From the IMG/VR virus record IMGVR_UViG_3300013094_000026, positions 32,480-96,479 of that record: DNA of 64,000 nt, one strand, 5' to 3'. Positions 1 to 64,000 of this stretch are shown piece by piece (within the stretch, counting starts at the first letter, position 1; every line of letters begins with the position of its first letter). The DNA comes from a virus. The notes beneath the pieces were generated by a model that saw nothing but the letters and a program-made list of their open reading frames with translations, was not told where the DNA came from and did no database searches. A program made the translations under genes and the position numbers.

Positions 1-519
1 GCTTGGCAACAATTAATTAATGTTGTAAATCAACATAGTGATAGTATTACTGCTTTGAGCAATAATTTTAATGGGGTAGGTTCTTCTCAGGTAGACTGGT
101 CTTCAGCTACATGGTCACACGTATGGGATCCAGGCTCTCAGGCACTAGTTTATGGAAAAATTCAAGTTGTTACATCAAGTGCAACATATGTAAATAAAAG
201 TGCTTCAGGTTCAGGCACACAAGGTATACAAGGAACAAATTCATCTACAAGTAAAGTTTTCTATGGTACAGCTTCATTTTCAGACCCAACAGTTTCATCT
301 ATTTTTCAATTTAGTTCTATACCAATTGTAACTGCTACACTGTATAGCGGTCATAATTCTTCAGGTCCAGTAAGTGTAGTTAATTCAAGTTGCATAGTAA
401 CTATTTATAATATCACTACTTCAGGATTTAACTGGAGAATATCAAGTGCATCAGGTAGTTCAGCAGATACACCTACAGGTACTTTTTACATAATGTGGAC
501 AGCAGCAGGTCCAAGATAA
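1..519 (+). CDS. Tail/tip structural protein, 5' end outside window
   Basis: The reading frame is open to the left edge, so this is the C-terminal part of a longer gene; the first internal start-like codon (TTG at 55) is not the real start. The visible part is rich in Ser, Thr, Gly and Asn with short beta-type repeats and no Cys, as in phage fibre or tip proteins. It ends 12 nt before another large tail gene. No specific family is recognised. Confidence 0.7.
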   Translation, partial: AWQQLINVVNQHSDSITALSNNFNGVGSSQVDWSSATWSHVWDPGSQALVYGKIQVVTSSATYVNKSASGSGTQGIQGTNSSTSKVFYGTASFSDPTVSSIFQFSSIPIVTATLYSGHNSSGPVSVVNSSCIVTIYNITTSGFNWRISSASGSSADTPTGTFYIMWTAAGPR

Positions 520-531
520 ACAGGGGGTATT

Positions 532-3500
532 GTGGTACAAGGACAAGAACCACCAAAGTATAAATCGCCAACGTCGGTAGGAAAAAGACAAACAATTCCT
601 GTTGACGTAAATGATCGTCGTGCCAAAAAAAATAACCCAAATAACCCAAGAGGCCGTAGTGGTGCAGAATTTGAGATTATTGATTTAACTGGCAGTGCTT
701 CTTTAATAGAAGGTGGTGACGGAAGCGGTACTGCAGTTGCAAATGGCGGTTCAGGTAATAATGGTGGAACTCCAGATGTAATTATCCCTGGAAGTGGGGG
801 TAATCCTCCAGTATATTATCCAGGAGGCAGTGGTCCTTATGTAATTGGTTTAACAGATCCTTCAGATATATCTGCAGTGTGGAATGGTGATGAACTAGAT
901 ATAACATTTACTTGGGATATTGGTAATGCTGCAAATGGAACTGCATCTCAATTTGTTGTTGATTTAACATCTGATGGAATAACTCAGTCAACACCATTTG
1001 ATACATTTTCTCCAATATCTGCTTATAGTGTTGGCACTAATCAATTTATGCTTCCAATAAGTAAGCAATTGAATGAACAAATGTTTGGTATTTTTACAAC
1101 AAACATTACTAAGGTTTGTATCGAAGTTGCAGATCCACTTGCCAACACAAATGTTAGTGGTGCAGTATGCACTACAAATGTTGGTTCTCATATATTTGAT
1201 GTAAATCCTCCAACAATACTTGTAACTTCAATTAATAATGGTTATAATGTTTCTTACGGTGAAAGTGCGGGAACTCCAAAAGGCTCCACTGTATATAAGG
1301 CTGGAACATCTTTAGGGGTAACACCAGTTGGTATTGATTCAATTGATGTTTGGGAAATAGAGAGCAATTCTTCAGTTGCACCAACTATCACTCTAGACAG
1401 TTCAAATAACCCTACAGGATGGTCAAGAACTTACCTTGGATTGTTTAATCCAGTAAATGTAATTTCTCCAGATTTAAATTCTAGATGGGTGGCAGCTAGA
1501 TTTAATTCAAGTAGTGCTGAGCATACAGACTTTTGTGCACCACAATTTGTAACACCTACAGCACCAGTATCTATTAATACTACAAAACCTACAGATCCCA
1601 CAGTTACAGCAGCCTGGTCAGGCAATGATATTGTTTTAAGTTATACACTTCCGTCATCTAATGCTGGATCTTCTTTTATTGTTAGACTTACTGCACCAAA
1701 TAATCAAGTTGGTTTTTTTTACTTCACTCTGACGGGTACAGTAACTACAGGTACTTTTACAATAACATCAACTGATTTATTGAATCAGTTTGGATTACCA
1801 GTACCTTCAACTTTTGACATTTTCTTCCAAAGCGTTTCTGGTGTAGGAATAAAAAGTGATGGAATAACTGTAAATTGGACAGGATCTTCAACAAGAACTA
1901 CTGGTCTATCTACACAAATTCCATCGCCAACATTTACAGCAATAATAGATGGTGTTGTAGGAACATTTGATTTTTCACAGTATAATGCTTCATATGGCGA
2001 AGTTTATATGTCTTATGAAGACTGTTGGACTCCACTGTCAACATCAACCTCAACACATTATTCATTTGATATAATAGATTATTTTAATGCACAATATGTT
2101 TCTGGTGGAGCAGTTGGAACAAACACAATTACTTTAAATAATTTTATTAATGAAGATGGTGTGTTTACAGATCCTACCGTCTACCTAGGAGTTCCGTTTC
2201 ATGGAACGGGAGTACCAGATTATACATTTATTTCAGCAATATCTTTAGTTAGCACAGGAACTTATCAATTAACATTAAGTACATATAATTTAACAACAAA
2301 CTCTAATGTTGCATCTAACTTTACTACACAAGCATCAGGTCAATATACAATGCAGATGCTTGCATATAGTGGTTCTTCTCCAGCAACAATCTATAATACA
2401 CTATATGCACCACTATACTTTACGGTTAGATATGTAGATCAATTTGGAACAGAATCATATTTTTGTCCAACAAAAAGTAAAACACCGTTAAATATAACAA
2501 CATCACTTATTAATACTGCAATTTCAGTTACAAAAGGTGCGGGTGCTATATATCTAGGAGATACAGCAACTTCACTTCCAAACGTAATTATTGGAACAAG
2601 TAATAATGAGTCTGGAATATTTGTTTGGGGTCCAAATTCAGTTCAAGGAACACAGGGAACTCAGTATACAACATTAAATACACAGCCAACAACATCAATT
2701 ATTGGTGATACAGCATCACCGTACACATTCATTACCACTGATGCAAAAATTGCAGACTGGTCAATAACTGCACAGCATATTCAAAATGATTTGACAGGTG
2801 GATCATATTCAACAGGATATGTAGGTCTTTCTGGATCAAATTCAAATTATTCATTTTGGGCTGGAGCAAGTGCATCAGACAATTCTGCACAAGATGCTAA
2901 ATTTAGTGTAACCCCAGCAGGTTTAGTCACTGCTAAAAATATACAAATAGTTGGCGGTAATTTAGATATTGGTGCTTCTTCATACAAATATTCAGCACAA
3001 GGAACAACATCTTCTTCTACCTTAACAGTAAATACTACAAATCTTTCATCTGGAATGTATGTAGTTGGTACAGGTATCCCAGATGGCACTATTATTAATA
3101 GTGTTGGTTCAGGTTCTATTGTATTAAGTAATAATCCAACTTCAAACATAACAAATGGACTTATAACTTTTATTTCTCCAAATGGTGCACATATAACAAC
3201 AGCAGGTCAATTATTTGCAACAGATGCATATATAAATGGAAATATCACTGCAACAGGTGGTAAATTTACTGGAAATGTACAATTAGTTGGAGGTTCATTG
3301 TATGCACTAGGTGCTCAAGGAACTACAAACTCGGGTATAAGAACAATATTTAATGCACAAGGAATTGCTGCTTATAATGCTGGCGGAGGTTACGCAGAGC
3401 TTCTTACAACCCCACTAGCAGATGGTTCAGTGTTTGCTACAACAGCAGCTAATATTGGTGGATGGTCAGTAAGCACACAACAAATTTATAAAACCAGTCG

Positions 3501-5283
3501 TTCAGGAAAAGGCAATATAGTCCTTGATTCTCAAAATGGATATATTTATGTTTCTGATACAAATGTATCTCAATTTACAGCAGGAATAAATAGTGTAATT
3601 GATACAAATGGTGTGGCGTTTTGGGCGGGAACAGCATCATTAGCTGTTCAAAGTACACAAAGTACACAAGGTTTACAAACTTCACTTCCTGTTATTGCAG
3701 ACCCAGCATTACAAAGTCCTTCATATAGTTCATATTTGCAAAGTCATAATGGATCATTACCGCAAGATGCATTTGGCAATTTAATTATGAGTCCATATTC
3801 AAATCCGTTTATAGTAAGAAATGATGGAACTCTATTTGCAAGAGGCGGTAATTTCTTTGGAAATGTAATGTCAAGTGGTTCTTTAGGAACTATTACTATG
3901 GACAGCAGAAATGATATGTTAGTATTTGACACAAATCCAGTAGCATCTCAAGAAGTTAATGGATATGATGCTACACAAAGAGTTTATTCATTTTTAGTTC
4001 CCAGAAACAACAATATATATTTAATTAGTCCTGGACCTGAACTGCCTTGGGGTAGTGCACATGTTAATCCCAAAGAGGGTTACGTGGGAACTCAAAACAC
4101 ACATGGTGTGATAACTGGACCACCTACAAGCAAACCATATTTTTCGGCTGGATCAAGTTTTTATAATTCATGGGGATTTCAAGCAGATGGAATCGGCATG
4201 TATACGGGTGAATGGGATTATTTCAATAATGCTCAACATACAAGTAAGCCATTTATAACTGTCACAAGTGGCTTATTAGACCCTACTTCACAATCAAGTG
4301 GTGGAATTTCTGGAACTAATTTTGAGAATAGTCAGCTTGATGGAAGCGGAGTTCAAATATCTGGAAGTCCAGATCTTGGAATGTTGTTTGAATCAACTCA
4401 GCATTGGACAGGAGACTTTAATTCAATTCCAAGAGGTGGAATTCTTATATATACTTCACAAGAAGATCCAACTCAGTCAGATTCAATACATCCATCTTAT
4501 TCTCCTTCAACTAAATATGGTCCATATGTTGAGATTTTAAGAGATATGGATCCAAACTCCCCAACTATCCCTGTTAGTACAGGATTATTAGTAGGTGCAG
4601 GAGTTTATAATCCAGGAGATGTTGTGACATCGGCAAGAATACAAATAGGTGTTGGAAGTGCTCAGGATGTGAATAATACTTCAACACAGGGTATTTATTC
4701 ACCTCCATATATTGAATTGATTAAAGATATAAATTATTCTTCATTAGGATATCAAAGTAATACAGGTAAAATAACTCTTTTTGCAGCTACTAATGCATAT
4801 ATGCAAATTGCTGATGGAAATAGTACTCTGTACGGACAAGGCGGGGACAGGCCCTTAGCCTATCAAGGAGGATCTAGAATTGATCTCTATGCAGAAAATA
4901 ATGGAGTTAATATATATGGATTGCCAATTCAAAAAGATGTAGATATAAGAGCTTGGCCATCCGATGGTTCATCAATTGTTCCATTACAGTATACTACTTA
5001 TTTTGAAACAGCACAGCATAATGCAACTATTGAGTATGCAACACCTACTTCATTAGTGTATCCTGATTTGAGTATAGATAATAAAGCACACTATAGGAAT
5101 GCATACCCACTAGGAAATTATGCAAGACAAAGATTGTTGGTTGAAGACCCAGTAACTGGTATGGCAATGTTGGGAATGGCGGTATACTATAGAGATACTT
5201 CAGACCCAATAGTTATTGCAGAAGGAATAGATACACCTTCTACCAGCAGTGGCTATGTTGGTGATTTATGGATAGATTATTAA
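532..5283 (+). CDS. Large tail fibre / tip receptor-binding protein (1583 aa)
   Basis: It starts with GTG at 532 behind a strong AGGGGG ribosome site. The N-terminus is a basic, Gly-rich linker, followed by several fibronectin-like beta repeats (about residues 100-500). The middle (about 800-1000) has a TSGIxDGTxI-type repeat and a stretch of G-K-F-T-G-N-V-type modules seen in host-specificity and tail fibre proteins. The C-terminal 500 residues look like a receptor-binding head. It is inferred to sit at the tail tip and bind the host surface. Family-level assignment rests on composition and position only. Confidence 0.75.
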   Translation: MVQGQEPPKYKSPTSVGKRQTIPVDVNDRRAKKNNPNNPRGRSGAEFEIIDLTGSASLIEGGDGSGTAVANGGSGNNGGTPDVIIPGSGGNPPVYYPGGSGPYVIGLTDPSDISAVWNGDELDITFTWDIGNAANGTASQFVVDLTSDGITQSTPFDTFSPISAYSVGTNQFMLPISKQLNEQMFGIFTTNITKVCIEVADPLANTNVSGAVCTTNVGSHIFDVNPPTILVTSINNGYNVSYGESAGTPKGSTVYKAGTSLGVTPVGIDSIDVWEIESNSSVAPTITLDSSNNPTGWSRTYLGLFNPVNVISPDLNSRWVAARFNSSSAEHTDFCAPQFVTPTAPVSINTTKPTDPTVTAAWSGNDIVLSYTLPSSNAGSSFIVRLTAPNNQVGFFYFTLTGTVTTGTFTITSTDLLNQFGLPVPSTFDIFFQSVSGVGIKSDGITVNWTGSSTRTTGLSTQIPSPTFTAIIDGVVGTFDFSQYNASYGEVYMSYEDCWTPLSTSTSTHYSFDIIDYFNAQYVSGGAVGTNTITLNNFINEDGVFTDPTVYLGVPFHGTGVPDYTFISAISLVSTGTYQLTLSTYNLTTNSNVASNFTTQASGQYTMQMLAYSGSSPATIYNTLYAPLYFTVRYVDQFGTESYFCPTKSKTPLNITTSLINTAISVTKGAGAIYLGDTATSLPNVIIGTSNNESGIFVWGPNSVQGTQGTQYTTLNTQPTTSIIGDTASPYTFITTDAKIADWSITAQHIQNDLTGGSYSTGYVGLSGSNSNYSFWAGASASDNSAQDAKFSVTPAGLVTAKNIQIVGGNLDIGASSYKYSAQGTTSSSTLTVNTTNLSSGMYVVGTGIPDGTIINSVGSGSIVLSNNPTSNITNGLITFISPNGAHITTAGQLFATDAYINGNITATGGKFTGNVQLVGGSLYALGAQGTTNSGIRTIFNAQGIAAYNAGGGYAELLTTPLADGSVFATTAANIGGWSVSTQQIYKTSRSGKGNIVLDSQNGYIYVSDTNVSQFTAGINSVIDTNGVAFWAGTASLAVQSTQSTQGLQTSLPVIADPALQSPSYSSYLQSHNGSLPQDAFGNLIMSPYSNPFIVRNDGTLFARGGNFFGNVMSSGSLGTITMDSRNDMLVFDTNPVASQEVNGYDATQRVYSFLVPRNNNIYLISPGPELPWGSAHVNPKEGYVGTQNTHGVITGPPTSKPYFSAGSSFYNSWGFQADGIGMYTGEWDYFNNAQHTSKPFITVTSGLLDPTSQSSGGISGTNFENSQLDGSGVQISGSPDLGMLFESTQHWTGDFNSIPRGGILIYTSQEDPTQSDSIHPSYSPSTKYGPYVEILRDMDPNSPTIPVSTGLLVGAGVYNPGDVVTSARIQIGVGSAQDVNNTSTQGIYSPPYIELIKDINYSSLGYQSNTGKITLFAATNAYMQIADGNSTLYGQGGDRPLAYQGGSRIDLYAENNGVNIYGLPIQKDVDIRAWPSDGSSIVPLQYTTYFETAQHNATIEYATPTSLVYPDLSIDNKAHYRNAYPLGNYARQRLLVEDPVTGMAMLGMAVYYRDTSDPIVIAEGIDTPSTSSGYVGDLWIDY

Positions 5284-5290
5284 ATATAAA

Positions 5291-5319
5291 TTGACAAAAT
5301 TTTATAGTTAATATATAAT
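5291..5319 (+). promoter_or_regulatory. Sigma70-type promoter for the second tail operon
   Basis: TTGACA at 5291-5296, a 17-nt spacer, and TATAAT at 5314-5319. It lies right after the large fibre gene and drives the genes from 5345 onward. Confidence 0.75.
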
Positions 5320-5344
5320 AAAAATATAGAGAAAAAGGTTTAAG

Positions 5345-5515
5345 ATGGATAATTTAGAGTTAATTGTAACAGCATTGCAGCAAAGAATTGGTGAGATTGT
5401 TTCACAATATGAAGGTCAGGTTGCTTATTTAAGAGCACAAATTACTCAGCTTACAAATCAGCAAAATAATATAACTAATGCTCCAACGGGCATAAAGAGC
5501 AATTCAAAAGAATAA
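5345..5515 (+). CDS. Small coiled-coil protein (56 aa)
   Basis: ATG at 5345 follows an AAAAAGG ribosome site and the promoter at 5291. The protein is Gln-rich with heptad-like Leu/Ile/Val spacing (LELIVTALQQRI, YLRAQITQLTNQ), so it is probably a short oligomeric coiled coil. Its position between two tail genes suggests a minor virion or assembly factor. Function unknown. Confidence 0.65.
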   Translation: MDNLELIVTALQQRIGEIVSQYEGQVAYLRAQITQLTNQQNNITNAPTGIKSNSKE

Positions 5516-5532
5516 ATTATAGGTAATAATAC

Positions 5533-6882
5533 ATGACTTCAAGTACCCCAAATTTTTGGTTAAAAGGTGGTGATGCCACATGGAAAAATCCTGCAGATTT
5601 TTGGGTAAAAGCTGCAGATGGTACTTGGAAAGAAGTAAAAGCTGCATGGGTAAAAGGCTCAGATAAAACTTGGAAACAATTTTGGCCATCAGGAGGAAAA
5701 ATTATTGTAGTTATAAGTAATAATAGTGTGCCATTCGAAACTGGTACTGGAGCACTTTCTCAAGAGACTGTAACTTCAGGATTATCTTTAGGTGACGGAG
5801 AACATTCTTTTGGACAATTAGTGGGTATTAATAATATACCAACAGGTACATATACATTTGATGGTTCAAGTGGTGATATTCAATATTCATATTCATCTGA
5901 CATTATGTTTAGAGATCTCTCTAGTATGCATACTTTACCATATGACGACGATCATGCATGGGCAGTAACTTTGCCATTTGCTGTATCAGTAGGCACTTAT
6001 ACTGGAAATATAATTAATATTACTACTAATGGTGGAGTAATATTTGGAAATTATTTTGGTTATATAGGGTCAAGTAATCAAGAAAGAAATGGCATAAATG
6101 GTAATACAACATGGATACCAGAAAATTTAAATTTATTGAATGCACCATCAATTTGGGGCTTATGGTATGATATTGATACTTATTATGGTGGAAATATATA
6201 CTATGGTGTTAAAACTGATGATAATGGAAAAGAATTTTTTCAAGTATCATGGGTAGATGTCGGTTACTATGCAACTTACGATTCTTCACATTTTACTTCA
6301 TTTGATATATATATATATCCAGGAGCCTTAAACAAAGTTGCTTTTTCAAATAGTTATTATTATGATTTTGAAGGAAGTTTTTTTCAATCTAGTGGACCAG
6401 ATACTACTTGGTTGAGTTATCCTTGGGGATTATTTTCATTTAATAATTCTCCTGCTTTATCATCTTTTTCTATTTCCACTGATCATGCACATACTGGTAG
6501 TAAATCTTTAAAAATAAATTGGACTACAGGCGATCAAGCTGGGGCTTATTTGATATTAGGGCCGATTAATAATTTTTCCTATGTGCCGTCATCAATAACT
6601 TTTTCTGCTTATGTTTATGTACCTTCGGGAAGTCCAGATGTATATTTAACCATTAGCAGTGGTCAGTATTATTATCTATCTGGAGAATCTGCTTCTCCAT
6701 TTACTTTTACTTCAATTAAAGATACATGGACACTATTAACACTTACTGTACCATTTTCTGATTTTTACTATTATGCTACCTCAAATGGTGTTATTGATGA
6801 TTTACAAATTCAACAAGATGCTAATAATTTATCTGGAGGTACGGTGTATATAGACACAGTAACAATTTCAGTTAATCAGTAA
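5533..6882 (+). CDS. Tail protein with Trp-rich N-terminal repeats and lectin-like C-terminus (449 aa)
   Basis: The first 50 residues hold four copies of a W-x-K-x-x-D-x-T-W-K-like unit (FWLKGGDATWK, FWVKAADGTWK, AWVKGSDKTWK), which may be an attachment or oligomerisation module. The last 170 residues resemble a beta-sandwich carbohydrate-binding domain, with many Tyr, Ser and Gly. It is inferred to be a tail fibre adhesin. A PA14- or concanavalin-like fold is a guess. Confidence 0.65.
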   Translation: MTSSTPNFWLKGGDATWKNPADFWVKAADGTWKEVKAAWVKGSDKTWKQFWPSGGKIIVVISNNSVPFETGTGALSQETVTSGLSLGDGEHSFGQLVGINNIPTGTYTFDGSSGDIQYSYSSDIMFRDLSSMHTLPYDDDHAWAVTLPFAVSVGTYTGNIINITTNGGVIFGNYFGYIGSSNQERNGINGNTTWIPENLNLLNAPSIWGLWYDIDTYYGGNIYYGVKTDDNGKEFFQVSWVDVGYYATYDSSHFTSFDIYIYPGALNKVAFSNSYYYDFEGSFFQSSGPDTTWLSYPWGLFSFNNSPALSSFSISTDHAHTGSKSLKINWTTGDQAGAYLILGPINNFSYVPSSITFSAYVYVPSGSPDVYLTISSGQYYYLSGESASPFTFTSIKDTWTLLTLTVPFSDFYYYATSNGVIDDLQIQQDANNLSGGTVYIDTVTISVNQ

Positions 6883-6933
6883 TTTTATGTTATAATTAAT
6901 AAAAACAATAAAATATAAATAGATGGGAAAAAA

Positions 6934-7188
6934 ATGTTAACAGATCAAGATAAAATTAATTATTTATATCAACAAATTTCAAGTTTATCATTAATATTAT
7001 ATAATGATGAATTAACACAAAAAATGAATTTAAATTCATTACCTGCAAATGCAGTTACAAATGCACTAAATGCAAATATTGCTCCAAATTCAAATATTTC
7101 TAAAAGAATTGAGTTTTTGCAACAAGAGTATGATGCTCTTGTTAAAGCAACGGGGCTATCACCAATTATTACTGCACCTAAATCATGA
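6934..7188 (+). CDS. Hypothetical helical protein (84 aa)
   Basis: It begins at ATG 6934 behind GATGGGAAAAAAA, with a TATAAT box at 6890-6895. The protein is Asn/Leu-rich and predicted helical, with no Cys and no membrane segment. The stop overlaps the next start (ATGA). Probably a small virion-associated or tail assembly protein; no family recognised. Confidence 0.6.
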   Translation: MLTDQDKINYLYQQISSLSLILYNDELTQKMNLNSLPANAVTNALNANIAPNSNISKRIEFLQQEYDALVKATGLSPIITAPKS

Positions 7189-7589
7189 ATTTATTGAAAT
7201 CTTTTAATAAAAAATCTAAAGTAGAAAATATTACTTTTACACCAGTAATCCCAAGTGGATTAATTGGTCATACTGAAAAAGGGTATTTTTATGTTAAAGG
7301 TAAAAAAAGATTTAGATTTGTTTCTGAAAGAGCAATGAAAACTTGGAATCTTCCCGTCATAAAAACTACAGAAGAAAAAATGACGGGACTACCAATAGTG
7401 GGCGTATTAGGTCTTAGAGATGGAACAGTAGCTAAAGATATCTCAGATGGTAAGATCTATTTAATTAGTGATTCAAAAAGAAGACATATTATTAATCCAG
7501 ATGTGCTTCTTTGGATAAATTCTAGTATAATAGAGGTATCTCAAAAAGATATTCTTTGTCACGATGAAGGATATGTATTAGATGAATAA
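7185..7589 (+). CDS. Virion-associated protein with DGTxxK-IYLISxxKRR motif (134 aa)
   Basis: It overlaps the upstream gene by 4 nt. The segment DISDGKIYLISDSKRRHI resembles the repeat found in actinobacterial cell-surface and phage baseplate proteins, where it forms small beta units, preceded by a Gly-Leu-Arg-Asp-Gly turn. It closes the tail gene group. A structural role is inferred from the motif and position. Confidence 0.55.
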   Translation: MNLLKSFNKKSKVENITFTPVIPSGLIGHTEKGYFYVKGKKRFRFVSERAMKTWNLPVIKTTEEKMTGLPIVGVLGLRDGTVAKDISDGKIYLISDSKRRHIINPDVLLWINSSIIEVSQKDILCHDEGYVLDE

Positions 7590-7609
7590 AGTTGGAATGA
7601 AAATCTAAA

Positions 7610-7870
7610 ATGTACAATCCTATCAAAGTTTGGACAAAACGAGATAGAAGAGTTAGTCGGGAAGGCTATGTACTGATTAAAGTACCTGAGCATCCCAAAA
7701 ATTTTAAAGGCTGGTATTACGAACACCGCCTAATAATTGAAAAACAATTAAATAGAATCATTGAAGATTGGGAAACTGTTCATCATATCAATGAAGATAA
7801 AACTGATAATAGATTAATTAATCTATTTATATGTTCAAGATTAGAACATAATAAAGCACACGCTGCTTGA
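7610..7870 (+). CDS. HNH endonuclease, homing type (86 aa)
   Basis: The small protein has the HNH_3-like core: EHRLIIEKQLNR, then VHHINEDKTDNRLINL (two His and Asn) and a final HNKAH. It lacks any recognisable DNA-binding module beyond the core. Free-standing HNH genes of this size move between phage genomes as homing endonucleases. It sits between tail and lysis genes. Its 3' end overlaps the next gene's promoter. Confidence 0.75.
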   Translation: MYNPIKVWTKRDRRVSREGYVLIKVPEHPKNFKGWYYEHRLIIEKQLNRIIEDWETVHHINEDKTDNRLINLFICSRLEHNKAHAA

Positions 7871-7896
7871 CAAAATAAAACAAGATACGCTACAAT
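7867..7896 (+). promoter_or_regulatory. Promoter for the metallophosphoesterase gene
   Basis: TTGACA at 7867-7872, an 18-nt spacer and TACAAT at 7891-7896, ahead of the start at 7923. Confidence 0.7.
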
Positions 7897-7922
7897 TAAC
7901 TAAACTCACAGAAAGAGATTAG

Positions 7923-8726
7923 ATGACTAATGATTTAAAATGGATGCTATCATCTGATCAGCAATTTCCATATCAAGATGATAAAGCCATTGAACTTTGG
8001 TTTAAAGTTATGAAGTGGTTTAAGCCAGATGTAGTTGACTATTTGGGGGATACTGATGATCAAGCTTGCTATAGCAAATATACAGAAGGAAGATCAGCTG
8101 AATTCTTACAGCTTCATAAAAATGATAGTAAAGATCTAATTGTTCCGATGATGCGACATGAAGCAAAAGGTGCAAGAGATTTTTATGCTAAAACAAGAGA
8201 AATGTTGTCAAATGCACAATTATTTTCAGCATTAGGAAATCATGACATCAGAATCTTTGATTATCTTGATAAGAAAATGCCAGAATATCTATCTGATATT
8301 ACGCCAGAATCTTTGTGGGGACTTGATAGCCTAGGGTATGACTATATTTATTATAATGAATTGCCTAGACATCGCTTTGGAGATATCCATGTCCATCATG
8401 GACTTTCAATTGCAGACACGGGGGCTGTCAGAAAAGATATTGATGATTTACAAATTTCTTTGATTAGAGGACATTCACATAGAATTGCCTCCCATTTTCA
8501 GACATATGAATTACCATTAGCAACTAATGGAAGAACAATTCGTGGATATGAAATTGGGCATATGTGTGATGAGAAAAGTGATGGTATGAAATATACGCAA
8601 AATCACAACTGGCAAAAAGGTTTCGCAATTGCACATATTGAAAATGGTAATCATCCTCATGTGCAAATTGTGGAGATTTCACCAACTTACACTTGTGTAG
8701 TTGATGGAAAATTGTTTTCTGTCTAA
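7923..8726 (+). CDS. Calcineurin-like metallophosphoesterase (267 aa)
   Basis: All the metal-site blocks are present in order: S-D-Q-Q near residue 11, LGDTDD near 41-46, ALGNHD near 104, VHHG near 158 and RGHSHR near 180. It is therefore a binuclear metal phosphatase or nuclease, probably cytoplasmic. The start at 7923 follows AGAAAGAGA. Phage members are often linked to DNA processing or nucleotide turnover; the substrate cannot be told from sequence. Confidence 0.85.
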   Translation: MTNDLKWMLSSDQQFPYQDDKAIELWFKVMKWFKPDVVDYLGDTDDQACYSKYTEGRSAEFLQLHKNDSKDLIVPMMRHEAKGARDFYAKTREMLSNAQLFSALGNHDIRIFDYLDKKMPEYLSDITPESLWGLDSLGYDYIYYNELPRHRFGDIHVHHGLSIADTGAVRKDIDDLQISLIRGHSHRIASHFQTYELPLATNGRTIRGYEIGHMCDEKSDGMKYTQNHNWQKGFAIAHIENGNHPHVQIVEISPTYTCVVDGKLFSV

Positions 8727-8750
8727 TTTTATATATGGTATAATATATGT

Positions 8751-9260
8751 ATGTTATGTGAAATAGAAAATTGTGACAGGAATAAGGTGGAAGGCGGAAA
8801 ATATTGTAGAAGTCATTATAGGCGTAAACAATATATAAGCGATAAACCTATAAGGATAAATAAATACCCAGATGGAAAATTTTGTAAAATAGAGGGTTGC
8901 AAATCCCGCTCTAGAGTACTTGAGATGTGTATAAAACATTATCAAAGAGTTAAAAAATGGGCAGACCCAGAAAAAACTGCTAGGGCAACATCTGGCTCAG
9001 GATATATAGATTCAAATGGTTATAGATTAATAACTATTGATGGAAAAAGAGTTCTTGAGCATAGGTATGTAATGTCAAAATATTTAGGTAGGGATTTATT
9101 AGCAAATGAAAATGTACATCACAAAAATGGTGACAGATCAGATAATAGATTAGAAAACCTAGAGCTATGGTCTAAGTCCCAGCCATCTGGACAACGGGTG
9201 GAAGACAAATTAAAATGGGCATATGAAATAATAAGTCTTTACAAAGACTATAACCTATAG
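8751..9260 (+). CDS. HNH endonuclease with N-terminal Cys/His zinc modules (169 aa)
   Basis: Two N-terminal C-x4-C-x(8-10)-C-x2-H units (residues 3-22 and about 45-63) look like zinc-binding DNA-recognition modules. The C-terminal half is an HNH_3 core: [13 protein letters not shown], then [25 protein letters not shown] box at 8739-8744 ends 6 nt before the ATG, so the mRNA is probably leaderless. A second homing endonuclease flanking the phosphoesterase. Confidence 0.8.
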
Positions 9261-9269
9261 GAGAAAAAA

Positions 9270-9560
9270 ATGAAAGTTACACAATCAGAAAAGGCTCTAG
9301 TAGAGCATTATGTTTATGCAACTGCTGCATCAGCTGTGGCAATTTGGCAGACAGGAAATCACTCAATTAAGCATGTTCTTTGGTCTGCTGTAATTGGTGT
9401 AGTTGGTCCAGTTCTTGCTAAGTTTAACCCAAAGGGTGTTATAGGAGAGCTTTCTAAGAAAGAGCATCTTGATGCAGTAACTACTGCAGCACTAACATCT
9501 GTAGCAACAACAGTTGTAGCAGATGCTAATAAAGCAATCGCAGCAGACACTAAGAAGTAA
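9270..9560 (+). CDS. Putative holin (96 aa)
   Basis: The ATG at 9270 follows a good AGGAGAAAAAAA site. One clear hydrophobic segment (about residues 33-48, HVLWSAVIGVVGPVLAKF) and a second Ala/Val/Thr-rich one (about 69-84) precede a Lys-rich tail. Size and topology match actinophage holins, which make the membrane hole that releases cell-wall enzymes. The cell-wall enzymes are far away (61.0-62.5 kb). Confidence 0.6.
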   Translation: MKVTQSEKALVEHYVYATAASAVAIWQTGNHSIKHVLWSAVIGVVGPVLAKFNPKGVIGELSKKEHLDAVTTAALTSVATTVVADANKAIAADTKK

Positions 9561-9581
9561 AAATATAGAAAAAATTTAATA

Positions 9582-9767
9582 ATGTTATTTTGTAAAAAAT
9601 GTACAGGACGTGTTTTTGTAGACCGAGTTTACTCCCAGAACTTACGTCTTGAATTGTACTGTATCATGTGTGGGAAAAGATGGATGATCAAAAGAGATAA
9701 TAGGTTTGGTGCATGGATAGCAAAAATAGAAGAAGAGCTTCAGTCCAATTACGGTACTTCTATCTAA
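9582..9767 (+). CDS. Small zinc-ribbon protein (61 aa)
   Basis: Two CxxC pairs (CKKC near residue 4, CIMC near 29) form a zinc ribbon, followed by a basic segment. It overlaps the next gene by 55 nt. Probably a nucleic-acid-binding accessory protein; no family recognised. Confidence 0.6.
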   Translation: MLFCKKCTGRVFVDRVYSQNLRLELYCIMCGKRWMIKRDNRFGAWIAKIEEELQSNYGTSI

Positions 9768-10228
9768 ATAAAAAACTTCACAAAGTTTTAAGAAGATCAC
9801 GTGCAGAAAACTTATTAATTGCTTGGGATTACCAATTGGGAAAGCGTGTTGCTTATAATTTGGCGGATGTCAATAAGAATAAACAACACGCTTATTCCAT
9901 CAAAGAAGTTGTAAAATTAATTGGTAAACATGAAGATACGATTAAATTACATTTATATAGAGGGGATTTAAAATTTCCACAAAGAGTGTATTCTCTTAAT
10001 GGCAATAAAACTCCAGGAAAATATTTTTGGAGTGAAGATGATATTAGAGAAATGCATGATTTTTTTAAAACAGTCCATAGGGGCAGACCAAGAATTGATG
10101 GCGGGATTACCCCAGGTGATATGCCATCCAGAGCAGAATTAGAGGCTATGATGAAACAAGAAAATATTTTGTATGTCAAGAATGATGACGGAGAATTTGT
10201 TCCAGTTTGGAAACAACCAGAATGGTAA
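9713..10228 (+). CDS. Putative HTH DNA-binding protein (171 aa)
   Basis: The central part (about 60-100) reads like a helix-turn-helix: YSIKEVVKLIGKHEDTIKLH, then a short loop and an FWSEDDIREM helix, as in MerR/excisionase-like domains. It is basic at the N-terminus. It is the first gene of the early replication group and overlaps its neighbours at both ends. A regulator or loader role is possible. Confidence 0.55.
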   Translation: MDSKNRRRASVQLRYFYLNKKLHKVLRRSRAENLLIAWDYQLGKRVAYNLADVNKNKQHAYSIKEVVKLIGKHEDTIKLHLYRGDLKFPQRVYSLNGNKTPGKYFWSEDDIREMHDFFKTVHRGRPRIDGGITPGDMPSRAELEAMMKQENILYVKNDDGEFVPVWKQPEW

Positions 10229-10455
10229 ATGAAAAATTAAATAAAGAGTCAAAACATGTACTTCATCAGGCACTGAAAGTGTTAGAATTCACAATGGAGC
10301 TGGCTGTACAAAAAGAGGATATTGATGCTATGATAGGTATAGCAGATCGCCTTATGATGTTGTATCAGCATTTATCAGAAGGCACACCAAAAAAGTTTAA
10401 GCCAGGGTTTACTTTGGCTGATAAAGAGGAGCCACAGAATGACAGAGATGAATAA
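10222..10455 (+). CDS. Hypothetical helical protein (77 aa)
   Basis: ATG at 10222 overlaps the upstream stop (AATGGTAA). An in-frame TTG at 10207 would add five residues but has no better ribosome site. The protein is helical and charged, with no motif known to me. It is part of a tight operon leading to the helicase gene. Confidence 0.55.
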   Translation: MVNEKLNKESKHVLHQALKVLEFTMELAVQKEDIDAMIGIADRLMMLYQHLSEGTPKKFKPGFTLADKEEPQNDRDE

Positions 10456-10666
10456 TTCAACTGTTGTAAAAGTTGATTTACACTTTACTAAAAATTTGGG
10501 TAATTATGAAAGTTTGAGAATTGGTATTGGCGTAGAAGATTTTAAAAGATCTGGCGAGACAACTGATGAAGCAACTGATCGTGTTTATAAGTTTGTTGAA
10601 GATAAGTTAATGGAAAAAGTTCGTGAGATTGAAGAAGAATTGGGTAAGGGTAAAGGTAAGAAATGA
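10439..10666 (+). CDS. Hypothetical protein (75 aa)
   Basis: The N-terminal half is beta-rich (VVKVDLHFTKNLGNYESLRIG) and the C-terminal half is a charged helix ending in a Lys/Gly tail. It overlaps the previous gene by 17 nt and the next by 4 nt, so it is translationally coupled in the pre-helicase operon. Function unknown. Confidence 0.6.
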   Translation: MTEMNNSTVVKVDLHFTKNLGNYESLRIGIGVEDFKRSGETTDEATDRVYKFVEDKLMEKVREIEEELGKGKGKK

Positions 10667-10995
10667 CAAAAGATGAAGCAAAACTAGCTTATAGTCTAGT
10701 TTCACTTTATTGTTCTTTATACAAAGAGTCTTACAAAAAACCTGCAGTGGTAAATAAGTATCGTGAAAAGTGGGCTATGCAAGATGTTATAGATAGTGTA
10801 GGCTATGATAGAGCAAAAGTATTACTTGAATATTACTTTAAGTCCATGAATAATGGAAATCCAATATCTTGGTTTTTTTATAATTTTGAAAAGCTTGATT
10901 TGTCATTGCAACAATCAGAGCAAGATAAAACAAGAAGAGAATTAATTAGAGCTAAAACAAAGTCTATGGTTGAAGAAAGAGATAATGAACACTGA
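10663..10995 (+). CDS. Hypothetical protein upstream of helicase, possible loader (110 aa)
   Basis: It has an all-helical pattern, with a central W-F-F-Y-N-F-E aromatic patch and a very basic C-terminal helix. Its position directly before and overlapping the DnaB-like gene is where several phages keep a helicase loader. There is no sequence motif to prove that, so the role is a positional inference. Confidence 0.55.
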   Translation: MTKDEAKLAYSLVSLYCSLYKESYKKPAVVNKYREKWAMQDVIDSVGYDRAKVLLEYYFKSMNNGNPISWFFYNFEKLDLSLQQSEQDKTRRELIRAKTKSMVEERDNEH

Positions 10996-12208
10996 ATCAG
11001 CAGTCATTACATCAGTTTGCAATAACAAGGACATATCTGTAGTTCTTGCTGATAATATTGATGAAGTATTTACTTCTCACAGAGATGTTTGGGAAGGTCT
11101 AAAATCTTATTATCTTAAATTTAAATCTGTTCCAGATATCACAGTACTTACTGAAAAATTTAAAGATTTTGAACCTGCAAAGGTTAAAGGTGAGACAGCA
11201 TATTATTTGGATCAATTAAAGAATGAGTATCTTGCTGCAAGATTACGCAACCTATTACTTACATCAGGTGCGAGTCTAAAAACAGAAGCTTCCGCAAGAG
11301 TATTGTCGCAGATGCAAGCAGAGCTTAATGGTCTTGGCAGATTGACAGGAAATGTTAGAGATGTTGACCTAACTGATTATAAAGCAGCAGAAAAGCATTT
11401 TGAGGCTGTTCGTACACGTTCTGATGCTATGGGCGGTAGTCCAGGGATTAAGACAGGTTTTAAAGCTATTGACTACGCATACCCTACTGGTATGGCTCCA
11501 GGACACCTTATAGTAATGATTGGTTGGCCAGGCAAGGGTAAGACTTGGTTTTCCTCTTATTTAGCCTGTAAAGCTTGGGAACAGGGTTTTAAACCTATGA
11601 TCATATCTCTTGAAATGACACCAGAGAATATGCGTGATCGTATCTACACAATGTTAGGTTCTGGATTATTTAAATCTTCAGATTTTTCTAGAGGCAGTAT
11701 TGATTTAACACAATTTGATGATTGGGGTAAAAAGAAGTTCTTAGATAAAAATGGATTTATTCTTGTATCAAATGAAGGCTCGGGTCAAGTGACTCCTACT
11801 ACAGTTCAAGGTAAGATTGATCAACATAAACCAGATTTAGTAATTTTAGATTATCATCAATTGTTTGCTGATTCAAATAATTCAAAAGCACCTACAGAAC
11901 GCAATATGAATATTTCTCGTGAGTTTAAAATGCTTGCTATGAGAAATAATATTCCTATTATTGATATTACTGCAGCAACTGCAGAAGAAACAGCAGATCA
12001 TGATTCACCACCAATGTTAAATCAAGTTGCTTGGTCAAAGGCAATTGAATACGATGCTGATATGGCTATTGCAGTGCACAAGAATCCCGATTCTAACATA
12101 ATGGAAATTGTAAGTCGTAAAAATAGACATGGCACTGAATTTGGGATGTATTTAGATTGGGATTTAAATCGTGGTATTGTTAAAGAATTATATGATGTAC
12201 CTATGTAA
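10985..12208 (+). CDS. dnaB: DnaB-like replicative helicase (407 aa)
   Basis: Walker A GWPGKGKTW lies near residues 179-187 and Walker B LVILDYHQL near 287. The RecA-fold C-terminal domain ends with the conserved SRKNRHG segment, where the Arg and Lys contact nucleotide and DNA. The N-terminal 100 residues match a short DnaB N domain. ATG 10985 is preferred over TTG 10970 because GAAGAAAGAG lies just before it. It should unwind DNA at the phage fork together with the primase at 12547. Confidence 0.88.
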   Translation: MNTESAVITSVCNNKDISVVLADNIDEVFTSHRDVWEGLKSYYLKFKSVPDITVLTEKFKDFEPAKVKGETAYYLDQLKNEYLAARLRNLLLTSGASLKTEASARVLSQMQAELNGLGRLTGNVRDVDLTDYKAAEKHFEAVRTRSDAMGGSPGIKTGFKAIDYAYPTGMAPGHLIVMIGWPGKGKTWFSSYLACKAWEQGFKPMIISLEMTPENMRDRIYTMLGSGLFKSSDFSRGSIDLTQFDDWGKKKFLDKNGFILVSNEGSGQVTPTTVQGKIDQHKPDLVILDYHQLFADSNNSKAPTERNMNISREFKMLAMRNNIPIIDITAATAEETADHDSPPMLNQVAWSKAIEYDADMAIAVHKNPDSNIMEIVSRKNRHGTEFGMYLDWDLNRGIVKELYDVPM

Positions 12209-12261
12209 TTTTATGTAATCAAAGTCTATCTTGGTATAATTATCAAGAAAGATTGGTGATC

Positions 12262-12543
12262 ATGTACCCACGAAAAATACATGACTTTTGGATGAACGGT
12301 ATTATTAAAGATGATGCTAAATTCCAAAGCTCAAGGGAGAATTATGAAAGACTTTTGGTTCAGCAAATGCGGGACAAAGGTTATATTCCTGTCCTTGACA
12401 TGCAGCCACAATTTAATGTAAAATATAATGAAGAGAAAGATCACTACACATTCAATCTTGTAATGTATGGGATATATTTGGGTAAAACCAAAGCTCTTAA
12501 ATATGAAGGTTTCTCTGGCCAGAGCTTAGTACCTAAAGGATAA
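12262..12543 (+). CDS. Hypothetical protein (93 aa)
   Basis: Starts at 12253 (TTG), 12256 (GTG) and 12262 (ATG) are in frame; the ATG is taken. An extended -10, TGGTATAAT, ends at 12240. The protein is basic with a beta-rich C-terminal part. It lies between helicase and primase genes and so probably belongs to replication; no motif recognised. Confidence 0.55.
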   Translation: MYPRKIHDFWMNGIIKDDAKFQSSRENYERLLVQQMRDKGYIPVLDMQPQFNVKYNEEKDHYTFNLVMYGIYLGKTKALKYEGFSGQSLVPKG

Positions 12544-12546
12544 AAA

Positions 12547-13500
12547 ATGAAAGATGCATATACTAAATCGGATCTCCGATCTATTTTGCAATCTTGTGGT
12601 GTTGAAATAGTTTCTCAAACTGGAACAGATTTTCTTTGTTTATGCCCATTTCATCATAATACAGACTCTCCAGCATTTGCAGTAAGTTATTCAAAAGGTT
12701 TGTATGTTTGCTATAATCAAAACTGCAATTCGGCGGGAACTGTACTAGATTTAGTTAAAAAGTTAACGCATAGAAATGACTTTGAAGCTATGAGATTTAT
12801 ATCTTCAAATAAGATGACAGAAGCAGATATGCTTGAAGAAGAATTAAAAGAATTACTTGATGATAAACCAGAATTTGAAGAATTTTCAAGTGATATATTA
12901 AAATCATTACATGAAGGATTAACTCAGGAAGCGAGAGATTATTATGGTAATAGGCACATTAATGCTGATGCTATTGATTACTTTAATTTGGGATATTCAC
13001 AGAAACAAGGAATGGTAACTGTTCCCCTCCACTCACCAGATGGAATACCTGTTGGAGTCATAGGTAGATCAATTACTGGGAAATCATTTAAGAATAGTCC
13101 CAATCTTCCACGCAATAAAACTATGTTTAACTTGCATAGAGCAAAGCGTGAGGGTGGAACTATAATTGTAGTTGAATCTAGTTTTGATGTTATTCGTTTA
13201 TGGCAGGCGGGGTATCCAAATGCTGTAGCAACTTTAGGCGGTAGCATATCAGATACCAACATTAATCATTTGAATAAATATGCATCTACAGTTATTATTA
13301 TGACTGATAATGATAAAGCTGGGCGGTCTTTAGGCATGACAATAGCTGGTAAATTAAAAAATAAAAGTGTGTTATGGGCTATGTATAGTTATGATGCTAT
13401 TTATCCACATAATGCAAAAGATGTGGGTGATATGTCCGATTTAGAAATAAAGCAATGTATAAACAATGCAATTCCACACTTTGAATTTGCTAATTTGTAG
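12547..13500 (+). CDS. dnaG: DnaG-like DNA primase (317 aa)
   Basis: The N-terminal CHC2-type zinc finger is visible: C-L-C-P-F-H-H near residues 35-41, then C-Y-N-Q-N-C about 20 residues later. The TOPRIM domain follows, with VVESSFDVI (catalytic Glu) near 207 and MTDNDKAGR (Asp-x-Asp) near 255. It lacks the long C-terminal helicase-binding domain of bacterial DnaG, as is usual in phages. It makes RNA primers at the fork. Confidence 0.88.
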   Translation: MKDAYTKSDLRSILQSCGVEIVSQTGTDFLCLCPFHHNTDSPAFAVSYSKGLYVCYNQNCNSAGTVLDLVKKLTHRNDFEAMRFISSNKMTEADMLEEELKELLDDKPEFEEFSSDILKSLHEGLTQEARDYYGNRHINADAIDYFNLGYSQKQGMVTVPLHSPDGIPVGVIGRSITGKSFKNSPNLPRNKTMFNLHRAKREGGTIIVVESSFDVIRLWQAGYPNAVATLGGSISDTNINHLNKYASTVIIMTDNDKAGRSLGMTIAGKLKNKSVLWAMYSYDAIYPHNAKDVGDMSDLEIKQCINNAIPHFEFANL

Positions 13501-13529
13501 TAGACAAAGCATATCTAAAGTGCTATAAT
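13501..13529 (+). promoter_or_regulatory. Promoter for the ssDNA-binding protein gene
   Basis: TAGACA at 13501-13506, a 17-nt spacer and TATAAT at 13524-13529. A strong AAGGAG site follows, before ATG 13577. Confidence 0.75.
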
Positions 13530-13576
13530 AAAGACACAGGACAACATAAAGTCCATTATACTAAGGAGAATATATT

Positions 13577-14257
13577 ATGGGAATCATCAAAGGTCTAAAT
13601 GCATTAAATCAACAAATGGATAAGCCAGACTTTTCCAGTGAAGGTCAAAAAGGAACTTGGTTAAAGATTAATGACGGTCAATCAGTAAAAATTCGTTTTA
13701 TGCAAGAGATTGATCCAGACTCAGCCAATTATAATGAAAAAGCAGGTGCTGCTTTTATTGCAGTAGAACATACAAATCCAGAGCATTATCAACGTAAGGC
13801 ACTTTGTTCAATTGAAGATCAGGGTCGTTGCTTTGGATGCGAAATGCATCGTCGTGACCCTAAGTCTAAATGGGGCGGTAAGAAGCGTTTTTATGCTAAT
13901 GTGATTGTAGATGATGGCGTTAAAGAGCCATATGTAGCAATTTTATCACAAGGTCTTGGTCCAAAGGCTGTTACAGAAACTGTAATTGCATGGGCGGGAG
14001 AGACAGGCAGTATTACAAACACTATTTGGAAAGTAAAGCGTACAGGTAAGGGTGCAACTGATACAAGTTATTCAGCAATTCCTTTGCCAACAGCAACAAC
14101 TGAGCCAATTGATTTTAATAAGTTTGAGCTATTTGATCTTGAAAAGACAGCAGTTCGTGATGTACCTTATGCAGAGCAAGAAGCATTTTATTTTGGTACA
14201 ACATCAGATTCATCAAGTGAAAAAGAAGTTTCAACTTCATCCGCCGTTGAGTGGTAA
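13577..14257 (+). CDS. gp32-like single-stranded DNA-binding protein (226 aa)
   Basis: It has the layout of T4 gp32-type proteins found in phages with DnaB/DnaG replisomes: an N-terminal basic LAST-like region, a Cys cluster (C-S-I-E-D-Q-G-R-C-F-G-C-E-M-H near residues 77-91) that could hold zinc, an OB-like beta core and a Ser/Glu-rich C-terminal tail ending in VEW. Its own promoter and near-consensus ribosome site suggest high expression. A second, bacterial-type SSB is encoded at 42048. Confidence 0.7.
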   Translation: MGIIKGLNALNQQMDKPDFSSEGQKGTWLKINDGQSVKIRFMQEIDPDSANYNEKAGAAFIAVEHTNPEHYQRKALCSIEDQGRCFGCEMHRRDPKSKWGGKKRFYANVIVDDGVKEPYVAILSQGLGPKAVTETVIAWAGETGSITNTIWKVKRTGKGATDTSYSAIPLPTATTEPIDFNKFELFDLEKTAVRDVPYAEQEAFYFGTTSDSSSEKEVSTSSAVEW

Positions 14258-14283
14258 TTAATAACTGATGTATGTATACTGAT

Positions 14284-14312
14284 TTGACAACATGGCACAT
14301 TATTGCTACAAT
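14284..14312 (+). promoter_or_regulatory. Promoter giving a leaderless HNH mRNA
   Basis: TTGACA at 14284-14289, a 17-nt spacer and TACAAT at 14307-14312. The -10 ends 6 nt before ATG 14319, so transcription should start at or next to the start codon. Confidence 0.75.
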
Positions 14313-14318
14313 AAAAAC

Positions 14319-15032
14319 ATGGCAAATCAGTATACATTAATCTTTCCAGAATCCTTTTGGAAGAAAGTTCAAAAGACCAGCTCATGCTGGCTATGGATTG
14401 GAGCAAAGGATTCTTGCGGATATGGAATTCATAATAAAAAATTTGATACTACAAGAGCACATAGGATCTCCTATATATTAAAGTATGGTGAATTTGATAA
14501 GAATCTAAAGGTTTTGCATAAATGTGATAACCCAGCATGCGTAAATCCAAAACATTTATTTTTGGGGACACAGCAAGAAAATATAAAAAATATGGTTAAG
14601 AAATTTAGACATGGAAAACAAAACAGGAAAGTGCAAAGTTATTCTTCATGGCTAAAGGAGCATCCTAAAAAAACAGTATCTGATTTATGTCATTCAAAAA
14701 AACATAAGTTTAGTGATTCAAACACTAGAATTAAGAAAATTAAGGATAGGTATACCAGAGTATGTCGTCAATGTGAATTTGATACAAATTATAAAGATAT
14801 TGTTGTTTATAAAGTAAAGAACTTTGTTAGAAAAGTTGAAAATCGTGGAGAAATAATAGATGGTTTAGTTAAAAAGATTAAAAAGATGGATTCTAAATGT
14901 TATTATTGCGATGGAAAATTTGAGCATTTGCACCACAAAATTCCAAAATCTAATGGCGGAGAAATTAGTATAAAGAATATAGTTCCAGTCTGTGAGAAAT
15001 GTAATTTGACGAAAGGTAATAAAGTTGAATAA
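14319..15032 (+). CDS. Double HNH endonuclease, homing type (237 aa)
   Basis: Two separate HNH cores are present. The N-terminal one (VLHKCDNPACVNPKHLFLGT, about residues 64-83) is the phage/group I intron HNH_3 type. The C-terminal one has two CxxC pairs around LHHKIPKSNGGE (about 190-235) and is the McrA-like type. An upstream in-frame ATG at 14292 overlaps the promoter; the leaderless start at 14319 is preferred. It sits between ssDNA-binding and polymerase genes, a usual target for homing. Confidence 0.82.
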   Translation: MANQYTLIFPESFWKKVQKTSSCWLWIGAKDSCGYGIHNKKFDTTRAHRISYILKYGEFDKNLKVLHKCDNPACVNPKHLFLGTQQENIKNMVKKFRHGKQNRKVQSYSSWLKEHPKKTVSDLCHSKKHKFSDSNTRIKKIKDRYTRVCRQCEFDTNYKDIVVYKVKNFVRKVENRGEIIDGLVKKIKKMDSKCYYCDGKFEHLHHKIPKSNGGEISIKNIVPVCEKCNLTKGNKVE

Positions 15033-18000
15033 TAATTTTGTTCATCTTCATGTACATGATATGTATAGTGTTATGGATGGCTTAAATAAGCCTGAAGAAA
15101 TGGTTATTGCTGCCAAAGAGCAAGGCCAGTTTGCAATAGCACAAACAAATCACGGGACATTGGCTGGGATGCGTGATATGCAAATTGCATGTAAAAAACA
15201 TGGTATGAAACCAATTTTAGGGCTGGAAGCATATATCTCAGAAACAGATAGATTTGATAAAAGAGCAGTGGCAAAAAGAGATGATAATACCTCCCTTTAT
15301 TCACATATAATTCTCCTAGCAAAGAATGATATTGGATTAAAAAATTTACAAAAACTTTCACAAATTGCTTGGACAGAGGGTTTTTATAGTAAACCTCGTA
15401 TTGATATTGAAGTCCTTTTTGAATATAGTGAAGGTATAATTGTTCTATCTGGGTGTATGGGCGGTCTTATTTCAAAAGCTATTGAACGTGGTGATATGGA
15501 AGTTGCAAGAAATTTGACTAAGCAATTTAAAGAGCGTTTTGGCGAAGATTTTTACATTGAAGTTCAAGCACATAATCCTGAGACATTAAATACAAGTCTG
15601 CTTAATTTGGCAGATGAATTTAGTGTAAAGCCAGTTGCTACAGGAGATTGTCACTTTGCTAAAAAAGAAGAGCGGGATCTTGAGGAGTTACTCCTTATTA
15701 TCTCTACTAAGCCAAATCAAAACAAAGAAGCAGACTATGCAAGTGGTCGTACACACTCTAATATTATTGATCGCTTTGATCATATTTATCCCGACCGCCC
15801 TATTTCTTTCGCTGACATTAACGTTTATATTCAATCCTATGCTGAAATTAAATCAGACTTTGAAAAAGCGGGGATTGTCAGAGAAGACATATACAAGTCT
15901 TCGCTAGAGATTTCAGATAAGATTGAGATATATGATTTTCATGAAAACCTTGATTTACTTCCAGTACCAAAAAAGAATGCATTAAAAACACTCACAGAAA
16001 TGTGTGAGCAATCCTTATTAGATATGGGTATCAATGATCAAATATATAAAGAAAGACTTAAAGAAGAGCTTCAAGTCATCAAAGATAAAAATTTTGCTAG
16101 TTATTTTCTCGTTGTTAGTGATATGGTTAATTGGGCGAAACAGAATGAGATACTTGTTGGACCTGGACGTGGATCTGCAGCAGGATCTTTAATATGTTAT
16201 TTGCTGGGCATTACAACTGTAGACCCAGTTAAATATGATTTATTGTTCTTCCGATTTATTAATCAAGAAAGAGCAGACTGGCCCGATATTGACTGTGACT
16301 TTCAAGACACTCGTCGTGGAGAAGTTAAAGAATATTTAAAGAAAAAATTTAAGCATGTTGCATCTATTTCAACCTATCAGTATTTTAAAGATAAGGGTGT
16401 TATTCGTGACGTTGCTAGATCATTCCTTGTTCCACTTGGAGAAGTAGATAAAGCACTTAAAGGTGTTGAAACATTTGATGAGTATGAGTCATCTCCAAGC
16501 ACTGAAGAATTTAGAAAGAAGTATCCTGAAGTCACTAAATATGCTTCAATGCTTCGTGGAAAAATTCGTGGAAATGGAATGCATGCTTCAGGTGTTGTTG
16601 TTGCTAAGGACGACATTAGCAAGTATGTTCCAATTGAGACTCGTAAAGATCCAAGTGAATCAGTGTCTGGTCGCATACCAGTTGTTGCGTATGATATGGA
16701 ACAAACAGCAGATTTGGGATTAATTAAACTTGACGTACTTGGATTGAAAACACTTTCAGTTATTGATGATACTTTAAAAACAATTAAAAGTATTAAAAAA
16801 GAAAATATAGACCTTAAAAATGTTGCACTTGATGATCCAAAAGTTTTTAGCATGCTATCAAATGGATTTACAAAAGGTGTATTTCAGGCAGAAGCAACGC
16901 CATATACAAACCTATTGATGAAAATGGGTGTAAGTACGTTTGAGGATTTAGCAGCATCAAATGCTTTGGTACGTCCAGGTGCTATGAACACCGTTGGTGG
17001 GGCTTATATTCGTCGTAAAAAAGGTGAAGAGATGGTTACTTATGCTCATCCTATTATGCATCAATTTACAGAGCGTACATATGGTGTAATTATTTATCAG
17101 GAACAAGTTATGCAGGCTTGTGTATATTTGGGCGGGATGTCATGGGCAGATGCTGATAAGGTAAGAAAAATTATTGGTAAGAAAAAAGATGCAAGTGAAT
17201 TTGATCAGTATAGAGAAAAATTTATTACAGGAGCTTGTAAGCACATTACAAAAGAAGATGCTGAAAAGCTATGGCATGATTTTGAAGCACACGCTGGGTA
17301 CTCTTTTAACCGTTCTCACGCTATTGCTTATTCTATGCTCAGTTATTATACTGCTTGGCTAAAGTTCTATTATCCACTTGAATTTATGTTTGCTATTCTT
17401 AAAAATGAAAAAGATAAGGATGCTAGAACAGATTACTTGCTAGAAGCTAAGCGTTTAGGAATTAAGGTTTTGTTGCCACATGTGAATGAATCTGATATTG
17501 ATTTTAGTATTCAGGGTAATTCAATTAGATTTGGACTATCTAATATTAAGTTTATTTCAGATAAACTTGGCTCAAAGATTATTAATAATAGACCATTTAA
17601 AAGCTATGAAGATTTTGTTGAAAAAACAAAGTCAAAGGGTAGCAAAGGTGATAAAATTTTGGGTATTAATAAGAGAACAACTGATGCACTCAATATGATT
17701 GGTGCAGCAGCATTTTCAGATAACGCCAGAAAAGGAAATGAAAATGAAAACTTGTATGAGTATTTAGGTATACCTAAATTTGATACAGGTAAACTTAGTC
17801 CTAAGATCAAAGCTCAAGTTAATCCATTGCAGGATTTTCTTGAAGAAGGATGTTTTGTTTTATTGGCTATGGTTAAATCTATTAAAAAGGGACCTACTTG
17901 GTCAAGAGTAGAGCTTGTAGATGATACAGGCTCAGTAGGTATTTTTCATTCTGTTAATACAGAAATTGAAGCGGGAATGATGTATTTCTTTTTGGTAGGA

Positions 18001-18321
18001 GATAATCGTATTCATAAGTATGTAACAATTAATGATGTAGTTGACAAAATAGATGATCCTTTTGTACAATGGTTATATAGAGATAAATTAAAAATTGATA
18101 GCGGAAAAAGACTTGTTTTAGATTTTACACACTATAAGACTAAAGCAAATAAAATGATGGCTCATATTATTTTATCTGATGCAGATAAAAAATTAGAGCG
18201 AGTTATAGTTTTCCCAAAGTTATATACAAAAGCTTTGGGTAAAATGCAGGCTGGAAAGATTTGCGACCCAGCAATTGCAGAAATGGAAGACGGAACAACA
18301 TACGTAAAGGAGATTAGTTAA
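15025..18321 (+). CDS. dnaE: DNA polymerase III alpha subunit (1098 aa)
   Basis: A PHP domain opens the protein (HLHVHDMYS near residue 7). The C-family catalytic core follows: GPGRGSAAGSL near 383, PDIDCDFQDTRR near 420 with two catalytic Asp, and LDVLGLKT near 570 with the third. A helix-hairpin-helix/thumb region and a C-terminal OB-like domain follow. It starts with TTG at 15025 behind GAAAGG, overlapping the HNH gene by 8 nt. It is the main phage replicase; any proofreading would have to come from PHP or the host. Confidence 0.93.
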   Translation: MNNNFVHLHVHDMYSVMDGLNKPEEMVIAAKEQGQFAIAQTNHGTLAGMRDMQIACKKHGMKPILGLEAYISETDRFDKRAVAKRDDNTSLYSHIILLAKNDIGLKNLQKLSQIAWTEGFYSKPRIDIEVLFEYSEGIIVLSGCMGGLISKAIERGDMEVARNLTKQFKERFGEDFYIEVQAHNPETLNTSLLNLADEFSVKPVATGDCHFAKKEERDLEELLLIISTKPNQNKEADYASGRTHSNIIDRFDHIYPDRPISFADINVYIQSYAEIKSDFEKAGIVREDIYKSSLEISDKIEIYDFHENLDLLPVPKKNALKTLTEMCEQSLLDMGINDQIYKERLKEELQVIKDKNFASYFLVVSDMVNWAKQNEILVGPGRGSAAGSLICYLLGITTVDPVKYDLLFFRFINQERADWPDIDCDFQDTRRGEVKEYLKKKFKHVASISTYQYFKDKGVIRDVARSFLVPLGEVDKALKGVETFDEYESSPSTEEFRKKYPEVTKYASMLRGKIRGNGMHASGVVVAKDDISKYVPIETRKDPSESVSGRIPVVAYDMEQTADLGLIKLDVLGLKTLSVIDDTLKTIKSIKKENIDLKNVALDDPKVFSMLSNGFTKGVFQAEATPYTNLLMKMGVSTFEDLAASNALVRPGAMNTVGGAYIRRKKGEEMVTYAHPIMHQFTERTYGVIIYQEQVMQACVYLGGMSWADADKVRKIIGKKKDASEFDQYREKFITGACKHITKEDAEKLWHDFEAHAGYSFNRSHAIAYSMLSYYTAWLKFYYPLEFMFAILKNEKDKDARTDYLLEAKRLGIKVLLPHVNESDIDFSIQGNSIRFGLSNIKFISDKLGSKIINNRPFKSYEDFVEKTKSKGSKGDKILGINKRTTDALNMIGAAAFSDNARKGNENENLYEYLGIPKFDTGKLSPKIKAQVNPLQDFLEEGCFVLLAMVKSIKKGPTWSRVELVDDTGSVGIFHSVNTEIEAGMMYFFLVGDNRIHKYVTINDVVDKIDDPFVQWLYRDKLKIDSGKRLVLDFTHYKTKANKMMAHIILSDADKKLERVIVFPKLYTKALGKMQAGKICDPAIAEMEDGTTYVKEIS

Positions 18322-18596
18322 TGACTAATGAAGAAGTAACAGAAACAACAGATCAACCATCAAACCAAGATGTTCAAATTTCAATTGAACAAATTTGTGC
18401 AGCAATTTTAAATACGATTGGTTCAGTAGAGGTATCTCTTGAATCACTAATGACAGACTATTCTTCAAAGAATATTTCTGTAAATCAAGATCCAGAAACA
18501 AAGGCACTAACATTTGCTTTGGCTGACCAGCCAGCAGTAGTTGATGCACCTGTTGATACAGATTCTGATGAGGAAACTAATACAGAATCAGAGTAA
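18321..18596 (+). CDS. Acidic hypothetical protein (91 aa)
   Basis: It starts on the A of the polymerase stop codon (TAATG). Both ends are acidic and disordered-looking (TETTDQPSNQD, DTDSDEETNTESE) around one amphipathic helix and a short beta pair. It may bind a replication protein. No family recognised. Confidence 0.6.
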   Translation: MTNEEVTETTDQPSNQDVQISIEQICAAILNTIGSVEVSLESLMTDYSSKNISVNQDPETKALTFALADQPAVVDAPVDTDSDEETNTESE

Positions 18597-18616
18597 ATGC
18601 TGTATAATATAAATAT

Positions 18617-18871
18617 ATGGCTCAATCTTATGTGCTCAAAGGTACGGAAAACGAATTTCTGTTAGTGATTAGAGCAGAAGATGAAAAAGCAATCTATAGC
18701 ATTATAGATTTTTTAGCAACCAGTCGTAATGAACAAATTAAAGAACTGGCAATTGAATTAGAGAAGAGTATGCATGATAACGGAAGAGATTCTAGCAAAG
18801 CTGGATCCAAAAACAAGGTCAAGACTACAACTGGCAACAACAGTAAACGTAGAAAAACAAAAGACACCTAG
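18617..18871 (+). CDS. Hypothetical protein overlapping recA (84 aa)
   Basis: An extended -10, TGTATAAT (ending 18608), lies 8 nt before the ATG, so the mRNA may be leaderless. The N-terminal 55 residues look folded (beta then helices). The last 30 are a basic Lys/Asn/Thr tail encoded in the 98-nt overlap with recA, which may be a by-product of the recA reading frame. Confidence 0.5.
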   Translation: MAQSYVLKGTENEFLLVIRAEDEKAIYSIIDFLATSRNEQIKELAIELEKSMHDNGRDSSKAGSKNKVKTTTGNNSKRRKTKDT

Positions 18872-19772
18872 TATTGGTTTAACAATGGCATTAAAGGGCG
18901 GTCTGGGTTTTGGTCGTCAAGTTTTAATTTGGGGAAATAAATCTGCTGGTAAATCTTCTTTTTGTTTACAGATGATTGGCGAAGCACAAAAAGCTGGAAA
19001 AACATGTGCTTGGATTGATGCAGAAGCATCTTATGATCCTGCATGGGCTGCCAGATTGGGTGTAGATTCAGAATCTCTTATTTATTCACCTGCTAAATCT
19101 ATTAATGATATGGTTGATGTGGCACAACAATTAATGGAAGCGGGAGTAGATATTATCGTTGTAGATTCTATCTCAGCACTACTCCCCGCAATCTATTTTG
19201 AAAAAGATAGTTCAGATTTAAAGAAGTTAGAAGACACTAAGCAAATTGGTGCAGAAGCAAAGGATATGACACATGCAGTCAAAATGCTTAATTATGCAAA
19301 CAAAAGTACGCTACTCGTTCTTATTTCTCAACAGAGAAATCAATTTGGGTCTATGCATGCTTCCCATATCCCAACAGGAGGAATGGCGGTTAAATTTTTC
19401 TCCAGTACCGTTATCAAACTCTGGGCTTCAGAGGCTGATGCGAATGCGATTAAGTCTGGAATCCAAGTTGGTGACAAAATTATTGAACAAAAAGTTGGAA
19501 GGCCAGTTAATTGGATCATTGATTACAATAAAACGGGACCAATGGGTTTATCAGGCAGTTATGACTTCTATTTCCAAGGGGAACAAGTGGGAGTTGATTC
19601 CGTTGGAGAAATCTTAGATGTTGCTGAAATGATGGGTATTGTACAAAAGGGTGGGGCTTGGTATACAATTAAAGAAGAAAGATTCCAAGGACGTAATAAA
19701 GCTTTAGAGTATTTAAGGGATAACCCAGGGTTGGCAAAAGAGATTATAGAGGAAATTTATGACAAGTCTTGA
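18774..19772 (+). CDS. recA: RecA recombinase (332 aa)
   Basis: Walker A GNKSAGKSS lies near residues 55-63 and Walker B IIVVDSISALLP near 126-137. L1/L2-like loops follow, with the QQRNQFGSM segment. The start at 18774 has GAGAAGAG nearby. It should drive strand exchange in phage recombination and repair with the Cas4-like nuclease and RuvC-like resolvase downstream. Slightly shorter than bacterial RecA because the C-terminal domain is reduced. Confidence 0.9.
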   Translation: MITEEILAKLDPKTRSRLQLATTVNVEKQKTPSIGLTMALKGGLGFGRQVLIWGNKSAGKSSFCLQMIGEAQKAGKTCAWIDAEASYDPAWAARLGVDSESLIYSPAKSINDMVDVAQQLMEAGVDIIVVDSISALLPAIYFEKDSSDLKKLEDTKQIGAEAKDMTHAVKMLNYANKSTLLVLISQQRNQFGSMHASHIPTGGMAVKFFSSTVIKLWASEADANAIKSGIQVGDKIIEQKVGRPVNWIIDYNKTGPMGLSGSYDFYFQGEQVGVDSVGEILDVAEMMGIVQKGGAWYTIKEERFQGRNKALEYLRDNPGLAKEIIEEIYDKS

Positions 19773-19962
19773 AAAATTCTTAAACAAAGTTAAAGATAGC
19801 ACTGATAAAAAAACAATTAATATCTCAGAGCCAGCAAGTGGTTCATTTAGATGTCAAAATTTAGAATGTAATGAAATTGTATATGAAGGTTATGTTGATA
19901 GAGTTAATAGCAGGATACATTGGGTATGCAGCCAAGGTCATGATTCTAGCGTGGTAATATGA
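19759..19962 (+). CDS. Small zinc-finger protein (67 aa)
   Basis: Residues around 32-60 hold C-x4-C (CQNLEC) and, 20 residues on, C-S-Q-G-H, a possible zinc site. It overlaps recA by 14 nt and the next gene by 4 nt. Function unknown; probably a recombination accessory. Confidence 0.6.
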   Translation: MTSLEKFLNKVKDSTDKKTINISEPASGSFRCQNLECNEIVYEGYVDRVNSRIHWVCSQGHDSSVVI

Positions 19963-20270
19963 GTGAACGTGGAGAAGTTAAGCGTGACGGTGCAAAAGCT
20001 CAAAAGAACTCTGGTCGGGGCGATTACCAAAAAGGTGATGCGGTTTGGCATGATTTTGTCGTTGATTATAAAGAGTACTCAAAGTCAATATCCATTAGTA
20101 AAGAAATTTGGGCAAAAATATGTACTGATACTTTTAAGGTCTCACGTGAAAAGTATCCAGTCCTTAAACTTATCCTTGGTGGAGAAGGCACGAAAACAAG
20201 GTTGGCTGTAATTGAATGGGTTTTATTTGAGCAGATGGTAGAGTGTTGGAAGAAAAGTAATGATCAATGA
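19959..20270 (+). CDS. Putative PD-(D/E)XK-type nuclease (103 aa)
   Basis: The pattern SGRGDYQKGDAVWHDFVVDYKEYSK (written in parts: KGDA then VVDYK) matches an Asp followed by Asp-x-Lys on neighbouring strands, as in small restriction-like folds such as archaeal-type resolvases. A conserved-looking W-A-K-I-C-T-D helix follows. Assignment is by motif only. It lies in the recombination operon. Confidence 0.5.
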   Translation: MSERGEVKRDGAKAQKNSGRGDYQKGDAVWHDFVVDYKEYSKSISISKEIWAKICTDTFKVSREKYPVLKLILGGEGTKTRLAVIEWVLFEQMVECWKKSNDQ

Positions 20271-20442
20271 AGAAGATCAAAATGAATTTTTAATTTGGTT
20301 TAATAATGGTGTTGAGCGTGGTTGGATTAGTGATATGTTTTGCAACACACATGATGGGCCACCAATTATTAGTGAAGAAGAAGATAAAGAATGGAATGAA
20401 GGTGGAGACCCTTGTCAATTTTGCGTTAGGATTTTAGAATGA
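20260..20442 (+). CDS. Small acidic Cys/His protein (60 aa)
   Basis: One Cys and His pair (FCNTHDGPP) and a C-terminal CQFC make a likely zinc site in a very acidic protein. It overlaps both neighbours. Proteins with this CxxHDG...CxxC plan occur widely in actinophages, with unknown function. Confidence 0.65.
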   Translation: MINEEDQNEFLIWFNNGVERGWISDMFCNTHDGPPIISEEEDKEWNEGGDPCQFCVRILE

Positions 20443-20765
20443 CAGATAAACCAATTATTGATCTTATAAGTGAACTTACAGAATTCAATGACATGAAATC
20501 ATACATGAATGATGCAGATCTTGATTATGCTCTTGATTTAATTATTAAATTAATTGCCAAGCCTGATGTGCCATCTACAAAAGCTCCTGATCTTATTGTT
20601 AAGATGCAGGCTTTGTCTGCTAAATTTGCAATAATGTCACGCTACTACACCACCTTTGAAAAAGGTGGGGAAAATGCAAAAAAGAAAAATGTATATTACA
20701 CAGCAGAAGAAGCAATTAATAGATTAGTTGATGCCCTAAAGTATTCAGCTAGATATGGGGCATAA
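20439..20765 (+). CDS. Hypothetical helical protein (108 aa)
   Basis: All-helical, with Leu/Ile heptads and a YYTAEEA segment near the C-terminus. It is directly upstream of the Cas4-like nuclease gene (0-nt gap), so it is possibly a partner. No motif recognised. Confidence 0.6.
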   Translation: MTDKPIIDLISELTEFNDMKSYMNDADLDYALDLIIKLIAKPDVPSTKAPDLIVKMQALSAKFAIMSRYYTTFEKGGENAKKKNVYYTAEEAINRLVDALKYSARYGA

Positions 20766-21551
20766 ATGGGTAGAGATTTAATAGCAAATTTAAAATTTCA
20801 AAAAATGTCAAATCCATCTGGGTTTGACCCAAATGCATTTGCCAAAATGTATGAAGAAGCAGTTTTAACTGGAAAGAGACCAAATGAATTTACTCAAAAG
20901 AAAACTTTTGCTCCTAGCAGTGTTGGTTACGGTAATGGTAACTGTCCTAGATATTGGTTCATTGCTTTTACTGGGGCTGAGTTTGAAAATGAAACCGATG
21001 CTATGGGTGTCGTTAACATGGATAATGGTACGTATGTGCATGATAGAATTCAGAAAAATTTCGCTAAAACGCCAGTATTCAAAGCAAATGAAGTTGAAAT
21101 TACCCACGATGATCCACCAATTAGAGGTTTTGCAGATACTATTATTGAATGGGATGGAAAAGAAGTAATTGGTGAAGTAAAGTCTGCTAAACAAGAGATT
21201 TTTGATATTAGACAAGCAGAAATGCAAGGTTTGCCATATCATAAAATTCAACTTTTACATTATATGAAAATTCGTGGAGCTGAACAAGGATTTTTCTTTT
21301 ATGAGAATAAGAATGATAACAGTTTTCTAGTTATTCCTATTAATATGGATGAAAGAAACAAAGAGTTGATTGATGGTGTTTGGAATTGGATGCGTAAAGT
21401 TTATGCTGCATATGAAGCAGGAACTCTTCCAGAGCGTACATTTACAAAATCACAATGGGCTTGTAAGGGTTGCCCCGTAAAGAAAGTTTGCTGGGAAGAC
21501 AAGAAGGATCTCGGAGAAGTCTACATAGAACCGCTGGTACTTGAAAAATGA
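20766..21551 (+). CDS. Cas4/RecB-like PD-(D/E)XK exonuclease with Fe-S cluster (261 aa)
   Basis: The nuclease core is visible: IRGFADTIIE (Asp near residue 122), IGEVKSAK (Glu-x-Lys near 137-141), and a QLLHYM helix. A lone N-terminal Cys (GNCPRYW, near 60) plus C-K-G-C-P-V-K-K-V-C near the C-terminus give the four Cys of a 4Fe-4S cluster, as in Cas4 and AddB. It probably resects ends for RecA-mediated recombination. There is no CRISPR context. Confidence 0.85.
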   Translation: MGRDLIANLKFQKMSNPSGFDPNAFAKMYEEAVLTGKRPNEFTQKKTFAPSSVGYGNGNCPRYWFIAFTGAEFENETDAMGVVNMDNGTYVHDRIQKNFAKTPVFKANEVEITHDDPPIRGFADTIIEWDGKEVIGEVKSAKQEIFDIRQAEMQGLPYHKIQLLHYMKIRGAEQGFFFYENKNDNSFLVIPINMDERNKELIDGVWNWMRKVYAAYEAGTLPERTFTKSQWACKGCPVKKVCWEDKKDLGEVYIEPLVLEK

Positions 21552-21835
21552 AATGTGCTTACGAAGAATGTAATAATGAATTTGAACCAAAAACCCACAA
21601 TCAAAAATATTGTTCAGATGAGTGTTGCAGGATTGCAACAAATCAAAAGCTTAAAAAAGCTTATTATGATAAAAAAGACAGGTTGGCTGGCAAAAAAAGG
21701 ATCTGTAAAACTAAAGGTTGTAATGTAATTTTAAGTAGATATCAAGATGAAGATATATGTAATAAATGTATTGGTTCTGAAAAAGAAAAAGAACGTAAAG
21801 CATTATTGGAAATGGTGAGACGTGTCTCTGGCTAA
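21548..21835 (+). CDS. Double zinc-finger protein (95 aa)
   Basis: It has two Cys clusters: CAYEECNNEF...YCSDECC at residues 3-27 (a common phage treble-clef type) and CKTKGC...CNKC near 54-77. A basic helix links them. It overlaps the RuvC-like gene by 14 nt. Probably a DNA-binding accessory of the recombination set. Confidence 0.65.
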   Translation: MKCAYEECNNEFEPKTHNQKYCSDECCRIATNQKLKKAYYDKKDRLAGKKRICKTKGCNVILSRYQDEDICNKCIGSEKEKERKALLEMVRRVSG

Positions 21836-22379
21836 ACTTGCAAAACCTCGTGCAAATAAAGTTCTTGGTATAGATGCTAGTACAAATAGTATAGCTTTTT
21901 GCCTAATGGATGATAAAACTCCAATAAAATGGGGAGAAATTGTGTTTGACGGATCAGATGTTTATGAGAGAATTCTTGATGCAAAGAAAAAAGTAAAATC
22001 ATTTAAACAGTCATTAGACTATGATTTTGTTGTAATAGAGGCAGCAATTTCAGTTAGATCTGTACATACAGGGATGAAGATGGCATACGTTTTTGGTGCT
22101 ATAATGGGAGAGTTACTAAGTGATAATGTAGAAGTAGTTGAAGTTCATCCTATTACATGGCAATCATATCTTGGTAATAAAAATTTTACTAAGGCAGAAA
22201 AACAGGCGGTTAAAGATGAATTTCCAGGAAAATCTGAAAATTGGTACAAAGGAAAAATCAGAGAAATTAGAAAATCTAGGACAATTAACTTTGTTTCAAC
22301 ACTTGGAATTAACACTGAAAATGATAACGTCGCTGATTCGGCGGGGATAGCGTGGTATGCAGTAAATGAAATTGTGTGA
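21822..22379 (+). CDS. RuvC-like Holliday junction resolvase (185 aa)
   Basis: The RNase H-fold acidic residues can be seen: LGIDAST near residue 17, VVIEAAI near 72, and DNVADSAGIAWY near the C-terminus. Length and motif order match RuvC. GTG at 21822 is the start. It should resolve branched intermediates before packaging. Confidence 0.85.
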   Translation: MSLAKLAKPRANKVLGIDASTNSIAFCLMDDKTPIKWGEIVFDGSDVYERILDAKKKVKSFKQSLDYDFVVIEAAISVRSVHTGMKMAYVFGAIMGELLSDNVEVVEVHPITWQSYLGNKNFTKAEKQAVKDEFPGKSENWYKGKIREIRKSRTINFVSTLGINTENDNVADSAGIAWYAVNEIV

Positions 22380-22388
22380 GGAGGTATA

Positions 22389-22562
22389 ATGGCTAAAAGT
22401 ACAAAGCTTTGGGAAAGTAAAGACTGGATGTATAAAAGATATGTAGTTGAGAAGAAAACTGTTCTTCAAATGGCTATGGAAGCTAGATGCACTCATATGA
22501 CAATTCAAAGAGCATTAGAAAAGTTTGATTTAATTAAAAAACCTAGAAAGTGGACTAAGTAA
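22389..22562 (+). CDS. Small HTH DNA-binding protein (57 aa)
   Basis: A perfect GAGGAGG site stands before ATG 22389. The protein reads as a homeodomain-like HTH: KDWMYKRYVVEKKTVLQMA, then TIQRALEKF as recognition helix, and a basic KKPRKW tail. A short local regulator or a truncated resolvase-type HTH is possible. Confidence 0.7.
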   Translation: MAKSTKLWESKDWMYKRYVVEKKTVLQMAMEARCTHMTIQRALEKFDLIKKPRKWTK

Positions 22563-23089
22563 TGCCTTATTCAGATCCAGATAATAAACCTTGGACTACA
22601 GAAAAAATAAAAGAAATTAATCCAAAAACAGTGCTTGACGTAGGTGCAGGTGCTGGAGTGTATCTAGATATTATAAAAAATAATTTGGAAAATGATGTTT
22701 CTGTAGAAGCAGTAGAAATTTGGGAACCTTATATAAAAGAGTTTAATCTTGAATCAAAATACAATATTGTATGGAACAAAGATGTTAGATTATTTAAAGA
22801 ATTTTCTTATGATCTTGTTATTTTTGGAGATATCATGGAGCATATGACCAAAGAAGATGCTGTCAAATTATGGGATAATGTTTCAAAAACTGCGGGATCA
22901 GCTATTATATCAATTCCAATTGTTCATTATCCACAAGGACATGAGCATGGTAATCCATATGAAGAACATGTTAAAGACGATTGGACAACTCAAGAGGTTC
23001 TTGATACATTTAGCAATATAACTGAATACAAAGAATTTGATGTGACAGGCGTTTTTATAGCGAGGTTTAATAATGATATTAAGTCATAA
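22562..23089 (+). CDS. SAM-dependent methyltransferase (175 aa)
   Basis: Rossmann motif I VLDVGAGAGVYL lies near residues 24-35, an acidic residue follows at VEAVEIWE, and motif IV-like DLVIFGDIMEHM near 83-94. It has no target-recognition domain, so it is unlikely to be a DNA methylase; it is grouped with glycosyltransferases and is more likely a sugar or small-molecule methylase. It overlaps neighbours at both ends. Confidence 0.8.
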   Translation: MPYSDPDNKPWTTEKIKEINPKTVLDVGAGAGVYLDIIKNNLENDVSVEAVEIWEPYIKEFNLESKYNIVWNKDVRLFKEFSYDLVIFGDIMEHMTKEDAVKLWDNVSKTAGSAIISIPIVHYPQGHEHGNPYEEHVKDDWTTQEVLDTFSNITEYKEFDVTGVFIARFNNDIKS

Positions 23090-23768
23090 GATATTTCATT
23101 TAAAAGATGCTGTAGAGCGTGAAGAATATTTTAATAATATAAATAGCTATTTAAATAATTACTCACAGGAATTAAATTCAAAATCTATCAAAATCTCAAA
23201 TGATGAAGAGCTTAATGAATTTGTTAAAAATAATCCCGATTTTAATCTTAATTTAAATGGTTATAATCTTGATAATATACAGGGATGGCGTTATGGTGAA
23301 ATTGGAGTATGGGCTAGTAACTTTTTAGCATGGAAAAAGTTCTTGACAACACAATCTGATTATGCTATTCTTATGGAAGATGATATTTTGTTTGAAGAAA
23401 ACTTTATACCATTATTGAAAGAATATATGGAAGAGTTACCCCCAAACTGGGATGCTTTCTTTTTTGCAGTACCTTCAGGACAATTTCATAAATACGGCAG
23501 TCATTTAGAAATAGGTAAAAAAAATATTTGTAAAGTATATCAAGATCATTGGATGTTATGCTATGTTTTAAGCAGACAAGGTGCTGAAAAAGCATTAAAT
23601 ATCGTTTCTAATGGTGTAAATTTGCCTCTAGATTGGTTCTTTTTTAGACAAAAACATATATTTAACTCTTATTCAATTAAACCAGAAGTAAAAAGTGCAG
23701 TTTCAGGATCTCCAACTGAGACAACTTTTCAAAACCAAGAAAGAAAGATAATGAAAATTGATTCCTAA
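23073..23768 (+). CDS. Glycosyltransferase, family 25-like (231 aa)
   Basis: The LPS/GT25-type pattern is present: N-terminal HKIFHLKDAVEREEYF, a W-x-F-L-A-W-K-K segment (NFLAWKKF), then the metal-binding AILMEDDILFEENF near residue 98. A C-terminal Asp-Trp pair (LPLDWFFF) is typical. It is a cytosolic sugar transferase; the acceptor may be virion, DNA or cell envelope. Confidence 0.8.
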   Translation: MILSHKIFHLKDAVEREEYFNNINSYLNNYSQELNSKSIKISNDEELNEFVKNNPDFNLNLNGYNLDNIQGWRYGEIGVWASNFLAWKKFLTTQSDYAILMEDDILFEENFIPLLKEYMEELPPNWDAFFFAVPSGQFHKYGSHLEIGKKNICKVYQDHWMLCYVLSRQGAEKALNIVSNGVNLPLDWFFFRQKHIFNSYSIKPEVKSAVSGSPTETTFQNQERKIMKIDS

Positions 23769-24516
23769 AATTATTTGGCAAACTTATAAGGATCCACGTT
23801 TGTCTCTTGAGTCATACATGTATGAAGCATCAGAAACATGGAAAGCTAAAAATCCAGATTATGAGTATAGATATATGGATGATGATGAAGCTGCAAAATT
23901 TGTTAAGGATGAATATGGTGATGAAATGCATCAATTATTTATCAATGTGCCTGTAGGTGTGATGCGTGGAGATATGTGGCGTTATCTTGTTGTGTATAAG
24001 TATGGCGGGATTTATGCAGATCTTGACACACTATGCCTTAAGCCAATTGATACTTGGATTAAAGAAGGTAAAGATTTTATAGTATGTCCAGAGCATCAAG
24101 ATCATTTTTGTCAATGGACATTTGCTGCAAGTGCAGGACATCCAATATTAAAAACAGTAATTGATCTGATGGTTGAAAGATTAAAAAATGCTGATTACAC
24201 AATGCCACATTTTGTACATTATTTGACAGGTCCAGGAATGTGGACTTCGGCTATATGTAATCATCTTGAAATTCCAAATAATGATCCTTACGGTAGAGCA
24301 CAGATACAAGATAATACACAAGGATTAGTTCTTGATATGTCTGATTTTAATTTAAGTTATTCAGCAGTAATTAATAAATTTTATTGTTATGCTGGAAGTG
24401 AATGGAGAATATTCCATTATGAAGCAGTTAAACATCTATATGGTAGTCAAAATTGGAACACAGGTTATGTAAAATGGATTGAAGATCCCTTAACAAAAGG
24501 TAGTAGAAATGCTTAG
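23758..24516 (+). CDS. Glycosyltransferase with DXD motif, GT32-like (252 aa)
   Basis: It starts at TTG 23758, overlapping the previous gene by 11 nt. IPKIIWQTYKDP opens the protein; RGDMWRYLVVYKYGGIYADLDT (read as RGDMWRY then GGIYADLD) near residues 68-90 carries the DXD sugar-nucleotide site of the capsular polysaccharide/GT32 family. It works next to another glycosyltransferase and a methyltransferase. Confidence 0.85.
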   Translation: MIPKIIWQTYKDPRLSLESYMYEASETWKAKNPDYEYRYMDDDEAAKFVKDEYGDEMHQLFINVPVGVMRGDMWRYLVVYKYGGIYADLDTLCLKPIDTWIKEGKDFIVCPEHQDHFCQWTFAASAGHPILKTVIDLMVERLKNADYTMPHFVHYLTGPGMWTSAICNHLEIPNNDPYGRAQIQDNTQGLVLDMSDFNLSYSAVINKFYCYAGSEWRIFHYEAVKHLYGSQNWNTGYVKWIEDPLTKGSRNA

Positions 24517-24850
24517 ACCAGTATATAAAGATACAGATCATTTTGATTGTACAGATTTATTGATGCATTCAATTGGAGCACCATCTGGTAAAAAAATTTG
24601 GGATGCATGCCATGAGATTGCACATCTATTAATAGATAAAAATATATCCTATGGAGATTCAGCTTTATCTCCAAATAGAATATTTGCACAATCTGATAAT
24701 ATTGAACAGTTAAAAGTAAGAATTGATGATAAGTTAAATAGAGTAAAAAATAACCAAGGATATGCGGGAGACAATGATGTTGATGATTTGATTGGTTATT
24801 TAATCTTACTTAAAATTGCAATTGACAATGATAAAGAGAAAGAGGTATAA
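24509..24850 (+). CDS. DUF6378/nucleotide-modification-like protein (113 aa)
   Basis: The segment ISYGDSALSPNRIF, then ID-D-K-L-N-R, and a C-terminal DDLIGYLILLKIA match the small helical family found with nucleotide metabolism and MazG-like hydrolases. A role in dNTP-pool handling is inferred from the family. It overlaps the glycosyltransferase gene by 8 nt. Confidence 0.65.
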   Translation: MLRPVYKDTDHFDCTDLLMHSIGAPSGKKIWDACHEIAHLLIDKNISYGDSALSPNRIFAQSDNIEQLKVRIDDKLNRVKNNQGYAGDNDVDDLIGYLILLKIAIDNDKEKEV

Positions 24851-24856
24851 TTAAGT

Positions 24857-25033
24857 ATGCCAACTTACGGATATGCTTGTATAGAATGTGATGAATCAGT
24901 AGAGGTTAATAGAGGAATTACTGAAAAAGAATTAATTCCCCCCTGCCCTAAATGTGGATATGCTATGTCAAAAGTTTTTGGCACTCCAGCTATACAATTT
25001 AAAGGCGGAGGATACTACAGTACAGGTGGCTAA
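24857..25033 (+). CDS. FmdB-type zinc-ribbon protein (58 aa)
   Basis: It begins PTYGYACIECDESVEV and continues PPCPKCGYAMSKVF, the FmdB regulatory-protein ribbon with two CxxC pairs, then FKGGGYYSTGG, the usual family C-terminus. The TATAAT box at 24846-24851 ends 5 nt before the ATG, so the mRNA is probably leaderless. It precedes the terminase genes, as in several actinophages. Confidence 0.8.
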   Translation: MPTYGYACIECDESVEVNRGITEKELIPPCPKCGYAMSKVFGTPAIQFKGGGYYSTGG

Positions 25034-25034
25034 C

Positions 25035-25559
25035 ATGGGCGAAGTAGAAGTTGCTGGTCAATTTGACCAGATGAATAAAGTTATTGAAGAGCTACTTAAA
25101 GGTAGTACTCCTTCACAGATTGCCCGTTCTCTTGAGTTAACTCGTGTTCAAGTTGATAACCATATTAAAACTTGGAAAGAATTTGTTCAAGATAATAGTG
25201 CTATTAAGGCACGTGCAAAAGAAGCACTGGCAGGAGCAGATGAGCATTATAGCATGTTGATAAAAGAAGCTTGGCGTACAGTAGAGCAAGCAGATGTTCA
25301 AGATGCACTTAATGTTAAAGCACAATCTCTTAAGTTAATTGCTGATATTGAAGCTAAACGTATTGATATGTTGAACAAGGCGGGAGTCTTGGAAAATAAT
25401 GATATGGCAGATCAAATATTAGAATCAGAAAGAAAACAAGAAGTTCTTGTATCTATTCTTAGAGATGTAACATCATCATGTGATCATTGTAAATGGGAAG
25501 TAGCAAAAAGACTTCAAGAAGTAACTGGACAAGTTGAGGCTGTTGTAATAGATGAATGA
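25035..25559 (+). CDS. Terminase small subunit-like protein (174 aa)
   Basis: ATG 25035 follows AGGTGG; an in-frame upstream ATG at 24954 lies inside the FmdB gene and is rejected. The N-terminal HTH is clear (TPSQIARSLELTRVQVDNHI, near residues 26-45), followed by long helices and a final C-D-H-C pair. It overlaps terL by 8 nt. It should recognise packaging sites. Confidence 0.75.
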   Translation: MGEVEVAGQFDQMNKVIEELLKGSTPSQIARSLELTRVQVDNHIKTWKEFVQDNSAIKARAKEALAGADEHYSMLIKEAWRTVEQADVQDALNVKAQSLKLIADIEAKRIDMLNKAGVLENNDMADQILESERKQEVLVSILRDVTSSCDHCKWEVAKRLQEVTGQVEAVVIDE

Positions 25560-27393
25560 TTTTAATGTATTTTTAGATGCATTAAGCGGGGATGAGTTTG
25601 ATGAAACTCCAGCCTCTTTAGAAGATTTTGTTACAAAGAAAGAGTATCTTGGCTTACCACCATTATCTGAATTACAGTATACAATGATTAAAGCATCAAC
25701 TCAAATCTATAAACGTGAAACATTACTTAAAATTTATGGTGAAGTTGAAGGCGAAAAAATATTTAAACAAACATGTAATGAAGTTATTCTTCAACTTGGC
25801 AAAGGTTCTGGAAAAGACTATACATCTACTATTGCTTGTTCTTATATGGTACATATGCTTCTATGCTTGAAAGATCCAGCAAAGTATTATGGTAAACCAC
25901 CAGGAGATGCTATTGATATTATTAACATTGCTATCAACGCTGTTCAGGCAAACCGAGTTTTCTTTAAAGGCTTTAACCAGCGTATTGAAAAGTCACCTTG
26001 GTTCCAAGGTAGATATATTGCTAAAGCAAATATGGTTGAGTTTGATAAAGGCGTAACAGTTCACTCAGGTCACTCAGAGTCAGAGGCGTGGGAAGGTTAT
26101 AACGTTATTGCTGTTATTCTTGATGAAATTTCTGGCTTTGAATTGGAATCAACATCAGGCCATCAAAATGCAAAGACTGCATCATCTATTTATAAAATGT
26201 ATAAGGGATCTATTACATCTCGTTTTCCAGATTTTGGAAAACTTGTTTTACTTTCATTCCCACGTTTTAAAAATGACTATATTCAGCAAAGATATAATGA
26301 ATCAATTGCAGAAAAAGAAGTTGTATTAAGACATCATAAGTTTAAAGTAGATCCAGATTTGCCTGATGGAACGACTGGTAATGAATTTGAAGTTGAGTGG
26401 GAAGAAGATCATATTGTCTCATATAAGATGCCAAAAATATTTGCATTAAAAAGACCAACGTGGGAAGTTAATCCCACAAGAAGAATTGAAGATTTTACAG
26501 AAGCATTTTATACAGATCCTACAGATGCATTAATGCGTTTTGCATGTATGCCACCAGATGCTACAGATGCTTTCTTTAAAAATCGTGCTGTAATTGAAAA
26601 AGCATTTAGTAATCATAAATTAAATGTAGATGAATATGGAAGATTTGATGATACATTTAAACCTGATCCAGATAAAACATATTTTATGCATGTGGACTTG
26701 GCTCAAAAGCATGACCATTGTGCAGTAGCTTTAGCACATGTTGATGGCTGGGTGACAATGAAAATTGGTGAAAATTATAAACAAGCAGCACCTAGAGTTA
26801 TAGTAGATGCAGTAAGATATTGGACTCCAACTGCATCAAAATCAGTTGACTTTACAGAAGTAAAAGAATATATTTTATCTATTCGTGAAAGAAATTTCAA
26901 TCTTAAATTGGTTACATTTGACCGTTGGAATTCACATGATATGATGCAACAACTTGGTGTTAATGGTATTAAGACAGAAATTTTGTCTGTTGCTAAAAAA
27001 CACTATGAGGATATGTCTCTTACTTTAACTGAAGAAAGATTACATGGTCCAAAAATTCAATTATTGATTGATGAATTACTTCAATTGCGTATTATTAAAG
27101 ATAAGGTAGATCATCCAAGAAAAGGTTCTAAAGACTTATCTGATGCGGTTTGCGGGGCAGTATATAATTCCATAGCATTAACTCCACCAGATAGAGATAG
27201 AGAAGTAGAAGTGTATAGTTATTCTGGGGTATTTGCAGATGAACTTGCACAATTAAAAAAAGAATCAGATTCAAGAATGAAAAATACTATTAAGTTACCA
27301 GAAAAGCGGGTAATGCCCACAGATTTAAGAGATTTCTTTGATGATGATGATAGTGAATACAAAGATATAGTTGACAATTTCAGACTACTCTAG
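25552..27393 (+). CDS. terL: Terminase large subunit (613 aa)
   Basis: The ATPase half has Walker A LGKGSGKDYTS near residues 82-92 and Walker B AVILDEISG near 184-192. The RNase H-like nuclease half shows MHVDLAQKHD (Asp near 380), TFDRWNSHD near 460 and DLSDAVCGA (last Asp near 528). This is the packaging motor. It sits with its small subunit but apart from any recognisable portal or capsid gene. Confidence 0.93.
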   Translation: MNDFNVFLDALSGDEFDETPASLEDFVTKKEYLGLPPLSELQYTMIKASTQIYKRETLLKIYGEVEGEKIFKQTCNEVILQLGKGSGKDYTSTIACSYMVHMLLCLKDPAKYYGKPPGDAIDIINIAINAVQANRVFFKGFNQRIEKSPWFQGRYIAKANMVEFDKGVTVHSGHSESEAWEGYNVIAVILDEISGFELESTSGHQNAKTASSIYKMYKGSITSRFPDFGKLVLLSFPRFKNDYIQQRYNESIAEKEVVLRHHKFKVDPDLPDGTTGNEFEVEWEEDHIVSYKMPKIFALKRPTWEVNPTRRIEDFTEAFYTDPTDALMRFACMPPDATDAFFKNRAVIEKAFSNHKLNVDEYGRFDDTFKPDPDKTYFMHVDLAQKHDHCAVALAHVDGWVTMKIGENYKQAAPRVIVDAVRYWTPTASKSVDFTEVKEYILSIRERNFNLKLVTFDRWNSHDMMQQLGVNGIKTEILSVAKKHYEDMSLTLTEERLHGPKIQLLIDELLQLRIIKDKVDHPRKGSKDLSDAVCGAVYNSIALTPPDRDREVEVYSYSGVFADELAQLKKESDSRMKNTIKLPEKRVMPTDLRDFFDDDDSEYKDIVDNFRLL

Positions 27394-27427
27394 TAGAATG
27401 TCAATTACAACAAACAAAGGATAATAA

Positions 27428-27715
27428 ATGTTAGCAGATGGCACACTATCTACAATTGAAAATGAAGATGATATTTATATTAGTTTAACGCAACTTTGTG
27501 AATATTTCACAACTGCATCAATTAATATTAAAAGAGAAATTAATAATGTGCATCCATCAGACAGAAAATATGCAGCAGGTATGCAGGATATGATGTTTAC
27601 AATTGCACAAGAATTACTTGAATTAGGTAAATTTGAAGCACAACGCAGAATGATTGATAGTCCAGAAGATTTATTGAAAATGATTGACAAAAGTAAAGGC
27701 AATAGTGTAGAATAA
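27428..27715 (+). CDS. Hypothetical helical protein (95 aa)
   Basis: It starts at ATG 27428 after ACAAAGGATAATAA. All-helical with conserved-looking Met pairs (GMQDMMFT); no motif known to me. It ends just before the first tRNA gene. Confidence 0.6.
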   Translation: MLADGTLSTIENEDDIYISLTQLCEYFTTASINIKREINNVHPSDRKYAAGMQDMMFTIAQELLELGKFEAQRRMIDSPEDLLKMIDKSKGNSVE

Positions 27716-27723
27716 TGAAGTAG

Positions 27724-27794
27724 TCCCCGATAGTTTATTGGCAAAACCTACGACTGTTAATCGTAAGAGCTTGGATCGTTACCAGGTCGGGGAG
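27724..27794 (+). tRNA. tRNA-Asn (GTT)
   Basis: Acceptor TCCCCGA pairs with TCGGGGA, the D stem is GTTT/AAAC, the anticodon stem TACGA/TCGTA carries the loop CTGTTAA (anticodon GTT), and the T stem is CTTGG/CCAGG. The T loop ATCGTTA is unusual, lacking TTC. No CCA is encoded. Confidence 0.85.
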
Positions 27795-27831
27795 CTAGAA
27801 ATTATTAACCAACTAACAGAAAGAGTATAAT

Positions 27832-28077
27832 ATGAATATGACAGCAGAAGAATCAGTTGAAGTTGTTAAAAAAGAATATGTACTTGGTCCAATTAATCGT
27901 TGTGACTCATGTTCTGCAGAAGCACTTGTTTGGTTAAAAGGTGTTTCAGGAGAACTAATGTTCTGCGGTCATCACTATGCTAAGCATGAAGAAGCATTAA
28001 AAGATTTTGCTTATGAGATTGTTGATGAAAGAAGCAAATTAATTCAGGATAGAATCAAAGACGAAGATTACGTCTAA
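27832..28077 (+). CDS. DUF7455-like zinc protein (81 aa)
   Basis: The core RCDSCSAEALVWLK, then ELMFCGHHYAKHEEAL, is the actinobacterial DUF7455 pattern with a C-x2-C and C-x2-H site. In hosts these genes are small housekeeping proteins of unknown role, so this is probably host-derived. It lies between two tRNA genes. Confidence 0.75.
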   Translation: MNMTAEESVEVVKKEYVLGPINRCDSCSAEALVWLKGVSGELMFCGHHYAKHEEALKDFAYEIVDERSKLIQDRIKDEDYV

Positions 28078-28084
28078 TAACAAT

Positions 28085-28161
28085 GGAGCAATAGCTCAGT
28101 TGGTTAGAGCCCCCGACTCATAATCGGGTCGTCGTAGGTTCAAGTCCTACTTGCTCCACCA
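28085..28161 (+). tRNA. tRNA-Met (CAT)
   Basis: Acceptor GGAGCAA/TTGCTCC, anticodon stem CCCGA/TCGGG with loop CTCATAA, T loop TTCAAGT, and an encoded CCA at 28159-28161. It could be elongator Met, or Ile if position 34 is lysidinylated. Confidence 0.9.
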
Positions 28162-28162
28162 A

Positions 28163-28236
28163 GGTTCCATAGATCAATTGGTTAGATCACTGCCCTGTCA
28201 CGGCAGAGGTTACGGGTTCAAGTCCCGTTGGAATCG
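28163..28236 (+). tRNA. tRNA-Asp (GTC)
   Basis: Acceptor GGTTCCA pairs with TGGAATC (one G-T), the anticodon stem CTGCC/GGCAG has the loop CTGTCAC (anticodon GTC), and the T loop is TTCAAGT. Confidence 0.9.
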
Positions 28237-28239
28237 CAA

Positions 28240-28352
28240 GGGTTACACACCACATCTTAGGATGATTATAGTTACATATATACCCTGTGTGTGTTCACGT
28301 TGATGTAGAGATAGGGCAGACCATTCTCGCAGGCGGGAATTGTGTGTAACCC
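28240..28352 (+). ncRNA. Candidate structured RNA inside the tRNA cluster (about 113 nt)
   Basis: An 11-bp perfect stem closes the element: GGGTTACACAC (28240-28250) pairs with GTGTGTAACCC (28342-28352). Inside are a 7-bp hairpin (28323-28329 with 28334-28340), a 6-bp helix (28283-28288 with 28311-28316) and a small CATC/GATG hairpin at 28253-28264. It sits in phase between tRNA-Asp and tRNA-Ser, so it may be processed from the same transcript. It is not a tRNA and I do not recognise it. Confidence 0.6.
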
Positions 28353-28359
28353 CCTTATT

Positions 28360-28452
28360 GGAAAAATGGCAGAGTGGTCTATTGCAGGGGATTGCTAATC
28401 CCCCGTAGAAATTATGTTTCTACCGTAGGTTCAAATCCTACTTTTTCCGCCA
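28360..28452 (+). tRNA. tRNA-Ser (GCT)
   Basis: Acceptor GGAAAAA/TTTTTCC, anticodon stem GGGGA/TCCCC with loop TTGCTAA, a long class II variable arm (GTAGAAA/TTTCTAC) and an encoded CCA. Confidence 0.92.
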
Positions 28453-28453
28453 A

Positions 28454-28534
28454 GCTGTATAGGTCCCAAGGTGGGGCAGGGGACTGTAAATCCTCCGTTT
28501 TATAACATGCTTGGTTCAATTCCAAGATACAGCA
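28454..28534 (+). tRNA. tRNA-Tyr (GTA)
   Basis: Acceptor GCTGTAT/ATACAGC, anticodon loop CTGTAAA, an extended variable region and T loop TTCAATT. Class II form. Confidence 0.88.
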
Positions 28535-28558
28535 CAAATAATATATAATTAATCTATA

Positions 28559-29242
28559 ATGAATAAATTAGATAATTTACCACCTATTTATATAATTAAT
28601 TTACAAAGAAGATCAGATCGTCGTTCTCATATTTTGGATAATCTTTTAAAATATGGAATTCAAAGGTATGTTTTTATAAATGCTATTGATTATCAAAAAG
28701 ATAATCTTGAAAATATGGTTAATAATAAAATTTTAATAAAAAATAGTGAACTTGCTTGCACACTTTCACATTTTAAAGCTATAGAGCACTGGCTTAAAAC
28801 TAGTGATTTTGAATATGCAATAATAGCTGAAGACGATTTATGTTTTGATACTGTTGATTATTGGAATTTAACTTGGGAACAATATATAAAAAAAATAGAT
28901 TTTGACTTTGATATCCTTCAGTTGGTTATATACAATATGGATAATGATTTTAAAGTGGATCTTCATAAAAGACAAAAAAATGATCAATCAACAGCAGCTT
29001 ATTTAATTAAAAGAGATCATGCTGAAAAAATGTTAAATAAATTTATTATAAATAATAAATATAGTTTTCCTGATTATTGTGTTGCAGATCATTTTTTATA
29101 TAATGAAGGTGAAGTTTATGCTGCGGGACTTTTTGTAATTGATGAAAGATCAATTAAATCAGATATAAATCCAGAATATGAAGAAAGACAACTTGTTATG
29201 AGGAATAAAGTGCTTGACTATTGGAAACAAAGTGCTAAATAA
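28559..29242 (+). CDS. Glycosyltransferase family 25 (227 aa)
   Basis: The family 25 start IYIINLQRRSDRRSHI is plain, followed by ELACTLSHFKAIEHWL near residue 61 and the metal site AIIAEDDLCFD near 97. TATAAT at 28544-28549 ends 9 nt before the ATG, giving a very short leader. It is one of five glycosyltransferases in the window. Confidence 0.88.
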   Translation: MNKLDNLPPIYIINLQRRSDRRSHILDNLLKYGIQRYVFINAIDYQKDNLENMVNNKILIKNSELACTLSHFKAIEHWLKTSDFEYAIIAEDDLCFDTVDYWNLTWEQYIKKIDFDFDILQLVIYNMDNDFKVDLHKRQKNDQSTAAYLIKRDHAEKMLNKFIINNKYSFPDYCVADHFLYNEGEVYAAGLFVIDERSIKSDINPEYEERQLVMRNKVLDYWKQSAK

Positions 29243-29270
29243 ATTAATTTTAAGGTATAATTAAACTATT

Positions 29271-29792
29271 ATGACAGATGCCCATGATGTAAATATGACT
29301 TTTTCAATTCTGGCACATATTCCAGAACATGATCCACGAGAAAAAGATCCAAATTATAAATATTTCATCGCAGCTAAAAAGAAAATTAAAAAGCTGGGAC
29401 TTTGGAAATGTGCTATTAGTGATGATCTATGTGGTGGACAAATGGAATTACATCACACACATGTTGAATTTAGTCAATTGCCAAATGCTGATAAAACTAA
29501 AGTAGAACAATATTTTGGCTTACATTTTACAGATGATGATGAATTTCAACAATGGTTGGAAAGTCCAGGAAATCTAGAAGTATTATGCACAAATCATCAT
29601 AGAACACATTATGGAATTCATACATTGCCACATGCTCTTTGGGAGTCCCTCCGATTTAGAAAAACGGGTACTTTACCAGCAGCAGAGGTAGTCTCAAATA
29701 AACCTAAGAATATTAAGATTAGTGATATAATTAATACAGGCAATAAACAAGGAGAAAATAATGGCAATAGCACATCAAATAGTGGCTCTTAA
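29271..29792 (+). CDS. HNH-fold protein (173 aa)
   Basis: An HNH-like core is present: WKCAISDDLCGG, MELHHTHVEF (His-His near residue 62), then NLEVLCTNHHRTHYGIH near 104. The C-terminal 40 residues are Asn/Ser-rich and overlap the next gene by 32 nt. TATAAT at 29256-29261 is 9 nt upstream. It could be packaging-linked or homing; the context (virion genes) fits either. Confidence 0.7.
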   Translation: MTDAHDVNMTFSILAHIPEHDPREKDPNYKYFIAAKKKIKKLGLWKCAISDDLCGGQMELHHTHVEFSQLPNADKTKVEQYFGLHFTDDDEFQQWLESPGNLEVLCTNHHRTHYGIHTLPHALWESLRFRKTGTLPAAEVVSNKPKNIKISDIINTGNKQGENNGNSTSNSGS

Positions 29793-30048
29793 TGCTACTA
29801 CACCAACATTAGTAAGTATTCCGTTAGCAAATGAAGTTGCGTATGAAAGCAAAGCTTCAATTTCTGTACAAAATTTAGACCCAGCAATTATTGTATATTT
29901 AGGGTCATCTTCAGTTACTACATCATCTTACGGCTTTGCTCTTTTAGCAGGTCAAACATATACAATAGATTTACTTGCTTCCGATCAACTTTACGCAATT
30001 GCAGCATCTGGAACTCCAAACGTCGCAGTATTAGCGGCAGAGGTTTAA
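29761..30048 (+). CDS. Small virion protein, decoration-like (95 aa)
   Basis: ATG 29761 follows a clean AAGGAG site. The protein is beta-rich, full of Ala, Ser and Val, with no charge clusters, like small capsid decoration or head fibre proteins. It precedes another beta-rich virion gene by 1 nt. Role inferred from composition. Confidence 0.6.
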   Translation: MAIAHQIVALNATTPTLVSIPLANEVAYESKASISVQNLDPAIIVYLGSSSVTTSSYGFALLAGQTYTIDLLASDQLYAIAASGTPNVAVLAAEV

Positions 30049-30049
30049 T

Positions 30050-30547
30050 ATGAGCATTAAAGTTTCAACAGTTCCCGCTCAAATTCTTTATTACGGAAAC
30101 TTTGCACTTTCAACAAGTATGCCATCTGGTGGTACAACATCAGATAACGTTATAACTTGGGACACAACAAATCTTTCAAAAGGTATGTCAATTAGCGGTA
30201 CTGATGCCACAAAAATTACTTTTCAAGTTCCAGGGACATACAACCTTAACTTTTTAGGTCAATTTAACTTTACTGGTGGAGCATCTAATTACAATATTAC
30301 AACTTGGTTTTCTAAAAATGGTGTACAGGTCCCATCATCTTCTTTTACATTTACAACTACAAGTGCTCAAGGTTCACAGGTATTGGCAAATATTGAATCA
30401 CCAATTATTGTTAATGCAGGAGATTATATTCAATTTCATTGGTGGTCAGGTGCAGCGGGAATGTCATTATTGGCTACAGCAGCAGGAACAAATCCAACAA
30501 GACCAGCATCACCAAGTGCGAATCTAACAATTTATAACGTAGGATAG
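30050..30547 (+). CDS. Jelly-roll virion protein, C1q/TNF-like (165 aa)
   Basis: The strand pattern and the motif GDYIQFHWW near residue 125, with FQVPGTYNLNFLGQF near 61, resemble the C1q/TNF-like jelly roll used in phage head fibres and decoration proteins. No signal peptide. Inferred exposed virion protein. Confidence 0.6.
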   Translation: MSIKVSTVPAQILYYGNFALSTSMPSGGTTSDNVITWDTTNLSKGMSISGTDATKITFQVPGTYNLNFLGQFNFTGGASNYNITTWFSKNGVQVPSSSFTFTTTSAQGSQVLANIESPIIVNAGDYIQFHWWSGAAGMSLLATAAGTNPTRPASPSANLTIYNVG

Positions 30548-30554
30548 GGAAAAT

Positions 30555-31679
30555 ATGCCATATCATATTGAACGTGAAGGTAATAAATTTAAAGTTGTTG
30601 TAGATGCAACAGGACGGGTTGTGGGAACACACCCGTCCAAAGCACAAGCACAAGCACAACTTGGAGCACTGTATGCAAATGTTCCAGATGCTAGTATTAA
30701 AAAAGAGCGTGGAACAATTGCAGGAGATTCATCAGTTAATTCTGGTCGCATAAGCGGTGGAGTTGGTTGGAAAATTGAATTCAATACACCAGATTGCCAA
30801 CATGGTTGGTCAGTGATTAAAGTAGGATCAGGACAATCAATAGGTTGTTTCTTTAAAGAAGAAGATGCAAAAGCAGCATTGGAGGCATTAGCAGTGACAG
30901 AACCAGTTGTAAAAGCAGAAGGTGGATATAAGCCAACTTCAGGAATGAAATCAGCAGCAGCAAAAGCTATTAAATGGAAAGAAGAAGGTAAGGCAAATGG
31001 AGCAGGAACCAACGTAGGTTGGACTCGTGCACATCAAATTGTAAATGGTGAGTCATTATCTCTTGATACTGTTAAGCGTATGTATTCTTTCTTTTCCCGC
31101 CATGAAGTTGATAAGCAGGGTAAAGAATGGGATAAGCCATCACATGGTAAGGTAATGTGGTATGCATGGGGCGGGGATGCAGGATATTCTTGGTCTCGTG
31201 ATATTGTAGAAAGAGCAAATAAAGTAGAAAAAGGTGAAGCATCATGGGATGGTGTATTTGCCCCTGTAAAATTAGAAAAGAATTATGTCCGTAAATGCAT
31301 GACATGTGGATGTGATGATTTAGGTAATGATCATCATTATATCTCAGATACAGAAAAATGTATGTATTGCATGAGCAAAGGTCAAGGACCATGTTGGGAC
31401 GGTTATGCATATGCTGGAACAAAAGAAGATGAAAATGGCAAGACAGTTCCTAATTGCATTCCAGTAAAAAAAGATGATGCATCTGGACAAGTTAATCAGA
31501 ATAAACAAGAAGGCATTGGAGCATTTAGTTTCTGGAATGGTTCATTTGGTCCAGTTATGGGTCTTCAGAATGGTGATGCTGGTTGGAAATCAACTTATAA
31601 TTCTCCTCCACAAAATGATGGAAAACAGTCTGTAGGTTATGGAAACCATAGCGATCCAAAAGGTCGCAGTAATCAGTAA
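30555..31679 (+). CDS. Head maturation-associated multi-domain protein (374 aa)
   Basis: Three modules are visible. Residues 1-60 are a small beta-helix unit. Residues about 120-230 hold the R-A-H-Q-I-V-N-G-E-S-L-S, RMYSFFSRHEVDK and WYAWGGDAGYSW blocks known from phage prohead-protease-type fusions. Residues about 245-310 carry four Cys and the G-P-C-W-D-G-Y...VPNCIP motif seen with capsid genes. The biochemical role is unknown. Confidence 0.65.
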   Translation: MPYHIEREGNKFKVVVDATGRVVGTHPSKAQAQAQLGALYANVPDASIKKERGTIAGDSSVNSGRISGGVGWKIEFNTPDCQHGWSVIKVGSGQSIGCFFKEEDAKAALEALAVTEPVVKAEGGYKPTSGMKSAAAKAIKWKEEGKANGAGTNVGWTRAHQIVNGESLSLDTVKRMYSFFSRHEVDKQGKEWDKPSHGKVMWYAWGGDAGYSWSRDIVERANKVEKGEASWDGVFAPVKLEKNYVRKCMTCGCDDLGNDHHYISDTEKCMYCMSKGQGPCWDGYAYAGTKEDENGKTVPNCIPVKKDDASGQVNQNKQEGIGAFSFWNGSFGPVMGLQNGDAGWKSTYNSPPQNDGKQSVGYGNHSDPKGRSNQ

Positions 31680-31702
31680 TCTGATATAATAAAGTTAATA
31701 AC

Positions 31703-31745
31703 ACCCCTCACGGCTCTTAAAATCCGCACCAGAGGGGTTGCTTTT
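31703..31745 (+). terminator. Rho-independent terminator
   Basis: ACCCCTC (31703-31709) pairs with GAGGGGT (31732-31738), followed by TGCTTTT. A TATAAT box at 31685-31690 just upstream could make a very short RNA ending here. Confidence 0.65.
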
Positions 31746-31749
31746 ATGA

Positions 31750-31864
31750 TATAATATAAAAGTAAATACCTGCCTGCTACTGGCGGGCAGGTTGTCTACA
31801 AAATAGATTGCCTTCGGGAATCTAAAAATTACACTAACTCGCTTTTGAAAGGAGCAAAGTTAAA
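31750..31864 (+). promoter_or_regulatory. hsp20 promoter -10 and structured leader with FourU-like hairpin
   Basis: TATAAT at 31750-31755 should start a leader of about 100 nt. It holds a hairpin (ACCTGCC/GGCAGGT, 31768-31792), a UUCG-capped hairpin (31804-31822) and, at 31841-31855, GCTTTT pairing with AGGAGC over a GAA loop. In that hairpin the four U residues pair with AGGA of the ribosome site, as in FourU RNA thermometers. Confidence 0.55.
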
Positions 31865-32392
31865 ATGACACATCTAACAACAAATGGTATTGCAATGTAT
31901 TCTGTTTCAAATAGTTCATATGGAACTGGAATTACAGTAACAGATAAAACTTGGCAATCAGTACCAGCAATATATACAACATATGGCGGATCAAATATTT
32001 CCAATAATTTTATTGGATGGGATCAGCAAATTAAAGACCTAGAAAAAATTGGTGAAAGAATTGTTAAAAATTCTGGCAATTTTCCCCCATACAATGTAAT
32101 TAAAGAGGATGATGATACATTCCTTATTGAATTTGCAGTTGCGGGGTTTTCCAAGAAAGACATTGAAGTAACACAAGAAAAAAATGCACTTATCATTGAA
32201 GGTAAGATTGAAGAAGATGAAGATAAAAAGTATGTCCATAAGGGTATTGCAACTCGTTCATTTTCTCGTGCATTTGCTTTGGCAGAATATGTTGAAGTAC
32301 GATCAGCTTTATTTGAGGATGGTATTCTAACTGTTAAACTTGTTAGAGAAGTTCCAAAAGAAGAACAACCTAGACATATTGCTATCAAATAA
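31865..32392 (+). CDS. Small heat-shock protein Hsp20 (175 aa)
   Basis: The alpha-crystallin domain runs about residues 75-165: FPPYNVIKEDDDTFLIEFAVAGF (read as YNVIKEDDDTFLIE), KKDIEVTQEKNALIIEG, and ALFEDGILTVKLVRE near the end, followed by an I-A-I-K tail. The N-terminal 70 residues are Ser/Thr-rich. It is an ATP-independent holdase, as found in T4-like cyanophages; here it probably protects virion assembly. Its leader may be temperature-sensitive. Confidence 0.9.
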   Translation: MTHLTTNGIAMYSVSNSSYGTGITVTDKTWQSVPAIYTTYGGSNISNNFIGWDQQIKDLEKIGERIVKNSGNFPPYNVIKEDDDTFLIEFAVAGFSKKDIEVTQEKNALIIEGKIEEDEDKKYVHKGIATRSFSRAFALAEYVEVRSALFEDGILTVKLVREVPKEEQPRHIAIK

Positions 32393-32404
32393 GGTATAAT
32401 AAAA

Positions 32405-32431
32405 GCAACGCCCAGAAATGGGCGTTGCCAT
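32405..32431 (+). terminator. Hairpin terminator after hsp20
   Basis: GCAACGCCC (32405-32413) and GGGCGTTGC (32420-32428) form a perfect 9-bp stem. The T-run is weak. Confidence 0.6.
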
Positions 32432-32459
32432 TATAAAAAAATAATGTATAATTAGATAT

Positions 32460-32792
32460 ATGAATAAAGTTTGGTCTAATTTAGCATATTATATTCAGAA
32501 ATATCCAGCAAGGATCGCTGGTTATGTTTCTGCAATTAGTTTAAATGCTATGAAATATTGGCCCAAGTTTCCAACAGGATTACTTATACCATTTGCTATG
32601 ATTTTAATTATGATTGGTGAGGGTAGTCAGAGGATGGAAGACAAAAAAACTTTACATGCTTTGTACACAGCAAATGATCCAGAAAAACAAGATGAAGAAA
32701 TTTTAGCTGAAATGCTTAAACACTTAAATGACTCAAAGGAAAATAAAAATGGCAGAACACGAAGATCTCGTACAAGAATTAAAAATTCTTAA
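32460..32792 (+). CDS. Membrane protein with cytoplasmic charged tail (110 aa)
   Basis: One or two membrane segments lie at about residues 17-60 (IAGYVSAISLNAM, LLIPFAMILIMIG), then a charged helical tail. TATAAT at 32447-32452 ends 7 nt before the ATG, so probably leaderless. It overlaps the Dps-like gene by 44 nt. Function unknown. Confidence 0.65.
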   Translation: MNKVWSNLAYYIQKYPARIAGYVSAISLNAMKYWPKFPTGLLIPFAMILIMIGEGSQRMEDKKTLHALYTANDPEKQDEEILAEMLKHLNDSKENKNGRTRRSRTRIKNS

Positions 32793-33210
32793 ATCAATGG
32801 TAGTAAAAATGTATGCTCAAACTCACGGGTATCATTGGAATGTGGAAGGAGCAAATTTTCCACAATACCATAAGTTCTTTTTAAAGATCTATGAAGATGT
32901 ATATGAGTCTATTGATCCTATTGCAGAAAATATTCGCAAATTAGGTGCAAAAGCACCATTTGGATTAAAGTCATGGATGTCAACAAGTCCTGAATTTGAA
33001 ATTAATGATTCAGAAGATTTGAATGCTAGACAAATGTTGCAAGAACTAATAAACTCTAATAATGTAGTAATGGCACAACTTAAAAAAGTTTATGATATTT
33101 CTAATGAATTAGATTATCAAGGAATTTGTAATTTTATTGCGGGAAGACAAGAACAACATAGATTCTGGCAATGGCAATTGACAAGTACCTTGAAGCCCAC
33201 TATAATGTAA
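32749..33210 (+). CDS. Dps/ferritin-like protein (153 aa)
   Basis: ATG 32749 follows AAAGGA; an upstream in-frame start at 32728 is less likely. The Dps ferroxidase signature is present: QTHGYHWNVEGANFPQYHKFF (H-x-x-W-N-V-x-G then H), D-V-Y-E-S-I-D on the next helix. It probably binds iron and protects DNA. Dps genes are rare in phages and this one may come from the host. Confidence 0.85.
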   Translation: MAEHEDLVQELKILKSMVVKMYAQTHGYHWNVEGANFPQYHKFFLKIYEDVYESIDPIAENIRKLGAKAPFGLKSWMSTSPEFEINDSEDLNARQMLQELINSNNVVMAQLKKVYDISNELDYQGICNFIAGRQEQHRFWQWQLTSTLKPTIM

Positions 33211-33234
33211 ATATAATAAGAATTAAAAAATTAT

Positions 33235-33261
33235 AAGGGCCTTCAAAATGAAGACCTTTTT
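33235..33261 (+). terminator. Terminator after the dps-like gene
   Basis: The stem GGGCCTTC/GAAGACC with one mismatch and loop AAAAT is followed by TTTTT. Confidence 0.75.
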
Positions 33262-33266
33262 AATTT

Positions 33267-33338
33267 GTCCCTATAGCTCAGCGGTAGAGCTTTCGGCTTT
33301 TAACCGAAATGTCGCAAGTTCAAATCTTGCTGGGGACA
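33267..33338 (+). tRNA. tRNA-Lys (TTT)
   Basis: Acceptor GTCCCTA/TGGGGAC, anticodon stem TTCGG/CCGAA with loop CTTTTAA, T loop TTCAAAT. Clean cloverleaf. Confidence 0.92.
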
Positions 33339-33342
33339 CTAA

Positions 33343-33413
33343 GCCTCTTTGGTGTAATGGTAGCACGACTGTCTCCAAAGCAGTTTGTCCGAGTTCAAAT
33401 CTTGGAAGGGGTG
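33343..33413 (+). tRNA. tRNA-Trp (CCA)
   Basis: Acceptor GCCTCTT pairs with AAGGGGT (G-T pairs included), the D stem is GTGT/GCAC, the anticodon loop CTCCAAA, and the T stem CCGAG/CTTGG. Confidence 0.82.
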
Positions 33414-33417
33414 CTAA

Positions 33418-33493
33418 CTCCACGTATGCCCTGTGGTTTCTACCCACTTGAAAGGCTAACGGATACATGCAGGTTCAACCCCTGTCGTGGAGA
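33418..33493 (+). tRNA. tRNA-like element, degenerate or unusual
   Basis: A perfect acceptor CTCCACG/CGTGGAG (33418-33424, 33486-33492) stacks directly on a good T arm (GCAGG, loop TTCAACC, CCTGT). A 4-bp hairpin GTGG-TTTCTAC-CCAC could be an anticodon arm (TCT, Arg), but then the D arm is missing and the variable region is about 20 nt. A Ser TGA reading is also possible. Probably a pseudo-tRNA. Confidence 0.45.
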
Positions 33494-33644
33494 CGGAACA
33501 AATCACAATCCTGATAATTTAGAGGTTTTATGCCCAAACTGTCATGCACTAACAGATACATATAGAGGAAGAAATTTGGGTCATGAAAGACCCGTGTCGT
33601 ATATAAGAAAAACAAATATTAAAAATATTAATAATCATGTATAA
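33489..33644 (+). pseudogene. C-terminal remnant of an HNH endonuclease
   Basis: The frame reads GDGTNHNPDNLEVLCPNCHA, then TDTYRGRN, the exact second half of a Cys-type HNH endonuclease. The first half (zinc knuckle and catalytic His pair) is absent; the reading frame instead runs into the tRNA-like element, whose 3' acceptor strand overlaps it. This suggests an old insertion or deletion joining a tRNA end to a homing endonuclease gene. Confidence 0.7.
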
Positions 33645-33665
33645 TAGTATATGAGGAAGTGTAAA

Positions 33666-33992
33666 ATGGACTACGATCCTTCAAATGAAGATCATCTTGA
33701 AATAATGCAATACCTGATGGCAGAGGGTGCTGCAATGTTTGATGGTTATGATGATGAAGGTGAACCAATTTACAAGTTTGACATGGAAATTTTGGAAGAA
33801 GTAATGCCAGAATTGCATCAAGCTATGAAAGATGATTTAGATCAAATTTTACTTGATTTATTTCAAGAAGGATTACTTGATGTAGTATATGATGAAAACT
33901 TGAATGCTCAATTTGATATATCGGAAGCAGGAAAAATTGCATTGATGCAATCTGGCTTTGATATAGATGATATTGATGCAGAAAGTTTTTAA
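33666..33992 (+). CDS. Acidic hypothetical protein (108 aa)
   Basis: ATG 33666 follows GAGGAAG; an alternative leaderless ATG at 33651 is 5 nt after TATAAT (33640-33645). The protein is very acidic (many Asp, Glu) with two long helices. It precedes virion-maturation genes and may be a scaffold-like or DNA-mimic protein. No family recognised. Confidence 0.6.
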   Translation: MDYDPSNEDHLEIMQYLMAEGAAMFDGYDDEGEPIYKFDMEILEEVMPELHQAMKDDLDQILLDLFQEGLLDVVYDENLNAQFDISEAGKIALMQSGFDIDDIDAESF

Positions 33993-34023
33993 CACAACAA
34001 TCTAATAAGGTGGTGATTTAAAT

Positions 34024-34260
34024 ATGGATAACATGCAACAAGGTAAAGAAGGTGGCGTACAGCAACCATCAACACCAGCAACAGCTTCAGAGCAAGCAGG
34101 ACCAGAGGCTCCTCTAGTTTCAGATGCTAAAACTGATCTAGGTGTAAACGCACCAGGCACAATCAACGTCGCATCCCCTTTCACGGGTAGTGATGTTTCA
34201 ATGACCACTCCACGATATGCTGGAGGAAACATCACAACGACAGAAATCGGGTCAAAATAA
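34024..34260 (+). CDS. Low-complexity virion-associated protein (78 aa)
   Basis: Pro, Ala, Gly, Ser and Thr make up most of it, with no Cys or hydrophobic segment, so it is probably disordered. It starts after AAGGTGGTG and abuts the next gene (shared A of TAATG). Expected to be a virion or scaffold linker. Confidence 0.55.
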   Translation: MDNMQQGKEGGVQQPSTPATASEQAGPEAPLVSDAKTDLGVNAPGTINVASPFTGSDVSMTTPRYAGGNITTTEIGSK

Positions 34261-35078
34261 TGGATTTTGTACAAAAAAGAGAGTTTTCAGATGAAAAGCG
34301 TAAAGAGTTAGCAGACAAAGGTCATGCTATGCCAGACGGTTCTTTTCCAATTGAAAATGTAACAGATTTGCACAATGCAATCCAATCAATAGGTCGCTCA
34401 AGTAATTATAGCAAAACTAAAGATCATATTATTCAAAGAGCAAAAGATCTAGAAGCTACAAGTGTGCTACCAGAAGACTGGAAGGTACAAAAATTTATTG
34501 ATGATGTTAAGGATGCTTTTCTTAAAGCAATTGGAACAAGTTCATCTGTAGATCAAGAACGGGACGAAAGAACCGTTGAAAATTACGTCAGACAAACTGG
34601 TAATGTAAGTACACCACCAGTAAATGTCGGAGACTATACGATTGGAGGTAATAATATGTCAAATAACACAACAGAGCCAGATCCAAAGGGTGATATTGCA
34701 GTTCAAAAGGATCTTCCTAATGCTACTCAACCATCTTCAGCAGATCTAGTAAATCAAGAAACACGTCCAGTTGGTGATGTTTCAGTGTCAGAAGCTCCTA
34801 ATAATGATTCACTTGCAGATGTCTCAACAGGCGGTGCAGGAGTTTATAAGTCAGGAATGATTTGCCCAGATTGCAATCAAGCAATTGAGCATAAGTGTGC
34901 AGCTGATTCAGCAACAGACGATGAGTCAAAAGTTGAAAAAGCAGCAGCAGATGACGAAGTTACAGAAACATCAGCAGATGATGAAACTGTAGAAAAAGCA
35001 ATTGATGCACCAGTAGAAACAGTTCAAAAATCTATGGGTTCACCAATTTGGAAGGGTGCATTTGCACCACGTAAGTAA
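34260..35078 (+). CDS. DUF6582-domain protein (272 aa)
   Basis: The first 75 residues match DUF6582: REFSDEKRKELADKGHAMPD, GSFPIENVTDLHNAI, then HIIQRAKDLEATSVLPEDW. The rest is acidic and Ala-rich with a lone C-P-D-C...H-K-C zinc site near 203-214. DUF6582 is frequent in phage head and capsid-protease proteins, so a maturation or scaffolding role is likely. Confidence 0.7.
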   Translation: MDFVQKREFSDEKRKELADKGHAMPDGSFPIENVTDLHNAIQSIGRSSNYSKTKDHIIQRAKDLEATSVLPEDWKVQKFIDDVKDAFLKAIGTSSSVDQERDERTVENYVRQTGNVSTPPVNVGDYTIGGNNMSNNTTEPDPKGDIAVQKDLPNATQPSSADLVNQETRPVGDVSVSEAPNNDSLADVSTGGAGVYKSGMICPDCNQAIEHKCAADSATDDESKVEKAAADDEVTETSADDETVEKAIDAPVETVQKSMGSPIWKGAFAPRK

Positions 35079-35098
35079 ATTATATATACGTATATATG

Positions 35099-35130
35099 TA
35101 CATAAGGACGGTTTCCCCCGTCCTTATGTA
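35099..35130 (+). terminator. Long perfect-stem terminator
   Basis: ACATAAGGACGG (35100-35111) pairs with CCGTCCTTATGT (35118-35129) around TTTCCC. It closes the virion-maturation group. Confidence 0.8.
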
Positions 35131-35146
35131 TTTCAGAAAAGAATTT

Positions 35147-35245
35147 ATGAGGGATTGTAACACCACTTTAGGTAAAATGAATGATGATATTGATTTGCTT
35201 ACTAAAATGATTAATTATTTAAAAGAAAATGGTGATGAAAATTAG
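35147..35245 (+). CDS. Possible small helical protein (32 aa)
   Basis: ATG 35147 to TAG 35245 encodes a short acidic helix (GKMNDDIDLLTKMINYL). It lacks a clear ribosome site and overlaps the next start, so it could be only a leader peptide. Confidence 0.4.
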   Translation: MRDCNTTLGKMNDDIDLLTKMINYLKENGDEN

Positions 35246-35609
35246 AGTATTAGTGTTTGGTAGTAAAGATTGGGAAGATTATAATGATCTAATCCGTCAA
35301 ATTACTTTATTAATTGAAGATAATAAGCATTACTATCCAGATGACAAAGAATTTGTTTTTGTACATAAAGGTTTGCGGGGGGCTGAAAATATGGTTACTG
35401 AATATATCGGTAAAACAGAGAAATTCCTTAGACAAAAAGGTTATAAAATCAAAGAAGAATTAATTAGAGATAAAACTCCACTTTCTGATGTTGCTATGAT
35501 TGAATCCAACCCAGGAATTGCTTTAATTTTTGGAGAATCTGCTCGTAATAAAACTTGCATAGATCTTCTCAATGCATACAATATACCATTTAGACATTTC
35601 AAGGAATAA
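35229..35609 (+). CDS. SLOG/YspA-like nucleotide-binding protein (126 aa)
   Basis: It begins RVLVFGSKDWEDYNDLI, continues FVFVHKGLRGAENMVTEYI and later PGIALIFGES, the Rossmann-like pattern of the SLOG/YspA (DUF2493) family, which binds nucleotide-derived ligands. Starts at 35229 (ATG), 35232 or 35235 are all possible. A role in nucleotide sensing is inferred from the family. Confidence 0.7.
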   Translation: MVMKIRVLVFGSKDWEDYNDLIRQITLLIEDNKHYYPDDKEFVFVHKGLRGAENMVTEYIGKTEKFLRQKGYKIKEELIRDKTPLSDVAMIESNPGIALIFGESARNKTCIDLLNAYNIPFRHFKE

Positions 35610-35623
35610 ATAGTCAAAATCAC

Positions 35624-35653
35624 TTGACTAATATCATATTATAATGATACAAT
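35624..35653 (+). promoter_or_regulatory. groES promoter
   Basis: TTGACT at 35624-35629, an 18-nt spacer, TACAAT at 35648-35653. A second TATAAT at 35640 overlaps the spacer. Confidence 0.65.
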
Positions 35654-35687
35654 ATGTAAAGAGTATAACTACTAGCAAAGGAAAAAA

Positions 35688-35993
35688 ATGACAAATATCA
35701 AACCATTAGGCACTTTGATTTTGGTTGAAAAAATTGAAGAAGGTGAAAAGAAAACTTCTTCTGGTCTTATTATGACCGCATCCGCACTTGAGTCAGAATT
35801 ATCACGTGGCAATGTTATTGCAACGGGAGATGGAACAAGGGATGTACAAGGAAATCTTCACCCACTTAATGTTCAAATTGGTGACATTGTTTATTTTAAT
35901 GATGCACATTTAACTGATGTAACAGATGATAATGGCAATAAATACGGCTTTATTGCTTTTAGTAACCTATATGGAAAGGTAACAAATGTCTAA
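35688..35993 (+). CDS. groES: GroES-type co-chaperonin (101 aa)
   Basis: Cpn10 features are plain: IKPLGTLILVEKIEEGEKKTSSG with the mobile loop following (IMTASALESE), then VIATGDGTRDVQG and VQIGDIVYFND. It should cap host GroEL, as T4 gp31 does, to help fold capsid proteins. It has its own promoter and overlaps the next gene by 8 nt. No GroEL partner is in the window. Confidence 0.88.
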   Translation: MTNIKPLGTLILVEKIEEGEKKTSSGLIMTASALESELSRGNVIATGDGTRDVQGNLHPLNVQIGDIVYFNDAHLTDVTDDNGNKYGFIAFSNLYGKVTNV

Positions 35994-36216
35994 GATTATT
36001 CTAGATTATGATGCAGCAAATAGTTTTGTTGAAAAAAATAAATCTCAAGGTTTCTTTTGGGATGGTTGGACTATTGTAAAATGGTCTCCAAGCAATAATG
36101 GTTATATGCAACCAAATGGCATGTATCGCAATAATAAGTGGGGCTATTCCAACCGTTATGAAATGAAAGATAACGGTACTTGGTCTATCAGCGATAAGTA
36201 TGTCAAGCTTCTCTAA
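35986..36216 (+). CDS. Hypothetical aromatic-rich protein (76 aa)
   Basis: Rich in Trp, Tyr, Asn and Lys (FFWDGWTIVKW, NNKWGYSNRYEM), as in a small beta-fold binding protein. It overlaps groES and whiB. It fits the pattern of a conserved actinophage hypothetical protein; no function recognised. Confidence 0.65.
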   Translation: MSKIILDYDAANSFVEKNKSQGFFWDGWTIVKWSPSNNGYMQPNGMYRNNKWGYSNRYEMKDNGTWSISDKYVKLL

Positions 36217-36526
36217 GCATATAGGTATTGATGAAGATGATATCCAATGGTATCATTTAGCAGCTTGCAGAGGAATGCCTATTAATTGGTTCTATGATGA
36301 TTATGAATCAGATAAGGAAACTGCAAGACAAGTTGATCAGGTTTGTTTGCACTGCCCCGTCATAAAAGTATGTCATGATGAGGGAGTTGCAAATAAAGAG
36401 AAGGGTGTTTGGGGTGGGGTGTTTATGAATTTGGGTAGACCAGATAAGCAACATAACTCACACAAAGATCCAGAAATATTAAGACAAATGAAAAGACTAC
36501 ATGGAAGAAAATCAAAAGAAAACTAA
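36200..36526 (+). CDS. whiB: WhiB-family Fe-S transcription regulator (108 aa)
   Basis: The four cluster Cys are C23, C49, C52 and C58 (AACRG, then CLHCPVIKVC), followed by the GVWGG turn at 69-73 and a basic AT-hook-like tail (KRLHGRKSKEN). The family occurs only in Actinobacteria and their phages. WhiB proteins bind sigma region 4 and change promoter choice, so this is a candidate activator for the atypical minus-strand promoters. Confidence 0.92.
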   Translation: MSSFSKHIGIDEDDIQWYHLAACRGMPINWFYDDYESDKETARQVDQVCLHCPVIKVCHDEGVANKEKGVWGGVFMNLGRPDKQHNSHKDPEILRQMKRLHGRKSKEN

Positions 36527-36797
36527 AATAGTTTATACCGTTGAAATGGCTAAGAAAATACGTGAGATGAAATCTCCCGTAAAAAATCTTATACTTGATG
36601 TTCGGGCTAGACCCAATTATCTTGCTTTAACTGTTTATGAAAGCAATATTATGGAAATGACTGAATCTCAAAGATTTCAGGTTATGGAGCATTTATTATT
36701 AGTCAGAAACTTAATTATGTCTTATGGAACACCATGCGAAATAGAAGGGATGAAATATACTGATGAGCAAGAGCGATCCAGACGAGGAATCATTTGA
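36501..36797 (+). CDS. Hypothetical protein (98 aa)
   Basis: The N-terminal part has a K-x-R-E-M-K-S-P helix; the middle is beta-rich and the C-terminal helix basic. It overlaps whiB by 26 nt and the next gene by 35 nt, so translation is coupled. No family recognised. Confidence 0.6.
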   Translation: MEENQKKTKIVYTVEMAKKIREMKSPVKNLILDVRARPNYLALTVYESNIMEMTESQRFQVMEHLLLVRNLIMSYGTPCEIEGMKYTDEQERSRRGII

Positions 36798-36999
36798 TAT
36801 AGAACAAACAATAGAATATGTCTATGTACCAAGTGAAAATGTATATGGAACTATTGTAAGATATGGTGCTTGGTCATCTCTAGTAGAATACTACGACGGT
36901 GGTATAAAATATATAATTGAACTACCAAATGATGAGATCATTGAAGTAGATGAAATAGGTATCGGTTATTTAGAAGAAGAAACAGAGGAAGATCTATAA
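36763..36999 (+). CDS. Acidic beta-rich hypothetical protein (78 aa)
   Basis: An SH3-like pattern of short strands (YVYVPSENVYGTIVRYG, SLVEYYDGG, KYIIELPNDEIIE) is followed by an acidic tail. Small phage KOW/SH3-like proteins often bind nucleic acid or protein partners. Function unknown. Confidence 0.6.
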   Translation: MSKSDPDEESFDIEQTIEYVYVPSENVYGTIVRYGAWSSLVEYYDGGIKYIIELPNDEIIEVDEIGIGYLEEETEEDL

Positions 37000-37229
37000 T
37001 GTTGTGTTTTTCATGTAGTAAACAAAAAAATGAACTTAATCCATGTAAATCAGAGATCATTAATGGTATAAGTTTATTTATGTGTCAGACATGTATTGAT
37101 AGTAAATTTGAACCTAGATGGGTAATTATTTTGGGCGGAAGACAAAATGGTCCTGAATCAGTTAGAGATTATATTATTAAAAGAAGATATGTTGGTAAAC
37201 CTATTTCAGCGGAGGAATTAATTGCTTAA
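36999..37229 (+). CDS. Zinc-ribbon protein (76 aa)
   Basis: Two CxxC pairs (CFSC at residue 3, CQTC near 29) form a ribbon; the rest includes a basic RDYIIKRRYVGKP segment. This CxxC...CxxC, F-E-P-R-W plan is common in actinophage genomes, with unknown role. It overlaps trx by 8 nt. Confidence 0.65.
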   Translation: MLCFSCSKQKNELNPCKSEIINGISLFMCQTCIDSKFEPRWVIILGGRQNGPESVRDYIIKRRYVGKPISAEELIA

Positions 37230-37524
37230 GATAACAAATGATATAAATGAATTTAAAGATGAAGATAAATGTGTAGTTTATTTTACAGCAGAATGGTGTC
37301 AACCATGTAAGCAACTTAAACCACAATATGGTAAATTAGCTGTATCAGATCCTGATACAAATTACTATATGTTGGATGTTGATAAAATTGACCCGAATGC
37401 AATGTCAGAGTATAATATTAAAAGCATTCCTCAAGTTTTTGTTATGAAAAAAGGAGAGATTGCTAAAACTATTGTATCAAGAACATCTGACTCAATGCTA
37501 TTGGAAAAGAATTCGGTGGAATAA
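37222..37524 (+). CDS. Thioredoxin (100 aa)
   Basis: The active site WCQPCK lies near residues 22-27, followed by the cis-Pro segment IKSIPQVFVMKKGE. TTG 37222 is the likely start, behind GGAGG. It may supply electrons to the class II ribonucleotide reductase that begins at 63868, or keep other phage enzymes reduced. Confidence 0.88.
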   Translation: MLKITNDINEFKDEDKCVVYFTAEWCQPCKQLKPQYGKLAVSDPDTNYYMLDVDKIDPNAMSEYNIKSIPQVFVMKKGEIAKTIVSRTSDSMLLEKNSVE

Positions 37525-38066
37525 TGACAACAATTGTAGGTTTAGTTAAGAATGGACATGTAATTATGGGTGCTGACAGTCTAGTGACTGCTGGTTCTAG
37601 AAAATATGTGCATCCAGGCATGCCTAAAATTGTTAGTAATAATGGATATTTAATTGGTGGAGCAGGAGATGTTGCACCATGTGATATTTTAATGTATATT
37701 TGGGTTCCACCAGTTCCTACTGTTACACAACGTAAAAATTTATATAAATTTATGATTACAGATGTTGTACCTTCTATGAAAGAATGTTTAGATGAAGAAG
37801 GGTATAAGCCAGATCCATCAGATAAAGAAGCTGGGTTTGATTTACTTATAGCATTTGACGGTGAAATATTTAATATAGATAGTGATTTTTGTGTACTTAT
37901 GGATGAAACAGGTATTTATGCAATTGGTTCTGGAGCACATTTTGCTCTTGGGTCTTTACATCAAGGTGCTACAGTAGAAAAAGCATTAGAATGGGCAGAA
38001 AAATTAAGTCCATATACTGCAGGTCCATTTCAAATTGTAAAACAAAGTAAACATATAAAAAAGTAA
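37524..38066 (+). CDS. Ntn-hydrolase, proteasome-subunit-like (180 aa)
   Basis: It starts M-T-T-I-V-G-L-V, so removing Met exposes a Thr nucleophile, and continues GADSLVTAGSRKYVHPGMPKI, the Ntn beta-sandwich pattern with Asp and Lys in place. A C-terminal FALGSLHQGATVEKAL segment matches proteasome beta/HslV-type proteins. Possibly a self-assembling protease or a decoy for the host proteasome. Confidence 0.75.
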   Translation: MTTIVGLVKNGHVIMGADSLVTAGSRKYVHPGMPKIVSNNGYLIGGAGDVAPCDILMYIWVPPVPTVTQRKNLYKFMITDVVPSMKECLDEEGYKPDPSDKEAGFDLLIAFDGEIFNIDSDFCVLMDETGIYAIGSGAHFALGSLHQGATVEKALEWAEKLSPYTAGPFQIVKQSKHIKK

Positions 38067-38067
38067 A

Positions 38068-38160
38068 TTGACAAAATAATAACGAATACGTTATAATCAA
38101 GTATTGGCTACATGATGTAGTCATTATCCTGTACAGGGATACTAAATAGAATGGAAAATA
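38068..38160 (+). promoter_or_regulatory. Promoter and structured leader of the secreted protein gene
   Basis: TTGACA 38068-38073, an 18-nt spacer, TATAAT 38092-38097. The leader holds two small palindromes, CTACATgATGTAG and ATCCTGTACAGGGAT, before ATG 38161; they may control translation. Confidence 0.65.
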
Positions 38161-39285
38161 ATGAAGTTAACAAAGAAGATCGCTTTTGCAACTGCTGCAG
38201 CCCTTGCAATCGTAGGCGTTTCAACAGTTGCTCATGCTACTCCCCTTTCGGTTACAGTAGCAAGTGTGGCTAATACCACAACACCTGCAGCACCATATAC
38301 AGTTGCAGTTCCTGCAACAAATATTATTGATGCGGGTCACTCAGTAGCAATTACTGCAACAGCAGATACAGGAACAGTAGTTACTTTTTCTGCATCAGCA
38401 ACAGTAAAGCTTGTGGGCTATCTTGCTGCACAAAATTTGCCAGTAACAGTAAATAGTGGAACATCTGTTATTTCAACTACTTCAAATGGTTCAGCCATTA
38501 CACTTTATGCATACACTACAAGCACATCTGTAGGTTATGTAAATGTAACTAATGGTTCTTACTCAACAGTTGTATATGTTCAGGGAACTCCAGGGCCAGT
38601 ATACAATGTTGCAGTAAATACTCCAACATCTTTGTCCACAGGTACAGTTGCTACTGCATCGTTTGCAACTACAGATATCTTTGGAAATCTTGTTGGTGGA
38701 CAGACATTGTGGTCAACTATTGTAAATGGAACATTTGCAGATGGTTCAGTTGTTAAGCAACTTGTAACATCATCAGTTTCAGATGCTACAGTAGTTCCAG
38801 CACTTGTGCTCGGTGTTACAACTCAGAAGATTCTATCTTCTAATACTGGATCTATTGTGCTAACAGTATCAATCCCAGTATCTCCAACTCAAGTTGCAGG
38901 ATTCCCTGCTCCAGTACTTACAGCAGTTTCAAATATTTCAGTGGTTGATCTTAATGCCACAGTTGCATCTTTGAATGCTACAGTAACATCGCTTAATGCT
39001 CAGATTGCAGCATTGACAAAAACTGTTGCAGATAACAAGGCTGCTGATGCTGCTGCTTTGACACAGGCTCTTGCTGATGCAAAGACTGCTTCTGATTCAG
39101 CAACTGCAACTGCTCTAGCAACTGCTAAGGCTGCTTCTGATGCTGAACTTGCTAATGCTAATGCAACTTATAAGTTAGCATACAACAAGCTTGTACTTAA
39201 GTATAACAAGTTGGTTCTTGCTTATATTACAAAGGCAAAGAAGTATAAGTTTTCATCAAACTTGACTGCACTTGCTGCAAAGTAA
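38161..39285 (+). CDS. Secreted beta/coiled-coil surface-type protein (374 aa)
   Basis: A clean signal peptide (KLTKK, then a 17-residue hydrophobic core, AHA-TP cleavage near residue 27) leads to about 240 residues of Thr/Val-rich beta repeats and a heptad coiled coil from about 260 (SLNATVTSLNAQIAAL). The C-terminus is Lys/Tyr-rich. GC and Ala content are higher than in the neighbours. It resembles host surface-layer proteins and may alter the infected cell surface. Confidence 0.75.
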   Translation: MKLTKKIAFATAAALAIVGVSTVAHATPLSVTVASVANTTTPAAPYTVAVPATNIIDAGHSVAITATADTGTVVTFSASATVKLVGYLAAQNLPVTVNSGTSVISTTSNGSAITLYAYTTSTSVGYVNVTNGSYSTVVYVQGTPGPVYNVAVNTPTSLSTGTVATASFATTDIFGNLVGGQTLWSTIVNGTFADGSVVKQLVTSSVSDATVVPALVLGVTTQKILSSNTGSIVLTVSIPVSPTQVAGFPAPVLTAVSNISVVDLNATVASLNATVTSLNAQIAALTKTVADNKAADAAALTQALADAKTASDSATATALATAKAASDAELANANATYKLAYNKLVLKYNKLVLAYITKAKKYKFSSNLTALAAK

Positions 39286-39299
39286 ATAAAAAAACAATT

Positions 39300-39325
39300 G
39301 GGGCTAGTTTTTACTAGCCCCTTTT
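39300..39325 (+). terminator. Strong rho-independent terminator
   Basis: GGGGCTAG and CTAGCCCC form an 8-bp stem around TTTTTA, followed by TTTT. Confidence 0.9.
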
Positions 39326-39349
39326 GGTATAATAGAAAAGGTGATATAA

Positions 39350-39631
39350 ATGGCATGGTGGGTATCTTGGGTACTTTCAATTATGGGAGTATTCGGTATA
39401 TGGCTTACTGGTAAAAAGAAATGGTACGGATTTGCGGTGGGAATTGCAAATGAATGTGCTTGGGTTATATACTCTGTAGATACAAAACAATGGGGATTCA
39501 TATTTGGATCAACTATCTACATTGCAGTTTATTCCCTAAATATTAATAAATGGCTTTCAGATGAAAGAAAAAATAGAATTCGCAATATGTTTATAATTAA
39601 TCCATTACATAACTATAGAAAGAGTAAATAA
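39350..39631 (+). CDS. PnuC-like small membrane protein (93 aa)
   Basis: Three hydrophobic segments lie at about residues 4-19, 27-43 and 50-65. The order WYGFAVGIANECAWVIYS, then KQWGFIFGSTIYIAVY is the half-length PnuC pattern seen in phages (nicotinamide riboside uptake). A TATAAT at 39329-39334 lies upstream. Transport activity is only inferred. Confidence 0.65.
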   Translation: MAWWVSWVLSIMGVFGIWLTGKKKWYGFAVGIANECAWVIYSVDTKQWGFIFGSTIYIAVYSLNINKWLSDERKNRIRNMFIINPLHNYRKSK

Positions 39632-39862
39632 ATGTCAAGTGTACCACTATCAGCAAATCATTTAAATACAATTGTTGAAATTGTAGCCAGAGACCTTTTG
39701 GAAAAATGGGCTATTAATGATAGATTTACAGAGGATGAAATTGAATTGGCAAAGGACAATGCAGTAGATGATACTATCTTTGTTATTAATAATTTTATGA
39801 CACATTTCAATGAATATATGCTTACTCAAGCAGAATCAGACAAACCTAATTTAATTATTTAA
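39632..39862 (+). CDS. Hypothetical helical protein (76 aa)
   Basis: It starts 1 nt after the PnuC-like gene. All-helical and acidic, with no motif recognised. Confidence 0.6.
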   Translation: MSSVPLSANHLNTIVEIVARDLLEKWAINDRFTEDEIELAKDNAVDDTIFVINNFMTHFNEYMLTQAESDKPNLII

Positions 39863-39890
39863 ACAAACATCATGGTATAATTTATGTATC

Positions 39891-40271
39891 ATGAAAAAAA
39901 TCTTTTTAAAATTTAGGCATCTATTCAGACATTTTGAAAATAGAATAGAAGAAATCTCAGATTGGACGGCAGAAGTATCTGCTAGTCCTTGGTTTCTTAT
40001 ATTACATGCTATTTGGTGGACATGCTGGATCGTTTTTAAGGTAGAGCCTTTCCCATACGGTCTATTAACTATGATTTTAAGCTTAGAGGCTATTGTTTTG
40101 TCAGCACTTCTTTTATCTTCAAGTAATCGTGAAGGTGATGTTGAAAAGAAAATAGCTCGTAAAACTTTAAGTAACACAAAAGAAACAAATTGGATGGCAG
40201 AAGAGACACTTGAGATTTTGCGGGATCTTCAAGAGGATGTTCGTCTACTTAGAGATGAGGAGGACGAATAA
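39891..40271 (+). CDS. DUF1003-family membrane protein (126 aa)
   Basis: Two membrane segments flank the family motif EPFPYGLLTMILSLEAIVLS (Pro-Phe-Pro then Leu-x4-Leu-S-x2-A), with SSNREGDVEKK after it, where most DUF1003 proteins have the N-R conserved. TATAAT at 39876-39881 ends 9 nt before the ATG. Common in Actinobacteria; function unknown. Confidence 0.75.
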   Translation: MKKIFLKFRHLFRHFENRIEEISDWTAEVSASPWFLILHAIWWTCWIVFKVEPFPYGLLTMILSLEAIVLSALLLSSSNREGDVEKKIARKTLSNTKETNWMAEETLEILRDLQEDVRLLRDEEDE

Positions 40272-40357
40272 TGCAATGCCTATTAATGTATGTAAGTATG
40301 CTTATCATTATGACTGTTTCATTTAAAAGACATAATGCTCGTAAGCACAAAAATTAA
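40271..40357 (+). CDS. Possible membrane micropeptide (28 aa)
   Basis: ATG 40271 shares a base with the previous stop and follows GAGGAGG. It encodes one short hydrophobic segment (CLLMYVSMLIIMTVSF) and a basic tail. Confidence 0.5.
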   Translation: MQCLLMYVSMLIIMTVSFKRHNARKHKN

Positions 40358-40387
40358 TTGACACAATTAGTAGAAAGTTGATATAAT
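40358..40387 (+). promoter_or_regulatory. thyX promoter, leaderless
   Basis: TTGACA 40358-40363, an 18-nt spacer, TATAAT 40382-40387; ATG 40394 is 6 nt downstream. Confidence 0.8.
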
Positions 40388-40393
40388 CACATC

Positions 40394-41092
40394 ATGATTA
40401 TAAATAAAAAAGATGTACTAGATAAAGGTTATGTTCGTTTAGTTGATGTTTTGGGTGATGATTTATCAATTGTAAATGCAGCCCGTGTCTCATATGACAA
40501 AGAATCAACAGAATTTAAAGATAAAGATAAAAACTTATTGGCATTTTTGATCAGAGAAGGTCATACTTCTCCATTTCGCCATGCTGCACTAACATTTGAG
40601 ATTTATGCACCTTTGATGGTAGCCAGACAACATTGGAAGCATGTTGTTGCTTCAACACATACAGAGATGCAACAAGGTTGGAATGAATCATCTCGTCGTT
40701 ATATTACAGAAAAAGAAGAATTCTATATTCCAGATCATGATGCATGGCGTTCAAAACCAGAAAATAGCAAACAAGGTTCTGGAGAACCAATTTTAAATGG
40801 TGCACAGTTTACAATGGATTTGATTAATTATATTGAGCAAGGTAAAGAACTGTATGAACGTGCACTAGGCTATAATATTGCTCCAGAGCTTGCTAGATTG
40901 TTTTTACCTGCCTATGGCATGTATGTTAGGTATAGATGGACTGTAAGCCTACAAGGCGTTATAACCTTCTTAGAACAGCGTTTAGAGCATGATGCACAAG
41001 TAGAAATACAAGAATATGCCAAAGCAGTTAATGAATTAACTGAATATGCATTTCCAAATTCTATTAAATCTTGGAGAGAAAATGTCGTTTGA
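40394..41092 (+). CDS. thyX: Flavin-dependent thymidylate synthase ThyX (232 aa)
   Basis: The family core is present: HTSPFRHAALTFEI near residue 57, MVARQHWKHVVAST near 75 (variant of the RHRxxS ThyX motif), and WNESSRRYI near 95. It makes dTMP from dUMP with FAD and folate. It pairs functionally with the dUTPase at 43185, which makes dUMP. Confidence 0.92.
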   Translation: MIINKKDVLDKGYVRLVDVLGDDLSIVNAARVSYDKESTEFKDKDKNLLAFLIREGHTSPFRHAALTFEIYAPLMVARQHWKHVVASTHTEMQQGWNESSRRYITEKEEFYIPDHDAWRSKPENSKQGSGEPILNGAQFTMDLINYIEQGKELYERALGYNIAPELARLFLPAYGMYVRYRWTVSLQGVITFLEQRLEHDAQVEIQEYAKAVNELTEYAFPNSIKSWRENVV

Positions 41093-41240
41093 TGATTATA
41101 TTAGGCGAATTATGGAAGAAAATGCAGAAATTCTTAAAGCATTAGGATCTGATTATGATGAAGAAGGTATACCGTTTTGGGAAAAATGGGGAACTGAGTC
41201 TAAATTTGATGCTGAATTTAATGTAGATGAAGTATGGTAA
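41082..41240 (+). CDS. Hypothetical acidic protein (52 aa)
   Basis: ATG 41082 follows GGAGAGAA and overlaps the thyX end by 11 nt. Acidic with two Trp; no motif. Confidence 0.6.
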   Translation: MSFDDYIRRIMEENAEILKALGSDYDEEGIPFWEKWGTESKFDAEFNVDEVW

Positions 41241-41245
41241 ACGCC

Positions 41246-41275
41246 TTGACAAAAACAATAGATATAGAGTAGACT
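41246..41275 (+). promoter_or_regulatory. Leaderless promoter for the dimer glycosylase
   Basis: TTGACA 41246-41251, an 18-nt spacer, TAGACT 41270-41275; ATG 41282 is 6 nt later. Confidence 0.65.
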
Positions 41276-41281
41276 ACAGTT

Positions 41282-41767
41282 ATGCAAACATTCCTTCCGT
41301 CAGGTGACTCTTTATTCGCTGCACAGGCACTTGACAATAAAAGATTAAATAAACAAATACTTGAGGCATATCAAATTCTTAAAGTATTATCTACTAATGG
41401 TAAAGCTTGGCGTAATCATCCAGCCGTCCTTATGTGGGAGGGTCATGAAAATGCACTTTACAATTATGCTATGGATATGGTTAAAGAAGCCAGTTTCCGT
41501 AATATTAAAGTGATAAACAACCTTGGCAATCTTCAAGCTCTAAAGCAAGAATACAAAAGAAATTGGGGACATACAAAACCTTCATGGATGCTGGATAAAG
41601 AAAAGCTTAGTCGTATTGTAGCAACACACAGAGCAAACCTATATCGTAAAGACCCTGAATACTATGCCGAATATGCTAAAGCGGTAGATAACAAGTACAA
41701 CAAGCCATGTTGTTCAACATGTCAATATTATTGGCCCACACATCCATTAAGGAAGAATAATGACTAA
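41282..41767 (+). CDS. Pyrimidine dimer DNA glycosylase-like protein (161 aa)
   Basis: MQTFLPSGDSLFAAQALDNKRLNKQILEAYQIL (read as AAQALDNKRLNKQ) is the start of the MSMEG_6728/T4 endonuclease V-like family, followed by WRNHPAVLMWEGHENAL. A C-terminal CCSTCQYYWPTHP adds a zinc-like site. It probably repairs UV damage in phage DNA, which fits a sunlit surface-water habitat. Confidence 0.8.
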   Translation: MQTFLPSGDSLFAAQALDNKRLNKQILEAYQILKVLSTNGKAWRNHPAVLMWEGHENALYNYAMDMVKEASFRNIKVINNLGNLQALKQEYKRNWGHTKPSWMLDKEKLSRIVATHRANLYRKDPEYYAEYAKAVDNKYNKPCCSTCQYYWPTHPLRKNND

Positions 41768-41885
41768 TAAACCTAATTTAAAAATAATTCAAGGCGGGAA
41801 AGAAGAAATAAGTGATAAAGAGTTTCAGTTATTTTTAGATGCATTTTTAGGAGATTACAAAGGATCTAGTTATTTACAAGAGTAG
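41760..41885 (+). CDS. Hypothetical small protein (41 aa)
   Basis: It overlaps the upstream gene by 8 nt, after TAAGGAAG. Acidic; no motif. Confidence 0.5.
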   Translation: MTNKPNLKIIQGGKEEISDKEFQLFLDAFLGDYKGSSYLQE

Positions 41886-41902
41886 ACAAGAGGTGCATAC
41901 TA

Positions 41903-42028
41903 ATGATATACTGTTTAATACCGATATGTTGTATACTTTTAGTTAAATATTACATGTTAAAATATGAGCATGATTATTTAAAGTATAGATACTATATGTT
42001 GGTAAAACAAAAAGATAAAAACACATGA
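41903..42028 (+). CDS. Possible membrane micropeptide (41 aa)
   Basis: The N-terminal 15 residues (MIYCLIPICCILLVK) are strongly hydrophobic and the rest is basic and Tyr-rich. A promoter-like TAGACA-18-TATACT (41883-41912) overlaps its start, so it may be only the SSB leader. Confidence 0.4.
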   Translation: MIYCLIPICCILLVKYYMLKYEHDYLKYRYYMLVKQKDKNT

Positions 42029-42047
42029 GACTAAAGGAGAAATACAG

Positions 42048-42452
42048 ATGGCAAATCCATCATTTTTGGCAACAGGAAACCTAGCGTTTGATCCAGAGTT
42101 TAAAACTTTCCCTACTGGGAATTTACTTAAATTAAGATTGATGACAAATTCTTGGGCTAAAGATTCTAACGGACAGTTCGTTGAAAAAGATAGTTCAGGT
42201 TGGAATGTTGAAGTATGGGGCAAGGAAGCTGACAAGTGGCGTAACCATTTAAAAAAGGGTTCACGAGTTACAGTTGTTGGAACTCAAAGAGTAAGAACAT
42301 GGGAAGATGCTGAAGGCGGTAAACGATCATCAGTAGATATTAAGGCAAATAATATTTCCATTGATATTGCTTCAGTTGGTGGTAAAGAATCTAGTTACAA
42401 TTCAAATGATATTTGGGCTGATTCTGAAGATGAGAATCTACCTCCATTTTAA
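42048..42452 (+). CDS. ssb: Bacterial-type single-stranded DNA-binding protein (134 aa)
   Basis: The OB fold can be followed: FLATGNLAFDPEF, LRLMTNSW, WNVEVWGKEADKW, KGSRVTVVGTQRV. The last residues DSEDENLPPF match the acidic tip that binds host repair and replication proteins. It follows AAGGAG. It may recruit host partners, whereas the gp32-like protein at 13577 may coat phage forks. Confidence 0.9.
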   Translation: MANPSFLATGNLAFDPEFKTFPTGNLLKLRLMTNSWAKDSNGQFVEKDSSGWNVEVWGKEADKWRNHLKKGSRVTVVGTQRVRTWEDAEGGKRSSVDIKANNISIDIASVGGKESSYNSNDIWADSEDENLPPF

Positions 42453-42925
42453 TGATTAATAATTTACCCACATCCAGTGATTTTCAATCAGATTCAAAAA
42501 AATCTGGAGATCATTTTGAGTATTTAGTTTATTCCGATTTGATTAGTCGTGGATTTACTAAAATAAAGAAAAATCATTATGTTGAAGGAACTGGGTGTGA
42601 GGTAGATTTTTTTGCTGATGATAAAGAATATGTTGAGGCAAAAGGTGGATTTGAAGGTAATGGTAAACGCCCAGGAGCAAAAAGAACTGATAGTGTAAAA
42701 AAAGCAATAGCAAACGGTGCTTTAATTAAAGCAATAAAATCTGATTCATACTATGTAGTTTATTTTTCATCTATGCCACATGCCAATAGTTATTCAGATC
42801 AAATGCTAAAACTAGCACTACAAAATAAAATTATTGATGAAATAAGATATATAGATAATCCGAATAGAGATTTATTTTATACATTGTTTGATTATATAGA
42901 GATACCCGATGGAAAGCAGGATTAA
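42452..42925 (+). CDS. PD-(D/E)XK-fold nuclease (157 aa)
   Basis: The motif EGTGCEVDFFADDKEYVEAKGG (read as CEVDFF then VEAKGG) near residues 45-66 gives the Asp and Glu-x-Lys of a restriction-like nuclease core. It is coupled to ssb (shared A of TAATG). It could be a recombination or host-DNA degradation nuclease. Confidence 0.7.
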   Translation: MINNLPTSSDFQSDSKKSGDHFEYLVYSDLISRGFTKIKKNHYVEGTGCEVDFFADDKEYVEAKGGFEGNGKRPGAKRTDSVKKAIANGALIKAIKSDSYYVVYFSSMPHANSYSDQMLKLALQNKIIDEIRYIDNPNRDLFYTLFDYIEIPDGKQD

Positions 42926-43198
42926 ATGCGTAAAAATAATATTAAAAGATCACAACAAGGAATTAAAAGATATAATAAAAACATAGCTCGTAAAGCAAGA
43001 AAAAAACATAAACTTGAAAATCATATTATTTGGCTTGAAAATGTAATTAATGCTGGTGTTGAATTAGATTTTGAAAGATTATGGAAAAAGAAAGATGGTT
43101 TATACCGTAATCCAAAAGATATCAAATACATCATTGATAAATTGGTTTCACGCAATGTTCCAATTTATAAAAAAGCTAAGGCAAATGGAAGAGTATAA
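42926..43198 (+). CDS. Basic hypothetical protein (90 aa)
   Basis: The first 30 residues are Arg/Lys/Asn-rich, followed by helical and Trp-containing segments. It may bind nucleic acid. The dUTPase gene overlaps its end by 14 nt. Confidence 0.55.
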   Translation: MRKNNIKRSQQGIKRYNKNIARKARKKHKLENHIIWLENVINAGVELDFERLWKKKDGLYRNPKDIKYIIDKLVSRNVPIYKKAKANGRV

Positions 43199-43628
43199 AT
43201 TGAAGATAGATGTAATGCTCTTAAATAAAGATGCAAAGTTACCAACATATGCAACATTTGGCGATGCTGGTGCAGATTTATATTCTACTGAAGAAATTAT
43301 AATTGAAGCACAAGACCATGTAATGGTTGGGACAGGAATTTCAATGGCTATCCCACAAGGCTTTGTGGGATTAGTCCATCCTAGATCAGGCTTGGCTGCT
43401 AAGAATGGTATTACCGTTTTAAATGCTCCAGGAACAATTGATGCAGGATATCGTGGCGAAATTAAAGTGATTTTAGTTAATCATACTAACATTGCTTATA
43501 TGGTAAAAAAGGGTGATAAGATAGCTCAATTAATTATTCAAAAAGTTGAACATGCGTTCTTTGAACCCGTTCAAGAACTTGATACAACTAATCGTGGGGC
43601 GGGCGGATTTGGAAGTACTGGAAAATGA
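43185..43628 (+). CDS. dut: dUTPase (147 aa)
   Basis: All five trimeric dUTPase motifs are seen: GDAGADLYS, HPRSGLAAKNG, NAPGTIDAGYRGEI, GDKIAQLII and RGAGGFGSTG. ATG 43185 gives the usual length; TTG 43200 with GGAAGAG is an alternative. An upstream in-frame ATG at 43071 lies inside the previous gene and is rejected. It removes dUTP and supplies dUMP to ThyX. Confidence 0.92.
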   Translation: MEEYKLKIDVMLLNKDAKLPTYATFGDAGADLYSTEEIIIEAQDHVMVGTGISMAIPQGFVGLVHPRSGLAAKNGITVLNAPGTIDAGYRGEIKVILVNHTNIAYMVKKGDKIAQLIIQKVEHAFFEPVQELDTTNRGAGGFGSTGK

Positions 43629-43888
43629 TTGCTTTTTCATTAATTATTACATTTCTTTATTTTAGTATAATAATTGTTGGTATTAATTATTATGAAAAAA
43701 GAGAACAAAAAAATGATGAACAATTGCGTGAAATTATAACAAGTTTATCTAAAGATAATGATATACTTCAAAAGCAATTAGAAGCGGTAAAACGTGAAAA
43801 TAAAGCACTTAATAATCGTTTTAACATAGAATATGAATACAAAGCCTATCGTAATGAAAGATTTAAAGGTGAGCATAATGAAAGCTAG
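43625..43888 (+). CDS. Single-pass membrane coiled-coil protein (87 aa)
   Basis: The N-terminal membrane segment (residues 2-20) is followed by a long Glu/Lys/Asn heptad coiled coil (LREIITSLSKDNDILQKQLE). The topology recalls small phage spanin- or Rz-like proteins, but there is no second component to support that. Confidence 0.6.
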   Translation: MIAFSLIITFLYFSIIIVGINYYEKREQKNDEQLREIITSLSKDNDILQKQLEAVKRENKALNNRFNIEYEYKAYRNERFKGEHNES

Positions 43889-44018
43889 TAATTGTTATTT
43901 ATGCATTGGGACGGGAATGTTAAGATCTGATGAAGATTGTTTCTGTATTGATAATACTTGCTCCTGTAAAGGATGTAAGGTAGAATATATACAAGAAGAA
44001 CTGGATTTTGAACAATGA
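43878..44018 (+). CDS. Cys-rich zinc protein (46 aa)
   Basis: ATG 43878 follows AAGGTGAG; seven Cys (CYLC, CFC, CSCKGC) suggest zinc binding, like DnaJ-type knuckles. The longer frame from 43833 has no ribosome site. Confidence 0.6.
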   Translation: MKASNCYLCIGTGMLRSDEDCFCIDNTCSCKGCKVEYIQEELDFEQ

Positions 44019-44245
44019 AAATTAAATGTGATGTAGAATTTTATCCTCAAGCAGTACTATTTGGTTTCCATATGTGGAGAAAAAACAGTATCAGTATTTA
44101 TTTTCTATTTTGGACATTTGAAATTGCTGTTTATTCAAAACTAGGATACATTAAATATTTACGAAGAGTTGTAGATATATCAAGATTTATTGCACACGCT
44201 CATAAATTCCATGAAGAAAATCAAGATAAATGGAAAGAATTATGA
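44015..44245 (+). CDS. Hypothetical protein (76 aa)
   Basis: It overlaps the previous gene by 4 nt (ATGA). An aromatic, partly hydrophobic middle (IYFLFWTFEIAVY) could associate with membrane. No family recognised. Confidence 0.55.
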   Translation: MKIKCDVEFYPQAVLFGFHMWRKNSISIYFLFWTFEIAVYSKLGYIKYLRRVVDISRFIAHAHKFHEENQDKWKEL

Positions 44246-44261
44246 AAAATATGGTGAAATA

Positions 44262-44336
44262 ATGTGCGATCATAAGTTAAAACTTGAAGAAAATAGATTA
44301 ATTTGTGAATATTGTGGAGAGACGTTTAAATTATGA
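44262..44336 (+). CDS. Mini zinc-ribbon (24 aa)
   Basis: MCDHKL, then ICEYCGETF: one C-x2-C knuckle plus an N-terminal Cys and His. It ends in an ATGA overlap with the next gene, which supports translation. Confidence 0.45.
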   Translation: MCDHKLKLEENRLICEYCGETFKL

Positions 44337-44434
44337 TAACAAATACAGTATTATGGTTTTTATTTATAATTAACTCAGCAGGCATATTGTTAGGTCTGTA
44401 CGGGCTGGGAGTGGCTAAAAGATGGTGGAAATAG
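44333..44434 (+). CDS. Membrane micropeptide (33 aa)
   Basis: A 22-residue hydrophobic segment (VLWFLFIINSAGILLGLYGLG) and a basic K-R-W-W-K end. Coupled through ATGA to the mini zinc-ribbon and overlapping the next gene. Confidence 0.5.
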   Translation: MITNTVLWFLFIINSAGILLGLYGLGVAKRWWK

Positions 44435-44547
44435 AAGAAGAATATTGCAATCCAAATAAATTATGTAAGAATATGGAAGATATAACCATAGAATACACAC
44501 TTGAAGATTGGAAAGAAATATTAAAAAAAGATGGTAAGTTGCAATAA
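44422..44547 (+). CDS. Small acidic protein (41 aa)
   Basis: It overlaps the membrane micropeptide by 13 nt; acidic, with two Cys. No motif. Confidence 0.45.
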   Translation: MVEIEEEYCNPNKLCKNMEDITIEYTLEDWKEILKKDGKLQ

Positions 44548-44567
44548 TTGTAACAAAATGTTATAAT
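44539..44567 (+). promoter_or_regulatory. Leaderless promoter
   Basis: TTGCAA 44539-44544, a 17-nt spacer, TATAAT 44562-44567; ATG 44575 is 7 nt downstream. Confidence 0.6.
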
Positions 44568-44574
44568 TAGTATT

Positions 44575-44700
44575 ATGACAAAATTACCTAAATTAGAGAA
44601 AAAGTGGGAGAATCTCACAGAAGAAGAACAATGGGCTTATTTAGCTTTCATTGAACAGGAGAGTAAGAAAGATATGCATTCTCCGCTGAAAGTAGCATAA
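44575..44700 (+). CDS. Hypothetical small protein (41 aa)
   Basis: A single amphipathic helix rich in Glu and Lys (KLEKKWENLTEEEQWAYLAF). Own promoter and own terminator make it a monocistronic unit. Confidence 0.6.
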   Translation: MTKLPKLEKKWENLTEEEQWAYLAFIEQESKKDMHSPLKVA

Positions 44701-44726
44701 AACTACATATTAAAAAGATCATTCAG

Positions 44727-44752
44727 AACCCGCTTGAGAAGGCGGGTTTTGC
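44727..44752 (+). terminator. Rho-independent terminator
   Basis: AACCCGC and GCGGGTT pair around TTGAGAAG; TTTT follows. Confidence 0.85.
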
Positions 44753-44754
44753 CA

Positions 44755-44784
44755 TTGACAGATTCATATTCTTCATGATATGAT
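44755..44784 (+). promoter_or_regulatory. Leaderless promoter
   Basis: TTGACA 44755-44760, an 18-nt spacer, TATGAT 44779-44784; ATG 44791 is 6 nt downstream. Confidence 0.75.
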
Positions 44785-44790
44785 AAGACC

Positions 44791-45075
44791 ATGACACACG
44801 ATGAAGATTGCCTAATATCAGAAGGCAAATTTGATGCCAAATGCACATGTAGTTATGGTTTGCTAGAAGAGTTAAATGATCTTGTCAATGATTTTGACAT
44901 GAAGCATGACAACAGCAATCCGTACTATATTGCCCTTCGTAATGTCGTAGAATTGGCGGGAAATCCGTTAGAAACAAATGAAATTTGGCCCGCAGACTAT
45001 GTAGTTTGGTATACATATGGATACAACCTTGCTTTAATTAGAATACTTGAATCTATTGAAAGGGATTTAGCATGA
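44791..45075 (+). CDS. Hypothetical protein (94 aa)
   Basis: The N-terminal part has two Cys (CLISEGKFDAKCTC); the rest is helical with a Trp/Tyr cluster (ADYVVWYTYGYNLA). It heads a string of overlapping micro-genes. Function unknown. Confidence 0.65.
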   Translation: MTHDEDCLISEGKFDAKCTCSYGLLEELNDLVNDFDMKHDNSNPYYIALRNVVELAGNPLETNEIWPADYVVWYTYGYNLALIRILESIERDLA

Positions 45076-45194
45076 GATATGGAATTGTTAAATCTGACTC
45101 TTGGGGATTTTCTGCATTTTATTTGCCCACAGAAAAAAGCTTTAATTTACTTTTTATTCATTGGTTTTTCTATATTGAGAAAGAGTTAAAGTGA
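45072..45194 (+). CDS. Aromatic micropeptide (40 aa)
   Basis: ATGA overlap with the gene before. Phe/Trp/Leu-rich, possibly membrane-associated (LLFIHWFFYI). Confidence 0.5.
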   Translation: MRYGIVKSDSWGFSAFYLPTEKSFNLLFIHWFFYIEKELK

Positions 45195-45307
45195 AAATAA
45201 CTATACATAAGTGGAACGCAACATATGGATTTTCTTTTGTTGTGCACCCTTGGTGGGGAATTGGTATTTTGCTAAGTAATAGACATATTAGAATTGAACG
45301 GAAATAA
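45191..45307 (+). CDS. Hypothetical micropeptide (38 aa)
   Basis: GTG 45191 overlaps the previous stop (GTGA). It resembles the 40-aa neighbour upstream in its aromatic pattern (YGFSFVVHPWWGIGILL). Confidence 0.5.
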   Translation: MKITIHKWNATYGFSFVVHPWWGIGILLSNRHIRIERK

Positions 45308-45311
45308 CATA

Positions 45312-45404
45312 ATGTGTAAAAAATGCGGGATGTCTAAAGAAAACATAGAATACTGGGATACTCATCAAACTATGAGTAATAATGAAATATGGTGCAGAGC
45401 TTGA
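45312..45404 (+). CDS. Mini zinc protein (30 aa)
   Basis: MCKKCGMSKENIEYWD, then WCRA: a single CxxC knuckle. Its stop overlaps the next TTG start. Confidence 0.5.
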   Translation: MCKKCGMSKENIEYWDTHQTMSNNEIWCRA

Positions 45405-45514
45405 GCAAAAATGAGCGGGAGCAAGAAGCAAATTGTCGCCATAAATGGCAGGTAATTAGTCAAAGAATCATATGTAAATATTGCCAAGAAATTAAGAAAG
45501 AAGATAATCAATGA
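45401..45514 (+). CDS. Mini zinc protein (37 aa)
   Basis: TTG 45401 overlaps the upstream stop (TTGA). Residues NCRHKWQVIS and IICKYCQEI make a C-x-H...C-x2-C zinc site. Confidence 0.5.
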   Translation: MSKNEREQEANCRHKWQVISQRIICKYCQEIKKEDNQ

Positions 45515-45556
45515 TACTAAAGGAAATCATAGCAGAATGGAAACCAGATGATTGGA

Positions 45557-45682
45557 ATGAGTAGCATTACCCTTTTAAGGGAAGCAGTAGCCACCACAGC
45601 CCTTGAAAACGGGTGGGATAAAGATAAGCAAGAAGAAATATTTCTTGCCCTATTACAACTAATAAAGGATAATAATGAATAA
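45557..45682 (+). CDS. Hypothetical helical protein (41 aa)
   Basis: A plausible small helical protein (ITLLREAVATTALENGW) overlapping the next gene by 8 nt. No motif. Confidence 0.5.
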   Translation: MSSITLLREAVATTALENGWDKDKQEEIFLALLQLIKDNNE

Positions 45683-45941
45683 GGAGACCGAATTGAGCCG
45701 AAATCAGGAAGAAGAAAAATCTGCTCCTGTATACAAATATAAGCAGAATGAATCAATTACAATTCATGCTAATCATTTTGAGCAATATTGGCGAGATAAA
45801 ATTGCAGAAGAAATGGAAAATGCACAATTTAGCTATGGTTTATCACTTATTCCTGATGACTTGAAAGATGCAGCACATACTGGCTGGATTTCAGCAAAAA
45901 TAACATATATTAGTTTAGTTAAAAATGGTTGTAAATCGTAA
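45675..45941 (+). CDS. Hypothetical protein (88 aa)
   Basis: ATG 45675 follows AAAGGATAA. A charged N-terminus and helical core (HFEQYWRDKIAEEMENAQF, AAHTGWISAKITY). It is the last plus-strand gene before the convergent region. Confidence 0.6.
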   Translation: MNKETELSRNQEEEKSAPVYKYKQNESITIHANHFEQYWRDKIAEEMENAQFSYGLSLIPDDLKDAAHTGWISAKITYISLVKNGCKS

Positions 45942-46195
45942 TTAAATTGGTCGTGAACAGGTAAGAATATGGGGGAGGCAAGCGTTCAAATTGCCCAATT
46001 TTCTACCCCCCATATCACCAATTTTGGCGGGATTTAAAGGTGTAATGAATTTATCTACTAGATAATAATCATTACATACATCAACTATTAAAGTAAATTA
46101 AGAGATATGAAAGTAGGGCGGGAAGCCAGAGGTAGAATTACCACCTATATACATATAATACTATAATAAGATATATATAGTAAAGGATGTGTATA

Positions 46196-46261
46196 ATGCT
46201 AACAAAGTTTATGATTGGCTTTATGCTAGGGGCAATTCTAGCAATGTTATTATTAATATAA
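46196..46261 (+). CDS. Membrane micropeptide (21 aa)
   Basis: AAAGGATG precedes ATG 46196; the peptide is one hydrophobic helix (FMIGFMLGAILAMLLLI). Confidence 0.45.
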   Translation: MLTKFMIGFMLGAILAMLLLI

Positions 46262-46520
46262 GCCAGAAAGATATAATAGAATATAGGCTAGATCCTAATA
46301 TAGAAAGACATATTCGCTTCGCTAATATCCCGCCTTTTTCTTATATATAATTATATTAGACACATAATCAAATGCCCTTAGAATGGCTCTAGATAGGGTT
46401 TAAAGTGGAGTATTGTGGAGTAAAGTGGAGAATATATTCAATAGATAGAGTAATAAAATCAGTTTATATATAGTTATACATTTTACCTAGGTATAGACCA
46501 TAGCATATTACGCCCTATAT

Positions 46521-46534
46521 TGTCAAATTTGACA
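46521..46534. repeat. Perfect palindrome TGTCAAATTTGACA
   Basis: A 14-bp perfect inverted repeat embedding TTGACA on both strands; operator-like. Confidence 0.6.
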
Positions 46535-46623
46535 CATAACCCTTATATTGTCTAACATTTATACAAATATAGCCTAAAATGTATAGAAAAATACACCAAA
46601 AACTATACAAAATCATATAAAAC

Positions 46624-46640
46624 TGTCTAATTATTAGACA
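46624..46640. repeat. Perfect palindrome TGTCTAATTATTAGACA
   Basis: A 17-bp palindrome with a single central base; operator-like, 90 bp from the previous one. Confidence 0.6.
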
Positions 46641-46667
46641 AAATCATATATTTTTGTATAAATTCTG

Positions 46668-46711
46668 TGTGATTTTAATCACATTTTAAAAATGCTGTGA
46701 AATTTATCACA
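46668..46711. promoter_or_regulatory. Two CRP/GlxR-type operator sites
   Basis: TGTGATTTTAATCACA (46668-46683) and TGTGAAATTTATCACA (46696-46711) both match TGTGA-N6-TCACA exactly; centres are 28 bp apart. No promoter is assigned. Confidence 0.65.
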
Positions 46712-46930
46712 GTTCGTAATGTCTGGTGAAATTTTGATATGTTCGTAATGTATTATATATATGTATATAGAGGGAATTGATATGAGTCTAGTGAAATTCC
46801 CGCCCCTTCGTAATATATTAAAAAGTTTGATTAAATAAATAGAAATTGGGCCGACATCGTAAAAGCGAATTTTAGCTCCTTCGTAATGTCTATTTCAAAA
46901 TTCACCGACCCGACCCTATTGAAATAAAAA

Positions 46931-46958
46931 AAAGACCTGTGAAATATCACAGGTCTTT
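46931..46958 (-). terminator. Strong terminator for the minus-strand block
   Basis: AAAGACCTGTGA and TCACAGGTCTTT form a perfect 12-bp stem with loop AATA; on the minus strand it is followed by a run of T. Confidence 0.9.
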
Positions 46959-47068
46959 GATTTAGGACTTGGCAGAGATCGCCGCCTGAACGCCCTATTA
47001 TATATTATACAGAGAAAACTATGGGCCTTCAACCCCAACAATCTCAGGCCCATACTCTGTATTAAATT

Positions 47069-47329
47069 TTATCTACTTGCAGCATTTGTCATATTTAATT
47101 CATCTAACATATCATACATCTTATCCGCCCATGCTTTTACATTTTGCAAATATGGCGGAATTAAATCAGGATGTCTAGTTGCCATAATGATAATATAATT
47201 AACCATATATTGCATAAGTGATTCATTTACATATGCAGATTCATTTACCATTTTATAAGATAAACCTGCGGGAGATAAGTCTTGATTCTTGAATATATTT
47301 ACTAGTTGTTTATGTTCTTTATCATACAT
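47069..47329 (-). CDS. Hypothetical helical protein (86 aa)
   Basis: ATG 47329 follows GGGGAGATTGAAG and overlaps the upstream stop; a longer frame to 47359 runs into the upstream gene. Helical, Met-rich, with YMVNYIIIMATRHPDLIPP in the middle. Function unknown. Confidence 0.6.
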   Translation of the reverse strand: MYDKEHKQLVNIFKNQDLSPAGLSYKMVNESAYVNESLMQYMVNYIIIMATRHPDLIPPYLQNVKAWADKMYDMLDELNMTNAASR

Positions 47330-47639
47330 CTTCAATCTCCCCGTCCTCATATAGTTCATCTAATACATCTACTAGATCATTGTCAATTAGCCAGTCTAGC
47401 ACATCAGAGCCTTCTACATCAAACCCGCCCCAAGGCTTATTCCAAAATGTATCCCAAACTTGATCAAGATCTACACCTTCGGCAGGCTGATATTCCCAAT
47501 CTGCCAAATCTTCCCAAACATATGTAATTTCATTCCACATAAACAACATAATAAGTGAACCACCAATATTTGATTGATTCATCTCTTCTAGCCACTTGTC
47601 CAATTGTTGACGGGTAGTAATAGAGCGGTCATCAGTCAT
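47322..47639 (-). CDS. Acidic Trp-rich hypothetical protein (105 aa)
   Basis: The start MTDDRS at 47639 follows AAGGAC; the longer frame to 47678 covers the promoter. Very acidic, with eight Trp, resembling antirestriction (ArdA-like) DNA mimics in composition, though no ArdA motif is seen. Confidence 0.6.
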   Translation of the reverse strand: MTDDRSITTRQQLDKWLEEMNQSNIGGSLIMLFMWNEITYVWEDLADWEYQPAEGVDLDQVWDTFWNKPWGGFDVEGSDVLDWLIDNDLVDVLDELYEDGEIEDV

Positions 47640-47862
47640 TTGTTTTGTCCTTGTCTTGTTGAGCGAATACCAAATCATAGCATAGTGTATAGAAAGTTGT
47701 CAAGCAATCTCTATACCCGTCCATATAATCATTTTGTGACTTATCATTAATAGATTCATCATACTCTTGTACTACCAACATGTGATTTAACAACTCCCCT
47801 TGCATGATATCAATTAAGGGGATGTTATGATTAATTAAATTTAGTTGTCGTTGGTCAAGCAT
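47632..47862 (-). CDS. Hypothetical helical protein (76 aa)
   Basis: Start at 47862 (MLDQRQL) behind GGTGGAAG; the longer frame to 47946 is antisense-like overlap with the upstream gene. Helical, acidic; no motif. It overlaps both neighbours. Confidence 0.55.
   Translation of the reverse strand: MLDQRQLNLINHNIPLIDIMQGELLNHMLVVQEYDESINDKSQNDYMDGYRDCLTTFYTLCYDLVFAQQDKDKTND
47674..47703 (-). promoter_or_regulatory. Sigma70-type promoter
   Basis: TTGACA (47698-47703), an 18-nt spacer, TATGAT (47674-47679). Confidence 0.65.
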
Positions 47863-48553
47863 TGGCTTCCACCTTGTGTTCTGCACAACCCTCTTCACCC
47901 GTGCCATTACCACAAGTAGGGCAAATATAATCTCCGCATTCATCACAGAAATTTACATCAGGGTCATTTGGCTCCATGTAGTCACACTCCATGCACTTCC
48001 AGTTCCATTCAGTGCCGTCTAAACGTTCTCCACGCAGGTACTCATGCTCTCCACCCCAGCCTGTCTCCTCTTCATATGACAACGTGAAAAGCAGGTCAGG
48101 ATACTGTGCAGACAACTCAGCCAAAGCCTCGTCAGGAATGGACCAAGCAGTATTAAAGTTATAATAAACTACATAGTTCTCACCATTTTGGACGGGACCT
48201 TCAATATATGTATCTGGATTACTATCTTCATTAGATACAGAAACATCCCACTTAACTCCCCAATGGCGGTTATTCCAAGAATACCAGTCATTGCCTTCAA
48301 ACTTAATTTGTTCTGAAATTGGCAAAGAATGATTAGGTTGATTTTCATATGCCTCTAAGTCTGTTGGTTTAATTATATTCCAAAAAGAAAAAACGGGATT
48401 TGAATATAGGACACGCTTTTTCTCTATCTTATTAGTCTCTGAATTCCATTGGTCATGAATACGACTATATGGCTTATTCATTTGTGCAACAAGTTTGTTA
48501 ATAGAAGATTCATTGCCTTCTATAGTTAATCCATTATATACCCAGTTTGGCAT
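47855..48553 (-). CDS. YubB/DUF1281-like ferredoxin-fold protein (232 aa)
   Basis: MPNWVYNGLTIEG at the start, NNRHWGVKWDVSVS near residue 92 and FNTAWSIPDEALAELSAQYP near 133 are the Api92/YubB domain signature. A C-terminal six-to-eight Cys zinc module (CMECDYM, CDECGDY, CPTCGNG) is fused. These proteins are common in phages and plasmids; their role is not established. Confidence 0.8.
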   Translation of the reverse strand: MPNWVYNGLTIEGNESSINKLVAQMNKPYSRIHDQWNSETNKIEKKRVLYSNPVFSFWNIIKPTDLEAYENQPNHSLPISEQIKFEGNDWYSWNNRHWGVKWDVSVSNEDSNPDTYIEGPVQNGENYVVYYNFNTAWSIPDEALAELSAQYPDLLFTLSYEEETGWGGEHEYLRGERLDGTEWNWKCMECDYMEPNDPDVNFCDECGDYICPTCGNGTGEEGCAEHKVEANA

Positions 48554-48586
48554 TATACTTTCTTTCTACTAGTTGGGTTAATAGGG

Positions 48587-48751
48587 TTATTCTATTATTT
48601 CAGATTCATCTATGTCAAGTTCCTCCCCCATAACTTCCCAATCACTATAAGGTAAGTCATAGGCAATTAACTCAGCATTAGTATTATTATCAGCCTCAAC
48701 CTCTATCTCTAGGTGTTGGACTTTGGTTGCGAATACACGATATTTTGTCAT
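48587..48751 (-). CDS. Hypothetical acidic protein (54 aa)
   Basis: Leaderless: TAGAAT (48758-48763) ends 6 nt before ATG 48751. N-terminal beta strand then acidic tail (YSDWEVMGEELDIDESE). The shape is like small DUF-type phage antitoxins, but no motif is firm. Confidence 0.6.
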   Translation of the reverse strand: MTKYRVFATKVQHLEIEVEADNNTNAELIAYDLPYSDWEVMGEELDIDESEIIE

Positions 48752-48757
48752 AGTGTT

Positions 48758-48787
48758 ATTCTACCACTCACCACTGACATTGGTCAA
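48758..48787 (-). promoter_or_regulatory. Leaderless minus-strand promoter
   Basis: TTGACC (48782-48787), an 18-nt spacer, TAGAAT (48758-48763). Confidence 0.6.
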
Positions 48788-49006
48788 GGCAGGGGCGGGC
48801 GTGTCTAAATTATGGTCTTCATCAAATTCTCTATGATAAGCTTCTAAGGTATATACAGTAAAGTTATATCCACTAGAATAAGCAAATTTAATTGCATCAT
48901 GTAATAGATATGTTTCATAAACTAAAGAATCATTTAATAAAACTTCAAATGAATTAATCCCACCTGGTGAGACTGAATAATCTATTTCGTAAATTTTAAG
49001 TTCCAT
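48761..49006 (-). CDS. Hypothetical protein (81 aa)
   Basis: Beta-rich start (LKIYEIDYSVSPGGINSFEVLL) and a central helix; like small regulatory or binding proteins. The TAGGAT box ends 6 nt before ATG 49006, so leaderless. Confidence 0.6.
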   Translation of the reverse strand: MELKIYEIDYSVSPGGINSFEVLLNDSLVYETYLLHDAIKFAYSSGYNFTVYTLEAYHREFDEDHNLDTPAPALTNVSGEW

Positions 49007-49012
49007 AGCTGC

Positions 49013-49042
49013 ATCCTATCATTCGTAAAGGGGTTTTGTCAA
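49013..49042 (-). promoter_or_regulatory. Leaderless minus-strand promoter
   Basis: TTGACA (49037-49042), an 18-nt spacer, TAGGAT (49013-49018). Confidence 0.65.
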
Positions 49043-49073
49043 GTGGGTCGTAAAAGGAATTTTGAGGGTGGGT
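49023..49073. repeat. Triple TCGTAAA elements
   Basis: TCGTAAA occurs three times (about 49023, 49048 and 49066) just upstream of the promoter at 49013-49042; the same element is scattered at 46.7, 51.4 and 52.7 kb. Confidence 0.45.
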
Positions 49074-49086
49074 CGTAAATGGTTTT

Positions 49087-49209
49087 TTAGCTGAAATACC
49101 CCTCAGCCCATAGGCCTTCAAGAAAGGTCCTTGCTTTGAGCAGATTAGCTGCTATTTGCACCTGGCCTGGTGGGATGTAGTGGACCCCATACCCAATTGC
49201 ATCAATCAT
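49087..49209 (-). CDS. Hypothetical small protein (40 aa)
   Basis: Begins MIDAIGYGVHYIPPGQ; no strong ribosome site. Downstream of and close to the 49224 gene. Confidence 0.5.
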   Translation of the reverse strand: MIDAIGYGVHYIPPGQVQIAANLLKARTFLEGLWAEGYFS

Positions 49210-49223
49210 TTCATTTAAATCAG

Positions 49224-49424
49224 TTAACTCATACCCCAGCAAAATTGCACCCATTCCCAGTCATTTATAGCTAATAACACTTTCAATATGTCCCAGCCCT
49301 CTTCAACCAGTCGCTCATGAAGCTTTTTGTGCATGTAATTAAATGCCTGCTCACACTGTTCTTGTGTCCATTCAGGCTTTAATCCTTGAACGTCCTTCCA
49401 AGAAAATCCTGCTACATCAGACAT
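49224..49424 (-). CDS. Hypothetical Trp-rich protein (66 aa)
   Basis: Helical with five Trp; ATG 49424 overlaps the upstream stop. No motif. Confidence 0.6.
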   Translation of the reverse strand: MSDVAGFSWKDVQGLKPEWTQEQCEQAFNYMHKKLHERLVEEGWDILKVLLAINDWEWVQFCWGMS

Positions 49425-49761
49425 TCACTTCCTCCCTATGATAATTTGCAAAGTAATCAAAGGAATGTGTTCCACTGTCATCTGTAACTGTTTTATTAGA
49501 TAAGTCAATTTCTACATTTGTCTCGCCTTCATATCTAGACGTTCCCGCCCATAAGCCATAGCCCAGCTCGCTGTCCCAGTCCTGTCCAATCAACTGTGAG
49601 ACAAGAATACGGGCAAGGTAGGTCTCATCATTCCAGCGTGGACGGGCTTTGTCAATGGCATGAGCCAAATCCTCATGCATGCTAGTTTCTCCCCAATGAC
49701 TATATAAACTAATATAATTGCCATCAGCCTGCTTAAAATTAAATACTACTCTTTCTCCCAT
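49417..49761 (-). CDS. Hypothetical protein (114 aa)
   Basis: A beta-rich start (RVVFNFKQADGNYISLYSHWGE) and a DDSGTHSFDYF end, a pattern seen in several phage proteins of unknown role. Shares a base with the upstream stop. Confidence 0.6.
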   Translation of the reverse strand: MGERVVFNFKQADGNYISLYSHWGETSMHEDLAHAIDKARPRWNDETYLARILVSQLIGQDWDSELGYGLWAGTSRYEGETNVEIDLSNKTVTDDSGTHSFDYFANYHREEVNV

Positions 49762-49832
49762 TATTTATACATTCCAATCACTAATAAAATTGATAAAACT
49801 ATTGGTACTACTATAAGTATTATTATGTCCAT
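49761..49832 (-). CDS. Membrane micropeptide (23 aa)
   Basis: ATG 49832 follows GATAGGAT; a single hydrophobic helix (IIILIVVPIVLSILLVIG). It overlaps the next start. Confidence 0.5.
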   Translation of the reverse strand: MDIIILIVVPIVLSILLVIGMYK

Positions 49833-49885
49833 GTGGGTATCCTATCAGAAAGTGGGGGGATAATCAAATCCCCCCAGCCTGTTAA

Positions 49886-50299
49886 TTAGAGATATTTTGC
49901 AATAGACTTGAAGGTAGATGTAGAAACAAATTCCTCATCTGTCATCTTTAGAATACGAATTGCATTTTCAATTTCTTCTACAATTTCCTTATACTGCCAA
50001 TCTGCAATAGTTTCAAAGCCACGCTCAGGCTCAGAAGGAACATCTACTGCACCAGCCTTAAACTCAAAACTGACAACAATATCACCACTCCAACGCTTGT
50101 TGATACTTTGCTCGCTTGACTTTGAGAAATTAGCAATAGCAATTTTAGCAACTTCATGTTGCCACTTCTTGTGCAACTTATCAAACTTTTCTTGATTTAC
50201 TTTTTCATTTGCTTTGTCTGTCTTTACTTGCTTCAACTTGTCCTCTAGTGACTTGATAACTTTAGGTGTTGCTACTTTTACATTTATTGCTCGTGACAT
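49886..50299 (-). CDS. Hypothetical coiled-coil protein (137 aa)
   Basis: Start MSRAINVK at 50299 after AAGGAAATA. A frame extending to 50356 reads MSDPP, but those codons are the TGTCAGACC promoter element. Residues 15-55 form a charged coiled coil. No family recognised. Confidence 0.65.
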   Translation of the reverse strand: MSRAINVKVATPKVIKSLEDKLKQVKTDKANEKVNQEKFDKLHKKWQHEVAKIAIANFSKSSEQSINKRWSGDIVVSFEFKAGAVDVPSEPERGFETIADWQYKEIVEEIENAIRILKMTDEEFVSTSTFKSIAKYL

Positions 50300-50333
50300 A
50301 TTATTTCCTTTTCTTTGTTGGGTTAATGGTTGT

Positions 50334-50355
50334 ATTATAGCAGGGGGGTCTGACA
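50334..50355 (-). promoter_or_regulatory. TGTCAGACC-class promoter
   Basis: TGTCAGACC (50347-50355), a 7-nt gap ending TGC, TATAAT (50334-50339). No -35 hexamer at the usual distance. Confidence 0.8.
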
Positions 50356-50622
50356 TTACCGCCGAGTAATAGTGGTAGGTCTATGGGTTGTGGCGTATCT
50401 CACCTCATGCTTTGGCAAGTCACCAGATACATATTCAGTTTGTTGTGAATATAGGACTTTGCCCTGAAATGCTACACACATCTTTGTTAGTTTATTTATA
50501 TCAGAACCAGTAATCTTAACCTGAAGATTATCCAGCACTTCATATTCAATTCCATATTGAATGCACTTACCCAATCCATAGCCCATTTGGGCTTTGGACG
50601 GGACTTGAAGCTTTACTATCAT
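50356..50622 (-). CDS. Hypothetical protein (88 aa)
   Basis: Mostly beta-rich (VKLQVPSKAQMGYG, EYEVLDNLQVKITG). Start at 50622 after GGAAGGCAAAAC. No family recognised. Confidence 0.6.
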   Translation of the reverse strand: MIVKLQVPSKAQMGYGLGKCIQYGIEYEVLDNLQVKITGSDINKLTKMCVAFQGKVLYSQQTEYVSGDLPKHEVRYATTHRPTTITRR

Positions 50623-50633
50623 GTTTTGCCTTC

Positions 50634-50750
50634 CTACTCTAAATAATCAACATACAGGTGTTTATCTTGTTTTACACAACTGGCACAAATATACCAGCCC
50701 CCGTCAAACATTGAAAACTGGGCGGGATTTTTACAGAACACACAATCCAT
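50634..50750 (-). CDS. Zinc-knuckle protein (38 aa)
   Basis: MDCVFCKNPAQFSMFDGGWY, then ICASCVKQ: C-x2-C and C-x2-C, a complete small zinc ribbon. AAGGGGTAATA precedes it. Confidence 0.65.
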   Translation of the reverse strand: MDCVFCKNPAQFSMFDGGWYICASCVKQDKHLYVDYLE

Positions 50751-50752
50751 TA

Positions 50753-51355
50753 TTACCCCTTCTGTACATTTTCTACATAATAATCATTGATAGAGATAGC
50801 AGAATCATATGAGTCAAGTGTCATATTATTTGTAACAAAGTCAGACATATCAAAATCATCACCAAGTGTTAAATCAACTTCAACAGTTGAAGTAACTTGA
50901 ATATTGAAAGTAACTTCAACTTCCTGAGTTAATGGAATGTCCATGATTTCTGCAACACCCTTGATTACTTCTTCTTTATCAATATATTCATCTGAATAAA
51001 CTTCTGTAAGATATGAACGGAGTTGATTTTCTTTTGCATAATTTTCATTTTGCTTTTTATACATAGACTTATTTGACCATTGCATTGAACGAACATCATT
51101 TTCTGTATATGTCTTTGTGACAGTTTCATTATTTTCAAGCCACTCTAGGGTCATTGTTTGAACGGGAGTTTCCATAGTTTCTTCTTCTTTCTCTTTAGGC
51201 TGTATTGTAACATCTACCACTGACATTAGAATCATTGGTTCTTGACATTTTGGACAATCTGAATTGTGATATGTACCACTAGATTTAATATTCATTTCAA
51301 TATTTGAATCACAATATGGGCATACATAATCCCATTTGAACCAAGTATCTGACAT
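50753..51355 (-). CDS. Zinc-ribbon N-terminus plus beta domain protein (200 aa)
   Basis: CPYCDSNIEMN and CPKCQEP give an N-terminal ribbon (residues 12-37); the rest is acidic, alternating strands and helices. It is a paralogue in style of other zinc proteins here. Promoter at 51383; CRP-type site upstream. Confidence 0.65.
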   Translation of the reverse strand: MSDTWFKWDYVCPYCDSNIEMNIKSSGTYHNSDCPKCQEPMILMSVVDVTIQPKEKEEETMETPVQTMTLEWLENNETVTKTYTENDVRSMQWSNKSMYKKQNENYAKENQLRSYLTEVYSDEYIDKEEVIKGVAEIMDIPLTQEVEVTFNIQVTSTVEVDLTLGDDFDMSDFVTNNMTLDSYDSAISINDYYVENVQKG

Positions 51356-51382
51356 TTAGTTTTCCTTTCATTTAAGAACTGA

Positions 51383-51448
51383 ATTCTACCATATCGTAAA
51401 ATGATTTTCAAGTTGAAATACCCTATATCGTAAGTGATAAATATCACA
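51383..51448 (-). promoter_or_regulatory. Promoter with CRP/GlxR-type operator
   Basis: TTGAAA (51406-51411), a 17-nt spacer, TAGAAT (51383-51388). The operator AGTGATAAATATCACA (51433-51448) is centred 55 bp from the -10 centre. Confidence 0.6.
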
Positions 51449-51500
51449 TCGTAAACCCGTGTTTTGACTTGACAAGACACGCCCGAGCGGGTCGGCCCAT
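51433..51500. repeat. Composite repeat R1 (operator + hairpins)
   Basis: Operator, TCGTAAAC, then a degenerate hairpin arm and GACACGCCCGAGCGGG, then TCGGCCC. Least conserved of the five copies. Confidence 0.7.
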
Positions 51501-51546
51501 TTTTCTGCATTTGTCAAATCAACACGCCGTTAAAATAAAAAAAATA

Positions 51547-51568
51547 TAGGGGAGCTTTCGCTCCCCTA
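51547..51568 (-). terminator. Terminator for the DUF932 gene
   Basis: TAGGGGAGC/GCTCCCCTA around TTTC, followed on the minus strand by a T-rich run. Confidence 0.85.
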
Positions 51569-51577
51569 CTTTGCAAA

Positions 51578-52615
51578 TTATTTTGCAAGTGCTAAAACTT
51601 GCTTAACAATTTTATTTTTTTCTGCCGTGATTACAGGGTCAAAACCTGAAGCGGAAGCCATTAAACTATCTCCTGCTTTACGGGCTGTGCGATAGTAGTC
51701 AAGTCGCTCGGTCATTGCATTTAACACACCCCATGCAGTGCCTTTGATATTAGCATTAGTAGGTGAGTTATGATAAAGTTCATCAAGCAACACAACTTTA
51801 TTTTCCCACTTTTTAATTGAACCCTTTTTATCTGCTTCAGGCTTTGGATACATCTTGTTAATGATTTCAGAAAACTTTGCATTAGTAACTTCAATAGAGA
51901 AAAGTTCCTGTGCTTGCTTTTCAAATTCATCCATGTAAGAGAATGTCAAGCCTAGAGCCTCTCGTGCAGCCGCAATTTTTCCGTCTACTGTCTGAGTGTG
52001 GCGGATTTTGAAAGATTGCTTTGCTCGCTTCATGGCAAAGTTAAGAGTGTTTTGACACATAACACGAACAGGTGTGATTGCAGATTGAACCGCAACGGAA
52101 CCATCGTGAGAGGTGTAAACAACTAGATAAAGATTAGTCTGATCGTTAGCACCTTGTGGATCTAGCACCATTGTGCGGGGAATTGACATTGTGCCAAACA
52201 CTACACGACCATTTTTAAGTGAACCAGCAGACTCCCAATAAACATCTGAGTTACCATCATGCAAGTTATCAGCGAAAGAAAATAAATCTTCATTTTGTAC
52301 AGACTTGTAGCGTGAACCTACAACGGACAAAACATCTTTTTGACCTTGAATTTCAGGGTTATCACGCACAACTAGAAAATTCTCTCCTACTTGTGAATAA
52401 TTACCTGCAAGTAAACCACTTACAGGCTCAAGTGAAACATTCCAGTTTGCAAGTTTTGCACCTTCAAGCATTTTGGCAGTAGTGACTTCTTCATCTTTTG
52501 AAAAAGTAGCATTAGCAAAAGAATGCCATGCAGGATTTGAACGGAGATTTACAGCGAGAGATACAGCACCAGACTCAACTTCTGAGCGGTGGACTTGTGA
52601 CATTGGGTTAGTCAT
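51578..52615 (-). CDS. DUF932 phage/plasmid protein (345 aa)
   Basis: Family landmarks: SNPAWHSFAN near residue 28, the FLVVRDNPEIQGQKDVLSVVGSRYKSVQN region near 83-110, and the VQSAITPVRVMCQNTLNFA block near 178. DUF932 is common on plasmids and phages; its function is unknown. It has its own TGTCAGACC-class promoter and CRP-type site and is the largest protein of the block. Confidence 0.9.
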   Translation of the reverse strand: MTNPMSQVHRSEVESGAVSLAVNLRSNPAWHSFANATFSKDEEVTTAKMLEGAKLANWNVSLEPVSGLLAGNYSQVGENFLVVRDNPEIQGQKDVLSVVGSRYKSVQNEDLFSFADNLHDGNSDVYWESAGSLKNGRVVFGTMSIPRTMVLDPQGANDQTNLYLVVYTSHDGSVAVQSAITPVRVMCQNTLNFAMKRAKQSFKIRHTQTVDGKIAAAREALGLTFSYMDEFEKQAQELFSIEVTNAKFSEIINKMYPKPEADKKGSIKKWENKVVLLDELYHNSPTNANIKGTAWGVLNAMTERLDYYRTARKAGDSLMASASGFDPVITAEKNKIVKQVLALAK

Positions 52616-52648
52616 TTTTTCCTTCTTTCTTGTTTGTTTAATAATCTG

Positions 52649-52745
52649 AGTATAACAGATGGGTCTGACATTGTCTAGTTAAACTTACAAACATTTTGAC
52701 ATATGTCGTAAATGTCCGATTTTTTTGCATGTGATAAATATCACT
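52649..52745 (-). promoter_or_regulatory. TGTCAGACC-class promoter with CRP-type operator
   Basis: TATACT (52649-52654), a 7-nt gap, TGTCAGACC (52662-52670). The operator TGTGATAAATATCACT (52730-52745) is centred 86 bp from the -10 centre. Confidence 0.75.
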
Positions 52746-52796
52746 TCGTAAACACGGCGTGTCTGCTTGACAAGACACGCCCGAGCGGGCCGACCC
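52730..52796. repeat. Composite repeat R2
   Basis: Operator, CGTAAACACGGCGTGTC, GACACGCC hairpin arm, GCCCGAGCGGGC, CGACCC. Confidence 0.8.
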
Positions 52797-52829
52797 GATT
52801 TTTTGGGTTTTGTCAAGTTCAACACGCAG

Positions 52830-52934
52830 CTATTTTTTATTAATTTTATCAGGACCTAAATCAATTAAAAATCCTATAAAATAAAAAATTGCAAATACTG
52901 AAAAATATAAAAATATATCTGACAGTATTTGCAA
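52830..52934 (-). CDS. Possible membrane micropeptide (34 aa)
   Basis: TTG 52934 follows GGGAGAA with good spacing; the peptide has one hydrophobic segment (FLYFSVFAIFYFIGFLI). The same DNA also forms a 13-bp inverted repeat that may act as terminator for the 52945 gene. Confidence 0.45.
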   Translation of the reverse strand: MQILSDIFLYFSVFAIFYFIGFLIDLGPDKINKK

Positions 52935-52944
52935 TTTATTCTCC

Positions 52945-53160
52945 CTATTGTAAAATTCCCCAGTACTGCATTCCTAATTCATCTGCAACATATCTTGGAA
53001 CATCGGACCAAGCTGTTTCGTTATAAAAATATTTTGTTCCCTTGCCTTTTATAACTACTTTAAAAAATATGTCATCATTTCCATCTTGATAAACTTTTAC
53101 TTTATCATCACAAAACATGGAGTGCCAATTGGCACTCCCTACGGGTGGGTGTTTAGACAT
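52945..53160 (-). CDS. Hypothetical protein (71 aa)
   Basis: Beta-rich (VKVYQDGNDDIFFKVVIKG) with a C-terminal W-G-I-L-Q. It starts 1 nt after the upstream stop. No motif. Confidence 0.6.
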   Translation of the reverse strand: MSKHPPVGSANWHSMFCDDKVKVYQDGNDDIFFKVVIKGKGTKYFYNETAWSDVPRYVADELGMQYWGILQ

Positions 53161-53161
53161 A

Positions 53162-53635
53162 TTAGTTACCGTCTTCCTGAATTAACTGATCTGCAAATTC
53201 AGCAAGTTTAGTTTCAACTTGTGGGTGCAACTCTTCACGCATAACTTTGAAAGTATCTGCTGGCCAACCTGCTGAAATAACTCGCTTAACCAAATTAGTT
53301 AAATTATAATCTGGCTTGATTTCGCTTGCCACTTCAATTAAACATTGTGAATAATCTAAGTCTCCCAATTCATATTCAAAAATTGATTTAATAGTCAATA
53401 ATGAATAACGCAATTCTTGTTTAGTATTAAACAAAATAGAGGTAACAAATTCTGTAACTTTTTCTAGTGGGTACTTTGTAGGTAATCCCATGATATAGTC
53501 TCGCAACTGAATTTCGTTGTTAATTGCATAGGTAATTTTTTCTGAATCTGCTTCACCAATAGATCCGTCATATGAATTGATAGCATTATCAATTATATCT
53601 TTTGCTTGTCCTACTGTGATAGTATTTACTGTCAT
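53162..53635 (-). CDS. Hypothetical helical protein (157 aa)
   Basis: Start MTVNTITVG at 53635 after AAAGGACATAAA; a frame reaching 53692 begins MSDPS, which is promoter sequence. All-helical, acidic; it resembles regulatory or structural helical bundles but no family is recognised. Confidence 0.65.
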   Translation of the reverse strand: MTVNTITVGQAKDIIDNAINSYDGSIGEADSEKITYAINNEIQLRDYIMGLPTKYPLEKVTEFVTSILFNTKQELRYSLLTIKSIFEYELGDLDYSQCLIEVASEIKPDYNLTNLVKRVISAGWPADTFKVMREELHPQVETKLAEFADQLIQEDGN

Positions 53636-53669
53636 TTTATGTCCTTTGTTTGTTGGGTTAATAATAGAT

Positions 53670-53691
53670 ATTATAACAGATGGGTCTGACA
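53670..53691 (-). promoter_or_regulatory. TGTCAGACC-class promoter
   Basis: TGTCAGACC (53683-53691), a 7-nt gap ending TGT, TATAAT (53670-53675). No CRP-type site nearby. Confidence 0.8.
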
Positions 53692-53780
53692 TTCTTGGCA
53701 GATACCCGTTTTTCCTTCATGATAATTTTGGGTGCAGATACTGCACCCATTAAGACAATCGCCTAAGTGTAGCGTAGTCA

Positions 53781-53978
53781 TTACTCTCCCTCATCATATT
53801 CTAATGATAGAGGGAAAGAATCCCACTCGTGCACTGCCATGTCTTGCTGATCCCAGCATTCAGGGCAGATATAGTCATCGCCATAGATATCATATTCTTC
53901 TTCAGAATAGAATGTCTCAGTTGCTCCACAAAGTTCATAGTAGAGACAGGATACTTCAAAAGTAGTTTGAGTAGTCAT
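53781..53978 (-). CDS. Acidic Cys protein (65 aa)
   Basis: ICPECWDQQDMAVHEWDSF near residues 37-55 and two further Cys (CLYYELC) make a likely zinc site in an acidic protein. Confidence 0.65.
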   Translation of the reverse strand: MTTQTTFEVSCLYYELCGATETFYSEEEYDIYGDDYICPECWDQQDMAVHEWDSFPLSLEYDEGE

Positions 53979-54007
53979 TTTGACCCTTTCGTTTGTTGAA
54001 TAGTAGA

Positions 54008-54072
54008 ATTATAGCAGAGTGGTCTGACATTATCAAGTTATTTTAACATAACTCCATGTGATAAAAATCACC
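54008..54072 (-). promoter_or_regulatory. TGTCAGACC-class promoter with CRP-type operator
   Basis: TATAAT (54008-54013), a 7-nt gap, TGTCAGACC (54021-54029). TGTGATAAAAATCACC (54057-54072) is centred 54 bp from the -10 centre. Confidence 0.75.
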
Positions 54073-54123
54073 TCGTAAACACGGCGTGTCGTGTTGACAA
54101 GACACGCCCGAGCGGGTCGGCCC
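54057..54123. repeat. Composite repeat R3
   Basis: Same order as R2: operator, CGTAAACACGGCGTGTC, hairpin arm GACACGCC, GCCCGAGCGGG, TCGGCCCC. Confidence 0.8.
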
Positions 54124-54132
54124 CAAAAACAG

Positions 54133-54246
54133 CTAATTGTCAAGTTTATTTTTATGTTTTTGTTTGCGTGTATATTTCTTTTTATTAGCAATTGCAGTCG
54201 CAGCATTACTGCGACGCAACTCTTGAATTCTCTTTACTTTTTCCAT
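54133..54246 (-). CDS. Basic micropeptide, paralogue A (37 aa)
   Basis: MEKVKRIQELRRSNAAT, then NKKKYTRKQKHKNKLDN: very basic, probably nucleic-acid binding. A near-identical copy lies at 55844-55960 next to another composite repeat. Confidence 0.65.
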   Translation of the reverse strand: MEKVKRIQELRRSNAATAIANKKKYTRKQKHKNKLDN

Positions 54247-54250
54247 AATT

Positions 54251-54502
54251 TTATTCCTCATAGTATTCGTCATCTTGACACCATGCATCTAAGTGATGCG
54301 ATTTAATAATTGCATATGCTGGAGCAGTTTCTTGATCACGCCATAAAACACCTTCAGGCAATTCAATTTTTCTATCAAGATCAATGTAATGCTCGGGGCA
54401 CCAAGTAGTATTGCCACCATATAAGCGATTGGTGACAGTGCAATATGGGCAGTATCTATACATATAGTTGGTTGTTTTATATTCCTCAATGTCATCGCTC
54501 AT
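54251..54502 (-). CDS. Zinc protein with DLDRKIELPEGVLWR motif (83 aa)
   Basis: CPYCTVTNRLYGGNTTWCPEHY near residues 18-39 is a zinc module (C-x2-C, C-x2-H); the next 15 residues are identical to a segment of the protein at 54732-54983 because of a 47-bp exact DNA repeat. Confidence 0.7.
   Translation of the reverse strand: MSDDIEEYKTTNYMYRYCPYCTVTNRLYGGNTTWCPEHYIDLDRKIELPEGVLWRDQETAPAYAIIKSHHLDAWCQDDEYYEE
54337..54383. repeat. 47-bp exact direct repeat, copy 1
   Basis: Identical to 54782-54828; lies inside two different coding regions and flanks the structured RNA. Confidence 0.85.
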
Positions 54503-54529
54503 TTACATTACCTCATCTAGTTGGTTGGT

Positions 54530-54699
54530 TATATCTACAGCCTACGATTGACTGCAGATGCCTTACTAGTGCATTTCTGGACAGTAAGGAAGGAAGGTTG
54601 ATCGCCTTTTAAGGACACCCAAGGGTGGCTGCGACCCGCTTCCTATTCCTCTAGGGAAACGCACACCATACGGAGACAGTTCGGAGGGCGGGTCTTTGT
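54530..54699 (-). ncRNA. Independently promoted structured RNA (about 170 nt)
   Basis: A consensus promoter (54706-54735) fires into a stretch without a good reading frame. Predicted helices, minus-strand order: GACCCGC (54688-54694) with GCGGGTC (54633-54639); CACCC/GGGTG (54616-54627); CCTTACT/AGTAAGG (54583-54589 with 54561-54567); ATCTGCAG/CTGTAGAT (54552-54559 with 54533-54540). GC is far above its surroundings. It does not look like a tRNA, tmRNA, RNase P or group I intron. The RNA may read on into the 54502 gene. Confidence 0.65.
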
Positions 54700-54705
54700 A
54701 ATTAT

Positions 54706-54735
54706 ATTATAGCATTTTAATATTTACTTTGTCAA
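54706..54735 (-). promoter_or_regulatory. Consensus promoter of the structured RNA
   Basis: TTGACA (54730-54735), an 18-nt spacer, TATAAT (54706-54711), an exact match at both hexamers. Confidence 0.85.
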
Positions 54736-54983
54736 GCAAGTCTACCAGCCAAGGAACAGTAGGCCAGTACGGACATTTCGGCACGCCATAAAACACCTTC
54801 AGGCAATTCAATTTTTCTATCAAGATCATCTTCCCAATATGCATCAATTGCATCTATGCAAGGTTGCACCATAGAACGGGGGACTGGTGGATAGTGATTA
54901 CCCTGTAAGTGAATTGCAATAGAAGAATACATATCTAATCCGAATGTATTATCTGCTAATTCTGTTGCTAAGTTAGATCCCAT
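54732..54983 (-). CDS. Protein sharing DLDRKIELPEGVLWR with its neighbour (83 aa)
   Basis: The N-terminal 50 residues differ from the 54251-54502 product but residues about 54-68 (DLDRKIELPEGVLWR) are identical. The end overlaps the -35 of the RNA promoter. Function unknown. Confidence 0.6.
   Translation of the reverse strand: MGSNLATELADNTFGLDMYSSIAIHLQGNHYPPVPRSMVQPCIDAIDAYWEDDLDRKIELPEGVLWRAEMSVLAYCSLAGRLA
54782..54828. repeat. 47-bp exact direct repeat, copy 2
   Basis: Copy of 54337-54383 in the same orientation, 445 bp away. Confidence 0.85.
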
Positions 54984-54986
54984 TAT

Positions 54987-55181
54987 TTATTTCCCCCTTG
55001 GGCGATAGAAATTCTTTGTGTACATTTTGCCACTAGGCATAGATAGATTATAGGTTGCATATTCTTTTGCAAATCCCCAATCATTGCAACGAGAGAAAGC
55101 ATTGAACGCTTCTAGTGCATCACCAATCTGCACAACATGGTGGGCGGGCTTGCCATCATAGGCTGTTGTTATCTTGTACAT
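54987..55181 (-). CDS. Hypothetical protein (64 aa)
   Basis: YKITTAYDGKPAHHVVQIGDALEAFNAF is a beta-beta-helix pattern typical of small phage proteins; the C-terminus is basic. It abuts the upstream gene (shared base). Confidence 0.65.
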   Translation of the reverse strand: MYKITTAYDGKPAHHVVQIGDALEAFNAFSRCNDWGFAKEYATYNLSMPSGKMYTKNFYRPRGK

Positions 55182-55366
55182 TATTGCACTCCATTCATTA
55201 CTAGATAAACTCTTGCTGATTTAATTTCTTCGGTGGGAATTGCAAATGGATTACACTCGCAACTTTCAACATCATAGTCTTGTCCTCTACCGAAAAAGAA
55301 CCAACCTCTGCCCTCACAAATTGAACATGAGAGAATTTCAATTACTGCATTTTTTACTAGTGACAT
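55181..55366 (-). CDS. DnaJ-knuckle-like Cys protein (61 aa)
   Basis: SCSICEGRGWFFFGRGQDYD has the C-x2-C-x-G-x-G knuckle, and a second C-E-C follows; zinc binding is likely. Confidence 0.65.
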   Translation of the reverse strand: MSLVKNAVIEILSCSICEGRGWFFFGRGQDYDVESCECNPFAIPTEEIKSARVYLVMNGVQ

Positions 55367-55480
55367 TTAATTGTCCTTTCTTGTTTGGCACTTGCATTTA
55401 TTTAATTGTATTGTAGCACCTGCCACTGACATTGTAGCAAGTGTTGAACATGAATCGCATATGAATAAATAATTAGTCAT
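55367..55480 (-). CDS. Small Cys protein (37 aa)
   Basis: Start at 55480 (MTNYLFICDSC) overlaps the upstream stop by 8 nt. CDSC and CKC suggest a zinc site. The longer frame to 55564 is an overlap artefact. Confidence 0.6.
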   Translation of the reverse strand: MTNYLFICDSCSTLATMSVAGATIQLNKCKCQTRKDN

Positions 55481-55679
55481 GATCCACCGCCACATATACA
55501 GTAGTGTAAAAATCAGGCTTAGGAAAACCTTGACCATTCCAATTAGGTCTGACTTGACACGCATAGGCGAACACGCCTTCTGGTGTGTCTACATTCTTTC
55601 GCAATTCTGCAAATTGAATAATTCCTTGACCTTTTGAGGTCTTGACTAACTTGCCCTCTAGGGCTGTTGAGATTAGCAT
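55473..55679 (-). CDS. Hypothetical protein (68 aa)
   Basis: Start MLISTALEG at 55679 after AGAAGG; the frame to 55745 reads through the promoter. Beta-rich with KTSKGQGIIQFAELRK. No family recognised. Confidence 0.6.
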   Translation of the reverse strand: MLISTALEGKLVKTSKGQGIIQFAELRKNVDTPEGVFAYACQVRPNWNGQGFPKPDFYTTVYVAVDHD

Positions 55680-55710
55680 AGGTGCTACCTTCTTTCTTTC
55701 TAATGCCGTA

Positions 55711-55786
55711 AGTATATCAGACTGGACTGACATTATCAATTTCAAAATGCCATAAATCGGACATTAGCTGTGTGATAAAAGTCACA
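55711..55786 (-). promoter_or_regulatory. TGTCAGACC-class promoter with CRP-type operator
   Basis: TATACT (55711-55716), a 7-nt gap, TGTCAGTCC (55724-55732). TGTGATAAAAGTCACA (55771-55786), a perfect match, is centred 65 bp from the -10 centre. Confidence 0.8.
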
Positions 55787-55836
55787 CCGTAAACACGGCG
55801 TGTCGTATTGACAAGACACGCCCGAGCGGGCCGACC
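55754..55836. repeat. Composite repeat R4 with AAATCGGACATT
   Basis: AAATCGGACATT (55754-55765), operator, CGTAAACACGGCGTGTC, hairpin arm GACACGCC, GCCCGAGCGGGC, CGACC. Nearly identical to R5 over more than 80 bp. Confidence 0.85.
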
Positions 55837-55843
55837 AAATTTT

Positions 55844-55960
55844 TTAGCAATTGTCAAGTTTATTTTTATGTTTTTGTTTGCGATTATATTTCTTTTTATT
55901 TCGCATGGGCGTAGCAGAATTGCTACGCCTTAGCTCCTGTATTCTTTTAACTTTTTCCAT
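55844..55960 (-). CDS. Basic micropeptide, paralogue B (38 aa)
   Basis: MEKVKRIQELRRSNSAT, then NKKKYNRKQKHKNKLDN, matching paralogue A at about 30 of 37 positions. Its start shares a base with the upstream stop. Confidence 0.65.
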   Translation of the reverse strand: MEKVKRIQELRRSNSATPMRNKKKYNRKQKHKNKLDNC

Positions 55961-56139
55961 TAGTGATTTGTATTCTTGAAACATTCTTCCCAAAACCTAT
56001 CTGAGTCAAATTTTTCATTATCACTTGCAAACATTTCAATAAAATCATTTACCAAATCTTCTAACACTGTTAGTTTAATTTCATCGGCATATGAATTGAT
56101 AATTTCTGCGGTTGCTACATAGTCTTTTCGTGTCATCAT
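55960..56139 (-). CDS. Small MMTRKDY-family protein (59 aa)
   Basis: Starts MMTRKDYVATAEIINSYAD at 56139; the 57-aa protein at 58187-58360 starts MMTRKDYNKVAEILLSNKGD and is a paralogue. Helical, acidic; family known from actinophages, function unknown. Confidence 0.65.
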   Translation of the reverse strand: MMTRKDYVATAEIINSYADEIKLTVLEDLVNDFIEMFASDNEKFDSDRFWEECFKNTNH

Positions 56140-56223
56140 TTTATTTACTATCCTTTTCATTAAGTGGATTGGGTGAGAGTAGCGGTATTAGTGTTAGTCC
56201 CACCCAAAATTTATTATAGCATA

Positions 56224-56376
56224 TTACTTTGCTCGGCGGTAAGTGTATGAAAGAAAATCTTTCTTATACTTTGCATTTGCATTTGCTGTTTGTACTAGTG
56301 CATGAACCTTTACGGCATTCTTGTCATTGATTGACATTAGTTCACGCTTGCCTTGAGAAATTGTGAAAGTGTACAT
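56224..56376 (-). CDS. Basic small protein (50 aa)
   Basis: MYTFTISQGKRELMSIND, then a helical, basic C-terminus (NAKYKKDFLSYTYRRAK). AAAGGATATAAA precedes it; TATAAT lies at 56407-56412. Probably nucleic-acid binding. Confidence 0.6.
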   Translation of the reverse strand: MYTFTISQGKRELMSINDKNAVKVHALVQTANANAKYKKDFLSYTYRRAK

Positions 56377-56463
56377 TTATTTTATATCCTTTTGTTTGTT
56401 GGGTTTATTATATGGTGAGCAGTTTTACAACTTGCTCAGGTTGTTCTACCTATTTGGTAAAAA

Positions 56464-56625
56464 CTAGAATTTTACTGTGGTGTAGCGATCTTCGCCGTTT
56501 ACATCTAGCAAAACTTTTGTAGTGTTAGCATTGACGGGGATAATTTCCTTAATTGTTCCCGTGACCTTTGACTTTTGAGTGGTGAATAAATCTCCCACTT
56601 GATAAGTTTGATTTGATACTGTCAT
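56464..56625 (-). CDS. Beta-rich small protein (53 aa)
   Basis: YQVGDLFTTQKSKVTGTIKEI and TKVLLDVNGEDRYTTV read as an SH3/KOW-like barrel. Own TGTCAGACC-class promoter. Confidence 0.65.
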   Translation of the reverse strand: MTVSNQTYQVGDLFTTQKSKVTGTIKEIIPVNANTTKVLLDVNGEDRYTTVKF

Positions 56626-56659
56626 TTATTTTTTATCCTTTTCTTTTGTTGTTAGTTGT

Positions 56660-56681
56660 ATTATAGCACTAGGGTCTGACA
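56660..56681 (-). promoter_or_regulatory. TGTCAGACC-class promoter
   Basis: TGTCAGACC (56673-56681), a 7-nt gap ending TGC, TATAAT (56660-56665). Confidence 0.8.
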
Positions 56682-56882
56682 TTATGGTTGAATATCTGAG
56701 CGACACCCAGCATATGGACAACGCACACGACTTAGGCGGTGGGTTGTGTATGAGTATTTAATTGTTCTTGAAATTCTTGCAATATGCGGTGATGACATTC
56801 TAGGAACATGAAAACTCTTAGCATTAGAAATTGACGGGATTAGTGTTAATCCTATTGCAAGTATAATAATTTTAGTTTTCAT
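56682..56882 (-). CDS. Secreted small basic protein (66 aa)
   Basis: MKTKIIILAIGLTLIPSISNA is a typical signal peptide (cleavage after SNA, residue 21), leaving a 45-residue basic, Arg/His/Tyr-rich peptide with two Cys. GGGGAGAAG stands before the ATG. It could act in the envelope or outside the cell. Confidence 0.65.
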   Translation of the reverse strand: MKTKIIILAIGLTLIPSISNAKSFHVPRMSSPHIARISRTIKYSYTTHRLSRVRCPYAGCRSDIQP

Positions 56883-56988
56883 CTTCTCCCCATGTCTTAA
56901 CATCTTGAAAAATCTCTAATATAATCATAGCAAGAAAAGGGACAGATAACATCATGATAAATCTAATAAAGTAAGTTAGAATAAACAT
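56872..56988 (-). CDS. Membrane micropeptide (38 aa)
   Basis: Hydrophobic residues 2-26 (FILTYFIRFIMMLSVPFLAMIIL) and an acidic tail. It shares bases with both neighbours' start and stop codons. Confidence 0.6.
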   Translation of the reverse strand: MFILTYFIRFIMMLSVPFLAMIILEIFQDVKTWGEDEN

Positions 56989-57182
56989 TAATCACCCACC
57001 CCCTCTTGAAATTCTGCAATAGTGCAAGATAAACCAATTAACTCACCCTTAGCACTTACCAAAATTGCATTTACGATATCTTTATCTTCATTGACAATAG
57101 ATATTTCATTGATTAGATAATTTTCATTTTTCCAAATGAAAAGTGTTCCTTGATAAATCTTATTTACTAATCCATGTGACAT
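56988..57182 (-). CDS. Beta-rich small protein (64 aa)
   Basis: Start MSHGLVNK at 57182 after AAAGGACATAAA; the frame to 57233 (MSDLSG) is promoter sequence. KIYQGTLFIWKNENYLINEISIV suggests a small barrel. Confidence 0.6.
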   Translation of the reverse strand: MSHGLVNKIYQGTLFIWKNENYLINEISIVNEDKDIVNAILVSAKGELIGLSCTIAEFQEGVGD

Positions 57183-57210
57183 TTTATGTCCTTTCGTTTT
57201 TGTTAATTGT

Positions 57211-57232
57211 ATTGTACCAGATAGGTCTGACA
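57211..57232 (-). promoter_or_regulatory. TGTCAGACC-class promoter
   Basis: TGTCAGACC (57224-57232), a 7-nt gap ending TGG, TACAAT (57211-57216). Confidence 0.75.
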
Positions 57233-57355
57233 TTAGAGGGCATTTTCTTGAAAAAGTTTTATCTCTAAATGTAGTAATTCATTAGGTGATAAATCTTCAA
57301 GGGTTTTCCAACCTGCACCCTCTTCATCAAGGTAAAAAATTTCTAGGCTACCCAT
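57233..57355 (-). CDS. Hypothetical acidic protein (40 aa)
   Basis: GSLEIFYLDEEGAGWKTLEDL and a C-terminal helix; its stop overlaps the next promoter. No motif. Confidence 0.55.
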   Translation of the reverse strand: MGSLEIFYLDEEGAGWKTLEDLSPNELLHLEIKLFQENAL

Positions 57356-57357
57356 GA

Positions 57358-57519
57358 TTAGTTCCCCCACTCTGTGGAGATGATATCCCAACCGATGGAG
57401 ACTAGGTGGTCTAGTCGCTCAACCAATTCTTTATCAGATGAACCGATGAAGGTTGCACCCATGCGAGAAGGATAGCCGTTAGGCTCTTGGCGAATCGCCG
57501 TATATTTTAGTGAAGTCAT
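57358..57519 (-). CDS. Hypothetical small protein (53 aa)
   Basis: Start MTSLKYTAIRQ at 57519 after GAAAGGAAG; the frame to 57573 (MSDPPD) is promoter sequence. Contains FIGSSDKELVERLDHLVSIGW, a beta-helix-beta pattern. Confidence 0.6.
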   Translation of the reverse strand: MTSLKYTAIRQEPNGYPSRMGATFIGSSDKELVERLDHLVSIGWDIISTEWGN

Positions 57520-57550
57520 TTTAACTTCCTTTCTTTTGTTTAATAGGTTT

Positions 57551-57626
57551 ATTATATCAGGGGGGTCTGACATTTTAGCCCGTTTTTCGGGCGTGTCGGA
57601 AATTTATTTTTGTGACTTACGCCACA
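57551..57626 (-). promoter_or_regulatory. TGTCAGACC-class promoter with CRP-type operator
   Basis: TATAAT (57551-57556), a 7-nt gap, TGTCAGACC (57564-57572). TGTGACTTACGCCACA (57611-57626; one arm mismatch) is centred 65 bp from the -10 centre. Confidence 0.7.
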
Positions 57627-57730
57627 TCACAGCCACAATCTATGGCATATTCATTATGCTCATCACACCAAACACAGAATGGGTGATTTAGACTATTTAG
57701 GACAATTTGTCCACATACACAAGTGTTCAT
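57617..57730 (-). CDS. Cys-rich small protein (37 aa)
   Basis: MNTCVCGQIVLNSL, FCVWCDEH and CGC: a zinc-binding micro-protein. Promoter at 57765. Confidence 0.6.
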   Translation of the reverse strand: MNTCVCGQIVLNSLNHPFCVWCDEHNEYAIDCGCDVA

Positions 57731-57764
57731 ATTTAGAACCTTTCTTTATTTTTAACTTAGCGTA

Positions 57765-57850
57765 AGTTTAACATAAAAAACCCGTACTGTCCAGTAACTT
57801 AAGGGATAATCTCACAATATGGATGCATAAATAATGTGATTAATGTCACA
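57765..57850 (-). promoter_or_regulatory. Promoter with CRP-type operator
   Basis: TGGACA (57788-57793), a 17-nt spacer, TAAACT (57765-57770). TGTGATTAATGTCACA (57835-57850), a perfect match, is centred 75 bp from the -10 centre. Confidence 0.6.
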
Positions 57851-57862
57851 CGTAAAAGGTAT

Positions 57863-57946
57863 AAATCGGACATTAGCTGTGTGATAAAAGTCACACCGTA
57901 AACACGGCGTGTCGTATTGACAAGACACGCCCGAGCGGGCCGACCC
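57863..57946. repeat. Composite repeat R5 with AAATCGGACATT
   Basis: AAATCGGACATT (57863-57874), perfect operator TGTGATAAAAGTCACA (57880-57895), then the same hairpins as R4. Its operator is not in phase with a promoter I can assign. Confidence 0.85.
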
Positions 57947-57986
57947 AATTTTTGGGCGTTTGTCAAGTGCAACACGCCCAAAAGCT

Positions 57987-58085
57987 TTATTTAAAATCTT
58001 TCAAAATATTTTCAACGATTAAAATTTGCTCATCTGTCAAATTTTCAATTTGAATTGCATTTGCAAAATTGAATGGATCATTCAT
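57987..58085 (-). CDS. Hypothetical small acidic protein (32 aa)
   Basis: MNDPFNFANAIQIENLTDEQ: overlaps the upstream stop as ATGA; last of a four-gene operon. Confidence 0.5.
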   Translation of the reverse strand: MNDPFNFANAIQIENLTDEQILIVENILKDFK

Positions 58086-58186
58086 TTATTATTCTCTTTT
58101 CTTTTGTTATTTTCAAAACTATTTTTTTGCATTTGAGCGATTATTTTTAGATCTTCAATCGCTCTTGAAATTTCCTCTTTTTCCAT
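58082..58186 (-). CDS. Small basic helical protein (34 aa)
   Basis: A charged helix (EKEEISRAIEDLKIIAQMQ) and Asn/Lys tail, starting 1 nt from the upstream stop. Confidence 0.5.
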   Translation of the reverse strand: MEKEEISRAIEDLKIIAQMQKNSFENNKRKENNK

Positions 58187-58360
58187 TTAGTTATCTCCAT
58201 AACATGCTAATTCAAATCGCATTGGTGAAAAGTTTTTATTATCATAGAAAAACAAATCTGAAAATTGATCTACAATAGTAGAGAACACGATTTCACTCAT
58301 GTCACCTTTATTAGATAGCAGAATCTCTGCTACCTTGTTATAATCTTTTCTAGTCATCAT
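58187..58360 (-). CDS. MMTRKDY-family protein, second copy (57 aa)
   Basis: MMTRKDYNKVAEILLSNKGD matches the start of the 55960-56139 product. It follows the upstream gene without a gap; helical with an aromatic C-terminal part. Confidence 0.65.
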   Translation of the reverse strand: MMTRKDYNKVAEILLSNKGDMSEIVFSTIVDQFSDLFFYDNKNFSPMRFELACYGDN

Positions 58361-58513
58361 TTACAAAATCTCCTCTAAATCAAAATCTTCTACATCTACG
58401 AAAACATCTGAGTCATCTTCTGACTCTTGATTTAATTCATCTAGCAATTCATCAAAAGTATCTGCTAGGGTTTCCCACTTGTCAAAGTGGCGTTCATGTG
58501 AATAAGTGTACAT
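58361..58513 (-). CDS. Acidic hypothetical protein (50 aa)
   Basis: ATG 58513 follows AAAGGTACACA. Very acidic C-terminal half (ESEDDSDVFVDVEDFDLEE). First gene of a four-gene operon. Confidence 0.6.
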   Translation of the reverse strand: MYTYSHERHFDKWETLADTFDELLDELNQESEDDSDVFVDVEDFDLEEIL

Positions 58514-58625
58514 TGTGTACCTTTCGTTTAATTCGGTTAAACCTTTTAACCTTTTGCTGACCTGTCTTATTTGCTTATATTCTAAGGCTCATACAGGATT
58601 TTTTCTTATTTAATTTTATAGTGGA

Positions 58626-58680
58626 ATACTATCAGACTATAACGGGAAAGTCAAGTCTATTTGGTGTGATGTTTGTCACT
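58626..58680 (-). promoter_or_regulatory. Sigma70 promoter with CRP-type operator
   Basis: TTGACT (58649-58654), a 17-nt spacer, TAGTAT (58626-58631). TGTGATGTTTGTCACT (58665-58680) is centred 44 bp from the -10 centre. The TTGACT-to-operator block is repeated at 58854-58885. Confidence 0.7.
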
Positions 58681-58801
58681 AGTCTAGTGTGCCACCATTG
58701 GCACACCAATTATTAAAACAGACGGGACAACCTAGAGAGATCTGATTCTCTAGTGGGTATTCATGCCCATATGAGCATTTTACTGTATTTAGTGAAATCA
58801 T
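58679..58801 (-). CDS. Zinc-ribbon micro-protein (40 aa)
   Basis: VKCSYGHEYPL and LGCPVCFNNWCA: a rubredoxin-like knuckle pair. ATG 58801 follows AAAGGAAATCAAA. Confidence 0.65.
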   Translation of the reverse strand: MISLNTVKCSYGHEYPLENQISLGCPVCFNNWCANGGTLD

Positions 58802-58830
58802 TTTGATTTCCTTTCTTTTGTTATAGTGTT

Positions 58831-58885
58831 AGTTTATTTTATTAAGTTTTGAAAGTCAAGTCTATTTGGTGTGATATGACTCACA
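58831..58885 (-). promoter_or_regulatory. Sigma70 promoter with CRP-type operator, second copy
   Basis: TTGACT (58854-58859), a 17-nt spacer, TAAACT (58831-58836). TGTGATATGACTCACA (58870-58885; perfect arms) is centred 44 bp from the -10 centre. Confidence 0.75.
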
Positions 58886-59045
58886 CTTTATACCATCTAG
58901 ACAATTTGTAGCCATCGTCAAATCGCTCTATATTTGAGCCACAATCTAGGCAGGTAGTATTCCAAAACTCATGCCATGATTTCTGAGTGTAGATTTCATT
59001 AGCAGTATTAGGATTATGCTTTACGCATTTTGTTATAGTGTTCAT
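58881..59045 (-). CDS. Zinc-binding small protein (54 aa)
   Basis: TKCVKHNPNTANEIYTQKSW and TTCLDCGSNIERFDDGYK: C-x2-H and C-x2-C, a treble-clef-like site. Its leader holds the palindrome TTGACACCTTGTCAA (59064-59078). Confidence 0.65.
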   Translation of the reverse strand: MNTITKCVKHNPNTANEIYTQKSWHEFWNTTCLDCGSNIERFDDGYKLSRWYKV

Positions 59046-59092
59046 TATATGAACCTTTCTTTATTGACACCTTGTCAATTTCTTATAGTGTA

Positions 59093-59178
59093 ACTATAAC
59101 ATGGGGGTGTGACATTTTCAACTCCAAAATGTGTACAAATCGGACATTTTAAAAAATATTTTTGTGACTTGCACCACA
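59093..59178 (-). promoter_or_regulatory. TGTCAGACC-class promoter variant with CRP-type operator
   Basis: TATAGT (59093-59098), a 7-nt gap, TGTCACACC (59106-59114). TGTGACTTGCACCACA (59163-59178; one arm mismatch) is centred 75 bp from the -10 centre. AAATCGGACATT lies at 59137-59148 and 59199-59210. Confidence 0.65.
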
Positions 59179-59379
59179 TTTTGAGGTGCATAAGGTATAA
59201 ATCGGACATTTCGGGCGCACTAAAAATTTTTTGTTTTTTGTTTTGCGGAGTGTATCATACAAAATAAAACTCCATTAACATTTTGGTCAAATTCAATTCT
59301 TAAAATTAGCTGAGAATGTACTATAATGCACAAAATTTACAAAAAATTATGCACTATAATGCAATTTTGCGGAATATTA
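59179..59379. other. AT-rich intergenic stretch
   Basis: It holds one AAATCGGACATT copy and two ACTATAATGCA direct repeats (about 59319 and 59352); no gene seen. Confidence 0.5.
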
Positions 59380-59583
59380 TTAAGATTCTTCATCATTTTC
59401 AAAAATAAATGATGGGGCGGGAGCTAGAACTTGTCCTAATTCATGTAAATTTATCATTTTATCAGTATCAGCACCTAATTTATCAGCAATCATTACTAAC
59501 ATATCATAATTTCTCTGCTCTTGAATAAAAATAGCACCTAAAAGCTCTCTAATATTTTCAAAAATAGGTTTTAAATCATCCAT
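59380..59583 (-). CDS. Hypothetical helical protein (67 aa)
   Basis: Two helices (LKPIFENIRELLGAIFIQEQ, DMLVMIADKLGAD) and a short disordered tail. It abuts the glycosyltransferase gene by a shared base. Confidence 0.6.
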   Translation of the reverse strand: MDDLKPIFENIRELLGAIFIQEQRNYDMLVMIADKLGADTDKMINLHELGQVLAPAPSFIFENDEES

Positions 59584-60323
59584 TATAGGCTTACTCCATA
59601 TTCTGTAGCAATATGTCCAAGAAAAGTGGCGGGATGTGGATAATCAAGCTCTCCTAGACCCAATAAAGAGTTATATACATGTATTGTATAGCTATTGCTA
59701 ACATCTTTATATAACTTATTTACAAAATAAGCATTAGTATTTAGCAAATAATGCAACTCATGGGGTGGAATAGGATAAAAAGCTTCCATTGGAAGAACAT
59801 ATTTATACAAATCAAATTTTTCAATTGCGGTTTCTAGTAATGCTGGGCCAAGGGTATTTGGAGTGCCATATGGCAAACTCCAATCAATCAAATTTTTATC
59901 ATAAGCAAGAGCATTTTCATATAAGAACTTAAGGGCGGGGGAATCCTTTGGGAGTCTCAAAATGGCATTATTTGGTTTCATACCTTTATCCATTAGAAAC
60001 TCTTCACCTAATATGTATTCACCAATCTGCCAATCGCTTTTGAGACATATAGCATCCATATCAGTCCATATGTAATCTGTTTCCATTAGCATCTTATATC
60101 TAAACAAATCAGAGAATGGTTGATATAGATTTCTTTCACCAAATACGGCGGTGACATCTAAAATTTCATTAGCATCTTTTACAATTGTTCCCTCTGGAAC
60201 AATTATATTCTTATCATAACTATATAATGTAAATGTATGTCCATGCTTCAAATATGAAGATATAACAATCTCACATAATTTAGTTATATTTGATCCGTAC
60301 CACATTGATGCAAAGTCAGCCAT
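59583..60323 (-). CDS. Glycosyltransferase with DXD site (246 aa)
   Basis: MWYGSNITKLCEIVISSYLK, SDLFRYKMLMETDYIWTDMDAICLK (read as FRYKML then WTDMDA, near residues 74-92) match the GT32/capsular polysaccharide type. Expected metal and sugar-nucleotide binding at TDMDA. It is the only glycosyltransferase of the minus-strand block. Confidence 0.8.
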   Translation of the reverse strand: MADFASMWYGSNITKLCEIVISSYLKHGHTFTLYSYDKNIIVPEGTIVKDANEILDVTAVFGERNLYQPFSDLFRYKMLMETDYIWTDMDAICLKSDWQIGEYILGEEFLMDKGMKPNNAILRLPKDSPALKFLYENALAYDKNLIDWSLPYGTPNTLGPALLETAIEKFDLYKYVLPMEAFYPIPPHELHYLLNTNAYFVNKLYKDVSNSYTIHVYNSLLGLGELDYPHPATFLGHIATEYGVSL

Positions 60324-60566
60324 TTACTCCCCTAATATCTCTCTAGTTATATGATCCCATTTATTTGATTCCATAGATTTAGAGTTATTAATCAATAAAT
60401 CCCCGTCGCTATTAGTTTCCATGTGTATCCAGGAAATATTGCGGGTCATTTCTACTTCTCCAACAAATATATGATCATTTCCTTCTTTTACATGCAATAA
60501 AATCTGATATCCATCATCTTCTTCAAAATCTTCAATATATGCTCTTTCAATATATATCTTAGCCAT
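60324..60566 (-). CDS. Hypothetical protein (80 aa)
   Basis: Beta-rich (YQILLHVKEGNDHIFVGEVEM), coupled to the upstream gene by 8-nt overlap. No family recognised. Confidence 0.6.
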   Translation of the reverse strand: MAKIYIERAYIEDFEEDDGYQILLHVKEGNDHIFVGEVEMTRNISWIHMETNSDGDLLINNSKSMESNKWDHITREILGE

Positions 60567-61059
60567 CTACAACTTGATCCAATAATGGATAATCCTCTGA
60601 CATCATATTATTAAATTCTTCATTACCAATCCAAAATATATTTCCTAATACCCGCCAAGCAAAATTTGTACCTTCTGCTAAATGCTTTGATATTGCCCAA
60701 GATAAAACCTCTGAATCAAGTTTTCTTCCAGCTTCTAAAAGCATAGTATATTCAATTCCCTTAATTGTGCGGGTTGTAAATATAGCATTTGCCCGTGAGG
60801 GCTTAAATGATTCAGGCATAGTAGAATCGGTTAAGTAATCACATTTAAATACCTTACATGGCAATGTAGGGCGTTTTTCATATGCTCCACAACCTTTGCC
60901 TAATGAAACAAATGAGCATGGAATAATAGTCATATCATCATTCATGCCCATAAAGGACTCCTGCCCGTCGCTCAATTTTATATCGGCCCGCAGATGACCT
61001 TCACAACATTTCGTACAACCTTCACATGAACGTCCTTCTACAATGGGTAGTAAATCCAC
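60559..61059 (-). CDS. YkgJ-type Cys-cluster protein (166 aa)
   Basis: CEGCTKCCEGHLRADIKLSD near residues 13-32 is the C-x2-C-x2-C-C signature of YkgJ/FliB-like metal-cluster proteins; further Cys at YEKRPTLPCKVFKCDY. It probably binds zinc or Fe-S; its role in phage is unknown. Confidence 0.8.
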   Translation of the reverse strand: MDLLPIVEGRSCEGCTKCCEGHLRADIKLSDGQESFMGMNDDMTIIPCSFVSLGKGCGAYEKRPTLPCKVFKCDYLTDSTMPESFKPSRANAIFTTRTIKGIEYTMLLEAGRKLDSEVLSWAISKHLAEGTNFAWRVLGNIFWIGNEEFNNMMSEDYPLLDQVVDG

Positions 61060-61060
61060 C

Positions 61061-61543
61061 TTAGTTATCCTTTAGTCTTTTTGCCAAGTCCTTCGGTGTC
61101 ACCAAGGCGTGTGGCTTCTTCGTTAACTTAATGCCAGCGTGAGAGTATACCCAAGCAACGAGTTGTGAGCAGATAACCCTTTTTTCTCTTTCAGCAAGCC
61201 AATTGAGTGGTAGGATTGAAAGGCCCAAGCACTTAAGGCCTAATGCCATGATTGACCAAATGCCGTATACATCTCCTACAAATTGACGAGCAAATAAAGA
61301 AATGTTCATTCTTTCTTCCGCCGTTAATGAAGTATCAAATCCAGTGTTCCAGATAATTTCATCATACGTATACTTTGATAATGGAGAGATTGAAACTCCT
61401 GTCGGACGAGCCTCAACGATCTGACCGTTCCCGATATATATACCTGCATGATTCCAACGTGACATTGTACCAATTTGAATAAGTCTTGCGGGGATACCTG
61501 TAGTTCTCACTACAAAGTAATCTCCAATATTAGGCTCTTTCAT
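61061..61543 (-). CDS. NlpC/P60-like (YiiX-type) cysteine hydrolase (160 aa)
   Basis: Start MKEPNIGDYFV at 61543 (AGGAAACAG before it). SRWNHAGIYIGNGQIVEARP gives the active His, and RVICSQLVAWVYSHAG the Cys, in the circularly permuted papain order. It may cut peptidoglycan peptides or act on lipids. It is beside a transglycosylase gene, so a lysis or entry role is likely. Confidence 0.78.
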   Translation of the reverse strand: MKEPNIGDYFVVRTTGIPARLIQIGTMSRWNHAGIYIGNGQIVEARPTGVSISPLSKYTYDEIIWNTGFDTSLTAEERMNISLFARQFVGDVYGIWSIMALGLKCLGLSILPLNWLAEREKRVICSQLVAWVYSHAGIKLTKKPHALVTPKDLAKRLKDN

Positions 61544-61781
61544 TTTCTGTTTCCTCAATTTTCTTTAAAATATTTTCATACAGTTGTAGACCAGCAATTT
61601 GTTCATACCCACATGACATACAGTATAACACGATTTTGTCATTAACTTCTTTATGATGTAAAAAGTATATTGCATTAAATAATTTTTTATCTTCTTTATG
61701 AGATTCATTGGGACAGGAGAGGAAGTTTACCTTCCCCTCCGTCGCTAGTTTATAATACTGTGAGAATACTTGTATTTTCAT
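61530..61781 (-). CDS. Hypothetical protein with Cys pair (83 aa)
   Basis: FLSCPNESHKEDKK and LYCMSCGYEQIAG give a zinc-ribbon-like site. Overlaps both wall-enzyme genes. Confidence 0.6.
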   Translation of the reverse strand: MKIQVFSQYYKLATEGKVNFLSCPNESHKEDKKLFNAIYFLHHKEVNDKIVLYCMSCGYEQIAGLQLYENILKKIEETENERA

Positions 61782-62470
61782 CAGTATGCTATGTTCGCCT
61801 TCTGAAATACAGACATGACGTACTGCTTAACTGTAGGATTACCTGGAACAGCTAAATTCCAAGTATTCATATCGTAAGCTCTTGATGGGCACAAGTGTGC
61901 TGCAACAGCTTTTCTCCAGTCATGGTACTTGGCGTAGGATGATTTTAGTTCATTTATCATACGTTGATCTTGTACCCATTCTGGTGCATCGCAGGGACTC
62001 TTATATCCCATAAAGTTGTTCCATGATGTTGACATGTATTGATAAGCACCACATGCACTACTGGAATAAGAGTGGCGATAATATGCTCCTGCTCCGCCAG
62101 TTTCCTGACTGAGAATTGCATTTGCCAATCTTGATATTATTACCCTTTTGTCTACTCTTGATTTTAAATTTAGCTTTTTGCTATAAGCGGGCATTTTAAA
62201 TGTTGTATCGTTACTTAGATCATTTACTAAATAAACTAAGTTATTGTTTTTACTATTTAAATCAATAGTAATAACATCCTTAATGTTTACCAAGTTTGTG
62301 TATTTATCAATAAATACAGTATCCTTGAACACACCCATACTTTTGATACGAGTGATGCTTTTATGCATTGCTGCTGCATGGCTTTGGTGGATCCCAAACA
62401 TCATTGTTAGAATTGTCACTCCAATCATTGTCCATACTGTTCTTATCCTTGCTTTGTTCATATTATTCAT
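61781..62470 (-). CDS. Secreted lytic transglycosylase-like protein (229 aa)
   Basis: A signal peptide (TVWTMIGVTILTMMFGIHQSHAAA) precedes a lysozyme-like domain: AILSQETGGAGAYYRHSYSS near residue 115 (catalytic Glu in SQETGG), CGAYQYMSTSWNNFMGY near 137. It would act outside the membrane on peptidoglycan, so it does not need a holin for export. A strong GGAGGT site precedes ATG 62470. Confidence 0.82.
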   Translation of the reverse strand: MNNMNKARIRTVWTMIGVTILTMMFGIHQSHAAAMHKSITRIKSMGVFKDTVFIDKYTNLVNIKDVITIDLNSKNNNLVYLVNDLSNDTTFKMPAYSKKLNLKSRVDKRVIISRLANAILSQETGGAGAYYRHSYSSSACGAYQYMSTSWNNFMGYKSPCDAPEWVQDQRMINELKSSYAKYHDWRKAVAAHLCPSRAYDMNTWNLAVPGNPTVKQYVMSVFQKANIAY

Positions 62471-62500
62471 ATGTACCTCCTAGGGAAAGAGTAGAATTCA

Positions 62501-62529
62501 ATGGTAACACATATAAAAACTCATGTCAA
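62501..62529 (-). promoter_or_regulatory. Promoter of the wall-enzyme operon
   Basis: TTGACA (62524-62529), a 17-nt spacer, TACCAT (62501-62506). Confidence 0.65.
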
Positions 62530-62563
62530 TCCCCGCTTAATGGACTTTTTGATACAGACTATG

Positions 62564-62811
62564 CTACAATCAAATTCTTGGATAGTTTTGGAGATAGTAT
62601 CAAGGGTTAAACTCCAAGTGCGATGATGACGGAAGTAATTCTTTCAGATAAAAGTATAGGCTCGGACCGATGAATTGCGGATTTATAACCTGCCAATTTC
62701 GGGGTTCCTTATTTATATTTTATAATAAGGGTATAGGGTTACTATGCAAAAAATCTGGAAGTATCATCTATAAAACAAATTAATAATATATTATATAGAG
62801 AAGAGTTAATT
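62564..62811 (+). other. Long untranslated leader with hairpins
   Basis: TGGACT, an 18-nt spacer and TACAAT (62540-62569) should start a transcript of about 240 nt before the next gene. It holds TTGGAG/CTCCAA (about 62597-62625), a GACGGAAGTA sequence and CCTTATT/AATAAGG near 62708-62731. No reading frame seen. Possibly a regulatory leader or RNA. Confidence 0.5.
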
Positions 62812-63813
62812 TTGAAAGTATCATTTACAGGTGCTCCTGAATATATGGATAGAAATGTTGGATATGGTGAAGCATCATTTCATATTTTTAATGAATTTGA
62901 AAAACAAGGTATTGAATGTTTGATTGGATCTCCTAAAGCAGATATTGGAATTTCATTTGTACAACCAGATAAATTTAGATTTGGTAGAAATCAATATAAA
63001 ATTGGATACACCCCTTGGGAATCAACAGGAATATTACCTACATGGAATAGTAATTTAAATAATTTAATTGATGAGATGTGGACAACATCTCCTTGGTGTG
63101 CTGAGATATTTTCTAAATACACTAATAAACCAATTTTTGTATATGAGCATGGTATTGAAGATAATTGGATTCCAATTAAAAGAAAAATTAATTCTTCCCG
63201 TCCATTTAGATTTTTACATGTTGGCGAACCAGCTTTTAGAAAAGATGCTCAAATGGTTGTTGATGCATTTATTACTTTATATGGAGATAATCCAAATTAT
63301 GAATTAATTATGAAGTCAAGTCGTATGAACACAACTATAGTAAGAGATGCTAAAACAGGACATTCTTTAGGATCTCCTGGAGCATTTTATAAAAACATTA
63401 AAACAATTGATTCTTTTTTGTCAGTTGAACAAATGAATGGTTTATATGATTTATGTGATGTCTTTGTATATCCGTCATGGGGAGAGGGTTTTGGATTCAA
63501 TCCTTTGCAAGCAATGGCAAAAGGTATTCCAACAATTTGTACTGCTGGTTGGGCGACTTATGAGAGATATATTACAGCACCACTAGATTCTACAATGTCC
63601 TTATCCCCTTGGCAAGAAATACATCCAGGAATGATGTTGAAACCAAATTATGCACAATTAAAAGATTATATTAAAGATATTGTTGAGAATTATCAAGATT
63701 ATAGTTCATTAGCCTATAAGAATGCTTTCTTAATTCATAAAGATTATAATTGGGAAAAAGTTACAAAACCCGCTGTAAAAAGATTAAAAGAAATTCAAAA
63801 AGAGTATTTTTAA
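62812..63813 (+). CDS. Glycosyltransferase family 4 (GT-B, 333 aa)
   Basis: TTG 62812 follows GAGAAGAG. FRFLHVGEPAFRKDAQMVVDAF near residue 131 and DVFVYPSWGEGFGFNPLQAMAKGIP near 218-242 are the GT4 phosphate-binding core with its E-x7-E pattern. It lacks the usual full N-terminal acceptor domain length but has YTPWESTG. Acceptor unknown. Confidence 0.88.
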   Translation: MKVSFTGAPEYMDRNVGYGEASFHIFNEFEKQGIECLIGSPKADIGISFVQPDKFRFGRNQYKIGYTPWESTGILPTWNSNLNNLIDEMWTTSPWCAEIFSKYTNKPIFVYEHGIEDNWIPIKRKINSSRPFRFLHVGEPAFRKDAQMVVDAFITLYGDNPNYELIMKSSRMNTTIVRDAKTGHSLGSPGAFYKNIKTIDSFLSVEQMNGLYDLCDVFVYPSWGEGFGFNPLQAMAKGIPTICTAGWATYERYITAPLDSTMSLSPWQEIHPGMMLKPNYAQLKDYIKDIVENYQDYSSLAYKNAFLIHKDYNWEKVTKPAVKRLKEIQKEYF

Positions 63814-63867
63814 AATTTCTGTATGCTACAATTAAGTTCTATCAAAAATTCTAACTAGGAGAAAAAA

Positions 63868-64000
63868 ATGTCTAACACTATTGAAAATCCATATGAAAAC
63901 TTTATTGCTTTATCTCGTTATGCGAGATGGCTTGAAGACGAAAATCGTAGAGAAACATGGGGTGAAACTGTAGACCGCTACTTTAACTTTATGGTTCATC
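63868..64000 (+). CDS. nrdJ: Class II ribonucleotide reductase, 5' end
   Basis: ATG 63868 follows AGGAG. The visible 44 residues (NPYENFIALSRYARWLEDEN, then RETWGETVDRYFNFM) match the N-terminus of the B12-dependent NrdJ of actinobacteria and phages. It runs off the right edge. It would make dNTPs with adenosylcobalamin; the thioredoxin at 37222 may reduce it. Confidence 0.85.
   Translation, partial: MSNTIENPYENFIALSRYARWLEDENRRETWGETVDRYFNFMVH

What the first reader, a model, noticed from the sequence alone, without database searches (positions are those of the whole stretch)
51383..59178. CRP/GlxR-type operators placed in helical register with many phage promoters
At least twelve TGTGA-N6-TCACA-like sites lie between 46.6 and 59.2 kb, five to six of them perfect. 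For nine promoters, the distance from the operator centre to the -10 centre is 44, 44, 54, 55, 65, 65, 75, 75 and 86 bp, that is, 44 plus multiples of about 10.5 bp. Five of these -10 boxes were fixed independently by the TGTCAGACC motif (distances 86, 54, 65, 65, 75); for the other four I chose the -10 by eye, so those carry selection freedom. CRP-family class I activation in bacteria needs exactly this face-of-helix spacing, and actinobacterial GlxR/Crp bind this palindrome. The phage accessory block may therefore be switched by host cAMP signalling, which I do not know to have been described for a phage regulon.
Basis: partly seen in the sequence, partly recalled or inferred. Interest (0 to 1): 0.9.

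Follow-up and report, generated by a model that had tools for sequence, protein, structure and literature searches.

The report
Phage promoters carrying host-activator binding sites
A widespread group of freshwater viruses of actinobacteria places copies of the DNA site read by the bacterial master regulator Crp (GlxR) in front of a block of small genes, nearly always on the same face of the DNA helix as the promoter, which suggests that these viruses switch those genes on with the host's own regulator.

Summary
All twelve sites within one mismatch of TGTGA-N6-TCACA (six perfect) in the 96-kb record lie at 46.6-59.2 kb; about 0.7 are expected there. In 80 related loci the dyad occurs 366 times against 0-5 for control dyads. 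Operator-to-minus-10 distances cluster at 45, 54-55, 64-65, 75-76 and 86: 108-199 non-redundant promoters, best period 10.3-10.5 bp, Rayleigh Z 29-86, nothing nearer than 43, no signal on the other strand. An IMG/VR-wide scan that left the distance free gives the same peaks. Orthologous promoters of one gene differ by whole helical turns.

The phage is an actinophage (WhiB; synteny with Streptomyces phage Samisti12). The block matches that phage's terminal-repeat block. No Crp gene was found in it or in 43 relatives, whereas a family of small actinobacteria encodes a GlxR-type Crp.

I conclude: a phage promoter block most likely activated by host Crp/GlxR from upstream. Not shown: binding, the exact host, dependence on cAMP. 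Two cautions: the phase is about 3 bp off E. coli class I, and that bacterial family showed no class III adenylate cyclase, so "switched by cAMP" is weak.

The parts
46000..59400 (-). minus-strand block of small genes that holds all operators; counterpart of the Samisti12 terminal-repeat block
   Evidence: all 12 sites of the record fall here; DUF932 gene shared with Samisti12, where the block is present at both genome ends. Only one copy in this record and no read depth, so the repeat itself is inferred
46668..46683 (.). perfect operator TGTGATTTTAATCACA, no clear promoter nearby
46696..46711 (.). perfect operator TGTGAAATTTATCACA, no clear promoter nearby
51433..51448 (.). operator, one mismatch; 55 bp to minus-10; in repeat module
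51383..51388 (-). minus-10 TAGAAT with TGn, TTGAAA 17 bp upstream
52730..52745 (.). operator, one mismatch; 86 bp to minus-10; upstream of DUF932 gene; in repeat module
52649..52654 (-). minus-10 TATACT with TGn and TGTCAGACC
54057..54072 (.). operator, one mismatch; 54 bp to minus-10; in repeat module
54008..54013 (-). minus-10 TATAAT with TGn and TGTCAGACC
55771..55786 (.). perfect operator TGTGATAAAAGTCACA; 65 bp to minus-10; in repeat module
55711..55716 (-). minus-10 TATACT with TGn and TGTCAGTCC
57611..57626 (.). operator, one mismatch; 65 bp to minus-10
57551..57556 (-). minus-10 TATAAT with TGn and TGTCAGACC
57835..57850 (.). perfect operator TGTGATTAATGTCACA; 75 bp to minus-10
57880..57895 (.). 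perfect operator TGTGATAAAAGTCACA, tandem partner 45 bp upstream of 57835; in repeat module
57765..57770 (-). minus-10 TAAACT with TGn
58665..58680 (.). operator, one mismatch; 44 bp to minus-10
58626..58631 (-). minus-10 TAGTAT with TGn
58870..58885 (.). perfect operator TGTGATATGACTCACA; 44 bp to a weak minus-10
58831..58836 (-). weak minus-10 TAAACT, TTGACT-like minus-35
   Evidence: third-ranked candidate
59163..59178 (.). operator, one mismatch; 75 bp to minus-10
59093..59098 (-). minus-10 TATAGT with TGn and TGTCACACC
51578..52615 (-). DUF932 gene behind operator 52730; used to find relatives
   Evidence: Pfam PF06067 E 3.7e-57; 80 related loci; 51% identical to Streptomyces phage proteins
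36200..36523 (+). WhiB gene, marker of an actinophage
   Evidence: WhiB domain at record 68727-68900; matches the Samisti12 WhiB gene

Best explanation
These are upstream activator sites of a phage promoter block. A dimeric Crp-family activator of the actinobacterial host (GlxR/Crp type, helix LVGASRETVNKALADF) binds TGTGA-N6-TCACA. From there it helps host RNA polymerase start at sigma-70-type promoters whose minus-10 lies 45, 55, 65, 75 or 86 bp downstream, i.e. on one face of the helix. The promoters drive a block of small genes that corresponds to the terminal repeat of related Streptomyces phages and is probably expressed early. Shown here: the sites, their confinement, their register, conservation across the family, actinophage identity, no Crp gene detected in the phages, a GlxR-type Crp in small actinobacteria. 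Inferred: that host Crp is the binder, that it activates, that the block is early. Not supported yet: that the cAMP level is the switch.
For: 12 of 12 sites in one block. TGTGA with gap 6 is the commonest of all 5+5 dyads in the relatives, 366 against 143 for the next, which is the core of the same dyad. Distance peaks at whole helical turns in 108-199 non-redundant promoters, Z 29-86, with controls flat; same peaks in an IMG/VR-wide scan; 71 of 77 orthologous DUF932 promoters in phase at six positions. No operator closer than 43 bp to a minus-10, so none overlaps the core promoter. WhiB and Samisti12 synteny. No Crp in phages. GlxR-type Crp in small actinobacteria. M. smegmatis Crp proteins bind TGTGA-N6-TCACA (PMC12713383).
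Against: No binding or expression data. Host unknown. Phase about 3 bp off E. coli class I optima. The sampled bacterial family shows no regulon with this dyad and no class III adenylate cyclase. A minority of promoters sits half a turn off (16 of 139; 6 of 77). Two sites have no promoter. Samisti12 has no such sites.
Confidence: 0.72

Rival explanations
1. A phage-encoded regulator of another fold binds the palindrome and activates the block; the likeness to Crp sites is convergent.
For: Most phage proteins have no family; WhiB and a PHROG family called 'DNA binding protein' are encoded. The sampled bacterial family shows no visible regulon with this dyad. The absolute phase differs from E. 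coli CRP.
Against: The dyad is exactly the actinobacterial Crp consensus, and Crp-family helices are the known readers of it. No HTH regulator family appears among the families listed for the proteome (top 25 only). Early genes need a factor that is present before phage proteins are made.
Confidence: 0.17
2. Crp or another protein represses the block through these sites, e.g. holding it off in starved cells, as cAMP-CRP does for T1 promoters.
For: T1 precedent (PMC6737242).
Against: No site overlaps a minus-35 or minus-10 box in 141-199 promoters; strict register is not needed for simple repression.
Confidence: 0.06
3. The sites act mainly as a sponge that titrates host Crp once the phage genome has multiplied.
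For: Up to a dozen strong sites per genome; near-perfect sites are rare in the bacterial genome examined (5 with one mismatch against 23 for gaps 5 and 7).
Against: A sponge needs no register with promoters and no confinement to promoter regions of one block.
Confidence: 0.03
4. Chance and duplication: the register comes from copies of one repeat and from free choice of minus-10 boxes.
Against: Redundancy-filtered promoters in relatives and an IMG/VR-wide scan with machine-defined promoters show the same peaks. Copies of the module carry different distances.
Confidence: 0.01

Closest known systems
E. coli class I CRP-dependent promoters (lac type)
   Same: Same palindrome, operator upstream of the core promoter, activity expected at whole helical turns.
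   Different: Phase about 3 bp longer and an extra class at 45 bp; here a phage block; TGTCAG element and TGn in the core promoter; activation not measured.
Actinobacterial Crp/GlxR regulons (M. smegmatis Crp1/Crp2, C. glutamicum GlxR)
   Same: Same target TGTGA-N6-TCACA (PMC12713383); candidate bacteria encode this protein type.
   Different: Sites are in a virus, not the chromosome; the bacterial family sampled shows no regulon with this dyad.
Host CRP control of coliphage T1 (pir, dam, recE promoters)
   Same: Host CRP acts directly on phage promoters (PMC6737242).
   Different: There CRP represses a few promoters of an E. coli phage; here an array of phased upstream sites points to activation.
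Stanwilliamsviridae (Streptomyces phages Samisti12, Jay2Jay)
   Same: Gene order, DnaE 53-56% identical, DUF932 block, WhiB.
   Different: Samisti12 has no perfect operator in 116 of 134 kb read.
Host-takeover modules in terminal repeats (SPO1, T5 pre-early; own knowledge)
   Same: Many small genes, several with their own promoters, in a block that corresponds to a terminal repeat.
   Different: Those use host polymerase without a known phased host activator; early expression is not shown here.

Membership tests
Class I Crp-dependent promoter | TGTGA-N6-TCACA operator | tested here: met
   6 perfect and 6 one-mismatch sites; 366 perfect sites in relatives
Class I Crp-dependent promoter | Operator upstream of and not overlapping the minus-35 | tested here: met
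   No site closer than 43 bp to the minus-10 centre in 141-199 promoters
Class I Crp-dependent promoter | Helical periodicity of operator position | tested here: met
   Best period 10.3-10.5 bp, Z 29-86; Z 21 in an independent set
Class I Crp-dependent promoter | E. coli phase (-61.5, -71.5/-72.5, -82.5; about 52, 62-63, 73 bp to the minus-10) | tested here: not met
   Mean phase 54.8, 65.3, 75.8 against PMC6301791. So 'works like', not filed as E. coli-type class I
Class I Crp-dependent promoter | Crp bound with cAMP raises transcription through the polymerase alpha subunit | not testable with these tools
   Needs binding, reporter and in vitro transcription assays
Member of a host GlxR/Crp regulon | Host encodes a GlxR-type Crp | tested here: inconclusive
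   Present in most of 121 genomes of a small-genome actinobacterial family, but the host of this phage is not identified
Member of a host GlxR/Crp regulon | Host makes cAMP | tested here: inconclusive
   No class III cyclase in 61 genomes of that family; host unproven, other cyclase classes not searched
Phage-encoded Crp regulon | Crp gene in the phage | tested here: not met
   None in own record or 43 relatives; none among 21,566 ORFs
Stanwilliamsviridae-like actinophage | Shared gene order and replication and structural genes | tested here: met
   Portal, capsid, tail, helicase, primase, DnaE, RecA, DUF932, WhiB in order with Samisti12
Stanwilliamsviridae-like actinophage | Direct terminal repeats holding the DUF932 block | not testable with these tools
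   Single copy in the assembly, no read depth

The most novel reading that the evidence does not exclude
A whole clade of actinophages has built its (probably earliest) gene block as a regulon of the host's Crp, with operators kept by selection and re-spaced by whole helical turns. Crp serves as a host-supplied activator, perhaps without cAMP as the signal, and with a contact geometry to actinobacterial RNA polymerase that differs from E. coli class I.
Probability: 0.4. Interest if true: 0.85.

Novelty: new variant of a known kind. Interest (0 to 1): 0.74.

Why it matters
If host Crp drives the block, then the physiology of some freshwater actinobacteria gates an important step of infection, and these phage promoters become a large natural experiment on how actinobacterial Crp activates transcription: over a hundred non-redundant spacings already tried by evolution. 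It also gives a sequence signature (phased TGTGA-N6-TCACA plus TGTCAG and TGnTATAAT) for finding these phages. It makes the geometry of Crp activation in actinobacteria directly testable with ready-made promoters.

Tried and rejected
Megablast of 25 kb against named phages gave nothing. The Crp-like hit in the Actinomycetota bin G045 proved to be a GntR protein; GlxR-type Crp was then found in its family by the cNMP-binding domain, which shows that the HTH_Crp_2 search can miss weak cases, so I repeated the phage search with a Crp protein. Site enrichment in that bacterial family and in one nearly complete genome of it was negative; near-perfect sites are rarer than the gap controls (P = 7e-6). 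A class-wide search for operators upstream of TANNAT boxes in actinomycete genomes gave only 24 matches, too few to compare phases. An IMG/VR scan with canonical TTGACA promoters mixed unrelated phages; weak phasing only (Z = 4.3). The apparent signal of TGTGA with gap 4 is due to overlap with gap-6 sites in 178 of 188 cases. Bins holding DUF932 relatives (Methylophilaceae, cyanobacterium) are taken as mis-binning because the phages carry WhiB. No structure prediction was run; it would not decide the question.
Full report
What was checked. The window is bases 32480-96479 of a 96,479-base IMG/VR virus record. I read the rest of the record as L005 and L006 and scanned all of it. TGTGA-N6-TCACA occurs six times perfectly and twelve times with at most one mismatch; all twelve are at 46668-59178. 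The region's own Markov model expects 0.02 and 0.7.

Register in the window. The phase concentration is R = 0.98; for the five promoters anchored by TGTCAGACC (two of them with one mismatch) it is 0.99, Monte Carlo p about 1e-4. Three sites stay outside the picture: 46668 and 46696, between convergent gene blocks, and 57880, a tandem partner of 57835. Those copies have different distances, so copying alone does not create the register.

Independent test 1, relatives. The DUF932 protein of the block (51578-52615) led to 80 loci in IMG/VR at 52-90% identity. They hold 366 perfect sites in 1.34 Mb; other gaps and permuted halves give 0-5. In an unprompted census of every 5+5 dyad with gaps 0-13, TGTGA with gap 6 is first with 366, and the next is 143, GTGAT with gap 4, which is the core of the same dyad. 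After removing similar sequences, 199, 143 or 108 promoters (by stringency) give distance peaks at gaps 34, 43-45, 53-56, 63-65, 75-76 and 86-87 (gap plus 11 is the centre distance), best period 10.3-10.5, Rayleigh Z 86, 49 and 29. In a rerun with controls, none of 141 promoters has a site closer than gap 30; the opposite strand and permuted dyads yield few promoters and Z near 1. An exact TATAAT shows the same peaks without any scoring.

Independent test 2, whole collection. Of 139 matches, gaps 28 (34), 38 (53) and 48/49 (19) dominate; 33/34 (16) is a half-turn minority. Non-redundant: 40 promoters, R = 0.72, Z = 21.

Independent test 3, one promoter through evolution. Upstream of DUF932 the operator is kept in nearly all relatives. 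Of 77 orthologous promoters with a clear minus-10, 71 lie at 54, 65-67, 76, 86-88, 97-98 or 108 and 6 at 92, 94 or 101. The distance has mostly changed by whole turns.

Confinement. Fifteen large records (91-120 kb, own included) hold 2-8 perfect sites each and no control match. The positions listed fall in one stretch of roughly 6-14 kb per record, in one record across the contig ends.

What the phage is. WhiB is present in the record and in 17 of 18 related viral records searched; in the control set WhiB rings only in Corynebacterium. DnaE is 53-56% identical to Streptomyces phages, and gene order follows Samisti12 (Stanwilliamsviridae, host Streptomyces griseus) from the glycosyltransferase through portal, capsid, tail, helicase and polymerase to RecA. 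In Samisti12 the DUF932 block lies at both genome ends. I therefore read 46-59.4 kb as the terminal-repeat block, which in other large phages (SPO1, T5; own knowledge) holds early takeover genes. That step is inference. Samisti12 itself has no perfect site in the 116 of 134 kb read, so the operator system belongs to the freshwater clade.

Who binds. No Crp HTH is found in the own record or 43 related viral records, and no Crp-like protein among 21,566 ORFs of the phage loci (all 12 positive controls found). Pfam scans of most of the record's proteome list WhiB and no HTH regulator, though only the top 25 families are shown. The clearest candidate is therefore host Crp. In a family of small-genome actinobacteria (family of bin G045; species names hidden), 93 of 121 genomes have a cNMP-binding match over the cut-off, nearly all in reading frames of about 230 residues. 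The twelve read have the helix LVGASRETVNKALADF or its start, and the one compared is closest to mycobacterial Crp and GlxR structures. M. smegmatis Crp proteins bind TGTGA-N6-TCACA (PMC12713383). In the wider class, larger genomes hold more of the dyad than of its control.

Why activation. No operator overlaps a core promoter, and the register is strict from 45 to 87 bp. Simple repressors sit on promoters and need no register; upstream activators do. This is an argument from anatomy, not a measurement.

In E. coli the class I optima are -61.5, -71.5/-72.5 and -82.5, with no activation at -66.5 and almost none at -76.5 (PMC6301791), i.e. about 52, 62-63 and 73 bp from the minus-10 centre (taking it at -9.5). 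Here the mean phase corresponds to 54.8, 65.3, 75.8, about 3 bp longer, and a class at 45 exists. So the period matches and the geometry does not; I file it as 'works like class I', not as a member of E. coli-type class I. The cAMP part is weak: no class III adenylate cyclase in 61 genomes of the sampled family, no visible regulon with this dyad there, and the host is not proven. Host CRP on phage promoters is known for T1, as repression (PMC6737242). Searches of the paper library found no phage block activated by Crp or GlxR; the library lacks many subscription journals.

Verdict. Observation confirmed with strong independent support. Most likely a Crp/GlxR-activated phage promoter block (0.72). 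Novelty: new variant of a known kind. Interest 0.74.

Noticed in passing
window 50347, 52662, 53683, 54021, 56673, 57224, 57564 (minus strand) and relatives: TGTCAG(ACC) lies in the spacer about 16 bp upstream of an extended minus-10 (TGnTATAAT). 319 non-redundant promoters of this kind in the relatives, 127 with an operator within 120 bp. What reads TGTCAG is unknown.
   Followed up: partly
window 51434-51512, 52704-52818, 54031-54145, 55745-55859, 57854-57968: Five copies of a ~110-nt module with a GC-rich inverted repeat (GGCGTGTC ... GACACGCC), TTTACG and the operator.
   Followed up: partly
upstream of DUF932, e.g. L010 and L090 near 2223: CGGACATT-NN-GGACA between operator and promoter is shared by many freshwater phages and by Samisti12, which lacks the operator: possibly a second, older regulatory element.
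   Followed up: no
L128-L187 (bacterial genome G119, 1.2 of 1.41 Mb): Near-perfect TGTGA-N6-TCACA is rarer than with gap 5 or 7 (5 against 23 one-mismatch sites, P = 7e-6): possible avoidance.
   Followed up: partly
family of G045 (61 genomes): Crp kept but no class III adenylate cyclase found: Crp may work without cAMP, or cAMP is made otherwise.
   Followed up: no
gaps 33/34: A minority of phage promoters has the operator half a turn off the main register (16 of 139). Not explained.
   Followed up: no
window 54629-54694, minus strand: DUF3800-IX RNA (Rfam RF02968, 56.7 bits) inside the block.
   Followed up: no
window 37524-38063 and 31865-32389: Phage-encoded HslV/proteasome-type peptidase and Hsp20; Cpn10, ferritin-like and thioredoxin families also appear in the proteome.
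   Followed up: no
L330, L369 (IMGVR_UViG_3300025131_000024): Another virus (48% GC) has several TGTGA-N6-TCACA sites in front of TTGACA-type promoters, so such arrays may occur in other phage groups.
   Followed up: no
L087, L088: Phage contigs of this group appear in bins labelled Methylophilaceae and cyanobacterium, probably mis-binned.
   Followed up: partly
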